A stretch of 46,681 bases of DNA from Promethearchaeota archaeon (GTDB lineage: Archaea; Asgardarchaeota; Lokiarchaeia; Sigyniarchaeales; SOKP01): NCBI GenBank assembly GCA_014730165.1, contig WJIS01000096.1, positions 1 to 46,681 of the forward strand, read 5' to 3'. A program made the translations under genes and the position numbers. Position 1 is the stretch's first letter, and each line of letters starts with the position of its first letter. The notes under the pieces are model-generated. The model did not search any database, was not told where the DNA came from, and saw only the letters and a program-made list of their open reading frames with translations. Below are positions 1 through 46,681 of this stretch, piece by piece.

Positions 1-11
1 ATTCAAAAAAC

Positions 12-422
12 GTGTTAATTTTTTTGATAATTATGCTTGTAATTAATATAATTTGGGAAATTTCGTTTATATATATGGTTTTCTTCAGCAACTTAACTAC
101 GGAAATAGTAGGTAATTTAGCATTTCTTTTTGATGCTTTTGCGATGTTAGTATCATTGATTCCTTTAGCAATCTTAGCTGTAAAATCAATTCGTTCAAAA
201 GATAAAGTCCTTAAGTATCGCGGTATAATGCTAATAATTGGATTCATAATAGCCGGAGTATCTCTTGTTGTGGATGAAGGGATATTTAATCCTAATTATG
301 CAGTTATAGAAATACTTGCCAGAATTGGGCTAATTGTAGGTCTATTTCTTGCTCTTTATGGATTTTTCCTAACAGAAGAAAGTAAATTGTTTAAGCTTAT
401 ATCAAGGACTTCCTCAGAATAA
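12..422 (+). CDS. Multi-pass membrane protein, probably 5'-truncated by the window edge
   Basis: The 136-residue product from the GTG at 12 has about four hydrophobic segments (roughly residues 3-25, 33-56, 71-88 and 99-120) separated by short charged loops, one with an RSKDK stretch. The frame stays open upstream to the window edge (codons for S-K-N precede the GTG), so the true start may lie outside and this may be the C-terminal part of a longer sensor or transporter. No family motif is recognised. The gene ends 55 bases before the nucleoside hydrolase-like gene on the same strand. Confidence 0.6.
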   Translation: MLIFLIIMLVINIIWEISFIYMVFFSNLTTEIVGNLAFLFDAFAMLVSLIPLAILAVKSIRSKDKVLKYRGIMLIIGFIIAGVSLVVDEGIFNPNYAVIEILARIGLIVGLFLALYGFFLTEESKLFKLISRTSSE

Positions 423-477
423 ATAATAATTATTTATTCTCTATATCAAAACCATTAAAAAAGGGGATTTTTTAAAA

Positions 478-1482
478 TTGAAAAAAGTGATTATTGATAC
501 CGATAATACTATGGGTATGAACTTTAGATGGAATGATGATGGATTAGCTATTTTATATTCATTAGGAGTAGAAGAAATTCAAATAATTGGATTAACTACA
601 GTTTTTGGAAATTCTTCCATTAAAAACGTACATAAACAGACGAAAAGATTATTAAAATCCATAAATAGAACGGATATTCCAATATATAGAGGAGCAAGTG
701 GGAAAGATGATGTAGATACCACTGCTGTTGAATTTCTCGTTGAACAAGTAGATTCAAATCCAGGCGAGATTACAATTTTTGGATTAGGACCTTTGACAAA
801 TCTTTATGGAGCACAAAAAATTGATCCTGAATTTTTTGAGAAAGTTAAAGAAATCATATTGATGGGTGGAATAACTGAAGAACGATTAACGATTGGAAGA
901 ACAAAGATAAAAGATGTAAATCTAAGAAATGATCTTACAGCAGCTTTAGAGGTTTTAAATGCTAAATGTCCCGTGATAATTATTAATTGTCATATCTGTA
1001 AAGATTTACCACTAAATAAAGAGCATTTGAAAAAGCTAGATTTCTGGCCACAAATCTATCTGAGCAAAATTAAAAATGAATTCTGGATGCATAATAAAAT
1101 CCATAAAATTGATCACATCTATATTTGGGACGTCCTTGTCCCTGTTTATTTAACTCATCCAGAAATTTTTAAAGATAATCCAATCCATATAAAGGCTTCA
1201 AATATAGAAGACCTTCAAGAAGGAAGTTTGCAAGAAACTGATGAAGCGGGAATATCTGTAAATATGCCCATAGAAGTTAATGATGAGAAGAAATTTTATG
1301 AAACCATAATACAGACTTGGAAAAATCTAGATAAAAAGGTTAGAGAAACTGAACATGGATATGCTAATTTTAAAAACGGTAGCGTCGGTAGAAGTTTAAT
1401 GAAAGCGTTACTTTCAGTAATGATCCCATTATTGCTAAAATTAATGTATAAAAAAAAAGGAGATTATTACTACGAAAAATAG
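478..1482 (+). CDS. Inosine/uridine-preferring nucleoside hydrolase family protein
   Basis: The 334-residue protein has the IUNH fold signature: an N-terminal Asp-rich motif starting DTDNTMG, a central GPLTNL followed by LMGG, and a C-terminal WD element (IYIWDVLVP) where the family has its last calcium-binding Asp. Family members hydrolyse the N-glycosidic bond of nucleosides. The N-terminal motif is unusual: the usual DTDxGxDDA is stretched, so DTD and the later DDG are separated by about ten extra residues. The C-terminus is hydrophobic and then basic, possibly a membrane-associated tail. The start is TTG at 478, preceded by an AAGGGGA ribosome site about nine bases upstream. Substrate cannot be assigned. 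Confidence 0.8.
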   Translation: MKKVIIDTDNTMGMNFRWNDDGLAILYSLGVEEIQIIGLTTVFGNSSIKNVHKQTKRLLKSINRTDIPIYRGASGKDDVDTTAVEFLVEQVDSNPGEITIFGLGPLTNLYGAQKIDPEFFEKVKEIILMGGITEERLTIGRTKIKDVNLRNDLTAALEVLNAKCPVIIINCHICKDLPLNKEHLKKLDFWPQIYLSKIKNEFWMHNKIHKIDHIYIWDVLVPVYLTHPEIFKDNPIHIKASNIEDLQEGSLQETDEAGISVNMPIEVNDEKKFYETIIQTWKNLDKKVRETEHGYANFKNGSVGRSLMKALLSVMIPLLLKLMYKKKGDYYYEK

Positions 1483-1518
1483 TTCAAAATAGGTTAAACT
1501 TTTATTTCGATTATCTTA

Positions 1519-1535
1519 ATTTTTTTTTCCTTTAT
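1519..1535 (+). terminator. T-rich tract, putative terminator
   Basis: A run of about ten T residues followed by CC and more T lies about 40 bases after the stop of the nucleoside hydrolase-like gene. Archaeal termination commonly uses T-rich tracts. No clear stem precedes it. Confidence 0.35.
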
Positions 1536-1746
1536 TTAGTCTCTCATAATAGATTCAATTTTTTAATGAGTTTAAAAAAAAAAAAAATGAATTAGGAAAA
1601 AAGAATAGAAGACTATTTGAAACTCTTATCAAATAATTCAGAAATGCTTTTAATATAAGAAGTTGAATAATTGAATATGATATAATGATTCATCAATAAA
1701 ATAACATTATTTATTTTAATATTATAAACTAATTTGAAAATTAAAA

Positions 1747-2589
1747 ATGTCAAACCAAATAAAAAAGGTAACCATTATTGGCGCTGGTTTCACAGGAAGA
1801 CAAATCGCAGCGAGAACGGCTCTATATGATTATAATGTGTGCTTATATGACATAAAAGAAGAGGTTTTGGAAGATGTGCAAGAATTTCTTAAGAAATTCT
1901 TTCGCCCGAAAAGCAAGCGTGATAAAAGAAAAAATGTTTATTTAGAAAATAACATCTCAAAAGCAATGGAAGATGTCGATTTAGTTATTGAGGCAATACC
2001 CGAAGATGTCGAATTAAAACAAAAAATATTTTCTGAAATTGACAAACTCGCACCAGAGCATACCATTATCGGAACAAATAGTTCCTCATATCCGGTTTCA
2101 AAAATAGAAAGTGCGGTTAAACGCAAAGACAAAGTTCTCAATATTCATTTTTATCCCCCCATCCCTTTACGCCCTATGGTAGATATTATGAAGGGAACTC
2201 AAACAAGTGATAAAACATTTGAAAAAGGTAAGAAATGGATTCAATCAATTGAATGTACTCCATTAGTTGTAAAGAAAGAGATCATGGGATTTGTCTTTAA
2301 TAGAATTTGGAGAGCTGTTAAAAGAGAAGCAATTCATATGTGGGCAAATGGCAATGCTGATGTAGAGACCATTGATACCGCGTGGAAAATATTTACTGGG
2401 ATGAACATGGGACCATTTGAATTGATGGATGGAATAGGCTTAGATGTAGCGTATAATGTTGAAATGTCATATTATAAAGAATCGAAAGATCCTAAAGATA
2501 AACCGCCAGATAAATTTACCGAAAAAATAGAAAAAGGAGAATTGGGTTTAAAGACAGGAAAAGGATTTTATAAATGGAAATCATTTTAA
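1747..2589 (+). CDS. 3-hydroxyacyl-CoA dehydrogenase (short, HBD type)
   Basis: This 280-residue protein starts with a Rossmann fold (IGAGFTGRQIA, residues 11-21) and continues with the TNSSS loop and the catalytic-His segment NIHFYPP. A C-terminal helical domain contains GFVFNRIW and GPFELMDGIGLD. Length matches single-domain 3-hydroxybutyryl/3-hydroxyacyl-CoA dehydrogenases, which oxidise (S)-3-hydroxyacyl-CoA with NAD(P) in beta-oxidation or butyrate-type pathways. Two deviations stand out: the usual HFFNP reads HFYPP, and the Glu twelve residues after the catalytic His is Asp (RPMVDIM). An altered substrate is therefore possible. A BKACE gene lies about 700 bases downstream. Confidence 0.9.
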   Translation: MSNQIKKVTIIGAGFTGRQIAARTALYDYNVCLYDIKEEVLEDVQEFLKKFFRPKSKRDKRKNVYLENNISKAMEDVDLVIEAIPEDVELKQKIFSEIDKLAPEHTIIGTNSSSYPVSKIESAVKRKDKVLNIHFYPPIPLRPMVDIMKGTQTSDKTFEKGKKWIQSIECTPLVVKKEIMGFVFNRIWRAVKREAIHMWANGNADVETIDTAWKIFTGMNMGPFELMDGIGLDVAYNVEMSYYKESKDPKDKPPDKFTEKIEKGELGLKTGKGFYKWKSF

Positions 2590-2647
2590 CTCAATTAAAT
2601 CTATTCTTATTTTAATTTCATTAATATCAAAACAATTTAAGATTATA

Positions 2648-3163
2648 ATGAAAGAACATTTCGATAATGAACAATATTTCTTTAATAAAAAAACTATAAA
2701 TAGATTAATTCATTTTATCGGAAAAACAGAATTCAACAATATTTGTGTTCTTTGCGCTCCGTTTTTAGCTGAAAAACTTACTAATAATCAATTTAAACCA
2801 AGTATTCTTGATATTGACACGCGTTTCTCGTATCTTGAAAACTTCATATTTTATGATTTGGAAAACCCATCTTGGATTGAGGAAGATTTTGATCTGATAA
2901 TTTGCGATCCCCCTTTTTTCAGTTATCGTTTATCAATTTTGGTAAAAATTATCAACATGCTGAGTCATTATAATTATAAGCAAAAAGTTTTAATTAGTTA
3001 TCTAGAAAGAAGAGAGAAAAGGTTTCTTAACGCTTTCGAGAACTATCAACTAAAACCTACCAGCTTTTTTCCAAAATATCATTCAGTAAAGGATATTTCT
3101 AAAAATAAAATCCAATTCTATAGTAATCTTGAAGCTAAAACTATCAATAAACTTCAAGTATAA
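2648..3163 (+). CDS. EEF1AKMT1/EFM5-like protein methyltransferase (N6-adenine Mlase family)
   Basis: The 171-residue product resembles the PF10237 family (eukaryotic EEF1AKMT1/N6AMT2 and yeast Efm5), which methylates a lysine of elongation factor 1A. Shared landmarks in order are QYFF (residues 9-12), CAPFLAEKL (36-44), LDIDTRF (54-60), FIFYDLENP (66-74) and the catalytic DPPF (87-90) after FDLIIC. The human protein has the same order: QFWYS, SAPSVYQKL, YDKRF, FIFYDYNNP and IADPPYLS. Length is slightly below the roughly 210 residues of the human enzyme. No zinc site or extra domain is visible. The likely partner is archaeal EF1A, which is inference. The gene starts at ATG, 58 bases after the dehydrogenase, and may be co-transcribed. 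Confidence 0.7.
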   Translation: MKEHFDNEQYFFNKKTINRLIHFIGKTEFNNICVLCAPFLAEKLTNNQFKPSILDIDTRFSYLENFIFYDLENPSWIEEDFDLIICDPPFFSYRLSILVKIINMLSHYNYKQKVLISYLERREKRFLNAFENYQLKPTSFFPKYHSVKDISKNKIQFYSNLEAKTINKLQV

Positions 3164-3287
3164 AAAAATTCAATATCTTGAATTTAGATCAAACCTAAGA
3201 GTTATTCAAAACCAAGCTTTTTTGATAAATCTTAAATAATCTGAAAGTCAATTCATAATCACAATATAAATAGAGAATATAAGAAAA

Positions 3288-4202
3288 ATGAAAACGAATT
3301 TACTAACTCAAGATAAAGTTATAATAACAGCTGCTATTACCGGAGGAATTCATGGAAAATGGGCTACTGAAGCATTACCTATTACTCCAGAAGAGCAAGC
3401 ACAGGCGGCTTTTGATTGCTATGAAGCGGGTGCTTCAATTTGTCATTTACATGTGAGGGGAAAAGACGGACAAAATACTCCTGATATTGAGGTTTATAAT
3501 AAAACTGTGTCTTTAATTAGAGAAAAATGCCCGATAATTGTGCAGATTGGAAATGGAATTGGTGCTTGGATAGAATATGGAGTTAAGACAAGTAGTAGTG
3601 GTAAAAAATATGGTCAAGCAATAGTGATGCCCTCGTTAAAACAAAGATTAAATTTACTTACGATTAGTCCAAAGCCAGAAATGTTTACAATAAATGCCGG
3701 TACATTTGAATTTAGAACTCCGTATGGCGGTCATACTTTTGATAATCCTATTAAATTTAATAAAAGATTTGCGGAGAAATGTAGGAAGTTAGGGTGTGGA
3801 ATAGAAATTGAAGTTTATGATATCGGACATATCGCAAATATTTTGGATCTCGTTGAAATGGGTGCTCTTGAACCTCCTATGCATTTCAGTATCGTTTTAG
3901 GAATTAATGGAGGAGCACCTGCAACCCCTGAGAATCTATTACATATGGTTCATCAATTACCAGAAGGCTCATCATGGCAAGTTGTCACTGTAGGAAAATA
4001 TAATTTAAGAACAACCTTGATTGCGATGTGTATGGGAGGTAATATCAGAACTGGGTTGGAAGATAGTATATATTATGAAAAAGGAAAATTGGCTGAAAGT
4101 AATGCTCAACTAGTTGAAAGAATGGTTCGCTTAGCTAAAGAGATTGGGAGAGAACCTGCTGATGTTGAGGAAACTAAAGAACTACTTCATATATCTCATT
4201 AA
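3288..4202 (+). CDS. BKACE family beta-keto acid cleavage enzyme (DUF849)
   Basis: The 304-residue protein is a TIM-barrel BKACE, the family of 3-keto-5-aminohexanoate cleavage enzyme (Kce). These enzymes condense a beta-keto acid with acetyl-CoA to give acetoacetate and a new acyl-CoA. Visible signatures are IITAAITGG near the N-terminus, the metal-binding HLHVR motif (about residues 48-52), GINGGAPATPENL, and the C-terminal NIRTGLEDSIYY segment with the conserved RxGxED. Family length is about 275-310. The substrate is unknown because the family is broad. Its position near a 3-hydroxyacyl-CoA dehydrogenase suits a role in CoA-linked acid or amino-acid breakdown. Confidence 0.9.
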   Translation: MKTNLLTQDKVIITAAITGGIHGKWATEALPITPEEQAQAAFDCYEAGASICHLHVRGKDGQNTPDIEVYNKTVSLIREKCPIIVQIGNGIGAWIEYGVKTSSSGKKYGQAIVMPSLKQRLNLLTISPKPEMFTINAGTFEFRTPYGGHTFDNPIKFNKRFAEKCRKLGCGIEIEVYDIGHIANILDLVEMGALEPPMHFSIVLGINGGAPATPENLLHMVHQLPEGSSWQVVTVGKYNLRTTLIAMCMGGNIRTGLEDSIYYEKGKLAESNAQLVERMVRLAKEIGREPADVEETKELLHISH

Positions 4203-4279
4203 GATATTCAAACCATAATTTTAATAGATCTTTGGGAGAAAGTAAAAAAAAGAAAAAATATTAAAAATTATTTTCCTAT

Positions 4280-5689
4280 TTATTCTATTAATTCTGGGTA
4301 TTTCGCAAGTTCTTCTCTCATTTTTTCTAGCTTTTCGCCATGCAAACTATATGATCTAATAAACAATATTGCCACAACAAGAGATATTGCTGGAAATATA
4401 AATATAATCGCTTTAAGTCCCAATTCGACTAGAAATGGGTCGCTTACAATAGGAGTATATTCTTTTTCCCACCCAATATTTCCAAACATAAAGAAAATTG
4501 TCACAATTACCAAAATCACAGAAATTCTATGAATGAATGCATTTATTCCGTAAAAACTTGCTGATCTTTTTACACCATACTTTAAAGCATCTTCATCAAT
4601 AACATCGCCATGTAATATATCAACATAAAATAATGCTCCCGAAAGTGGAAATCCTTGCATGGCTGTAATTATAAGAAATAGAATTTGGAATTGTTCCCCG
4701 CTTATTAAAGCATAAGGTAATAATGTGGCAATCCATATACCAAGAGTTATTAAGAATGCATTTCTCATACCATATTTAGAGCCTAGTTTTCTATGTATTG
4801 GAAGAGATAGTGCTGCTACGATGAATGCACCCATAAGTCCCAGAGAAACTAATATCCCTTCTTCTGGGAAATTTAATACATGACTCGCATAAATTGGTAT
4901 GATAGTTGGTAAAATACTAAATGTGTACCACACCATAGTATTTGCTATCACGAATTTCAGGAAGGTTTTATTTGTTAAAGTCACTTTAAGTGATTCCCTA
5001 AAAGAGGGTCGTTTTTCAAAATCTTCATCTTTTTCTTCCTTCTCATTCACACCATACTTTAAAAATGGGATAGTTATAACAATAATAATTATGGCTACAA
5101 CGATACCCATAGTGAGATAATCAGGCATTATATTAGGAATCTCAGCATCAGTTTCTGGGACTAAATCTGGTACAAGAAACAATGGTAATAATGAACTTAA
5201 AATTAATGCGACTATAGTAATCCCTTTTATAAAAATATTTACAGCGGCTCTTTTTTTTTCGGTTGGGAACATTTCGGGAAATAACGCATTCACATTTACA
5301 TCGAATAAAGTATAGAAAAACTCGAAAGTTATTATTGTTACAAGAAACCAAATAAATTTTATGACTTGATCATCGAATGGGACCCAAAACATTAAAATCA
5401 TCGTAATACTTAATGGTATGAACGATATTGTAAGGAAATACTTTCTTTTACCCCATTTAGTTTTCGCTTTGGTTCTCTCGGAAACTCCACCAAGAACTGG
5501 GTCATTTACGGCATTCCATATGCCCCAAATTACGTAGGCTATAAGCATATAGTTAAGCTCAATTTTCACAACAGTGAAATAGAATGTAAAGATAAGAAAT
5601 TGGAACACTTGATAGGTAAGTTGGTCTGGAATCGCTGATAAACCGAAAAATAACTTTTGTTTAAAAGGTACTGTATCCTCTTTGCTCAT
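4280..5689 (-). CDS. MFS/GPH-type cation symporter (MelB-like)
   Basis: The 469-residue protein has about twelve membrane segments and opens with the GPH-family pattern: FGLSAIPDQLTYQ, then NDPVLGGVSERTKAKTKWGKRK in the loop after helix 2, the usual cation/sugar-symporter loop. A long acidic, charged central loop (NEKEEKDEDFEKR, around residue 215) separates the two halves. Members take up sugars, glycosides or related solutes with Na+ or H+. The substrate cannot be inferred. It is monocistronic, convergent with the BKACE gene, with a short A+T-rich 5' region. Confidence 0.85.
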   Translation of the reverse strand: MSKEDTVPFKQKLFFGLSAIPDQLTYQVFQFLIFTFYFTVVKIELNYMLIAYVIWGIWNAVNDPVLGGVSERTKAKTKWGKRKYFLTISFIPLSITMILMFWVPFDDQVIKFIWFLVTIITFEFFYTLFDVNVNALFPEMFPTEKKRAAVNIFIKGITIVALILSSLLPLFLVPDLVPETDAEIPNIMPDYLTMGIVVAIIIIVITIPFLKYGVNEKEEKDEDFEKRPSFRESLKVTLTNKTFLKFVIANTMVWYTFSILPTIIPIYASHVLNFPEEGILVSLGLMGAFIVAALSLPIHRKLGSKYGMRNAFLITLGIWIATLLPYALISGEQFQILFLIITAMQGFPLSGALFYVDILHGDVIDEDALKYGVKRSASFYGINAFIHRISVILVIVTIFFMFGNIGWEKEYTPIVSDPFLVELGLKAIIFIFPAISLVVAILFIRSYSLHGEKLEKMREELAKYPELIE

Positions 5690-6038
5690 TTTTTATATCA
5701 TTTTTAAATATTTTAATTAATAAGAAGTCTATTCAAAAATATTTAAAACTTTATGTTTATCCTTGACTAGTTAAAGTTTATACAATTTTAATCATGACAA
5801 AAATTTGATTTAATTTTCTAAATTTTTTTCGCTATTGATGATTTGGAAAGCTTTATGATTTATTGAATTGACAAAATTTAGGTTATAATTGTCAAGATCT
5901 GCTTTTAAAATCCGAATGTCCTTATGAGTAAGAAGATAGGATACTTTAACAAATCAAGTTAATTCATTTTCAATTTGGTAAAATCTTTAAAATTATGCTT
6001 CACATTATGTTATAACTGAAGATTTACTTACTTTATTT
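5690..6038. other. Intergenic region without a recognisable gene
   Basis: This roughly 350-base A+T-rich stretch separates the divergent transporter and longin-like genes. No supported reading frame, RNA gene or inverted repeat is seen. It presumably carries both promoters. Confidence 0.5.
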
Positions 6039-6542
6039 ATGGGATATTTGATGGGAGATAATCTTAAGAAGGATTTAACTAAAATGAAGGGAATAGTAAT
6101 TTGTAAAGAATCAGGAGAATATTTAGTGGATTTAATTTTAGACATGGATATTAATCCAATCTTACTTTCGTCTTTTGTTGGAGCTCTTTCATTATTTGGG
6201 AAGGATAACCTTGGAAAAATTGAAGAAATTTTGATCAAAGGTCTGGATGTTGAAATGATTATCGTCAATAAATATAATTTAGTTCTTATTGCGATATTGG
6301 GTAAAGAGCTTACTCATCAAGATATACGTGGAGAGGCAGAGAAAGCATTAGACAATTTCTACGAACTTTATAAAGAAGAGATAAAAGATTGTATTGATGT
6401 GTGTAAATTCGATTCTTTTAAGAAGATCCTTCAAATGCAAGTTGAAGATTATTTCCAAAAATTAACAATTTCTGAAAAGGAAGAGCAAGTTCAAGATTTT
6501 GGTTTCTTTACAGAAGCTATTAAAAAAATGAAAAAGTCTTAA
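6039..6542 (+). CDS. Longin/roadblock-like small protein
   Basis: The 167-residue protein has the look of the longin/roadblock (profilin-like) fold common in Asgard archaea. A strand with a Gly turn (GIVICKESGEYLVDLIL, residues 18-34) is followed by an amphipathic helix (ILLSSFVGALSLFG, 41-54) and two strands (EMIIVNKYNLVLIAILG, 72-88). Helices with ESGEE-like charged residues follow to the C-terminus. In this group such domains partner with small Ras-like GTPases, but no GTPase lies nearby. An in-frame ATG at 6051 is an alternative start. The assignment rests on pattern, not on a diagnostic motif. Confidence 0.5.
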   Translation: MGYLMGDNLKKDLTKMKGIVICKESGEYLVDLILDMDINPILLSSFVGALSLFGKDNLGKIEEILIKGLDVEMIIVNKYNLVLIAILGKELTHQDIRGEAEKALDNFYELYKEEIKDCIDVCKFDSFKKILQMQVEDYFQKLTISEKEEQVQDFGFFTEAIKKMKKS

Positions 6543-6686
6543 TAATGCTTTATACTTCTCAAATTCATAATCGTGTATAAATCAACATTTGATCCTATTA
6601 TTAATTCGAATATAGTAGATTTATTTTATAGATATATATATAATTTAACTAATATTCTTAATAAGTGAATTACAATGAGACTTCTC

Positions 6687-6700
6687 GGTGAAGAATAATT
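6687..6700 (+). promoter_or_regulatory. GGTGA ribosome site followed by ATA/ATT, no ATG/GTG/TTG
   Basis: GGTGAAG (6687-6693) stands four to six bases before in-frame ATA (6695) and ATT (6698). The downstream frame encodes a complete helix-turn-helix, yet it has no ATG, GTG or TTG between the TGA at 6689 and the GTG at 6818. A TATA-like stretch, rich in alternating T and A, lies near 6628-6645. Confidence 0.4.
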
Positions 6701-7393
6701 AGCAAAAAGAATGCTGAGATCAAGTATGAATATGAGATTTTTGAGTGCATTAAAAACAACCCTACTGGTGTCACGATAACCGATATTTCGGAAATCAAGG
6801 GATATTCAAGAAACACTGTGTCTAAATATGTTAACATCTTAGAATTAAAGAATAAAGTGTACAAGAAAAAAATCGGTGCGTATTCTCTCTATTTTAGTGC
6901 TGAGGAGACTTACCTTCCTAATAGTCTCGTGCTTTCATATTATAAAGCGTTGTTGAAAGGGCTAAAAACAAGGTATCCTATCAAAAGAAACGAGATAAAA
7001 GAGATTGCTGCCGATTTTGCCGATGAAATTAAATTTTCCTTTAGTCCTAAAATCTATAAACAGTTAAAAAACCTAAAAGCTCATCCTATTTCTAAAATAC
7101 ATTTAGAGATATTCAAAAACTTTTATCCCGCATATGATATTTTTCAACCAAATATCGAAATTTCAATTCTAGAGGTTGATAATGAAGGAAAAAAAGCAAT
7201 TTACCGATTTCGTAATTCAATCTTCTTAGAAAATAATGAAGATTATATCTATCACCTGTATTTCATGAGTGGTCTTACCCAAGGAATTCTATCAAGAGAA
7301 CTTAAAACAGAAGTAATTTGTAATATAGAAAATTATCACATCTCAGATGATAAAAAAGACTCTTATTTTGATATCTCACTTAGAATCAAATAA
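6698..7393 (+). CDS. Winged-helix regulator with C-terminal V4R-like sensor domain; possible AUU start
   Basis: The frame read from ATT at 6698 gives about 231 residues. Residues 10-60 form a winged helix-turn-helix (YEIFECIKNN, then ITDISEIKGYSRNTVSKYVNIL as turn and recognition helix). The C-terminal half ends in SGLTQGILSRELKTEV, then IENYHISDDKKDSYFDISL. This resembles the end of V4R domains, where GxxxGxl is followed by a Cys/Gly-rich segment, though the Cys is missing here. The first standard start (GTG, 6818) would delete most of the HTH, so an AUU/AUA start, or a frameshift joining the short ATG frame at 6675 (MRLLGEE then stop), is needed. It is probably a DNA-binding sensor of a hydrophobic ligand, which is inference. 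Confidence 0.6.
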   Translation: MSKKNAEIKYEYEIFECIKNNPTGVTITDISEIKGYSRNTVSKYVNILELKNKVYKKKIGAYSLYFSAEETYLPNSLVLSYYKALLKGLKTRYPIKRNEIKEIAADFADEIKFSFSPKIYKQLKNLKAHPISKIHLEIFKNFYPAYDIFQPNIEISILEVDNEGKKAIYRFRNSIFLENNEDYIYHLYFMSGLTQGILSRELKTEVICNIENYHISDDKKDSYFDISLRIK

Positions 7394-7477
7394 TTCAATT
7401 ATATTAGCTATGGAATTCTAAAAAAAATAGAGAATAAAAAAAATAAATCGAATTTTGATTTTTCGAATACTTTTATC

Positions 7478-8512
7478 TTATTTTTTAACAAGATCTGGTA
7501 ATTCTTTAATTATCCTTTCAGCGTCACCGACTACATTGTTAATTATCGAATTTACTTTTTCTAGCTTCTCAATAATTCCAATACTTTGCCCAAGTAAAAC
7601 TGCACCATGCTGAATATCTCCATCGTAAGTCATCTCATAATGTTTTTGATCCTCCATTAACATCTCTACGGTCATTTGGTGTTCCGCTGCCAATTTTTCT
7701 TGTTTATCACTTACTAACCCATGATTTTTTGAATATTCGTTTTTCCAAAGTCTTATAGGTCCAAAAACTCCAGTAACTAATTCTGTGTCAACAGCATCTG
7801 CCTCAGGAATAATATCTTTATAGTTTTCATGAAATTCACTTTCATGTGTAGCTATGAAGCGAGATCCCATAGCAATCGCATCTGCTCCTAAGCTTAAGGC
7901 AGCTGCTAGGCTCGCGCCAGTAGCAAAACCCCCGCAAGCAACTAATGGGATGTCAGGGAACTTTTCCGTAACTTGCTGTAATAATACTAATGTACTAATT
8001 TTTTCATAAGATTGATGTCCTCCGCCTTCTGTACCAGTAACTACTAATCCATCCACTCCCGAATCAATACACTTCTTTGCTAACCATAATGCAGGCGCGA
8101 CATGGAAATTCTTTACTTCAGTAGATTCTTTCAATTTCTTATAAGATCGACTGGATTGAAGAGTTTTTGGTGAACCAGCGCTAGTAATAATATATGTACA
8201 CTGCTCTCTTAGTCTTTGATCCCCCATTATAAATTTCGGGATAACACGACAGAGATGTGGAGCGTCAGGTTGCATACGAGAAGTTCGAATGTTAAATCCG
8301 AATGGTTTATCGGTATGTTCCACGACATATTCCATATTTTTTTTTAATTCCTTTTCACTACTGCGGCCTAAAAGATTTGTGTGGCTAAGAACACCTAATC
8401 CACCCGCTTCACTAATTGCAACGGCGAGTTTAGTAGTATAAAATGGCCCCATTGGAGCTCCTATTATAGGATGCTCAATTCCAAACATTTTTGTTATATT
8501 TGTTTCTAACAT
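7478..8512 (-). CDS. Nitronate monooxygenase / 2-nitropropane dioxygenase-like flavoprotein
   Basis: This 344-residue FMN TIM barrel of the NPD/FabK family carries HPIIGAPMGP at the N-terminus, SEAGGLGVLS, TGTEGGGHQ (about residue 160), and the phosphate-binding VACGGFATGASLAAALSLGADAIAMG block. Family members oxidise nitronates or, in the FabK branch, reduce enoyl-ACP/enoyl-CoA; the sequence alone does not decide. Its start lies 29 bases after the stop of the CD36-family gene on the same strand, so the two are probably co-transcribed. Confidence 0.85.
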   Translation of the reverse strand: MLETNITKMFGIEHPIIGAPMGPFYTTKLAVAISEAGGLGVLSHTNLLGRSSEKELKKNMEYVVEHTDKPFGFNIRTSRMQPDAPHLCRVIPKFIMGDQRLREQCTYIITSAGSPKTLQSSRSYKKLKESTEVKNFHVAPALWLAKKCIDSGVDGLVVTGTEGGGHQSYEKISTLVLLQQVTEKFPDIPLVACGGFATGASLAAALSLGADAIAMGSRFIATHESEFHENYKDIIPEADAVDTELVTGVFGPIRLWKNEYSKNHGLVSDKQEKLAAEHQMTVEMLMEDQKHYEMTYDGDIQHGAVLLGQSIGIIEKLEKVNSIINNVVGDAERIIKELPDLVKK

Positions 8513-8541
8513 AAATTCATCATTTTGTATTTTTATTAATT

Positions 8542-11001
8542 TTATTTATTTGAATCAGAAGGTTCTAGTGACTTATCTAAAGGTTCATTATTTACTGGGG
8601 GTGATTTCGGTTTTATTTCTCCCAATTTTTTAGATAAAATTTCCTTTTTGGCTTTTTTACTCTTAATAATGTATGAAGTCGTAAATCCTCCCCCCGGTAT
8701 AGCGCTCATTGCTCCGATCTGGATGCTCCAAAATGTAAGTTGATTTTTAAGAGTGATTGCTGGATAAACTTGGCTAGAAAATTCAGCAGCAAGCTCTTCT
8801 GTAATCTCTCCACTCTGCTCAAACCATAAAATAGGATTAATGGTTCTATTGATCTCTGAAAAGAGGAAATTTGTAGGTTTTATATCAAAGTTGATTTGTA
8901 TTCTATTTCTTGCGTTCATCACAATCCCAGAAATTGGTTCTACATATATAGAGGTTGAATGTAACGTTGTATTTGGATTCATTCCTTGAATAGAATTGAC
9001 TAATTCGACGTTAGTTTCTAAAAAGTGAGGTTTACTCACACAAACGGGAATTCCTCTGTAACTTTCGACCATGTGTAAATTGATTAAGCCATCGGTTGTC
9101 ATATAATAATTAGGATTTGCTTCAAATGTTTCTGGAGATAACCTATAACGATTTAATTGAATTCCATAAATTGAAGCTTGACCGGTATATTTTAAATCTA
9201 CGACTCTCATTAGATCTGGTTGGAATACTTTTAATTGAGAAGTTTTACTAATTCCGGGTGAAAATTGCATTCCATTTGTACCTTGGATTTTCTCTGGATT
9301 TTCCCAAATATTAATGTAGTCTATTCCGTTATATTCAACAATCTGTTTTACTTCATTCATATTGTTAATTCCAGTTTTAATAGTATATCGCGGAGAATGA
9401 ACTTTTTCTGCTTCACTAATGTTATGACAATCTTGGAATAAATTCACTAACGCTTGGTTTCTGTCCTTATTATAATAATCCATATATGCATAAATTGCAG
9501 AATCATTTGCTCTAAAAAGCCATTCTTCAACACTTCGAGTTGTTATTGTTCCGCTATTCCATTGGTTAAGTATATATTCAATAGCATTCGGTTCCCAAGA
9601 AGATAGACTTGTGTTTATCCATTGAAGAATATGGATTAATTGGGAATCACTAAGATTAAAATAAGTTTTGATAAATTCTTTGCTTACAAGTTCACCCATT
9701 AACGCTTCAAACCATAATTGATTTGATTCATAGTCTAATCCAGTCAAAGTATAAGGATCGGTCGGATTCCAGAGAGCTTTACATTGATTAAAGGTTAATC
9801 CTGTCCTTCCACTTATATTATAGATAGGAAGATTCATTCTTACTGCATCAATAAGACTCATCAGAGGATCCTTGAAGGTTTTAATCAATCGGGAACTTTC
9901 ATGACTATTGCAGTTGGTAATATTTAAATCCGCATTATTACCATCTAAATAACCATATTGGCCATCAATATCTACTCCAATTCCACTAAGGCTACCCGAT
10001 TCATCTACTAAATTTGCTGATGATTTTCTGGTAGCTTCATCCATTGCTTCTTGGATCTCGGGATCGCTTAATATTTCAATGTTTGCATCTTCAATGGCAC
10101 CCGCCCATGCGCCTCCAGGGCGATAATTCACATTCTCTTTTAGATATGTATAATTTCCAATAAATTCCGGAAAGTAATCATTTGCCCATTCTTCATAAAA
10201 TACTTCCTCCCATGTGGGCATACCGTTTCTTAAGAAGATTTCTAACACGGATGTTTCAATAGAACCGAGCATCAATTCATAGACTTCTTTGTCGGGAAAT
10301 CCAAGAAAACCTGCCATAAGATTTTCGCATTCCTTAAGCATTTCTGTTAAAGTGTTTTCTATCCATGTGTGATTGCTAAGTTTTTCCTCCATTGATTCTA
10401 AAAAGATGGTTTTAAATTGCTTCTTAACTTGATAGAGTACAAATGGTAAGTTCAATTCTAAATAATTTCGTTCTGTTCCCCCAGCGACGTGAAATCCTCC
10501 TAATAGTCCGGGATTGATATTCGTAATATACACTTCAGATGCATTTTGCCCATGTACTTGTACGAAGTCAGAATACTCATTGAAAGAAACTTTAGTATCA
10601 TCGCTACTCGATTGGATATTGTATTTATACTTATATTCCCTATATACAAATGGTCCGATCTCCTCATAAATTGGTAGACCTCCAGCTAAAAATTCAGTTG
10701 GATTTGTTAAATTCCACATATAATATGATTTAAATTCTTTCGGAGCTCCTTCATAATTGTTGCTAATCCATTCATTATAGTCAGGATCATTTGCATTAGG
10801 TACGAGGATCTGCTCTGCTATACCCTTATTAATTTCACCTTGAATAATATTTCCCAAGAATAATCCCCCTGGAATTAATATCAAACCTAGTGCCAATAAT
10901 ATAGCTGCCGCGATTCTCCTTGATCTTTTTGGTTTTTTTATTACTGATTTCTTAATAGATTCATCTAATTCGTTAGGTACTTTTTTTTTAGATTTTGACA
11001 T
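8542..11001 (-). CDS. CD36/LIMP-2/SR-B family scavenger receptor-like membrane protein
   Basis: This 819-residue protein has CD36-family layout: a basic N-terminal tail, a membrane helix (about residues 30-52), a large ectodomain, a second membrane segment (about 753-779) and a basic cytosolic tail. Family landmarks appear in order. They are YYMWNLTNPTEF (93-104; human YFFNVTNPEE), EEIGPFVYRE (113-122; EVGPYTYRE), IQGTNGMQFSPG (human INGTDAASFPP), EPISGI (EPITGF) and PILWFEQSGEI (about 723-733; PILWLNETGTI). It is about 340 residues longer than animal CD36, mostly between the N-terminal and C-terminal conserved blocks. Twelve N-x-S/T sequons lie in the ectodomain, fitting an extracellular, glycosylated protein. 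Only five ectodomain Cys are seen, so the animal disulphide set is not conserved. Animal members bind or transport lipids and lipoproteins. A lipid-binding role here is inference. Confidence 0.85.
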   Translation of the reverse strand: MSKSKKKVPNELDESIKKSVIKKPKRSRRIAAAILLALGLILIPGGLFLGNIIQGEINKGIAEQILVPNANDPDYNEWISNNYEGAPKEFKSYYMWNLTNPTEFLAGGLPIYEEIGPFVYREYKYKYNIQSSSDDTKVSFNEYSDFVQVHGQNASEVYITNINPGLLGGFHVAGGTERNYLELNLPFVLYQVKKQFKTIFLESMEEKLSNHTWIENTLTEMLKECENLMAGFLGFPDKEVYELMLGSIETSVLEIFLRNGMPTWEEVFYEEWANDYFPEFIGNYTYLKENVNYRPGGAWAGAIEDANIEILSDPEIQEAMDEATRKSSANLVDESGSLSGIGVDIDGQYGYLDGNNADLNITNCNSHESSRLIKTFKDPLMSLIDAVRMNLPIYNISGRTGLTFNQCKALWNPTDPYTLTGLDYESNQLWFEALMGELVSKEFIKTYFNLSDSQLIHILQWINTSLSSWEPNAIEYILNQWNSGTITTRSVEEWLFRANDSAIYAYMDYYNKDRNQALVNLFQDCHNISEAEKVHSPRYTIKTGINNMNEVKQIVEYNGIDYINIWENPEKIQGTNGMQFSPGISKTSQLKVFQPDLMRVVDLKYTGQASIYGIQLNRYRLSPETFEANPNYYMTTDGLINLHMVESYRGIPVCVSKPHFLETNVELVNSIQGMNPNTTLHSTSIYVEPISGIVMNARNRIQINFDIKPTNFLFSEINRTINPILWFEQSGEITEELAAEFSSQVYPAITLKNQLTFWSIQIGAMSAIPGGGFTTSYIIKSKKAKKEILSKKLGEIKPKSPPVNNEPLDKSLEPSDSNK

Positions 11002-11229
11002 AATTCATTCTAATCTCAAATTTTTATAGAGATTGATCAATTAAAATGCTGATGATCACTATTGATCAAACATCATTAGAATATTTTTTTCATTTATTAT
11101 ATTTAAATCTTTTGCAAAAATCGATTAAAGCTTTAAAAAAATACCTATTTTTAGAATTTAGATATTTAAATAGAGGAACTTTTATTATAAAACTAAAATC
11201 TGAAATAGTGTTTGAAATGTAAATGAAAA

Positions 11230-12105
11230 TTAGGCTCTCATTTTAAAGATTAAGCTTCCTACCGGTACTTTAAATATTCTTTTCATCAGTATACATTTTG
11301 CTTTCAATAGATAAAAGAGATCTTGATTGGGAATATCAACATCATTTAATGTCTCGAAATTACCTTGCCCTTTCGAGAGAATTACATAATCTTTTGAATA
11401 GAAATATCTTTTAAATTCTGGTGTGATATCATTTAGATCAATTCCGGGTGCGCCACTTGATTCTATAACTGTTACTAGTGAAGTTAAATTAATTTTACGA
11501 GCATCTTCCATTGTCGCATCATTGATAATTGGTTTACTTCTTACAGCATAAATTATCTCCAACTCGGGATATCGATTTTTTAAGACTTCAATCATTATTT
11601 TATCAAAAACAATCTCTCCACAATTATCCCCTAAAATGAGCAATTTTTTTTTCTTTTTTAATGAATCCATAAAATCAGTATAATCATTAATAACTAAGTC
11701 ATCAGGAGTAAAAGTTTTTAAATCATTAACAAGATCAATCTTGTGTTGGCTGGCAAAATCGATAGTATTTCCCAAAGCTGAAACAACAATTGCTTCAAAA
11801 ATAGGATCCTCTTGTTTAAAGACGAATTTCTTTATTTCATCATAATAATACAACGCTAGTTCATTGTATTCTGTTTTCAACTCCTTATATGGATCTTGAA
11901 CCTGTATAAGCTCTCCAATTTTGGAGTATAGAAATTTTCCGACTATAGGTGCTGAGATTTTATCAAGATCTTGTTTTAATAAGAATTGCATTACACCCTT
12001 TTGAGTTTTAATAATCAGATCTCTACTTGTTTCAATCTCGAGGAGTTTGAATGCTTTCAGAACTTGATTTAATAAACAGCCCACACATTCAGGTTCAAGC
12101 TTCAT
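11230..12105 (-). CDS. DUF89 damage-control phosphatase (ARMT1-like)
   Basis: The 291-residue protein matches archaeal DUF89 enzymes, metal-dependent phosphatases that remove damaged or excess sugar phosphates and related metabolites. It has an N-terminal CVGC pair (Cys7, Cys10), typical of the archaeal subfamily. The metal/phosphate site segments are LGDNCGEIVFD (158-168), AVRSKPIINDAT (187-198), SSGAPGIDL (216-224) and KGQGNFETL. Length is normal. It is transcribed towards the CD36-family gene, but 228 bases separate them, so co-transcription is uncertain. Confidence 0.9.
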   Translation of the reverse strand: MKLEPECVGCLLNQVLKAFKLLEIETSRDLIIKTQKGVMQFLLKQDLDKISAPIVGKFLYSKIGELIQVQDPYKELKTEYNELALYYYDEIKKFVFKQEDPIFEAIVVSALGNTIDFASQHKIDLVNDLKTFTPDDLVINDYTDFMDSLKKKKKLLILGDNCGEIVFDKIMIEVLKNRYPELEIIYAVRSKPIINDATMEDARKINLTSLVTVIESSGAPGIDLNDITPEFKRYFYSKDYVILSKGQGNFETLNDVDIPNQDLFYLLKAKCILMKRIFKVPVGSLIFKMRA

Positions 12106-12170
12106 TTTGAGAAATAAATTCTTTAGATAGAAAAAAACGATATTGGTTTTAAATTCTATTAAACCGAAAA

Positions 12171-12185
12171 ATAAAAAAAAAAATG
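12171..12185 (-). terminator. Poly-T (minus strand) putative terminator of the MFS gene
   Basis: On the minus strand a run of about eleven T residues follows the stop of the transporter gene within 25 bases. It would suit factor-independent archaeal termination. Confidence 0.35.
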
Positions 12186-12196
12186 GAAATGAAAAA

Positions 12197-13528
12197 TTAT
12201 ACTTTTTCCATAGCTTTTTGCTTGGCTATTTTCTCTTCTTCAGTAAGCTCGACTTCCCCACGTTTTACAAAAAACATGAGTATAAATGCCAATAAAAAGA
12301 AAATTCCACACATTAGGAACATTGTGAAGGTACCAAACAGATCCAAAAGAGCACCGATAATGTATGGACCCAAGATTGCGGCTAGGACGCTAAAAAAATA
12401 ATATGCTCCTGTATATGTCCCAATCTTTTCAGCTGAAGGTGCTAATTCCCAAACAATTACAATACTATTCACATTTACGCAAGCCCATCCTAATCCAAAA
12501 ATAACTAGGGCAATTAATAAAAATGTAAGATTGGTTTGAGAAATGAATCCGAAAATCATCGCTCCCAAGATTACAACTAGACCTATTTTGATTGTCAATC
12601 TCCTACCTATCTTTCCGGCAATTATTCCACCTGGTAATGCGAATATTATGAAAGGAATTGCTACAAAATTGAATAGAAATCCCGCAGTACCTCTTGTGCC
12701 AACAATTTGAAGGCCTTCTGGACCGGCATATACCGAAAACAAGGCTTCTGCTCCTTGATATGCGATAAACCAAGCAAAGATAGCAAGTAGCATAAATAAA
12801 GTGCTCTTTTCTTTTTCGGTAACAATTTCTTTAAGACTTTGAAATATTCCTGGTTTCTTGATTCTTGGTTGAATGTCCGCTACTGTCCCTTTCCCGCCTT
12901 GTTCTGCCTCTAAGACTAATTTATAAGAATACGCATTCTCCTCCCTTACTTTCCATAATAAAATCCCTAATGCTATGACCATAATTATAGAAACAATTAT
13001 GAATACCACTTGTAATCCAATATAATCTGAAACTAGACTAAGGGTGAATGCGATGATGGAGCCAACTCCTCCCATAAGATTTATTATCGCATTAGCTTTG
13101 CTTCTATTATGCGGTCGTACGAAATCAGGCATTAACGCAACCGCTTGAGAACGATAAAAACCCATGCTAATTCCAAAGAAAAACATCCAGATTATTAAAA
13201 TCCAAATGTTAGTTCCAAAACCTGTAGGTATTAACGCAAAGAATATCGCTGCCGATATAGTTCCAATGATTATATAAGGCATTCTCCGTCCTAAACGAGT
13301 ACGGGTCGAGTCAGAGACAGAACCCATGAAGGGTTGAATAAAAACACCGATTAGATTATCAAGAGCCATCAAAACCCCAACTAAGGACCATACGGCTAAG
13401 TAATCAAATAATGCTTGATTTACTTGTGAATTATATAGACTCCAAGACACACCGGTTGTAAAAAATGCTAAGCCTATGAAAAAGGTCAATTTTAAATCTA
13501 ACTTCTGTTTTTTCTCTTCTACGCTCAT
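12197..13528 (-). CDS. MFS transporter, SLC45/sugar-symporter-like
   Basis: This 443-residue protein has about twelve membrane helices. Helix 2 and the following loop read LIGVFIQPFMGSVSD then TRTRLGRRMPYI, the GRR-PY motif of the SLC45/sucrose-proton symporter and GPH-related branch of the MFS. The second half has a matching GKIGRRLTIKIG loop. A soluble central loop of about 45 residues includes EQGGKGT. The substrate is unknown, but sugars are the usual cargo. No neighbouring gene points to a pathway. Confidence 0.85.
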   Translation of the reverse strand: MSVEEKKQKLDLKLTFFIGLAFFTTGVSWSLYNSQVNQALFDYLAVWSLVGVLMALDNLIGVFIQPFMGSVSDSTRTRLGRRMPYIIIGTISAAIFFALIPTGFGTNIWILIIWMFFFGISMGFYRSQAVALMPDFVRPHNRSKANAIINLMGGVGSIIAFTLSLVSDYIGLQVVFIIVSIIMVIALGILLWKVREENAYSYKLVLEAEQGGKGTVADIQPRIKKPGIFQSLKEIVTEKEKSTLFMLLAIFAWFIAYQGAEALFSVYAGPEGLQIVGTRGTAGFLFNFVAIPFIIFALPGGIIAGKIGRRLTIKIGLVVILGAMIFGFISQTNLTFLLIALVIFGLGWACVNVNSIVIVWELAPSAEKIGTYTGAYYFFSVLAAILGPYIIGALLDLFGTFTMFLMCGIFFLLAFILMFFVKRGEVELTEEEKIAKQKAMEKV

Positions 13529-13765
13529 TGTAAAATCAATTTTATCTTATTTTTTGTTTAATTTCCTAAAAATTGTTTACGTTAATTCTAAATATTTCAA
13601 GAACCTATAAATAATTTCTCTCAATGTATACTCGAAATTATTAGTACATTAAGAAGTTAGAGAAATGAAAGTACTTATTAAGTAAACCCCTAAATTAGGC
13701 TAGAATTACTAGATTATAGATAATTTCATATGAACTTTCATCAAATTCAGAAGGTATAATAAATA

Positions 13766-13780
13766 ATAAAAAAAAAAAGA
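13766..13780 (-). terminator. Poly-T (minus strand) putative terminator
   Basis: A T-run on the minus strand lies about 25 bases past the stop of the 50-residue protein gene. It would close the DUF5320/DtxR/small-protein group. Confidence 0.3.
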
Positions 13781-13803
13781 ATGTGGATTTTCTATTCGTA
13801 ATG

Positions 13804-13956
13804 TTATAACTTAATCTCGATGCCGATGGTTTTTATATCTTTCGGAATGCCTTTCGCTGATTTTAAATAGCCAAAAATTAAATTTTCTAACATTTCCTCC
13901 ATTAAATCATTTAGAGGAACTTCGTTTTCATTAACTTCTAATTTGACGTCTGCCAT
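13804..13956 (-). CDS. Small conserved archaeal protein, 50 residues
   Basis: ATG at 13956 opens a 50-residue frame beginning MADVKLEVNENEVPLNDLME and ending IKTIGIEIKL. From memory it resembles a small archaeal family with the pattern EVNGxxIPLNxFVEE, then GMVSSLKGV and a final IEIKI strand. Here the same order is EVNENEVPLNDLMEE, FGYLKSAKGIPKDI, IGIEIKL. Function is unknown. It lies downstream of the DtxR-type gene on the same strand (gap 167 bases). Confidence 0.6.
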   Translation of the reverse strand: MADVKLEVNENEVPLNDLMEEMLENLIFGYLKSAKGIPKDIKTIGIEIKL

Positions 13957-14123
13957 GAGTAAATGTTGGTTTAGGGAGTTTTAAAATTACTCTTTATGAT
14001 TTAAAGATAGTAAGACATCTTTATAAGAACTAGTGTTTGACTTTTATCGAATTTATAATTTATTTTTTATAGTAATTCAAATTAGATCTATAGAATTGTC
14101 TATTTTTGAGTGATTTATGCCAA

Positions 14124-14513
14124 TTAAATGAGAGACACGTTCAAATTTGATAAAGCATCTTTAACTTCACCTGTTAGATGATGTTCAATTTTGCAGCATA
14201 AATCGTCTATAATATCATCATCATCGATTTTTAAAATATTAACAAAAAAGTCTTGGAGAAGTTTATAGCTTGAAAGGATTGATTTTGCGATGTCTTTACC
14301 TTTTTGAGTTAATCGTAATGACTTTCTTGGAGACCAATCAATTAAATCCAAAGCTTTCAACTTATAGAGCATATTAGTAACAGAAGAAGGCTTGATATGC
14401 ATCATATCAGCTATATCTGAGTTTGAAACCCAGCCCCCTCTACTTGATTTAGAGATTAAATATATGGCTTTTAAATAATCCTCTTGACTTTCTCCTAATT
14501 CTAATTTTACCAT
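14124..14513 (-). CDS. DtxR/MntR-family metal-dependent regulator
   Basis: The 129-residue protein is a DtxR-family repressor. It has an N-terminal winged helix beginning ESQEDYLKAIYL, a recognition segment IKPSSVTNMLYKL (about residues 40-52), and wing SPRKSLRLTQKG. The helical dimerisation part contains CCKIEHHLT (about 106-114), with the E-H-H residues used for metal binding in MntR/DtxR. There is no SH3-like C-terminal domain. It probably senses Fe or Mn and controls metal uptake or storage. It follows the DUF5320 gene by 45 bases and may be co-transcribed. Confidence 0.88.
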   Translation of the reverse strand: MVKLELGESQEDYLKAIYLISKSSRGGWVSNSDIADMMHIKPSSVTNMLYKLKALDLIDWSPRKSLRLTQKGKDIAKSILSSYKLLQDFFVNILKIDDDDIIDDLCCKIEHHLTGEVKDALSNLNVSLI

Positions 14514-14558
14514 CTCTCTTGAATATTAATGGATTAAATAAAAAAATAAAAAGGAATA

Positions 14559-14936
14559 TTATTTTTGTTCTAATTCGGAAATGCGCTTGGATAAATCCTC
14601 AATAGCTTGTTGCATCCCATTCATTTCTGACTCTAAGTACTCTTTTTCTTGCTTTAGCATGTTTAATTGTTGTTCCTCGGTTATTGGGGCTGCTGGAGCG
14701 CTATATGTTGGTATCGGAGCGCTATAAGGAGCATATCCAGGAGCTCTCCATCCGTATCCTCTCCCCCATGCCATACCGCGTCCATATCCTCTACCTCTTC
14801 CTCGACCCCAGCCCCTTCCCAAGCCCATACCCGGACCCTTCGTGTAGCCTGGAGTGCTATATCCGGCACAATTTCCTAGACCTCTTCCGGTCATTGGTCC
14901 CATTCCATTAGGACCCGTTCTATCTCCTCTAGGCAT
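14559..14936 (-). CDS. DUF5320-type Gly/Arg-rich small protein
   Basis: The 125-residue protein starts MPRGDRTGPNGMGPMTGRG, the hallmark of DUF5320 proteins. A Gly/Arg/Trp-rich repeat region (about residues 38-65), a Pro/Ala/Tyr-rich linker, and a C-terminal coiled coil (about 87-124, heptad EKEYLESEM to LSKRISELEQK) follow. In other archaea and anaerobic bacteria such genes often sit beside NifX/NifB-type iron-molybdenum cofactor proteins, but none is seen here. Its high local G+C reflects Gly/Arg codons. Function is unknown; the adjacent metal regulator hints at metal-linked control. Confidence 0.8.
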   Translation of the reverse strand: MPRGDRTGPNGMGPMTGRGLGNCAGYSTPGYTKGPGMGLGRGWGRGRGRGYGRGMAWGRGYGWRAPGYAPYSAPIPTYSAPAAPITEEQQLNMLKQEKEYLESEMNGMQQAIEDLSKRISELEQK

Positions 14937-15165
14937 TTTTAGAAAATCATCTCCTAAATTATTTTTTTTGATTTATTCTATGTAACATTAGATGAAGAAT
15001 GTATATATATTTTATGGATAATTATTCTTTATCCTCTTTAAGTCCCATTTTAAATAAGTATGGGGGATTCTTGAAATGAATATATATTCGCAAACCCACA
15101 AAACCACCTAATAATCTTTCTAAGCATATTTTAAGATAATTATTTTTTTTTGACTAAAAGAACAT

Positions 15166-15939
15166 CTATCGAATATGATCTAAAATGAGATCATCACCTA
15201 TGGGAAGCGGCGTCTCGTTAACCACCTCTTTGATCCGATTGTAGCTGAGTTCGAGCTTAAAAAACCCGGGCGGTGGAGCAATATTTTCAATTCTCTCTAT
15301 TTGATTATAATTAAGATACAAATCATAGAGCCTTTGAATGGTTTCCAAATTCTCAATTCTCAGAATACGGTTGTTGCTTAGGTTTAAGACCTCCAATTTC
15401 GTAAGAATATTAAGTCTGATAATGCGGGATATAGTATTATAGATGAGACTGAGTTTTCTGGGTTCGGTAAAGTGCTTGATATTTTCTATTTTAGAGATGT
15501 TATTATTATCTAGGTATAAAGACCGAAGATTATGTAAAGTATCTAAATTTTCTATAGTAGAGATTTTATTATATTTTAGATCAAAATTTTTAAAATTCTT
15601 GAGGTTCTCAATATTTTCAATTTTTGCAAACCGATTATAATCAAGAGAGAGCCCAATTAGTTTTGAGAAGGATTCCACATCCTTAATTTTTAAAATTAAG
15701 TTTTGCGCAAGCGATAGATTCTTTAAATCCGTGATGTTATCGAGATGACTCATCCTTTCAAGCCCTACATTATGAATAAACAGCCTGTTGAGAGGTGTTA
15801 TTTTTTATAATCCTTTTAGAAGGGAGAGAGACGGAATATAAATAGGGGGATGTTCTCCGAATGATGGATCAATTCTTAAGAAACCTTTATCAACATAAAA
15901 TTTCCGTCCATTAAATTCTACAAATTGTTTCTCTGTCAT
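15166..15939 (-). pseudogene. SDS22-type LRR gene with in-frame stop and truncated 3' end
   Basis: ATG at 15939 opens MTEKQFVEFNGRKFYVDKG, the N-terminus of the intact homologue starting at 25129. The frame hits a TAA at 15805-15807 (codon 45) and then continues without any frameshift through about seven 22-residue repeats (LxxLxLxxNxIxxIEN). These include SLYLDNNNISKIEN, and the frame ends at LDHIR. The intact copy continues for another 100 residues after LDH, so the 3' end is missing too. The first ATG after the stop is at 15753 and could give a 195-residue capless LRR protein. Bases 15478-15570 are almost identical to 24811-24900 while flanking parts are more diverged, suggesting gene conversion. 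Confidence 0.75.
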
Positions 15940-15985
15940 TTTGCTTATCAATTATATTATAAATATTATTTGATTAATAGTATAA

Positions 15986-16219
15986 TTATATTAAAGACAC
16001 TTTCTTCGAGTTTTCACAGAATTTATCCGAATTCAGCGCCCACATACCTAATTTGGGCATCGATGAGAGTAACATCATAGGAAGGTAAATGCACATAACA
16101 ATCCCTTTCATCGTTTTTACCTGTAGTTTTTCTCCGGTTATATAATTTTCGCAGTATATCTCGGAATTATATTTTTTCCACCCATCACTTTCCTTGTCAA
16201 GAAGATCATATGTTTCCAT
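15986..16219 (-). CDS. Shortened paralogue of the small cassette membrane protein
   Basis: This 77-residue product (METYDLLDKESDGW...) aligns with the 119-residue protein ending at 25176 but lacks about 38 residues after GW. The matched end runs YCENYITGEK, a hydrophobic segment GIVMCIYLPMMLLSSM, then LGMWALNS. The deletion is in frame. It may be a decayed copy. It is divergent from the PIRL-type LRR gene, and its 5' region is the same duplicated block. Confidence 0.5.
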   Translation of the reverse strand: METYDLLDKESDGWKKYNSEIYCENYITGEKLQVKTMKGIVMCIYLPMMLLSSMPKLGMWALNSDKFCENSKKVSLI

Positions 16220-16370
16220 TATGGTAACTATACAACCGCATCCTAATAATTTCCATAAGATTTCGCATAGCGAGTTTTGGTTGCATCATCAAATACCAAA
16301 TTTAGTTATCTACCATTTGTTAAGTAGTGGATTGCAATTTTATTATATTTTATTCAGAATTAATTAGACT

Positions 16371-16382
16371 TTTATAATATAA
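16371..16382 (+). promoter_or_regulatory. TATA-like box before the long PIRL-type LRR gene
   Basis: TTTATAATATAA lies 18-30 bases before the ATG at 16401. The same element, with two base changes, precedes the copy-B gene at 21671-21683. The spacing suggests a very short leader. Confidence 0.4.
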
Positions 16383-16400
16383 GTTGATTTAAAATTATAT

Positions 16401-18440
16401 ATGAAAGATAAAATTTCCTTCAGAATGGCACAAATCCCACAGAGCGAAGTGGATGTGCTCAAACAACTCGAAGATCAAGCAGGAAAACAATTTCAGTTGG
16501 TAGATAATGTGGATTATGATACTCAAATGGGATTTTCAGTTAAACATAATAAAGTTGGGAGTATCGGTCTTTATAACTGCTCCTTATCTCATCTTCCAGA
16601 ATCAATTGCTAATCTCTCTTCCATAAAAAAACTCTATATGGAATGTAATACCCTCTCAACACTCCCAAATTCTTTAAAAGACCTTAGAAATTTAGAAGAA
16701 CTCTATCTAAAATTTAATCACATCACAGATTTTTCGCCTAACCTTAAAAATTTTTCCTCGCTTCGTATTTTAGACTTGAGTTATAATTCATTAATGAATA
16801 TTTCGGAAAGCTTAGAAAATTTGTCTTCTTTACACAATTTAGATATAAGTTATAATCCATTGAGAGTATTTCCGAAAAGTCTATGCCGTTTGAGATCACT
16901 AAAATTCCTAAAAATGATTGAAACCCAAATCTCAGCCCTTCCCGATTCTATAGGTAAATTAACATCATTGAATGTACTCTATTTATCTCAGAATTTTCTT
17001 AATTTTCTGCCGAATGCAATAGAGAAGCTTTCTTCTCTGGAAGAATTATATTTAAATAATAATCAACTTATATCACTTCCAGAAACCTTAGGAAACCTCT
17101 CCTCATTGAGAATATTAGATTTGCATAAGAATAGGTTAAATTCTCTGCCGAAATCAATTGGAAACCTATATTCTCTAAAAGAATTATATTTAAATAATAA
17201 TATGTTTAAGAACCTTACTGAATCAATTGTTTTCCTTGCAAAGTTAGAGATCTTGGATGTACATCGAAATTGGCTAATTAAACTTCCCGAGTCAATTGGA
17301 CAGCTTGTATCATTAAAAAAATTATATTTGCATCGAAATCAATTGAAAAATCTTCCACATTCTATTGGACAACTTAGGCAATTGACTGAATTAAAATTAA
17401 ATAATAATGATTTAAAAAACCTTCCAGAATCAATAAGAAATCTAAGGTCATTAATATCACTAGATCTTACCGGGAATAAAATAAATTCTATCGATAATTT
17501 CATCGGACAGCTTCCTTTATTGAAAGTACTAATTTTAGCAAGAACTCAATTGAATAACCTCCCAGAATCAATATGCGACTTGAAGTCACTTGAAGTATTA
17601 AGTTTGTCAGGCAATAGATTTACAGTTGTTCCTGAAAGTATTCGCTACTTATCCAATTTAAAGAAATTACGCTTAAATTTTAATCAACTGCGAGCATTGC
17701 CAGAATTTTTCGGGAAACTTAGGTCATTGAGAGAATTATCTCTGGGATATAATCAATTATCAGCATTGCCAGAGTCTATCGGAAATCTTAGGTTGTTAAA
17801 GAACCTTTATCTAGATGATAATCAACTTATAACTCTTCCAATCTCTATACACAAATTGGAATCACTTGAAAGTCTATCCTTGATTAGTAATCAAATATTT
17901 AGTTTATCGGAAGCTTTCGGACAACTACGTGCGCTAAAAAACCTCAATTTATATGGAAATTTTTTAAATAAGCTACCCGAGTCCATTGGAAATCTGAATT
18001 CTCTTTTAATTTTAAATATCAGTAAGAATAGAATTTCACATCTTCCCGACTCTATTGGTCAGCTATATTTATTAGAGGAATTTTATGCAGATTTAAATCA
18101 ATTATCCGAACTTCCAAAATCTATGGGAGGAATGCAATCTTTACAAATTTTAGAACTCTTCAATAATAACCTAACTAAAATTCCCGAATCGATAGGAAAA
18201 CTTAATTCGCTTGAGCGATTACGTTTAGATTATAATAACCTAACTAACCTTCCAGATTCAATTGGTCAACTTTCTTCGTTGAAAGAACTCCATATTAACC
18301 TTAATGAGTTGTCTACTCTTCCACAAACTATAATACAACTCTCTTCTTTAAAAAGATTATATATCTCTCTCGAAAAATTTAAGATTTTTCCAAAACCTCT
18401 GAAAATCTTAAAAAAAAGAGGGTTAAGAATTAATAGATAA
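16401..18440 (+). CDS. Long PIRL-type leucine-rich-repeat protein, 26 repeats
   Basis: The 679-residue protein has a non-LRR N-terminus (residues 1 to about 55, with EVDVLKQLEDQAGKQFQL) followed by 26 consecutive 23-residue repeats. They fit the pattern LxxLPxSIGxLxSLxxLxLxxNx, and a short basic cap (GLRINR) ends the protein. No signal peptide, membrane segment, GTPase P-loop or kinase domain is visible, so it is probably a cytosolic binding scaffold. The N-terminal pattern is of a kind known from other Asgard LRR proteins. The copy-B homologue at 21702 has repeats 1-9 and 24-26 only. Ligand unknown. Confidence 0.85.
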   Translation: MKDKISFRMAQIPQSEVDVLKQLEDQAGKQFQLVDNVDYDTQMGFSVKHNKVGSIGLYNCSLSHLPESIANLSSIKKLYMECNTLSTLPNSLKDLRNLEELYLKFNHITDFSPNLKNFSSLRILDLSYNSLMNISESLENLSSLHNLDISYNPLRVFPKSLCRLRSLKFLKMIETQISALPDSIGKLTSLNVLYLSQNFLNFLPNAIEKLSSLEELYLNNNQLISLPETLGNLSSLRILDLHKNRLNSLPKSIGNLYSLKELYLNNNMFKNLTESIVFLAKLEILDVHRNWLIKLPESIGQLVSLKKLYLHRNQLKNLPHSIGQLRQLTELKLNNNDLKNLPESIRNLRSLISLDLTGNKINSIDNFIGQLPLLKVLILARTQLNNLPESICDLKSLEVLSLSGNRFTVVPESIRYLSNLKKLRLNFNQLRALPEFFGKLRSLRELSLGYNQLSALPESIGNLRLLKNLYLDDNQLITLPISIHKLESLESLSLISNQIFSLSEAFGQLRALKNLNLYGNFLNKLPESIGNLNSLLILNISKNRISHLPDSIGQLYLLEEFYADLNQLSELPKSMGGMQSLQILELFNNNLTKIPESIGKLNSLERLRLDYNNLTNLPDSIGQLSSLKELHINLNELSTLPQTIIQLSSLKRLYISLEKFKIFPKPLKILKKRGLRINR

Positions 18441-18559
18441 ATTTTTTCATATCAAACCTATTACCTATACTCTTTCCAGATTTCTTAAATAGAGTTATGG
18501 AGAGTAGTTTTAATAAAGACGCTTATTGAGTAATCTAATTCACACTCAAAACAATGCTA

Positions 18560-19207
18560 TTACTTAAAATAATTTAACAACACTTTTCCCTTCTTAGTTA
18601 GTATGTTTGAGGCATTCTTTGACAGATAATTCATCTTTTTTAACTTTTAAATGAAATCGGGATAATTATTAGCAAGATGACGTTTTTGAGTTTCATGTAA
18701 AGTAGTTGATGGAATTTTTATAATGGAACTTTTCAATTTCCATTCTGGTTTGTTCAAATTCGTATTCAGAATTGATGAGATTAAATACTTATTTAGGTGA
18801 AAATAATTACGAATCAGCAAAAATTTAACAAAGTTTCTCACAACTACAGCGATAAAAATAGGGATATAAAAAAGCGAAAAAATATTGTAATTGATAAAAA
18901 TTGAGATTTCAGAAGTTTCAATTCTCATTATCCTCAGAGAAAAGAGGAGAAATGAATAGCTGAGAACAGTTATAAGTTCAGTTAGAACGAGTTTTGACCA
19001 GAAATAAGGTGGGATGAAATAATGTGCGATTATGGATCCGATTAGGAGTACCAATAAAAATATTTCACCCAATACCTCAAAAGGTGTATTTTCAGGATTA
19101 GGAATAAGGAAAAAGAATAAAAGGATTAGTACAACGTAAAATACTATTTTTATTTTCCTTCTTGTATCATAATCGATGGATTTCCATTTGTTATGTATAT
19201 CTCTCAT
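18560..19207 (-). pseudogene. Four-pass membrane protein with late premature stop (copy A)
   Basis: From ATG at 19207 the frame encodes 186 residues, then TAA at 18647-18649. Past this stop it continues, without frameshift, KLKKMNYLSKNASNIL and onward to LLNYFK and the stop at 18560. Copy B (22895-23542) reads Leu (TTA) at the same codon, so one T-to-A change created the stop. There are about four membrane helices (residues 20-37, 48-66, 72-93, 108-128), followed by a basic C-terminal domain whose missing end (LTKKGKVLL) looks like a winged-helix tail. The shortened protein may still be made. Confidence 0.65.
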
Positions 19208-19224
19208 TTTTCAGAATCCTTTTT

Positions 19225-19812
19225 CTATAATTGGCATGTGGGACATTCAATAGTATTTAAATTGATATTTCTAAAATTTATTGCAACTGGAATTGTATTA
19301 AAAAAGATTTTATAAGCAATAGAAATATTTATAAAAAAGTTTATTGTTCTAATTACCCCTAAGTTTTCATATACTCGATCTAAGTAAATACAATTAAAAT
19401 GTTCATCCCTACCACAAAAAGTAGCATTAATAATCGAAAATGGACTGACTTTCCCAAATTCTTGGTGTTTATGAAATATCTGGTATTCATGTAATTCAAA
19501 ATTTGATATATTTAAATATCTTACCGATATAGACAGCTCCATTTCTAGGTTGGTAAACTCCAAAATTCCTGAATTCTGTAAACTAAAAGAGATTTAAAGC
19601 TTTGGATGTGGTGTACTGAAATCTCGATAATAAAATCCATTTGGTAAGCGTAAACTGGAAATAGAATCGGTTATTAGAAATGAACTATAAAATGATGTTG
19701 TTATAAGCAATCCAAAAATGAGGATAATAAATGCAGTTTAAATATAGTTAAATATTGATAAGACCTCGTAAAATCTTTTATTTTTATAGAATCTTCTAAT
19801 ATTTTCATTCAT
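19225..19812 (-). pseudogene. Single-pass cassette protein with two in-frame stops (copy A)
   Basis: ATG at 19812 opens a 195-codon frame aligned over its whole length with the intact copy (23559-24134). It has TAA at 19738-19740 (codon 25) and TAA at 19594-19596 (codon 73), with no frameshift. Matching landmarks are a hydrophobic segment near codons 26-45, LPNGFYYRDFSTP, QNSGILEFTN and the terminal IIEC-like NTIECPTCQL. The ORF from 19563 covers only the last 112 residues. The coding frame is intact apart from the stops, so inactivation is probably recent. Confidence 0.7.
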
Positions 19813-19888
19813 TATCAATTATTATTACAACTACAGATTTATTTTATACTTCGATTCATTTTATAGATTATCGAAAATATATGTTAGA

Positions 19889-21034
19889 TTAAATGCCATA
19901 ATCTGAGAAGGGTAAGGTATTCTTGGGGATAATGCTTCCCTCATCATCAAAAATCAATTTTCCTTCCCTAAGCAAGCGCTCACAGAATGGATTTCCGTAG
20001 AGATTTATGTAAATCTCCTCAAATTCGATGAATTGGTCAATATCTTCAGGATTATTAAGGCGATTGAATGAAATGTCAATACTTTTTATGTCTTCAAATC
20101 GGTCTAAATCTAAATCGGGAATCCGCTTAATTAAGTTGTGTCGTAAAAATATTTGACGTGAGGTATCGGGAAATCTTACGCTATCAAACTTAGTTATGAA
20201 ATTATAATCCAACCAGATATTTTCTCTCACTGGAAGGGGGATATCACCTGTTATTTCTGAAAGCTTATTATGGCTTAAATCTAGAGTATTAGCCCGAAAT
20301 TGATATTCCCTATCATCAATTAGGTCAATCTGATTATGAGATAGATTTAATTCCCTCATCTGATTAAGCCCTTCGAGGTTTTCAATTCTTTTGATATTAT
20401 TGGATTCCAATCCAAGAAAATCAAGTTTAGTATGTACTTTAATTCCTTCAATTTTCGAGATACGATTCTGCTTTAAACTCAACATTCTTAAACACGTCAA
20501 GTTTTCTAAATTTTCAATCTTAGATATCCTGTTACTAGTTAAATTTAAGTGCAAGAGAGCTCTCAAATTTTCTAGCTCCTCAATTTTAGATATCTTATTA
20601 CCATATAAATTTAGGGATTTCAATTTCTTTAGCTTCTCTAAGTTTTCTATCTTTTGAATCTGATTTTTTGCTAAATTAAGTATTTCTATGTTTTCAAGTG
20701 ACTTCATGTTTTCTAATTTACTGATATTATTCTCACTCAGATCCAATTCAGTTAGATTTTTCAGGGAAGACAAATTTTCAATTTTAAAAATATCATTTTC
20801 TGCTAAATTTAACTTTTGTAACTTAGGAAAATGCTCCAGATTTTCGATTTTAGATATATTCAAACCTATTAAATATAATAAGTTAAGATCTTCTAATTCT
20901 GAAAATCCTTTAAGCTTTTGAAGGTTATTGACTTCTATATTATTCTCTATATTATCTCGGAAATTAATAATTAGCATTCCATTTTTAACCTTGAATTTTA
21001 TATCTTCAATTTCTATATATTGGTTTTTTGTCAT
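19889..21034 (-). CDS. SDS22-type leucine-rich-repeat protein (copy A side)
   Basis: The 381-residue protein starts MTKNQYIEIEDIKFKV, a short beta-rich cap. About twelve 22-residue repeats of SDS22 type follow (ISKIENLENLxxLxxLxLxxN). The C-terminal block has HNLIKRIPDLDLDRFEDI, NPEDIDQFIEFEEIYINLYG and NPFCERLL, shared with the copy-B homologue. No signal or membrane segment is seen, so it is likely cytosolic. Related SDS22 repeats bind protein phosphatase 1 in eukaryotes, but no such partner can be claimed here. It stands at the head of copy A with the broken single-pass gene 76 bases downstream. It is clearly diverged from the 24176 homologue, unlike the rest of the duplicated cassette. 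Confidence 0.85.
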   Translation of the reverse strand: MTKNQYIEIEDIKFKVKNGMLIINFRDNIENNIEVNNLQKLKGFSELEDLNLLYLIGLNISKIENLEHFPKLQKLNLAENDIFKIENLSSLKNLTELDLSENNISKLENMKSLENIEILNLAKNQIQKIENLEKLKKLKSLNLYGNKISKIEELENLRALLHLNLTSNRISKIENLENLTCLRMLSLKQNRISKIEGIKVHTKLDFLGLESNNIKRIENLEGLNQMRELNLSHNQIDLIDDREYQFRANTLDLSHNKLSEITGDIPLPVRENIWLDYNFITKFDSVRFPDTSRQIFLRHNLIKRIPDLDLDRFEDIKSIDISFNRLNNPEDIDQFIEFEEIYINLYGNPFCERLLREGKLIFDDEGSIIPKNTLPFSDYGI

Positions 21035-21280
21035 TTTTTATTAATAATTAAATTTTCAAAATTATTTAAATTTTCATAACTATTTTTTCAGTTCACTTAT
21101 GGGGAGGAATTGCGTCATCCAAAATCCTAATACAAAGATATATACCAATATTGATATTGGAACTATCGTTCCGGTCACCAATTTCTTGTAATGAATATAT
21201 ATTCGCAAACCCACAAAACCACCTAATAATCTTTCTAAGCATATTTTAAGACAATTATTTTTTTATGATTAAAAGAACAT

Positions 21281-21463
21281 CTATAGAATATGATCTAAAA
21301 TGAGATCATCACCTACGAGAAGTGGCGTTTCGCTAACCACCTCTTTGATCCGATTGTAGCTGAGTTCGGGCTTAAAAAACCCGAACGGGGGAGCAATATT
21401 TTCAATTTTTGCAAACCGATTATAATCAAGAGAGAGTCCAGTTAGTTTTGGGAAGGATTCCAC
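21281..21463 (-). pseudogene. Internally deleted LRR gene relic (copy B)
   Basis: A 60-codon frame reads LTGLSLDYNRFAKIEN, then directly IAPPFGFFKPELSYNRIKEVV and ends LDHIL. In copy A the two parts are separated by exactly five 22-residue repeats (330 bases). The breakpoint is the repeated motif ATATTTTCAATT, present in copy A at 15281-15292 and 15611-15622. Upstream a second deletion joins ATTCCACATC (copy A 15672-15681) to TCGGAATTATAT (copy A about 16161), removing the start of this gene and most of the small gene. The same missing 3' end as in copy A shows that the truncation predates the duplication. Confidence 0.7.
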
Positions 21464-21701
21464 ATCTCGGAATTATATCATTTCCACCCATCATTTTCCT
21501 TGTCAAGAAGATCATATGTTTCCATTATGGTAACTATACAACCACATCCCAATAATTTCCATAAGATTTCGCATAGCGAGTTTTGGTTGCATCATCAAAT
21601 ACCAAATTTAGTTATCTACCATTTGTTAAGTAGTGGATTGCAATTTTATCATATTTAGAATTATTTAGACTTTAATAATATAAGTTGATTTAAAATTATA
21701 T

Positions 21702-22778
21702 ATGAAAGATAAAATTTCCTTCAGAATGGCACAAATCCCACAGAGCGAAGTGGATGTGCTCAAACAACTCGAAGATCAAGCAGGAAAACAATTTCAATTG
21801 GTAGATAATGTGGATTATGATACTCAAATGGGATTTTCAGTTAAACATAATAAAGTTGGGAGTATCGGTCTTTATAACTGCTCCTTATCTCATCTTCCAG
21901 AATCAATTGCTAATCTCTCTTTCATAAAAAAACTCTATATGGAATGTAATACCCTCTCAACACTCCCAAATTCTTTAAAAGACCTTAGAAATTTGGAAGA
22001 ACTCTATCTAAAATTTAATCAAATCACAGATTTTTCGCCTAACCTTAAAAATGTATCCTCGCTTCGCATTTTAGACATAAGTTATAATTCATTAACGAAT
22101 ATTTCAGAAAACTTAGAGAATCTATCCTCTTTACACACTTTAGATATAAGTTATAATCCATTGAGAGTATTTCCGAAAAGCCTATGTAGTTTGAGATCAC
22201 TTAAATTCTTAAAAATGATTGAAACCCAAATCTCAGCCCTTTCAGATGCCATAGGTGAATTGACAGCATTGAATGTACTCCATTTATCTCAGAATCTTCT
22301 TAATTTTCTGCCGAATACAATAGAGAAGCTTACATTCCTAGAAGAATTATATTTAAATAATAATCGACTTACATCACTTCCAGAAACCTTAGGAAACCTC
22401 TCCTCATTGAGAATATTAGATTTGCATAAGAATAGGTTAAGTTCTCTGCCGAAATCAATTGGAAACCTCTATTCTCTAAAAGAATTAGATTTAAATAGAA
22501 ATTTATTTCTAACTAAACTTCCTGAATCGATAGGAAACCTTAACTCGCTTGAGCGATTACACTTAAATTATAATAACTTGACTAACCTTCCCGATTCAAT
22601 TGGTCAACTCTCCTCGTTGAGAGAACTCCATATTAACCTTAGCGAGTTATCTACTCTTCCACAAACTATAATACAACTTTCTTCTTTGAAAAAGTTATAT
22701 ATCCCTCCCGAAAAATTTAAGAGTTTTTCAGGAATTATAGAAATCTTAGAAAAGAGAGGGGTAAGAATTTATAGTTAA
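21702..22778 (+). CDS. Short PIRL-type leucine-rich-repeat protein, 12 repeats
   Basis: This 358-residue protein is almost identical to the 16401 protein over its N-terminus and first nine repeats, then jumps to the equivalent of repeats 24-26 and the C-terminal cap (GVRIYS). The difference of 321 residues is 14 x 23 minus one; the odd residue is an extra Phe in repeat 9 (LDLNRNLFLTKLP). No signal peptide or membrane segment is visible. The upstream DNA, TATA-like box included, is duplicated with the gene. Convergent with the four-pass membrane protein gene 116 bases away. Confidence 0.85.
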   Translation: MKDKISFRMAQIPQSEVDVLKQLEDQAGKQFQLVDNVDYDTQMGFSVKHNKVGSIGLYNCSLSHLPESIANLSFIKKLYMECNTLSTLPNSLKDLRNLEELYLKFNQITDFSPNLKNVSSLRILDISYNSLTNISENLENLSSLHTLDISYNPLRVFPKSLCSLRSLKFLKMIETQISALSDAIGELTALNVLHLSQNLLNFLPNTIEKLTFLEELYLNNNRLTSLPETLGNLSSLRILDLHKNRLSSLPKSIGNLYSLKELDLNRNLFLTKLPESIGNLNSLERLHLNYNNLTNLPDSIGQLSSLRELHINLSELSTLPQTIIQLSSLKKLYIPPEKFKSFSGIIEILEKRGVRIYS

Positions 22779-22894
22779 GTTTTCTTCATATCAAATTTAT
22801 TTTCTATACTTTTACTAGATTTTTATATAATGTTATAGAGCAGCTATATATAGACGCTTTATGACTAATCTAATTCACACTCAAAACAATGCTA

Positions 22895-23542
22895 TTACTT
22901 AAAATAATTTAACAACACTTTTCCCTTCTTTGTTAGTATGTTTGAGGCATTCTTTGATAGATAATTCATCTCTTTTAACTTTAAAATGAAAACGGGATAA
23001 TTCTTAGCAAGATGACGTTTTTGAGTTTCATGTAAAGTGTTTAATGGAATTTTTATAATGGAACTTTTCAATTTCCATTCTGGTATGTTCAAATTCGTAT
23101 TTAGAATAGATGAAAGTAAATACTTATTTAGGTGAAAATAATTTCGAGTCAGTAAAAATTTTACCAGATTTCTAGTAATTAAGGTGATAAAGAGGGGAAT
23201 ATAAAAAAGTGAAAATATATGGTGATCAATAATTAATGTGACTTTTAAAGTTTCAATTCTCATTATCCTCAGAGAAAAGAGGAGAAATGAATAGCTGAGA
23301 ACAGATACGAGTTCGGTTATAATAAGCTTTGACCAAAAATAAGGAGGTATTAAATATTGTGCGACTATAGCTCCTAGTAGGAATACCAATAAAAAGCTTT
23401 TACCCATTAACTCAAGAGGTGCATATTCAAGATGAGGGATAAGAAAAAAGAGCAAAAGGATTAATACAATGGAAAATACAGTCTTCATTTTCCTTCTTGT
23501 ATCATAATCGATGGATTTCAATATCTCAAATATATCCCTCAT
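22895..23542 (-). CDS. Four-pass membrane protein with basic C-terminal domain (copy B)
   Basis: The 215-residue product has about four membrane helices (residues 20-37, 46-66, 72-93, 108-128) and a cytosolic C-terminal region with LNTLHETQKRHLAKNYPVF, then LSKNASNILTKKGKVLLNYF. The last part resembles a winged-helix end (LTKKG followed by a hydrophobic helix), so a membrane-tethered DNA- or RNA-binding role is possible but unproven. It starts 16 bases after the single-pass gene and ends the four-gene minus-strand cassette. No known family is recognised. Confidence 0.75.
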   Translation of the reverse strand: MRDIFEILKSIDYDTRRKMKTVFSIVLILLLFFLIPHLEYAPLELMGKSFLLVFLLGAIVAQYLIPPYFWSKLIITELVSVLSYSFLLFSLRIMRIETLKVTLIIDHHIFSLFYIPLFITLITRNLVKFLLTRNYFHLNKYLLSSILNTNLNIPEWKLKSSIIKIPLNTLHETQKRHLAKNYPVFILKLKEMNYLSKNASNILTKKGKVLLNYFK

Positions 23543-23558
23543 TTTCAGAATCCTTATT

Positions 23559-24134
23559 CTATAGTTGGCATGTAGGACATTCTATTATGTTTAAATTAAG
23601 ATTTCGAAATTCCAAGAAGACCGGAATCGTATTAAAAAAGCCTTGATAACTAATAATTATATTAATAAAAAAAACGACATCTATGATAGTTTCGAGATTA
23701 TCGTAGATGTTATCTAATACCGCTATGTCAAAATATTCGGATTCTCCTACAAATGTCTCATTATTATTAGAAAACGGTGCTATGCTGCCGAAGTTCTCAC
23801 ACTTTTCAGAGAATTGATACTTTCTGACCTCTAGGTCGGATACATTCAAATATTTAACCTCTAACGCAATTTTTACTTCGAAGTTTGTGAGTTCCGCAAT
23901 TCCGGAGTTTTTCACCCCGATGGAAATTCTGATTTGGGGATTTGGAGTACTGAAATCTCGATAATAATATCCGTTTGGGAGATTTAGATTTGAAGTAGTA
24001 TTATTTATGCAGTAGAGAGTATGGAAAGAAAAAAGGGATAAAATGATAAATCCGAAAATAATAACCCATAATAAACTCTTGTTTAAAATTTTAAGTTTCC
24101 TTAACGTTCTAATTTTTAACACTGTTTTCTTCAC
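23559..24134 (-). CDS. Single-pass surface protein with C-terminal CxxC (copy B)
   Basis: The 191-residue protein has a basic N-terminus, one membrane helix (about residues 18-42, signal-anchor type) and an extracellular beta-rich domain. That domain carries RISIGVKNSGIAELTNFEVKIALEV, typical of small beta-sandwich modules, an N-glycosylation sequon (NNTTSN region) and a terminal ECPTCQL with a CxxC pair. No family is recognised. It lies between the SDS22-type gene (gap 41 bases) and the four-pass gene (gap 16 bases), so it is probably co-expressed and may be the outer part of a membrane complex. Confidence 0.75.
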   Translation of the reverse strand: MKKTVLKIRTLRKLKILNKSLLWVIIFGFIILSLFSFHTLYCINNTTSNLNLPNGYYYRDFSTPNPQIRISIGVKNSGIAELTNFEVKIALEVKYLNVSDLEVRKYQFSEKCENFGSIAPFSNNNETFVGESEYFDIAVLDNIYDNLETIIDVVFFINIIISYQGFFNTIPVFLEFRNLNLNIIECPTCQL

Positions 24135-24175
24135 ATTCTATACGATCTTTTTCTTTTCCGTTTGATGAGAAAAGA

Positions 24176-25129
24176 TTAAATTCTCATATGTACCTCTTCT
24201 TCGGTCCACGTGTTTTTGGGAATGATGCTGGTTTCGTGATCGTAGACCAAGGTGCCTTTTTTTAGCAATCGTTCGCAGAATGGGTTTCCATAGAGGTTTA
24301 CATAGATATTTTGCTTTTTAATAAACTGTTCAATATCTTCGGGATGGTTCAGCCGGTTGTTTGAAAGATCGATACTGATGAGACGGTCAAAGCGTTCGAT
24401 ATCGAGGTCGGGGATACGTGTGATTTGGTTATCGTTCAGTATAAGATATTCGATAAAATCGGGAATAGCCGAGCTTTCAAATCGGGTAATTAAATTATGA
24501 TCTAAAATAAGATAATTGCCTACGGGAAGCGGCGTCTCGCTAACCACCTCTTTGATGCGATTGTAGCTGAGTTCGAGGTTAAAAAATCCGAGCGGTGGGG
24601 TGATATTTTCAATTTTCTCGATTTGATTATGACTGAGGGATAAATCTTCCAACTTAGTTAATGTCTCGATATTTTCGATCTTCTGGATTCTGTTGTAATC
24701 TAAACTCATGCCATTAAGATTTGTAAGGGTTTTAATACCTTCTATCCGTGATATATTATTATAACTGAGACAGAGAGTTCTGAGTTCGGTTAGGTACTCG
24801 AGATTTTCTATTTTAGAGATGTTATTATTATCTAGGTATAAAGACCGAAGATTATGTAAATTATCTAAATTTTCTATCGTGGAGATTTTATTATCAATTA
24901 AAATTAAATTATTCAAGGATTCTAAATTGTGCAATCCACTAATCTCATTTAATTTCATACTACGGAACTCCAGTAATTTTAAATCAATTAAATTCGAGAG
25001 TCCATTCACCTGTGAAAGTTTTGTACTGTCTTTGATTGGCTTCTTTAAATTTTCAGCTTTTATAAAGAGAGAGTCTTTATTAACAAAAAATTTCTGACCA
25101 TTAAATTCAACAAATTGTTTCTCTGTCAT
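24176..25129 (-). CDS. SDS22-type leucine-rich-repeat protein (copy B side)
   Basis: From ATG at 25129 the protein has 317 residues: the cap MTEKQFVEFNGQKFFVNKD, about nine 22-residue SDS22-type repeats and a C-terminal block with IPDLDIERFDRLISIDLS, NHPEDIEQFIK and NPFCERLLKKG. An in-frame GTG at 25141 overlaps the GTGA that looks like the ribosome site, so ATG is preferred. Parts are nearly identical in DNA to the broken gene at 15166-15939, others are diverged. It lies 46 bases after the small membrane gene and is probably the second gene of a four-gene operon. No signal or membrane segment is seen. Confidence 0.85.
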   Translation of the reverse strand: MTEKQFVEFNGQKFFVNKDSLFIKAENLKKPIKDSTKLSQVNGLSNLIDLKLLEFRSMKLNEISGLHNLESLNNLILIDNKISTIENLDNLHNLRSLYLDNNNISKIENLEYLTELRTLCLSYNNISRIEGIKTLTNLNGMSLDYNRIQKIENIETLTKLEDLSLSHNQIEKIENITPPLGFFNLELSYNRIKEVVSETPLPVGNYLILDHNLITRFESSAIPDFIEYLILNDNQITRIPDLDIERFDRLISIDLSNNRLNHPEDIEQFIKKQNIYVNLYGNPFCERLLKKGTLVYDHETSIIPKNTWTEEEVHMRI

Positions 25130-25175
25130 TTTGCTTATCACTTATATTATAAATATTATTAGATTAATAAAACAT

Positions 25176-25535
25176 TTATATATTTATATTAATGACACTT
25201 TCTTCAAGCTTTTGCAGAATTAATGCCGAATTCAGTGCCCACATTCCTAATTGAGCCATCGCTGAGAGTAACCCCATAGGAAGGAAAATGCCGATAGCGA
25301 TCCTTTTTATCGTTTTTACCGTTAATTCTTCTCCGGTTATACAATCTTCGCAATATAGAGATGGGACGTTATTTCTTACAAAAGTCAAGGCGGCTACGCA
25401 TGCATCAATCGCATTGTTTAATGTAAATTCTAATGTATCCATAAACTTATTTATATGAATATTATTACTTGGCCGTCCTCCCCACCCATTACTCTTTTTA
25501 TTAAGAAGATTATAATCTTCCATTATAGTAACCAT
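25176..25535 (-). CDS. Small cassette membrane protein, intact copy
   Basis: From ATG at 25535 the product has 119 residues: MVTIMEDYNLLNKKSNGW, a central helix (TLNNAIDACVAALTFV), a Cys pair (YCEDCITGEE) and one or two hydrophobic segments (RIAIGIFLPMGLLSAMAQLGMWALN). The ATG is preferred over the in-frame GTG at 25559 because GAGGAG lies ten bases before it. First gene of the proposed four-gene cassette. No family is recognised. The copy-A version lacks 38 residues. Confidence 0.65.
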   Translation of the reverse strand: MVTIMEDYNLLNKKSNGWGGRPSNNIHINKFMDTLEFTLNNAIDACVAALTFVRNNVPSLYCEDCITGEELTVKTIKRIAIGIFLPMGLLSAMAQLGMWALNSALILQKLEESVININI

Positions 25536-25781
25536 TATCGTAGCTCTCCTCGCTGCCACAGGGTATTTGTTCAGATATAAGCCCTTAAAATCGAAAAGTG
25601 AAAAGACTTTCCCTCATTTTAACAGAACATTACACGTGGGTCTTATAAGTGGATTATATATCGTAATGATCGTTCATGTCACAATTAACTTTTTAATTTA
25701 ATTAAATCTAACAAATTTTTTTTTCTAATTTCTCTCATAAGCTTCATTTTTCATTTTTACCTCTCAATTTCTTGAATTGAG

Positions 25782-26304
25782 AAATCATCCGAACCTTTTC
25801 AATATCGGGAAGTAAAGATCTATCATATCTTGATATGCTTCGCTTGGAATATAATCAAATTACCATATTTTATAATGCAAAATTTCCATGTAATTATATT
25901 GACATTCGGCTCAGCCATAGTTGTATTAAATCTCTCGAAGAAAGCAGCCCTCGACCGTTTGATGATATAATGTCTTAGATAATAATGCGATCACCCAGTT
26001 TGATAGCGAATGAATCCTTGATTGGGTAAAATTAATTTTCTTCTATAATAATTTGATTGAATGCATTCTGGAGTTTGATTTTGAAGGGGTTGAGAATATA
26101 AAAAGCATCGACTTTTCGCATAACCAACTTAATCACGCCGAAGATATTAAGCAGTTAATCAAGTAGGAAGAATTATATATAAATATATTCGGAAATCCAT
26201 TCTTTGAACGACTATTGAAGGATAAAAAATTGATCTACAACCATGAAAATAAAATCATTCCGAAAAACTCCTGGACCAAAGAAGAAGTACAAACAAAAAT
26301 ATAA
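25782..26304 (+). pseudogene. Old SDS22-type LRR gene remnant on the plus strand
   Basis: On the plus strand the region still reads as the C-terminal half of the SDS22-type protein. In order it shows LRLEYNQIT (25838 on), a one-base frameshift near 25970, LDNNAITQFDSE then TGA, IKSIDFSHNQLNHAEDIKQLIK then TAG, and ELYINIFGNPFFERLLKDKK to KEEVQTKI and the stop at 26302-26304. Equivalent parts of the intact gene are LDHNLITRFES, SIDLSNNRLNHPEDIEQFIK and NPFCERLLKKG. With two stops and a frameshift it is older than the copy-A relics. It shows that the LRR family was once also encoded in the opposite direction here. Confidence 0.75.
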
Positions 26305-26362
26305 GGATTATTAATTATTTCTAAATTAGCGAATCTAAGGCATTTCCCCCTATTTTTCCCAA

Positions 26363-28237
26363 TTAATATAAATCATCAACTACAAAATCGAGATCTAATC
26401 TGTTTAGAGTTTCTTTTAAAGGATATCCATTTTCAGGATTCCATCCCATTTTTTCACAATATCCTTTGTAATCTCCTTTATAATCGACAGTTTTTCCTTT
26501 ATTAGGTCCTTGCTCGAAGGGAGGATCACCTATCACTCTTCCAGGTAATTCATTTTTAGCTAAGATCACACCTTCTCGAATTGTAAATGCTTGTCGTAAT
26601 GCTTGTATCCGTGCTCCAATCTTTAATAGATCGTCGACCGAAACTTTCCATCCAACAACGGCTTCGATTAATTCCAATAACGGATAAGTTTGAAACCAAT
26701 ACGTGAAATAACATAATCCGAGTGAATTAATACTATGATGAAACGAATCACATAATTTCATACTTTCAAATCTTTCATCTCCAGCTCTTTTAAATCCTCT
26801 TGGAAGTTTAAATTCCTTCACATACTTATTTCTTCTCATTAATCCCGATGCAAAATGATCTAAGCTAGCTGCGGTGTGTCTACCTGGCGTAGGATCAAAG
26901 GCATAAGTACGTCCCAATGTATTGAAAAATTTTACATCATGCATTGGAAGGGCTTGTCCCATGGAATGAATAGCAAATTCTTGAGTCCCCTTTCCTATTC
27001 GATCAGCGGAAAACTTAGGTCCATCGGCAAGAAGATCACCAATTCCTTCGCGATCAATGATTCTTTCCACTATTTCAATAACCGCATCTGAATTCCCCCA
27101 TTCTAGCTCGATTCCATCTAAGTCTTCTTTAGTTAGTATTCCTTTTTCATAACACTCCATAGCATAAGCTACAGTGCCTCCCACAGAGATAGTATCTAAT
27201 CCTGCGCGATTGCAGAGATCATTTAAAGTAAATAAAGTTATAACATCTTCATTTAGTATTAATGATCCAAATGCAGCACATGTTTCATATTCTGGAATGT
27301 GCGTTTCCTCTAGGTTTGCTTCTGGAACTTTCATTAGGGCTCCACATTGAATAGAACAAGAAAAACAACCATAATTTTTAACTTTGTACTTATTAATTTC
27401 ATCTCCGGATATCTTTGAAAGGCTTTCCATCGGAAAATCATCCGGAATCCCTTTCCAATTTTTAATTGGAGAATCACCTGAAATTCCAGCGGATGTATTA
27501 AGACAAGCTAAGCCTTGGGTATTATAAAGATACATAGCTCCTGATTGAGCGCTTGTAGCAGATTTATTAAACTCCTTTGTTATTTCAATTAACTTTTCAT
27601 TATCAGCTATATTTATTTTTACATTACCCTTAAGTACCAATGCTTTCAAATTCTTAGAACCCATTACTGCTCCAAATCCAGACCTACCTGCTGCTCTATA
27701 TTTCTCATGAATTATACAAGACATTAATGAGAGATTTTCACCAGATTGACCTATAATAGCACTTTTAACCTTTCTGTGTCTCTCATTTAACTTATCGTCT
27801 GTTTCATTTGTATCTAAACCCCATAGAGCATCAGCATCTTGTATCTTGGCTTTACCATCAATAATACTTATATATTTAGGAGCAGTAGCCTTTCCTTTAA
27901 TTAATATTCCGTCATATCCGCATTTTTTGATTTCTGCTCCAAAATATCCTCCACAATTAGAATCTCCCCATGTACCCGTTAAAGGGGACTTTCCAGTCAC
28001 CATGAATCTCCCAGTTAACGGAGCAATTGAGCCAGTAAGCAATCCAGGAAAGAATCCGATAATAGCTTCTGGACTTAATGGATCTGTTTTAGGAGGTAAA
28101 TTTTGATAGATGAGTTTTGAAGCAAGTCCGTATCCTCCAAGATATTGAGCGTACATCTCATCCGGAATATTTTTCTCTTTAATTGTGTTTGTAGAAAGAT
28201 TTATCCACAATATTTTGCCAAAATATGCATTAGGCAT
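26363..28237 (-). CDS. aor: Aldehyde:ferredoxin oxidoreductase (tungsten AOR family)
   Basis: From ATG at 28237 the protein has 624 residues, the usual AOR length. It starts MPNAYFGKILWINLST and has the AOR N-terminal domain with LGGYGLASKLI and GKSPLTGTWGDSN. The [4Fe-4S] ligands are at Cys291, Cys294 and Cys298 (CFSCSIQC) and Cys509 (SLGLC), close to Pyrococcus positions. Family members oxidise aldehydes to acids with ferredoxin, using a tungstopterin cofactor. The in-frame ATG twelve codons earlier adds a hydrophobic stretch atypical of the family, and GTGA precedes the chosen ATG. No pterin or ferredoxin genes are adjacent. Confidence 0.93.
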   Translation of the reverse strand: MPNAYFGKILWINLSTNTIKEKNIPDEMYAQYLGGYGLASKLIYQNLPPKTDPLSPEAIIGFFPGLLTGSIAPLTGRFMVTGKSPLTGTWGDSNCGGYFGAEIKKCGYDGILIKGKATAPKYISIIDGKAKIQDADALWGLDTNETDDKLNERHRKVKSAIIGQSGENLSLMSCIIHEKYRAAGRSGFGAVMGSKNLKALVLKGNVKINIADNEKLIEITKEFNKSATSAQSGAMYLYNTQGLACLNTSAGISGDSPIKNWKGIPDDFPMESLSKISGDEINKYKVKNYGCFSCSIQCGALMKVPEANLEETHIPEYETCAAFGSLILNEDVITLFTLNDLCNRAGLDTISVGGTVAYAMECYEKGILTKEDLDGIELEWGNSDAVIEIVERIIDREGIGDLLADGPKFSADRIGKGTQEFAIHSMGQALPMHDVKFFNTLGRTYAFDPTPGRHTAASLDHFASGLMRRNKYVKEFKLPRGFKRAGDERFESMKLCDSFHHSINSLGLCYFTYWFQTYPLLELIEAVVGWKVSVDDLLKIGARIQALRQAFTIREGVILAKNELPGRVIGDPPFEQGPNKGKTVDYKGDYKGYCEKMGWNPENGYPLKETLNRLDLDFVVDDLY

Positions 28238-28466
28238 TATATTCACTTTTAAAATTATTAAATTTAATTGCAATAATGTATCTTTAGGTTATTTATATAG
28301 ATTATGGATCAGTCAGCAGATTATTTACTTAAGTAGCGAGAAAAAAAAATACTAAAAATCATCTTTCATCATTAAGAGTTAGGAAAATTATATACAAATC
28401 TTATCGCTACTAAACCTAACAAATCTGATAAATAGAATTCGATTACAAAATAAGTTTTTTAGAATT

Positions 28467-31139
28467 TTATATTATTTGTGGTATAAGGATGATGAAGTTA
28501 CTCCCTTTAGAATAATCTCCTTTTATTCGATCTTCTACCCAAATCTTCCCATTAAAGCGATCAATGATTTTTTTAACTAATGAAAGTCCTAATCCCATAC
28601 CTTTTGAAACAGTTTCTAAATTTCCCCTTTGGAATATGGCTTCTTTTCGAGAATTTCTAATCCCCATACCATTATCTTTAAATTCAAATTTAAGAAATTC
28701 TCGACTTCCTTCTTGATATTTTGATACATTGACTTTTATTTCAATTTCATCGTTTTCATTATGTCGAACCGCATTAAACATAATGTTTTCAAAAACATCA
28801 AGCAACATATCATTCACAAGAGCTTTGGTATTATCCGTACCGAAATTATTATTGAAATTTATATCTATATTTACGTTTTTAATCTTAACACTTTTCTCAA
28901 TATATTTAATCGCTTCAGACAATAAAGGTTTAATTCTGGTAGGTTTTAGTTCGAATTTAGATTCTTCGATTTCAGTTAATTTTCTAACATTTGAGATTAG
29001 TTTTGACCCTCTTTTTACTTGTTCTTTAATACCTTGATTTAATTCTTTATATATTACGGGATAATCTAATTCACTCTGATAAATATCAAATAATTCACTT
29101 GAAGAATATATATTTTGAAGGATATTATTTATATCATGAGTGAATATATCTTTATATAGTGATGCGCGGTTGTATGCTTCTTTATATTTTTCCTTTGATT
29201 GGGTAATTTCATTTTCAGCCTTTATTCGATCACTGATTTCTTGAAAAGATGTGACCATTGTGTTTGGGGCTATATGAAATGCGGTAACTTCAAATGCACC
29301 AACAATTTGTCCATAATTATAATCAATTTGTTCCCAATTCCATGTTCCACCAAATTTAGCTAATTCCTTATACTTTGAAGGTACATTAGTGTCAGCTAAG
29401 GGGGGAAATGCTTCTTCGATTGTCAACCCAATAAATTGCGAACAATCTACACCTAAAAACTCATCAGCGGTGGGATTTGCATTAACAAAAACCAGTCTTC
29501 CATCAGATTTAAGAGAATATAGTATCATTCCACGTGGAATAGATTCAAAGATATTTCTAAATATTTCTTCAGATTTTTTCAATTCAGTTTCTGCTTTTAT
29601 ACGATCTGTTATATTATCAATAATGGAAACCATTCCATCAAATTTTCCTTCATTATTAATGATTGGAGCACCGTTAATTGATAAATATACTCTTTTTCCA
29701 TTAGGCCATTCAATTGCATGTCTTACATCGAATGTTGATTTTAGTGTATTTTTAACGATCGAAAATGGTAATTGCTCATCTGGGAATGGTCCACCATTAA
29801 ATGAGGTGATTTTCCAATTAGGCTCATTATATGAGCGTTGTGTGATTTTATTCTTCCTTAGACCTAATATTTTTTCTGCTTCAGGATTAGCAAAAGTTAT
29901 TTCCCCCTCTTTATTTAACATAACAATCCCAACTGGGCTTGTTTTAGTAATGCCCTCGAAAATATCTCGTTCTTTTTTCAATTTATTTTCTGCTTTTTTT
30001 CTTTCACTTATATCTAAAGCTGTGAAAGTTGCTCCTTTTTCCGGATCTTTTGAATCAATTAAGGATGAACTTAATAAAATATCAAGTATTTTGCCATCCT
30101 TTTTTTTAAATTTAGTTTCAACAGTCCCTATGCCATATTTTTCAATTTGAGGATACTTTTCGCGTCCCACATAATTGTATTCTTCATCTGAGGGATAAAT
30201 TTTTCTTGCATTCTGCTCAATGAGTTCTTTCCGTGAATATCCAACAAGTTCACAAAATTTATCATTTACTTTTTTGAAAAATCGGTCTTGTACCACACCA
30301 ATACCAATTGGAGCTGCTTTAAGAAGGCTTTCCAATTTATCTGATTTATCTTTAATTTTTTGTTCTGCTAATTTTCGATCTGTTATATCTATTAAAGATG
30401 TTAAATCTGCATATCCATTTGAAAATGGTATAGCTTTGGAGAAGATTTCAACCCATAAGATCTTTCCTTGTTTTTTCTGAAGTCTAAACTCATAATTTTT
30501 AATTTTTTCAATTTTTCCTCGATACCGTGCTTCAATTATGGAGATTACCGAGTCCCTATCATCTGGGTGGACAAGTTTGAAATATTCTTTTGCTGCCCAA
30601 CTCTCTATTTCTGAAGGCTCATAACCAGTCATTTGCAAAAATCTGTTATTGAAATACTTGATCTGGAAATCTTGGACAATTAGAATTCCCATAAAATGCT
30701 GTTCAGCAATGGTACGAAATTTAACCTCTGAGTTTCTCAATTCAAGTTCAATTGTTTTACTTTTTGTAACGTCCTCTAAGCTCAAAAGATAAGCTATATC
30801 GTTTTTATAATGAATTCTCTTTAGAAATCCCTTGCGCCAGACATTTTTGCCATTTTTATCGTGCATTGAATAATTAAGTTTCTTCTTAAACTCAATTTCT
30901 TCATATTCCATATCTTTAATTAATTCTTCATAGTTTGGAACAATATATTTTGAGATCTTCTTAGAATCCCATTTTTCAATCTTATCAACATCAATATTGA
31001 CTATGTCAATTGCTTTCTTATTAATATACTCAATTGAATTATTTTTAATAATTAAAATACCTATTTGAGCTTCGTCAGCAATTATTTTAAAAAGATCGCT
31101 ATTAATTTCAAAATTCCCTTCTATATTTAGATTTCGCAA
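28467..31139 (-). CDS. Soluble histidine kinase with five PAS domains
   Basis: The 890-residue protein has no membrane segment. Five PAS/PAC units fill roughly residues 15-130, 135-260, 265-385, 390-515 and 522-640, each ending in a DxTxRK/DITDR-type PAC motif. The phosphoacceptor box FTHDINNILQNIY and an HATPase domain follow (N-box ENIMFNAVRHNE, G1 FKDNGMGI, G2 GMGLGLSLVKKII). It therefore senses several intracellular signals and phosphorylates itself on the H-box His. No response regulator lies beside it. The start is TTG at 31139 with GGTG seven bases upstream. Confidence 0.9.
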   Translation of the reverse strand: MRNLNIEGNFEINSDLFKIIADEAQIGILIIKNNSIEYINKKAIDIVNIDVDKIEKWDSKKISKYIVPNYEELIKDMEYEEIEFKKKLNYSMHDKNGKNVWRKGFLKRIHYKNDIAYLLSLEDVTKSKTIELELRNSEVKFRTIAEQHFMGILIVQDFQIKYFNNRFLQMTGYEPSEIESWAAKEYFKLVHPDDRDSVISIIEARYRGKIEKIKNYEFRLQKKQGKILWVEIFSKAIPFSNGYADLTSLIDITDRKLAEQKIKDKSDKLESLLKAAPIGIGVVQDRFFKKVNDKFCELVGYSRKELIEQNARKIYPSDEEYNYVGREKYPQIEKYGIGTVETKFKKKDGKILDILLSSSLIDSKDPEKGATFTALDISERKKAENKLKKERDIFEGITKTSPVGIVMLNKEGEITFANPEAEKILGLRKNKITQRSYNEPNWKITSFNGGPFPDEQLPFSIVKNTLKSTFDVRHAIEWPNGKRVYLSINGAPIINNEGKFDGMVSIIDNITDRIKAETELKKSEEIFRNIFESIPRGMILYSLKSDGRLVFVNANPTADEFLGVDCSQFIGLTIEEAFPPLADTNVPSKYKELAKFGGTWNWEQIDYNYGQIVGAFEVTAFHIAPNTMVTSFQEISDRIKAENEITQSKEKYKEAYNRASLYKDIFTHDINNILQNIYSSSELFDIYQSELDYPVIYKELNQGIKEQVKRGSKLISNVRKLTEIEESKFELKPTRIKPLLSEAIKYIEKSVKIKNVNIDINFNNNFGTDNTKALVNDMLLDVFENIMFNAVRHNENDEIEIKVNVSKYQEGSREFLKFEFKDNGMGIRNSRKEAIFQRGNLETVSKGMGLGLSLVKKIIDRFNGKIWVEDRIKGDYSKGSNFIILIPQII

Positions 31140-31449
31140 ATTTTACACCAATATGGGATCTAACAAAAACGATTCTAGCATTACTACATAAATGAAAATT
31201 AATGTATATTAGTTTAATTCTCATTATATTTTACAGAAATTCAACTTATTTTTTTTGTTATATTTTATTATAGACTTAATCAAATGCTATGATCAGTTCT
31301 TAAGCTTTCATTATAAAAATTATGAATATGTAAATATATTTGTTTGTGTCTTAACATGTAATTAAAGTTTGAATCTTTTCTTAATCCCGAATGTAAAAAT
31401 ATAAATTAATCATCAATTAAGATTAAAGTAAACATAATAGGAGATAAAA
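31140..31449. other. Intergenic region between divergent kinase and crotonase genes
   Basis: These 310 A+T-rich bases hold no supported reading frame. They must carry both promoters; a TATA-like AAATATAAATTAAT lies near 31397-31412, and an AGGAGA ribosome site precedes the crotonase ATG. Confidence 0.5.
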
Positions 31450-32310
31450 ATGGAATTTGAAACGATTAAATTTGATTTAAGAGATGATGGAATAGGAATA
31501 TTAACATTAAATAGACCAGATAAACTCAACGCGATGTCTTTTCAGATGATTGAGGATTTACATTCGATTTTGGACCATCTAATGACAAACCTAAATTGTC
31601 GTGTAGTGATTCTTAAAGCTGCTGGAAGAGCTTTTTGTGCTGGATTAGATTTAAAAGAGTCAATGGTATTGCAATCAAAACGCAAGCCCGATGAACTTAA
31701 AGAAAAATTTTATTTTATTGATGTACCTGAAAAGGATATAATTAAAGCTAAGATGTATGGACAATGGAGGACAAGCCGTCTTATAGTAAAAATGAGGAGG
31801 ATTAACCAACCTATCATCGCAGCGATCCAAGGTGCGGCTTCGGGGGCGGGATTTGCCTTTTCATTAGCTGCAGATATAAGGTTAGCGGGAGAAAAAGCGA
31901 AATTTAATAATGCTTTCATTAAAGTTGGGTTTTCGGGAGCTGACTTAGCGAGTAGTTATCATTTACCAAGGCTCATTGGAATGTCAAGAGCTGCAGAAAT
32001 ATTATATACAGGACGTTTTGTCGAAGCAGAAGAAGCTGAGAGGATAGGTTTAGTCTCAAAAGTAGTAGAAGGAGACGATGAGGAACTTTTTAGATATGCG
32101 TTAGAGATGGCTAACCATATGATTAATAAAAGTCCCCTTGGGTTGAGAATGACCAAAGAGGCGATTAATCTTTCAATGGATTCCCCTAGTTTAGAAACTA
32201 TGATTCAATTGGAAAATCGAACTCAAATGCTTTGTTCCACTTCTGCTGATGTAATGGAGGGAGTGAAAGCATTCTTTGAAAAACGTGACCCTGATTATCC
32301 ATTGAAATAA
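31450..32310 (+). CDS. Crotonase-superfamily protein lacking the hydratase Glu pair (paralogue 1)
   Basis: The 286-residue protein has a crotonase fold: NRPDKLNAMS, the oxyanion-hole segment GRAFCAGLDLKE (about 59-70), GAASGAGFAFSLAADI (second oxyanion region) and GRFVEAEEAERIGLV. Where enoyl-CoA hydratase has its two catalytic Glu residues (Glu144 and Glu164 in rat), this protein has Ala and Phe. It keeps an Asp in GADLASSYHLPRLIG at the place of the catalytic Asp of dienoyl-CoA isomerase. A standard hydratase role is thus doubtful. It acts on CoA thioesters in an unknown step. AGGAGA is an ideal ribosome site. A paralogue is at 38162. Confidence 0.85.
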   Translation: MEFETIKFDLRDDGIGILTLNRPDKLNAMSFQMIEDLHSILDHLMTNLNCRVVILKAAGRAFCAGLDLKESMVLQSKRKPDELKEKFYFIDVPEKDIIKAKMYGQWRTSRLIVKMRRINQPIIAAIQGAASGAGFAFSLAADIRLAGEKAKFNNAFIKVGFSGADLASSYHLPRLIGMSRAAEILYTGRFVEAEEAERIGLVSKVVEGDDEELFRYALEMANHMINKSPLGLRMTKEAINLSMDSPSLETMIQLENRTQMLCSTSADVMEGVKAFFEKRDPDYPLK

Positions 32311-32312
32311 GA

Positions 32313-32336
32313 TTTTTTTCTCTTTTTTATTTTTTA
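32313..32336 (+). terminator. T-rich tract after the crotonase gene
   Basis: Three T-runs interrupted by C and A residues begin three bases after the stop of the crotonase gene. This is a plausible archaeal terminator. Confidence 0.4.
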
Positions 32337-32376
32337 GGCTAAATTTATTTAAATTACGATTATCACTATTGTAATA

Positions 32377-33000
32377 ATGTTTAATGATTCTGATGATATC
32401 TTTAAAGTTTTACGTGACAAGGTAAGAACGTTATTCACTGATATTCAAAAGGAATTTACTTATCTTTATAGCGATGATGAGCATTACATTAAGATGAGAT
32501 TACCCGTAAAGTATATTGAAAAGGATACCATCCCAGAATTAAGAAACGCAGTTAAAAATCTTGATATTAAACCTGAAATACATGTCGCGGATAAGAGTGA
32601 AATAAATGATTTAAATAACATTTATCATCAATCTTGGATTGCCTCTGACTTGCCTATGAAGGGAGTTACGCAAGAATTAATTCGAGATATCTTTAATGAT
32701 AAAAATACAAGGTTTTTAATCGCCCAAATTGAAAATAAAAACGTAGGTTTTATCCTTGTAGAATTTGATAAAAAAAATGAAGATATCGGGATAATTTCAG
32801 GCATCGGAATTTTACCTGAACATCAATCTTTAGGATTGGGAAAATTTCTAGCTTTACAAAGTTGGAAGTTTTTTAAAGAAAAAAACGTCAAAACGCTCCA
32901 ATGTGAAGTATATGAAAAGAATGTCAAGGGAATTAAATTCATTAAATCACTAGGTTTTCAAGAATATGGAGAAAAGGAAGATCGGTCATTACTAAAATAA
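32377..33000 (+). CDS. GNAT N-acetyltransferase (paralogue 1)
   Basis: The 207-residue protein has an N-terminal extension of about 75 residues (MFNDSDDIFKVL and on to VKYIEKD), then a GNAT domain. The acetyl-CoA-binding motif A reads GIGILPEHQSLGLGKFLALQSW (about 149-170), with Q/RxxGxG/A as HQSLGLG, followed by NVKGIKFIKSLGFQEYGE (motif B). The substrate is unknown. It resembles the minus-strand GNAT at 33437 over its full length, including the extension (IKMRLPVKYIEKD against INMRLPADKITED), so the two are diverged duplicates. Confidence 0.88.
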   Translation: MFNDSDDIFKVLRDKVRTLFTDIQKEFTYLYSDDEHYIKMRLPVKYIEKDTIPELRNAVKNLDIKPEIHVADKSEINDLNNIYHQSWIASDLPMKGVTQELIRDIFNDKNTRFLIAQIENKNVGFILVEFDKKNEDIGIISGIGILPEHQSLGLGKFLALQSWKFFKEKNVKTLQCEVYEKNVKGIKFIKSLGFQEYGEKEDRSLLK

Positions 33001-33093
33001 TTAATTGAGATAGTTGATTGTTCTATAAAGACTTAAAATATATCCAACTTATCCAATTTATATATAAAATAATAAAATTGCGTAAAAATTACG

Positions 33094-33219
33094 CTATTTA
33101 GTTGTATCTTCCATTTTGTTTTTTATTTGTTGTTTCTCTGCAGATATTTTTGATTGAATGCAATCTTCTAAATATTTTATCATTATATCTGATTCTTTAG
33201 AGGTCTTTTGTGTATCCAT
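33094..33219 (-). CDS. Possible 41-residue protein
   Basis: ATG at 33219 opens a 41-codon frame (MDTQKTSKESDIMIKYLEDC, then a Lys/Gln-rich helix ending MEDTTK). Codon use is like the neighbours and the helix is amphipathic, but no family is recognised and no clear ribosome site is present. It is given with low confidence. The remaining 33001-33093 and 33220-33436 hold no supported gene. Confidence 0.3.
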   Translation of the reverse strand: MDTQKTSKESDIMIKYLEDCIQSKISAEKQQIKNKMEDTTK

Positions 33220-33436
33220 GTTTACTCTTCATCTGAAAATATAACTAATTATATTGTATATTTCTTTTTTCTACTTATAAAGTTTTAGAGAAAATATATT
33301 TGTACTACAATAAATCACATAAATTTCAATTAATAAAGCTTTTATAGTAACTATCACTCATGGGAAAAAAGTGAAATTAAAATAGCATTAGAAATCCAAG
33401 AGAAAGTGGATATTGATTATGATAAAATTGTCTATA

Positions 33437-34078
33437 TCATTTTAAAGGAGATATATAATCTCGATCAACAAATTCTTCAAAACCAAAGTTTTTAATAAAA
33501 TTATAAGCAATTTTATTCTCTTTATGTACTTCTACTCGAATTTCATCGATGCCTCGCTTTTTGAAATAACTCCACGCGGACATTGCAAGATAAGTCCCTA
33601 ATCCCATACCTTGGTATTTAGGAATGATACCTAGTCCAGCTATTTTACCAATTTGGTTATCAGGTCCTTCAAAATCTAATAGAACAAATCCACAATCAAC
33701 ATCATCTTCACTAACTATTAGACCGACTACATCAGGATCCTTTAGGATATCTCTTAATGTATCTTTTGTAAGATCATAAATTTTCATGGTTGTTGTATGC
33801 CATGAATCCTTATATAATTGAATTACAGTTTCAATATCCTCCTCACCTGCTTCTCGGAGACTGAGTTCTATTCCGTGTGAACCGATTCTGTTACATAAAG
33901 TATTTTCAAAATCTTCTGTTATTTTGTCGGCAGGCAACCGCATGTTTATATAATCAGGATTTTTTTTCTCAACAGTGAGGAAATTTTCACCCAAATTTGA
34001 AAAGACATCTCTAATTTTTTTCTTTTTAAGGCTGAATTTACTGGGTTTATCCTCTTCGCGAGTTTGATCTTTAGACAT
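33437..34078 (-). CDS. GNAT N-acetyltransferase (paralogue 2)
   Basis: The 213-residue protein has a Lys/Glu-rich N-terminus, the INMRLPADKITED segment shared with paralogue 1, and a GNAT domain. Motif A reads GLGIIPKYQGMGLGTYLAMSAW (YQGMGLG is the acetyl-CoA loop), then NKIAYNFIKNFGFEEFVDRDY. Like its paralogue it probably acetylates an amine or protein N-terminus, with no evidence as to which. The gene follows the thiolase on the same strand after 137 bases. Confidence 0.88.
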   Translation of the reverse strand: MSKDQTREEDKPSKFSLKKKKIRDVFSNLGENFLTVEKKNPDYINMRLPADKITEDFENTLCNRIGSHGIELSLREAGEEDIETVIQLYKDSWHTTTMKIYDLTKDTLRDILKDPDVVGLIVSEDDVDCGFVLLDFEGPDNQIGKIAGLGIIPKYQGMGLGTYLAMSAWSYFKKRGIDEIRVEVHKENKIAYNFIKNFGFEEFVDRDYISPLK

Positions 34079-34215
34079 AATTCAAAAAAAAATCTGTACT
34101 TAATTATTTAATACAATGATCCTCAATTATACTAATAATTCCAATCAATATAAAATATTTATTTTAAAGAAAAATAGAAAAATGATGAAAATCAAAATAA
34201 AACTTATGATTTCCC

Positions 34216-35562
34216 TTATTTTGGATTTTCATTTTTTATTATAGTAGCTGTGGACATCCCTAGACCTACGCACATTGATGAAATGGCAAATTCTTTTCCA
34301 GAATCTTCTAATTGATGTAGATTTGTACCGATCAATCTTAATCCTGTACAGCCTGTCGGGTGACCTAAGGCGATTGCACCACCCCAAGGATTAAACCTAT
34401 CCTCACGCCAATCCAATCCTAAATCATAACAACACGCAAAGATAACTGAGCTAAATGCTTCATTAATCTCTATAAAACTCATTTCATCAAAACTCATATT
34501 TGCTCTTTTTAGGACTTCTGGCATAGCTTTAATCGGACCTGTTAATTGTAACACTGGATCTGTACCTACAACTGCGAAATTCAATATAGTTGCTCTAGGT
34601 GTAAGACCATATTCATCGGCAAGCTCTCTTGTCATCCATAATTGTGCTCCCGCACCATCACTAGTGGGACAGCTGTTCCCAGCAGTTAAAAAGGCATACT
34701 TTCTTCGACCCACGATTGTACGTAATTTTGCTAACTTTTCCATTGAAGTTTTAGGTCTTGGAGTTTCATCTCTTTCGGTAAGAATAGATAATTCTAGATC
34801 TTTTGCAATTTTTCCATCTTCATTTAACATTGGATTTCCATCTTCATCTAATTTCGGGCACCAAATCGGTTCAATCTCTCTTCCTCTTTCATTCCAGTGG
34901 TTTATAGCCTTCTGATGTGACATCAGAGAAAGACTATCGACTTCTTTTCTGTATTCCTCTTTAGTCATCCCTGCCTTTTCCATCCAAACTTTTCCCATTA
35001 CATGAGCAGCGTTAATTTGACCTGCGAACTGAGTATTATGTTTTTCAGCACTCTCAATTACTTCTGGGTGTTCAGTAATTTTTTTATTTGGCGGAACCAT
35101 TATAGGTCTGCCTTTATCTTCATCAAATATATAAGTGTCTGACATGATTGCATATCGATTTTGAACTTCCACACCACCACAAATTACACAATCGAGCACT
35201 CCAGATGCGATCGCTTGCCATCCAAGCATTACGGATTGAGCTCCACTAGCACATTGACGATTAATTGACATTCCGGGTACACTAACAGGTAAATGAGCTG
35301 CTAATGCACTTGTTCGCCCAATATCTAAGGCACAGTCCCCAATCTGAGAATTACACGCAACAATAGAATCTCCAATGATTGCCGGATCGATATCGTTCCT
35401 TTCCATCAATGTTCTATAACAATGGACGACTAAATCATCTCCACGATGACGGACAATTGTACCACGCTTTTTACCTATTGGAGTTCTAATATAATCTATT
35501 AATACAGGTTCACGTTTGGGATCTTTGAAATATTTATCGTACATACTTATTGGTTCTGGCAT
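34216..35562 (-). CDS. Thiolase (acetyl-CoA acetyltransferase family)
   Basis: The 448-residue protein has all thiolase landmarks: the nucleophile Cys104 in NRQCASGAQSV, NEAFSSVIF, the His motif GGAIALGHPTGCTGLR, and the second catalytic Cys in SSMCVGLGM. It is about 50 residues longer than usual because of an N-terminal leader and an insertion near residues 190-230 with ILTERDE. It cleaves or forms beta-ketoacyl-CoA. It suits the crotonases and 3-hydroxyacyl-CoA dehydrogenase elsewhere in the window. The URO-D-like gene is 73 bases upstream, so the two may be co-transcribed. Confidence 0.93.
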   Translation of the reverse strand: MPEPISMYDKYFKDPKREPVLIDYIRTPIGKKRGTIVRHRGDDLVVHCYRTLMERNDIDPAIIGDSIVACNSQIGDCALDIGRTSALAAHLPVSVPGMSINRQCASGAQSVMLGWQAIASGVLDCVICGGVEVQNRYAIMSDTYIFDEDKGRPIMVPPNKKITEHPEVIESAEKHNTQFAGQINAAHVMGKVWMEKAGMTKEEYRKEVDSLSLMSHQKAINHWNERGREIEPIWCPKLDEDGNPMLNEDGKIAKDLELSILTERDETPRPKTSMEKLAKLRTIVGRRKYAFLTAGNSCPTSDGAGAQLWMTRELADEYGLTPRATILNFAVVGTDPVLQLTGPIKAMPEVLKRANMSFDEMSFIEINEAFSSVIFACCYDLGLDWREDRFNPWGGAIALGHPTGCTGLRLIGTNLHQLEDSGKEFAISSMCVGLGMSTATIIKNENPK

Positions 35563-35635
35563 AAATTTTCACATCAATTCTGCCTTAAAAAATTTGTGAA
35601 AGAAAAAACAAGAAAAAAATTAGGAAAAAAGATAT

Positions 35636-36814
35636 TTATTCCTCAGTGGGAGGAAGTGGAGGGACTTCAAAATTTTCCCATGATTCTGGAGGAGGATATT
35701 CCCACCATTCTTCTGGTATTTTATTATAATTCCCGTATTTTTTAAGTCCTTTTTGAAATGCTTTTATGTTTTTTTTTGGAGCTTTTAAATCAGTCGGCGT
35801 GGGATAAAAATAAGCACCATACCCTCCATTTTTTGTTCCTAGGTTTCTAACCATATGCCAAACTTCTCGCTCTACTTCTTCTGGTGTGTTATGTGTATAA
35901 ATCGACTGAATATTTACGCAGCCCCATATCATTATCTCTCCCCGGAATGGTCGTAGTTGTGGATATCCACTCATTCGAGGGCTATCCAATTCGATGGCAT
36001 CTAATCCCCATTCAATTAATAGAGGCAAAAGTGGATCGATTTTACCACAACAATGAAGATGAATTTCAGCACCTAATTCATGTGCCGCATCACATAATTT
36101 TTTATATACGGGTTTATAGAATTTTTCAAATGTTTTTGGGCTAAACAAAGGTCCTGTTTGCTCTCCTAAATCATCAACAATCCAAAATCCATGAGGCTCT
36201 AAATTGTATTTATAACATGCTTTCATCGCTTTAATATGCCATTCAGTCTCTCTTTCAAGGGATTTATTAACCATCTCGGGATTTCTTTTATGATCCATTA
36301 AAAACTTTGAAAAGCCGCGTATGGTAGAAGCTCTTTGAAATGGTCCGAAATCAGCAATATGACCTATTCTATATTTATCCTCTCCAAATGCCTTTTTAAG
36401 TTCCTTTGCAAATTCATAACGAGTTGGATCCATTGGATCAGGATTATACTTCTTGATAAATTCATCATATTCACTCCAGTCAGATATTGGTGCTCTTCCG
36501 GGATGCCCCATGTTATCATCACCACCTCTCATATTCCAAATACATCCCCATTCGTCTATTTCTTCATGTGGTAATTTCTTCCAATTATCATCTTCATATT
36601 GAGGATTATTTAACGCCCATTCTGGTTTTTCCCATTCATAACCTACTCTTACGTGTGGAAATAGTTCTTCTTCGTCTTCATTCCACCCTGGTTTCCATGA
36701 TTTCGAAACTTGCGTAATAAGCGGGCATACATCTCCCCTTATATCATTGAATATTGGAACTCGTTCAGGATTATTAAAATATAATGCTGCTTTTACTAAT
36801 TCTCGTGAATTCAA
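35636..36814 (-). CDS. URO-D/corrinoid methyltransferase-like protein
   Basis: This 392-residue TIM-barrel protein belongs to the uroporphyrinogen decarboxylase superfamily that includes MtaA/MtbA/MtxA methylcobamide:CoM methyltransferases. It starts MNSRELVKAALYFNNPERVP, the typical opening. A metal-site-like HLHCCGKIDPLLP (about residue 254) lies where MtaA has HxCG. A heme-pathway role is unlikely since the classic URO-D Arg motif is not seen, so a methyl-transfer or related demethylation role is inferred. The corrinoid protein partner is not nearby. The start is TTG at 36814 with GTGA eight bases upstream. A Pro-rich tail (PPPESWENFEVPPLPP) ends it. Confidence 0.8.
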   Translation of the reverse strand: MNSRELVKAALYFNNPERVPIFNDIRGDVCPLITQVSKSWKPGWNEDEEELFPHVRVGYEWEKPEWALNNPQYEDDNWKKLPHEEIDEWGCIWNMRGGDDNMGHPGRAPISDWSEYDEFIKKYNPDPMDPTRYEFAKELKKAFGEDKYRIGHIADFGPFQRASTIRGFSKFLMDHKRNPEMVNKSLERETEWHIKAMKACYKYNLEPHGFWIVDDLGEQTGPLFSPKTFEKFYKPVYKKLCDAAHELGAEIHLHCCGKIDPLLPLLIEWGLDAIELDSPRMSGYPQLRPFRGEIMIWGCVNIQSIYTHNTPEEVEREVWHMVRNLGTKNGGYGAYFYPTPTDLKAPKKNIKAFQKGLKKYGNYNKIPEEWWEYPPPESWENFEVPPLPPTEE

Positions 36815-36974
36815 ACTTTTTCACTAACCTAATCAAAATTTAAATATAAAATAGTAAATGAACAAATTATATTTTAATTTTTATAGATGGTATAAAGTAG
36901 ATGAGAGCTTTTGAAAAATAGAAATTTGTTAAATTATTATAAATTAATCAATTTTTACTATTATTATTGTAGAA

Positions 36975-38018
36975 ATGATTTCTGGGATTAATAAGTTATA
37001 TGATGCTTATTTATCGGAAAAATTACATCTGAATAATCTAATCACTTCTTTATTTAAGATCTTAGAATCAGAAACAAATAAACGAACAATATCAATAGTT
37101 TTTACTATCTTTAATGAAATTCCAAATATTGGCTCAGAATTTTATTCTTTCTTCGAAAACAATTTAATCTCAAATGAAAATGAAGAAATAAGAATTAGAT
37201 GTTTCAAATTTATTGCCTATAATTATTCCGATATTGGGGAAAAATCACTCATTTGGAGTATAAGAAAAGAAAATTCAACGAAATTATTAAAAATGATGAT
37301 AAAAGATCTTAACAATAATAACTTTAATTTTTCAAAGTCTATTAAAAAAGAGTTAGATAAAAGGTTAAAACGATTATCAGAGAAATTTGAACTTCATAAA
37401 AATGAAATCTTATTTTTACTGGATGTAGTAAGAGATTTGAGGAATGTAAGAAAATTTGAGATGAACAATAATTCTTATCTGAATCTTGAAAATCAGTGTT
37501 ATTTACAATATGAGAACAACCATATAATCATTTTATTAATGTTTTTAAGATATGATCTTCCCAAATCAATAATAAATTTGAAGAATTTAAAGTATTTAGA
37601 CCTTAGCTATAATTATTTTCATAAGATCCCTAGAACTCTAAAATATTTGCCTTGTTTAAAATACTTAGATTTAAGCTGGAATGAATTAGAAAAATTTCCG
37701 GAGTTCATCAAAAATATTAAAAATTCATGCTTAAGAGAATTAAATTTAGGATTTAATCATATAAAAACAATCCCTACTTGGATTAGTGACTTAAATAATC
37801 TACACACTTTAGATATGCGAAGCAATAATCTCAAAACTTTACCTAAATTTGTTATGGATCTTCCTAATCTTGAATTTATCAACATTAGCGATAATTATCT
37901 AAATGAAATTCCATTATTTATTAAGGGGCATCAGTCTGTAATATCAAAGGAGAGAGGTAAGGTAATGAAGATTTCAAGATGTTCTCGTGGGTTAAAATCT
38001 TTACAGATTATCTTTTAA
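36975..38018 (+). CDS. Helical-repeat plus leucine-rich-repeat protein
   Basis: The 347-residue protein has an N-terminal region of paired helices (residues 1 to about 150, HEAT-like: NLITSLFKILESETNKRTIS, IRIRCFKFIAYNY) and a C-terminal LRR block of about five 23-residue repeats (LPKSIINLKNLKYLDLSYN to LEFINISDNYLNEIP). There is a short basic tail. The cassette LRR genes at 15-26 kb are unlike it in the N-terminus. No signal, membrane segment or enzyme domain is present. It may be a protein-protein scaffold. The family is not recognised. Confidence 0.75.
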   Translation: MISGINKLYDAYLSEKLHLNNLITSLFKILESETNKRTISIVFTIFNEIPNIGSEFYSFFENNLISNENEEIRIRCFKFIAYNYSDIGEKSLIWSIRKENSTKLLKMMIKDLNNNNFNFSKSIKKELDKRLKRLSEKFELHKNEILFLLDVVRDLRNVRKFEMNNNSYLNLENQCYLQYENNHIIILLMFLRYDLPKSIINLKNLKYLDLSYNYFHKIPRTLKYLPCLKYLDLSWNELEKFPEFIKNIKNSCLRELNLGFNHIKTIPTWISDLNNLHTLDMRSNNLKTLPKFVMDLPNLEFINISDNYLNEIPLFIKGHQSVISKERGKVMKISRCSRGLKSLQIIF

Positions 38019-38150
38019 GATATGTCAAGGATTTTTATGTTATTATTCTATATTTTAAAATTCCATTCAATCAGTGTGAGATTTACTTTAAAAGTAGAGA
38101 TATTCTTAAATTATAAATTAACTAAATTTAAGTAATAAACTTAAAATATT

Positions 38151-38156
38151 GGGTGA
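38151..38156 (+). promoter_or_regulatory. Ribosome site GGGTGA that decides a TTG start
   Basis: GGGTGA lies five bases before TTG at 38162. The in-frame GTG at 38153 falls inside this site, so it is not the start. Confidence 0.5.
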
Positions 38157-38161
38157 ATTGT

Positions 38162-39016
38162 TTGAATTTCGATTTTAAAACTATTAAGTTTGAATTAAGA
38201 GAAGACGGGATAGGAATTATTAGCTTGAATAGACCGGAAAAATTGAATGCGATTTCTTTTCAAATGGAAGAGGAGCTCCACGAAATTTTAGATTATTTGG
38301 ATACAAATCTAAATTGTCGAGTTCTGATTCTAAGAGGAGAGGGAAAAGCATTTAGTGCAGGAACAGATTTACAAGAAGGATTAATACTTAATGCTAGAAA
38401 AGTTAAAGAAGGATATGAGAAATATTTTCATTTAAATAACATTTCGGAACCCATTAAGAGAAAAATATATCATCAATGGAGGATAACCGATATAATTACC
38501 AAGTTTAGGAAGATCCATCAACCAATTATCGCTTTAGTCCATGGTGCTGCTGCAGGTGGAGGATTAGGTATGATTCTTGCGTCTGATATCAGAATTGCTA
38601 CCGAAAATGCGAGATTCATTAATGCGTCTATTAATATTGGGCTAACTGGAGCAGATATGGGATGTAGTTATTTTTTACCTCGATTGATAGGTATGGCACG
38701 AGCGTCTGAAATATTATATACCGGACGTGAAGTAAATGGGAAGGAAGCATGTGAAATAGGATTAGTTAATCAACTTACCTCTAAGGATGAATTATTAGAC
38801 GAAGGAATTAAATTTGCTTTTAAAATGATTAATAAAAGCCCCTTGGGTTTGAGATTAACTAAAAAGGCTATTAATCTCAGTTTAGATACTCCATCCTTAG
38901 ATACTATTCTACAGTTCGAAAATAGTTCTATTGTACTTACTTTTTCCTCTGATGATGTAAAAGAAGCATCAAAAGCATTTTTTAGTAAAAAAGAACCGAA
39001 TTATCCATTAAAATAA
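38162..39016 (+). CDS. Crotonase-superfamily protein lacking the hydratase Glu pair (paralogue 2)
   Basis: From TTG at 38162 the protein has 284 residues and begins MNFDFKTIKFELREDGIGII, parallel to paralogue 1 at 31450. It keeps NRPEKLNAIS, GKAFSAGTDLQE and GAAAGGGLGMILASDI, but the two hydratase Glu positions are Gly and Ser. GADMGCSYFLPRLIG retains the Asp used in dienoyl-CoA isomerases. So a double-bond isomerase or hydrolase-like activity is more likely than standard hydration. The gene ends 43 bases before the serine beta-lactamase-like gene on the same strand. Confidence 0.85.
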   Translation: MNFDFKTIKFELREDGIGIISLNRPEKLNAISFQMEEELHEILDYLDTNLNCRVLILRGEGKAFSAGTDLQEGLILNARKVKEGYEKYFHLNNISEPIKRKIYHQWRITDIITKFRKIHQPIIALVHGAAAGGGLGMILASDIRIATENARFINASINIGLTGADMGCSYFLPRLIGMARASEILYTGREVNGKEACEIGLVNQLTSKDELLDEGIKFAFKMINKSPLGLRLTKKAINLSLDTPSLDTILQFENSSIVLTFSSDDVKEASKAFFSKKEPNYPLK

Positions 39017-39059
39017 TTCCTTTCTCCATTTTTAATTAAAACCAATTAAAAGGAACATA

Positions 39060-40580
39060 ATGAAATTATCTGTTTCTAATTCTCAATGGAAGAAGATTGA
39101 TGAAATAATTGATGAAATATACAAAAGAAAACAACCACCTGGACTCGCTATAGGCTTTTTCAACAAAAATGGTTTAATGAAAGAAAAATATTTTGGGTAT
39201 GGTAATATAGAAGAAAAAAATAAAGTCAATGAAAACACAGGTTTCATGGTTGGTTCAATTACTAAATTGTTTACATTAGTTGCTATCATGCAACAATTTG
39301 AAGAAGGTAAATTCGAACTTGACGATAATGTAAATGATTTTCTCCCAAATGGTAAAATAATCACCAAAAAAGGCTGGCCAGAGGTTAACTTTAAACATAT
39401 ACTTACTCATACATCAGGTATAGGAGAATTACGTTCTAAATGGGATTTATTTAAAAAAGGATTTCGGTTGATAACATATGATGATGAAAAAGTACCTCCA
39501 ATGAGTTCATTACATGATCTTCCAGTTTATAGCTCATCACCGGCAGGATATAAATATGCCTATTCCAATATTGCTATATCAATATTAGGTTATATTATAG
39601 AAAAATTAACAAGTTTAAGTTTCCGAGATTATCTTATCAAAAACGTTTTGGATCCTCTTGAAATGACGAATTCTGACTTAATAAAAAGTAATCGGATAAA
39701 ATTAAATGAAGCACTCGGATATAAATATAAAAATGGAACTTATAAGCAAGCTAAACGCTGGAATAATATCATTAAACCATCTGGAGCACTAGTTACTTCA
39801 GTAAGAGATATGGCTAATTTTGGAAAGATGTTGTTAAATCATGGGCAGTATAATGGAAAACGGATACTGAGACCAGAAACTTTAGAACTTATATGGAGTC
39901 CTCATTATTATGCTCATGAAGAATTAAGAGATCGATATTCTATTGGTCTAATTTTCCGATTACATTTAATTGATAGCATGCGTCTCGTAGAGCACACGGG
40001 GGGGCTAAGTGGATTTAATGCTCAATTTTCCTTATTCCCGGATAACGACTTTGGTTTTTATAGCTTTTGTAACTTAAATGAAGGAATGCATAACAGGACG
40101 ACAAGTAAACTAAGAAATCGAATAATAAAGGTATTAATTAAAGATTGTAAAAGGAGCTCTCTCTTAACTAATCATAATAAAAGAATTAATACTGAGTATG
40201 AAGGATTTTACGGACCATTCCCTGGTTTTTTAACTAATACTCGTATATTTATCGACGGAATTGAGTTTAAAGTTAAAGAGAAGAGAGATCATTTTGTATT
40301 TTCAAGTTTAATCGGTAGTAAAAAAATTGGTTTTAGATTATTTCAAACTGCTAAGCCAGAGGTTTTTTTTAAAAAAAATAAACCAGACGAAGATATTTAT
40401 ATGAATAGAAAATATGTCTTTTCATATTCTGAATCTGAATCTAACTATAGACTCTCACAAGGACTTTTTACTTACCGAAAATTAAAATATTACCAAACAA
40501 TACCATTTAAAATAACTATTTTATGTTTTACAATATTCCTTATAACACTTTTAAGTATCGTTATCTATTTAAGCTTATAA
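39060..40580 (+). CDS. Serine beta-lactamase / penicillin-binding-like hydrolase with C-terminal anchor
   Basis: The 506-residue protein has class C beta-lactamase/DD-peptidase catalytic motifs: SITK (Ser66, Lys69), YSN (168-170) and HTGG (in VEHTGGLSG). This superfamily includes esterases and peptidases as well as beta-lactamases. About 130 residues of unknown beta-rich domain follow, then a C-terminal membrane helix (ILCFTIFLITLLSIVIYL). There is no N-terminal signal peptide, so the catalytic domain may face the cytosol. An archaeon has no murein, so the substrate is an ester or peptide of another kind. AAGGAA precedes the ATG. The MFS gene begins 17 bases later. Confidence 0.85.
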   Translation: MKLSVSNSQWKKIDEIIDEIYKRKQPPGLAIGFFNKNGLMKEKYFGYGNIEEKNKVNENTGFMVGSITKLFTLVAIMQQFEEGKFELDDNVNDFLPNGKIITKKGWPEVNFKHILTHTSGIGELRSKWDLFKKGFRLITYDDEKVPPMSSLHDLPVYSSSPAGYKYAYSNIAISILGYIIEKLTSLSFRDYLIKNVLDPLEMTNSDLIKSNRIKLNEALGYKYKNGTYKQAKRWNNIIKPSGALVTSVRDMANFGKMLLNHGQYNGKRILRPETLELIWSPHYYAHEELRDRYSIGLIFRLHLIDSMRLVEHTGGLSGFNAQFSLFPDNDFGFYSFCNLNEGMHNRTTSKLRNRIIKVLIKDCKRSSLLTNHNKRINTEYEGFYGPFPGFLTNTRIFIDGIEFKVKEKRDHFVFSSLIGSKKIGFRLFQTAKPEVFFKKNKPDEDIYMNRKYVFSYSESESNYRLSQGLFTYRKLKYYQTIPFKITILCFTIFLITLLSIVIYLSL

Positions 40581-40597
40581 AAAGAAATGGTTTGATT

Positions 40598-41908
40598 ATG
40601 ATTACAAAGGAAAATATAGAATACAAACGGCTCTATACATTAATTTTCAGTATGAATTACCTCTTCCAAGGATTCACTACTTCAATGTTTACGGTTATTG
40701 TACCTATTTATATATTAGATTTAGTTTCAGTTACGGGAGATACTATTACAACCTCAGACATTTCATTTATAGCATCAATCATTCTAATACCCTCTGCGAT
40801 TAAACTTATTTATGGAATTTTAAGCGATAAGTTTGGAATCAAAAATATTGGAAGAAGACGACCTTGGATAATTATCCCCGTGTTTATTAGTGGTTTGTTT
40901 TGGATTCTTTTGCCATTTTTAGTAAGATTTGGGGATCTTATAGTCATATTTACCGGTTTAGGTTTTATCATTAATCTAGGAGTTATGATGGCAGATACTG
41001 CGCTGGATGGGTTAATTTTGGACATTTGCCCTAAAGAAAGATTAGGTCGAGTTCAAGGAGTTGTATGGGGATATCGTTCAATAGGAATGATAGGAGGGGG
41101 ACCATTTTTAGCGATATTAGTTGTTACGGGAATATTTGAAAGGATAGATTATACTTTTATTTTTTTAGGGATTTTGATGATAATTAGCTCTTTAATCACT
41201 TTTTTTATCAAAGAACCAACCGAATATCTCAAAATTAATATGAGAAAAAATTTTAAAAAGTTGTTTAAAGATAAGAAAGATGTTAAAACTTATTTATTTT
41301 CCTTATTTAATGCCGTTTCAGATGGAGTCATTTTGCTTTACCTTTCACTCTACATTCTAATTCAATTAGGTATCTTAGAGAGTCAACAAGCTTCTTTGAA
41401 TATATCTCCCGATGATAACTTAACTGCATTTCTTTATCAATCTTATATATCCCTAACAGTAAGTGCGGGCATAATTATTGGAGCTTTAGTTGGAGGAATA
41501 ATCGCTGATTTAAAATCGCGAAAATTGAATGTTTATATTGCTATGATCTTTACATCCATTTCAATATTTTTTGTACTTGTTAATAAGGACATTGTTTATT
41601 TCTTTATAATTTCTGGAATAATAGGAATCGGCATAGGGTGGCGACATTCTGCATATTCACCCGTGGTTTCCCAAATGGCAAAGTTCCATCCAAAGATGGA
41701 TAGTACTTACTTCTCATTATGTAATTCTCTTTCTAATCTTGGAAGCACTTTAGGATTAACATTTATGGGTCTCATTTTCGCAGAAACGGCCAGTTACCTT
41801 ATAGTTTTTATAATTATCGCAATATTTCAATTAATTAATTTAGTCCCTTTCAGCACTATCAGTAGCTCCTATTATGAAACACCTAAATTGAAGATTGAGG
41901 AAATTTAA
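40598..41908 (+). CDS. MFS transporter, AmpG/PAT/PucC-like
   Basis: From ATG at 40598 the protein has 436 residues and about twelve helices. The segment MADTALDGLILDICPKERLGRVQGVVWGYRSIGMIGGG (quoted in parts here: MADTALDGL, ICPKERLGRVQG, WGYRSIGMIGG) matches the AmpG/PAT/BT1 branch. The loop between helices 2 and 3 carries GRRRPWII. An ATG 25 codons earlier (40523) overlaps the preceding gene's frame by 58 bases and is less likely. Cargo is unknown; coupling to the beta-lactamase-like gene just upstream is probable from spacing. AmpG in bacteria imports muropeptides, which should not be assumed here. Confidence 0.8.
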   Translation: MITKENIEYKRLYTLIFSMNYLFQGFTTSMFTVIVPIYILDLVSVTGDTITTSDISFIASIILIPSAIKLIYGILSDKFGIKNIGRRRPWIIIPVFISGLFWILLPFLVRFGDLIVIFTGLGFIINLGVMMADTALDGLILDICPKERLGRVQGVVWGYRSIGMIGGGPFLAILVVTGIFERIDYTFIFLGILMIISSLITFFIKEPTEYLKINMRKNFKKLFKDKKDVKTYLFSLFNAVSDGVILLYLSLYILIQLGILESQQASLNISPDDNLTAFLYQSYISLTVSAGIIIGALVGGIIADLKSRKLNVYIAMIFTSISIFFVLVNKDIVYFFIISGIIGIGIGWRHSAYSPVVSQMAKFHPKMDSTYFSLCNSLSNLGSTLGLTFMGLIFAETASYLIVFIIIAIFQLINLVPFSTISSSYYETPKLKIEEI

Positions 41909-41960
41909 TTTTTTCAATCTCTTTTGAAAAATTTCAATTTTCTCAGCATGATAATAGATT

Positions 41961-43709
41961 TTATACAATCCTAAAGAAAATGTGAGTAAAGAAAATGATC
42001 AGAGGAAGTATAATTAAGGGAATTAACGCTAGATAGGTTTTAAAAAATTTAGAAAGCAAATTGATTAATTGACGGAGATAAAACATCATAATACCTGTAA
42101 GAATTATAAAAAGAAAATGAGTTGTTATTCCTCCCAAATATGGGAACGGAGGGAGAGGAATGAAAATCAAGAATAGTAAAAGTGAAAGTATTCGTAACCC
42201 GATAATAATATAACTATGCTTATGCTTTAAATCTCTTAAATAGAGACTATCCATAATTATAGAGCTAAATCCCACTAGTAAGTATGTTGGTAATGAATTA
42301 TTCAATATTGGGATGATAGGTTCAATAGATAGTCTTGCATTGATGTTATATATAATGAGAAATAAGCTAATTATACCTATAATTACAAATAGAGAATATG
42401 CGGAAGGAATGAAACTCAATTTAATTTTTGATTTCCATTCTTCTTTCCAATTATTATTTAATTCAGAATTAATAAAAAATAGGGGAATAGCACTACAAAT
42501 AGGATAAGCGATAAAATATCCATAGATAAAGGAACTATTAATTAAAGCAAAAAGCGGACCAATTATAAAGATAGGAATTAAATAGATAATAGATCGGTAT
42601 ATTAGCATTTTTTGATATTTAATCCCATATCTCCGTGAAATATCCTCCTCATCGCTAAAAGGAAGATTTTTCCAATAAGGTATTACTTTAAAATGTAAAA
42701 GATAAAAAGTCGAACTAAAAAAGAGAATAATGATGGATATAATTAATAATAATACAGGAACTATACTGGTTGGGTAATTAAAATTGATAAGAGAATAGAA
42801 TCCGAATTCAGATTCTCGATCTAATATATCAAGTGATTGATTATGGAAGAAATTCTCAATCCAAATAATTGAATGTTTAATTGAGATTGGATCTGCATCG
42901 TTTTGGAAATGGTTGAGATTCGGACGTAGTTCAATTTGAATATCCTCTCGTTCTGTGCCATTTAGATGATGGTAAAATGCTTCATTTGTTTCGGGAAGAA
43001 TTAATGTGTCTGTTAATCCTTGAATTATCAATAAATTATCGGTATTATTTGGATGAGCTAAGTCAAATGCATCTTCAATAGTTTCTAAATCTTGGATACT
43101 TGGCGTCGTTCCTATTAAATCCTCGAATGGTATTCGTCGAGTTAAATTTGAAAGTGAAGTTAAAGGATGAAATAAGACAGAAGTATAAATTCTATTATCA
43201 ATAGCTTGTAAAACAGCGCCAATTCCGCCCCCATAAGAGAAAGCTAGGAGACCCATATGTGTATAATTAATATATTCGTAGTTTAATTGCATAAAATCAA
43301 TTATCTCAACCATATCATACGGTTCCTTTGCTAAGAATGCACTTGGTCCGTGGGATTCTCCATGACCTCTCTGTTCTACAACAATAACGGCGTATCCCAA
43401 TTTAACAAATTGAACTGTCATTTCAAGTTTGTCTTCTTTTTTAGAATTAATACCATTAAGTAGTAATATAGTTGGCACTGAGTTATTATCATATTTTCCC
43501 AGCTCTTTATCTACATATATTTTACCATGTATAAGAGCGCCATCTCTCATCTCTACAACAAAAGGATTATAAGAGATATTTTCATTCTCAAATAAATTTA
43601 GTCTTAATCTCCCTAACTCATTTGACGAAATTAATGAAAATGAAATTAATGAAAAACTGAGGATTATCAAAACTGTTATTAGATATTTAATAACTCTCTC
43701 TTTTTCCAT
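41961..43709 (-). CDS. Alpha/beta hydrolase fused to a polytopic membrane domain
   Basis: The 582-residue protein begins with a membrane helix (about residues 9-27), then a hydrolase domain. It has the strand VPTILLLNGINSK, a nucleophile elbow AFSYGGG (Ser near 157), an acid in QGLTDTLILP and a His in NLNHFQND. VEQRGHGESHG is the usual loop before the elbow. After about residue 310, seven or eight hydrophobic segments form a membrane domain. The hydrolase part thus faces outside and the C-terminal part spans the membrane. A lipid or surface-ester substrate is inferred. Confidence 0.85.
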   Translation of the reverse strand: MEKERVIKYLITVLIILSFSLISFSLISSNELGRLRLNLFENENISYNPFVVEMRDGALIHGKIYVDKELGKYDNNSVPTILLLNGINSKKEDKLEMTVQFVKLGYAVIVVEQRGHGESHGPSAFLAKEPYDMVEIIDFMQLNYEYINYTHMGLLAFSYGGGIGAVLQAIDNRIYTSVLFHPLTSLSNLTRRIPFEDLIGTTPSIQDLETIEDAFDLAHPNNTDNLLIIQGLTDTLILPETNEAFYHHLNGTEREDIQIELRPNLNHFQNDADPISIKHSIIWIENFFHNQSLDILDRESEFGFYSLINFNYPTSIVPVLLLIISIIILFFSSTFYLLHFKVIPYWKNLPFSDEEDISRRYGIKYQKMLIYRSIIYLIPIFIIGPLFALINSSFIYGYFIAYPICSAIPLFFINSELNNNWKEEWKSKIKLSFIPSAYSLFVIIGIISLFLIIYNINARLSIEPIIPILNNSLPTYLLVGFSSIIMDSLYLRDLKHKHSYIIIGLRILSLLLFLIFIPLPPFPYLGGITTHFLFIILTGIMMFYLRQLINLLSKFFKTYLALIPLIILPLIIFFTHIFFRIV

Positions 43710-43808
43710 TTATAAAATTTAACTTTCATTGTTATATATTTATTTCTTTTATGTAATATTAAGCGAGGAGTTATAATTACAATTGAATTAATTTATTATC
43801 ATAAGAGT

Positions 43809-43821
43809 GTGAGTTAAAATT
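43809..43821 (+). promoter_or_regulatory. GTGAG ribosome site followed by ATT
   Basis: GTGAG (43809-43813) lies five bases before in-frame ATT (43819). The frame has no ATG, GTG or TTG before GTG at 43861, yet the first zinc-binding Cys pair lies in between. Confidence 0.4.
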
Positions 43822-44073
43822 TCTGAGAAATGTACGAGATGTGAAAAAACTGCTACAAGTGTGTGTGCGAAATGTGGGCACCCATTATGCGATGAGCATA
43901 AGAAGAAGGGAATTTCACTGAGAACTAATAATCCAATAATTCTTTGTCCTGGATGTCAGGAAAGTACATCTCATACTCTTAGGAATACAATAATTGGATT
44001 ATCTATAGGATTGATAATTATTCTAATAATTTTAGTATATTATCTGAGTACTCTATTTCCTCTTGGTTTCTAA
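43819..44073 (+). CDS. B-box-like zinc finger with C-terminal membrane helix; possible AUU start
   Basis: Read from ATT the protein has 84 residues. Cys and His residues follow the order CTRC, CAKC, LCDEH then LCPGC, i.e. a B-box/treble-clef-like zinc site of about 45 residues. A single membrane helix (TIIGLSIGLIIILIILVYYL) ends it. The first standard start (GTG at 43861) would remove the CTRC pair, so AUU initiation, or an alternative such as the codon before it, is favoured. It probably anchors a small zinc module at the cytosolic membrane face. Partner and function are unknown. Confidence 0.6.
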   Translation: MSEKCTRCEKTATSVCAKCGHPLCDEHKKKGISLRTNNPIILCPGCQESTSHTLRNTIIGLSIGLIIILIILVYYLSTLFPLGF

Positions 44074-44179
44074 GCCTTGATTCTTTAAAAGTTTAATTTT
44101 TCCTCTTAATTAGTTAATTTTAAATTGATATAATTTTACATATATGTTAATTTATTGAATTAGAAATTAGGTATATTTT

Positions 44180-45847
44180 ATGGAAAATAATAAACCTAAA
44201 AGAGAATCGATTAAAAACGAATCAAATACTTTTTTGAAAAAATACTGGTGGATGATTGCTTTACTTGGGATAATTATTCCTTCTTTTGTGCTATATATGA
44301 TTTCACTGTCAATTTTTCCGATCTCTTATGGACCTGATGGACCATATTATGATATTCATGTGAGGGAAGTTTTGAGAACGGGAATACCAGATACTTCGGA
44401 TCCTCCCCTAATATATTATTATTTAGCTCCATTTGTACTGTTATTCGGAAATTCTTATCTAGGAATTAAAGTCGGTATGGCTTTAATAGCATCGTTAATG
44501 GCAATCCCATCTTATTTATTGACTAGAATTTTTATTCAGAGAATTGATATTGAATCTAAAATCCCTGCTCTGCTTGCTGCATTTTTAATTACTATAAACG
44601 TATATAGCTATAGAATGATTGAGGATTTCATGAAGAATCTCTTCGGAACATTTTTTTTACTTTTCTTTATGTATTACTTGGTTAAATGGTTCGAAGATTT
44701 AAGAAAATGGAAAAAAAATGGAGTGTTAATGGGATTCTTTTTCATCTGTACATTCTTTTCACATGTCTATCCGGGTTTAGTTGCAGCAATACTTTTAATA
44801 GGTGTATTTTTCTTTAATCTGATTATTAAGTGGATAAAGACAAAGAAACTTCCGAAAACAGAATTACTATTGTTATTTATTACCGGACTATTCTCACTGG
44901 GAATAATTATTCTATTACTTATAATATATCCTTCTACAATAGAAAATATTTACAATAGATTGACAAGCTATCTCAATGGATTTATATCTGGCGTTTCAGA
45001 AGGTACACTTGAGAAATATTCAAATACGATCGCTAATTTAATAGTTTATTTGAATATTCCGTATATATTAGGGTTATTTGTTGCTTTTATGCATCTCTAT
45101 AAAGGTCTGAAAAAGCAAACAGATGGCAGAACTAAATTAGTTATATCTCGAAAAACATTTCTCGCTTGGCTCTATATTATTATAGCTATTTTGTTGATAG
45201 CTGTTATGTTAGTTCCAACTAGTTGGTCGGATAGATTTATATTGCTAGCGTTTGTTCCATTAAGCTTAATTCCTCCTCTCTTCTTACTCAAATTGAGTTC
45301 TTTTTTGAGAGATAGATATGAACCAAGAAGCAATCTCAGATATTTAGTAATTGGAGGAATCTCAATAATTTTTGCTATGATGAGTCTGATAAATGTTGTG
45401 AATTTTTGGAAAACTATGGGACCATCTATAACCATGAAGCAATATGATGAACTTCAAACAATACATATAAACCATGTGGATACCGGCAATATCAATTCCT
45501 CGGGAATAATAAATGTAGATCATTATCATTTCGGATATTGGGTAGAATATATCATGGATATGGAAGTTTTTACAGGAAATGCTACAACAAAAGCACCCAA
45601 TTATGTTGGAAGAGAGATTTATGGTATTTATATCATCATGATGGTCCCACCACCATTTCGAGCACCACGGCAATATCCTTGGAACCCCTTTCTACCTCTC
45701 AGTTTTCCCGAGACAGTGGAAAAAGTAAGCTATGATGGGTTAAAAGTTTCCCAACCAACTCCTCCACCCGCATATGGAATCCCAATACATATAGGAATCT
45801 ATTATGAAGTTAGATTATTATATTATGCTAATGGAACTCAAGCATAA
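44180..45847 (+). CDS. GT-C-fold glycosyltransferase-like membrane protein
   Basis: The 555-residue protein has about ten to twelve membrane helices and a short C-terminal soluble part. The first loop reads YGPDGPYYDIHVREVLRTG, then DTSDPPLIYYYLAP. This resembles the acidic first-loop motif of dolichol-phosphate-sugar (PMT/ArnT-type) GT-C enzymes, followed by SYLGIKVGMALIAS. Such proteins transfer sugars from lipid carriers outside the membrane. The donor and acceptor cannot be read from the sequence. The CD36-like protein's twelve sequons show that N-glycosylation is plausible in this organism. Confidence 0.7.
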   Translation: MENNKPKRESIKNESNTFLKKYWWMIALLGIIIPSFVLYMISLSIFPISYGPDGPYYDIHVREVLRTGIPDTSDPPLIYYYLAPFVLLFGNSYLGIKVGMALIASLMAIPSYLLTRIFIQRIDIESKIPALLAAFLITINVYSYRMIEDFMKNLFGTFFLLFFMYYLVKWFEDLRKWKKNGVLMGFFFICTFFSHVYPGLVAAILLIGVFFFNLIIKWIKTKKLPKTELLLLFITGLFSLGIIILLLIIYPSTIENIYNRLTSYLNGFISGVSEGTLEKYSNTIANLIVYLNIPYILGLFVAFMHLYKGLKKQTDGRTKLVISRKTFLAWLYIIIAILLIAVMLVPTSWSDRFILLAFVPLSLIPPLFLLKLSSFLRDRYEPRSNLRYLVIGGISIIFAMMSLINVVNFWKTMGPSITMKQYDELQTIHINHVDTGNINSSGIINVDHYHFGYWVEYIMDMEVFTGNATTKAPNYVGREIYGIYIIMMVPPPFRAPRQYPWNPFLPLSFPETVEKVSYDGLKVSQPTPPPAYGIPIHIGIYYEVRLLYYANGTQA

Positions 45848-46003
45848 ATTAATAATTATCTTATTTTTTTATGACTAATCATGATTCTATAGGTAAAAAA
45901 TAGAGGTTACTTAATAACTCTCAGAGTTTAATAGAAATACTCTAAATATTAACTTAAAATATAAAAAGATTAAAAGAAAAATTAGGGATAAATCTAAATA
46001 AAT

Positions 46004-46501
46004 TTAATCCCTTATTTGTAATTTAGGTTGAATTGGAGAAGCTCCACCAAAATTGGTGATGACTGGACAGTGTGTGAACACTTTTTCCATCATTTCTTCA
46101 ACCTTTTCTTTCGGAGCATTTGCTTTCACTCTTACAACAGGTTCTAATTTATCATAACCTGGGAGCATATCTTCATCAAGTCCAAAAATTGCTGCAAGAT
46201 TAATATGTCCTCTGGAATGAACTGTCATTTCCTCTATTTCAATGTCCATAATTTTTGCCCAAAATCGAGTTACTGCAATTATACACGCACCGATTGAGGA
46301 AAGGATTGCCAATAATGGAGAGGGACCCTCATCAGTTCCGTCCAGACCAGCTGGGGCATCAATTATGATTTCATGTGGTTTTGCTCCCATCGTGGTTCGA
46401 CATTGCAATCCATTATTTAACATTTCACATTTCACATTGAAATTTTTCTCTCCTTTTTCAATGTCAGCCTTTATAGCTTCATAAGTCTCTTTAAATCCCA
46501 C
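46004..46501 (-). CDS. OsmC/Ohr-family peroxiredoxin-like protein
   Basis: The 165-residue protein is OsmC-like, a homodimeric peroxide-reducing or thiol-handling family. The first catalytic Cys is in ILSSIGACIIAVTRFWA (about residue 73) and the second in VFTHCPVITN (about 149), both conserved. DAPAGLDGTDEGPSPLLAIL leads into the first helix. Start is GTG at 46501, with GTGAG five bases upstream. It stands alone, and nothing recognisable follows to the window end at 46681. Confidence 0.9.
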   Translation of the reverse strand: MGFKETYEAIKADIEKGEKNFNVKCEMLNNGLQCRTTMGAKPHEIIIDAPAGLDGTDEGPSPLLAILSSIGACIIAVTRFWAKIMDIEIEEMTVHSRGHINLAAIFGLDEDMLPGYDKLEPVVRVKANAPKEKVEEMMEKVFTHCPVITNFGGASPIQPKLQIRD

Positions 46502-46681
46502 TTTTTCTCACTTCGAATTTTTAATTATGAATAAATATTCACGAATATATATTCATAAATAATTCCTATTATAAATAATTAATTAATTTTCGAAAAATCC
46601 AAATTTCAATGTAAGAGTTTATCAAGAATTAAACTTTAGGAGATCTTTTCTCTGATTGTTGAATAAACGAATTAGTATTAA

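Follow-up and report, generated by a model that had tools for sequence, protein, structure and literature searches.

Does an archaeon encode a genuine member of the CD36/LIMP-2 family, and what might such a protein do in an archaeal cell? Animals use membrane proteins of this family to move fatty acids and cholesterol, and the family is usually treated as eukaryotic. Lipid movement has been described for CD36 and LIMP-2 (PMC6684646, PMC5712522). The question is raised by contig WJIS01000096.1 of a Promethearchaeota archaeon (assembly GCA_014730165.1; 4.65 Mb in 392 contigs, 98% complete), in which a sequence-only reading, made without database searches, had pointed out a CD36/LIMP-2 homologue. 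The whole stretch of DNA analyzed, 46,681 nucleotides, is referred to here as the window.

A CD36 family protein in an archaeal genome

8542..11001, minus strand: CD36/SR-B family protein, a hairpin membrane protein of 819 aa (PF01130, LIMP-2 sequence match, fold match)

This reading frame matched the Pfam CD36 profile PF01130 with an E-value of 4.9e-78 and 263.1 bits, about ten times the curated cut-off of 26.5 bits, which rules out a chance match as the source of the CD36 signal. The closest solved proteins by sequence were human LIMP-2 (1e-33) and CD36 (6.7e-29), and a profile built from ten Asgard relatives recovered LIMP-2 at 2.6e-70. An AlphaFold2 model built on the Asgard-only alignment of the same ten relatives predicted the asymmetric beta-barrel ectodomain fold of the family; its mean pLDDT was a modest 67, low in an insert and the tails and about 75–94 in most barrel segments. 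LIMP-2 was in the AlphaFold2 training data. When the model was compared with the PDB using Foldseek, LIMP-2 (E 1.9e-19) and CD36 (1.7e-16) ranked at the top, both with a probability of 1.00 and with target TM-scores of 0.77–0.81 for the best matches (0.78–0.81 for LIMP-2), followed by mycobacterial LmcA at about 1e-3 and then nothing notable. Judged by sequence and predicted fold, the protein is a true CD36/LIMP-2 family member and extends a known family to another domain of life. The homology that had been read from the letters was thus borne out by the profile, the sequence matches and the predicted fold, including the two checks that the sequence-only reading had proposed, a PF01130 search and a structural comparison with LIMP-2 and CD36.

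Topology, family landmarks and the apex insert

10840..10920, minus strand: first transmembrane helix, TM1 (aa 28-54), after a Lys/Arg-rich tail predicted to be cytosolic (hydropathy; model helix 26-65)
10537..10755, minus strand: first part of the CD36 barrel (aa 83-155), with NLTNPTEF and EIGPFVYRE (LIMP-2 alignment)
9655..10536, minus strand: helical apex insert (aa 156-449), holding most of a module at about aa 402-462 (LIMP-2 alignment, model, module matches)
8767..9654, minus strand: apex helix and main CD36 barrel (aa 450-745), with GTNGMQFSPG, EPISGI and PILWFEQSGEI (LIMP-2 alignment)
8677..8763, minus strand: second transmembrane helix, TM2 (about aa 747-775), and the start of a Lys-rich tail predicted to be cytosolic (model helix 735-793; hydropathy of relatives)

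Two transmembrane helices flank the ectodomain, with Lys/Arg-rich tails at each end. TM1 is clear; TM2 falls below the hydropathy threshold used in the window copy, is clear in most relatives and lies in a single long helix (735-793) in the model, in keeping with the hairpin described earlier. Sequence and model together show a protein with both tails predicted in the cytosol and an ectodomain outside, made of a CD36 beta-barrel with an enlarged helical apex on top. The family landmarks NxTNP, EIGPYxYR, GTxGxxFxP, EPxxG and PxxW are all present and in the expected order, as had been claimed: NLTNPTEF at aa 97, EIGPFVYRE at 114, GTNGMQFSPG at 574, EPISGI at 688 and PILWFEQSGEI at 723. Twelve N-x-S/T sequons had also been pointed out. 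The count is real, and it does not exceed that in shuffles of the same protein (9.0 ± 2.7, p = 0.18); we rejected sequon number as evidence.

None of the five LIMP-2 cysteines of the aligned region had a counterpart in any of the 11 Asgard sequences aligned, confirming the absence of the animal cysteine pattern. The disulfide cysteine pairs of SR-B proteins are restricted to Metazoa (PMC10715195), and the pattern is not a defining feature of the CD36 family outside that group.

The sequence-only reading had counted about 340 extra residues in mid-protein; the extra length is real and comprises about 294 residues at one place (aa 156-449) plus longer tails. In the LIMP-2 alignment, window residues 83-155 and 450-745 correspond to the conserved ectodomain, and residues 156-449 fall between LIMP-2 chain positions of about 119 and 125, which places the insert at the apex farthest from the membrane. 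Expansion with helices at this place is also reported for eukaryotic SR-B proteins whose ectodomains exceed 500 aa (PMC10715195). By published description, non-metazoan SR-B proteins (Dictyostelium LmpA, oomycetes, ciliates) expand at the same alpha4/alpha5 apex site, keep the barrel and have no conserved disulfides, like the window protein (PMC10715195), which makes apex expansion and missing disulfides normal for the family outside animals. The window protein thus shares with LIMP-2/SCARB2 and CD36/SCARB3 the hairpin, the barrel landmarks, the predicted fold and the apex position of its extra helices, but differs from them in its ~294-residue helical apex insert, in having no disulfide cysteines, and in the archaeal host and operon-like setting of its gene beside a transcription regulator.

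Distribution among Asgard archaea and origin

PF01130 was detected in 12 of 228 Asgard genomes, in Loki- and Heimdallarchaeota: besides the source genome, within the genus of the window in G156 (two copies) and G157, within its family in G113, G116 and G137, and in other families in G006, G030, G031, G034, G038 and G054. A scan of the genomes of 84,980 species with two short motifs, which may miss other hosts, returned ten loci, every one of them from a MAG labelled Lokiarchaeota, Heimdallarchaeota or unclassified 'archaeon'; an earlier scan with a single sequence found nothing. The same-genus and same-family copies belong to MAGs named Candidatus Lokiarchaeota, and the more distant group to Heimdallarchaeota. 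A gene tree from 379 barrel-core columns, unrooted and with LIMP-2 as the single eukaryotic sequence on a long branch, separated the genus of the window, the genera g8/g9 and the non-Loki group by kinship.

Could the gene have come from a eukaryote, or the signal from eukaryotic DNA that contaminates the bins, in which case it would say nothing about how eukaryotes arose? The patchy presence of CD36 (12/228) and the long branch of the sole eukaryotic sequence placed would suit such an explanation, which we nevertheless consider quite unlikely. The reading frames are uninterrupted and lie in gene neighbourhoods common to independent MAGs; the barrel core of the Heimdall copy is 23–35% identical to other Asgard copies, compared with 22–32% between LIMP-2 and Asgard copies. 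A recent single transfer does not agree with a Heimdall copy about as distant as LIMP-2, nor with the branching of the copies by genus and family. On these sequence comparisons a recent transfer between domains is unlikely, and an ancient transfer, in either direction, might have occurred.

Contamination of bins was rejected on the occurrence in 12 of 228 genomes, the named MAGs, the common neighbourhoods and a tree that follows kinship. A viral origin was also rejected: searches of viral contigs found no relative and no viral fold matched. No plasmid relatives of the Heimdallarchaeal CD36 at locus L036 were found. The broadest survey of SR-B proteins that we found covers eukaryotes only, leaves archaea unmentioned and infers one copy in the last common ancestor of eukaryotes (PMC10715195). 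Our literature search, with most subscription journals and preprints outside its scope, found no report of CD36 in Asgard archaea.

A regulator nearby and its predicted pocket for hydrophobic ligands

6695..7393, plus strand: cassette regulator, winged helix plus V4R/Bet3-like sensor domain (PDB profile match, fold match)

A small regulator gene (window 6818-7393) is kept near all Lokiarchaeal CD36 loci. The open frame reaches back to 6695, with a helix-turn-helix encoded in its upstream part, and the first ATG, GTG or TTG comes only at 6818. Several genomes show the same arrangement, a frame open through the helix-turn-helix with no ATG, GTG or TTG before it; the regulators of L033, L035, L028 and L029 belong to this set, and that of L032 has an ATG. 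The missing start possibly reflects a non-standard start codon or assembly errors.

Read from 6818, the regulator matched no Pfam family at E 0.1 and none in NCBIfam. An alignment of 22 members matched an IclR winged helix in the PDB at 5e-6. The model (pLDDT 86) predicts a second domain, whose best fold matches (E 6e-5 to 1e-3) were TRAPPC3/Bet3, in one case with palmitate bound, and PoxR and MopR, both sensors of phenol. The V4R sequence profile (PF02830) did not match the window regulator, leaving a fold match only, and in the source genome it hit other proteins, below its cut-off. Folds of the V4R/Bet3 class bury acyl chains or aromatics, and the regulator is predicted from its model to carry a hydrophobic-ligand pocket, for a ligand that would be of this kind. 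Its predicted sensor fold resembles those of V4R/Bet3 proteins (phenol regulators PoxR, MopR, DmpR; TRAPPC3), and it differs from them in that the sensor is coupled to an IclR-like winged helix instead of an AAA+ activator.

Barrel-less siblings share the apex module

When the phylum was searched for the regulator, CD36-linked copies ranked at the top, followed by loci without PF01130, and all 13 of the 13 best loci lay 0.1–3.4 kb from a CD36 gene or a barrel-less gene. In the loci without PF01130, the regulator adjoins a hairpin protein of 545–1012 aa, often between the same flanking genes.

L087:9157-11805, L088:8692-11343, L089:12065-15103, L090:6183-7826, L091:8603-11956 and L092:5914-7554: barrel-less hairpin proteins beside the CD36-type regulator

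These proteins share with Asgard CD36 the TM1 region, in members read from their start, and the apex module, which they carry in two to four tandem copies; TM2 is also shared in several members. They contained nothing matching the barrel columns of Asgard CD36, and no Pfam family was found in them. The module lies at about aa 402-462 of the window protein, whose own copy aligned with barrel-less proteins at 42% identity over 62 aa (blastp, E 1.4e-5). In profile-profile comparison, profile A1 matched apex-module profile A3 at E 2e-15; profile A3 gave no match to the window protein at E 0.01 in a small database, and the link of the window copy itself rests on the blastp match and the match of A1 with A3. 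A search for the barrel-less family gave matches in 45 of the 228 Asgard genomes, chiefly those of Lokiarchaea; three of the 45 (G030, G038, G054) were included through the apex of a true CD36. Since CD36 copies outside Lokiarchaea carry the module, the evidence mildly favours loss of the barrel by the siblings over gain of the module by CD36. The barrel-less siblings and the dedicated regulator are new here, and with their common regulator the siblings offer a natural experiment on the separate roles of apex and barrel.

Shared operator-like sites

11033..11069: three TGATCA sites (11034-11039, 11053-11058, 11063-11068), 33–67 bp upstream of the CD36 start (enrichment)

Among 13 Lokiarchaeal cassette genes, TGATCA occurred 20 times in the 200 bp upstream against 1.0 expected, and 11 of the 13 had at least one upstream site compared with 24 of the 207 remaining ORFs at these loci; p-values overstate this enrichment because the motif was first picked by eye after the sequences had been seen and because the genes are related. 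The enrichment is limited to the TGATCA core, and the extended pattern TGATCANTAATTRTCA was not above chance in the window. From their sequence and position the sites are operator-like and putative. Their presence upstream of CD36 and barrel-less genes alike links both kinds of gene to a single regulator family. Some of the sites fall between divergently oriented genes, where they could also act on the regulator gene.

Lipid-gene context and proposed function

7478..8512, minus strand: FabK-like/nitronate monooxygenase-family flavoprotein (PF03060, 3.4e-46; TIGR03151)

This FabK-like gene follows CD36 on its strand after a gap of 29 bp; it scores 187 bits with the TIGR03151 FabK profile, under that profile's cut-off of 453. 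The matching cassette of G155 has a 78% identical FabK-like gene and an acyl-CoA ligase between the regulator and a barrel-less gene, G156 has an acyl-CoA ligase between regulators and CD36, and methylmalonyl-CoA mutase genes lie near the CD36 of G157 and near the second G156 copy. The CD36 genes of genera g8/g9 are flanked by AIR synthase-like, MoCF, PIG-L and TPR genes, none of which is a fatty-acid gene. FabK-like and acyl-CoA-ligase genes are linked to some, not all, cassettes. Elsewhere the window encodes a thiolase, two enoyl-CoA hydratases, a 3-hydroxyacyl-CoA dehydrogenase and BKACE. Lokiarchaea probably carry beta-oxidation genes commonly, and nearness within 46 kb is by itself a weak argument. 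Animal CD36 works with acyl-CoA synthetases.

From the family membership, predicted fold, topology, gene linkage and shared sites shown above, we infer lipid handling by the window protein, and we think it fairly probable that it acts as a regulated class B scavenger receptor at the cell surface, taking hold of fatty acids or comparable hydrophobic compounds and passing them through its barrel to the membrane. Outside the cell, free fatty acids, lipid particles or other hydrophobic molecules of a similar kind would be captured by the enlarged apex, and an internal tunnel of the barrel would pass them down to the cell membrane. Inside, the linked enzymes (FabK-like reductase, FadD-like acyl-CoA ligase, products of beta-oxidation genes) would activate and use them. 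The neighbouring regulator probably senses such molecules and probably controls the CD36 gene through the TGATCA sites. Because archaeal membranes are built of isoprenoid ethers, something other than a fatty acid may be the substrate.

Alternatively, the protein could be a CD36-fold receptor for adhesion or protein recognition, as in contact with a partner or symbiont, in which the apex binds and the barrel is a stalk. The apex module occurs without a barrel, in two to four tandem copies, in many Lokiarchaea and beside the same regulator family, and proteins are also among the ligands of LIMP-2 and CD36 (PMC4104448, PMC5052687). Against such a role, which we regard as unlikely, stand the strong conservation of the barrel itself, the FabK-like and acyl-CoA-ligase neighbours and the hydrophobic-ligand fold of the regulator.

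The presence of a true CD36 member in a Lokiarchaeal genome, next to fatty-acid genes and the predicted regulator, suggests that CD36-type lipid handling may predate eukaryotes. A bearing on the origin of eukaryotic lipid handling, raised in the sequence-only reading, is reasonable but unproven, and with CD36 present in Loki- and Heimdallarchaeota, in places linked to fatty-acid genes, one can test directly whether the archaeal host passed protein-mediated lipid uptake on to eukaryotes. More tentatively, and with more doubt than confidence, we propose that regulated Asgard CD36 lipid uptake predates eukaryotes and is ancestral to SR-B/LIMP-2, and that the Lokiarchaeal apex gave rise to barrel-less surface proteins under the same hydrophobic-ligand regulator.

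Relation to the LmcA/PgfA family

LmcA/PgfA proteins of actinobacteria (PF11271; PDB 7n3v) are membrane-anchored lipid-trafficking proteins with a CD36-like barrel (PMC8972800) containing cavities, and PgfA binds a trehalose monomycolate analogue (PMC9678360). Their barrel and this binding suggest that a CD36-like fold moves lipids in prokaryotes too. They are much smaller than the window protein, have no apex bundle and match its model weakly.

A function of this type, in which an envelope-building factor hands a membrane lipid or lipoglycan outward from the cytoplasmic membrane instead of taking it in, is in our judgement very unlikely for the window protein. It would accord with the appearance of LmcA in the Foldseek list, with the ligand of PgfA and with the Heimdallarchaeal CD36 of L036, which exceeds the PF11271 cut-off (32.5 against 29.5 bits) and weakly matches the PgfA profile NF053601; the window protein itself, however, stays below that cut-off at 16.6 bits, its gene is too patchy (12/228) to resemble an essential envelope factor, and its lipid-related neighbours look catabolic.

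The L036 protein (L036:549-2372), a compact 607 aa CD36 that scores above cut-off in two Pfam families, CD36 and PorA/LmcA, is possibly a sequence bridge between the two families. We also observed a 318 aa LmcA/PgfA-type protein in an Asgard archaeon (L094:618-1574, genome G227), above the PF11271 cut-off at 45 bits; an earlier description confines the family to actinobacteria (PMC9678360). Profile comparison of this protein with the CD36 alignment gave no signal.

Other features of the window

Positions 15166-25141 hold a tandem repeated block, in which a leucine-rich-repeat gene on the minus strand, another on the plus strand and two small genes on the minus strand occur twice over; a third copy of the block's first leucine-rich-repeat gene lies at 24176-25141, and a further related leucine-rich-repeat gene at 36975-38018. 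Local duplication is also seen in a related gene pair in opposite orientation, one of them a GNAT acetyltransferase (32377-33000 and 33437-34078), and in two related enoyl-CoA hydratase genes (31450-32310 and 38153-39016).
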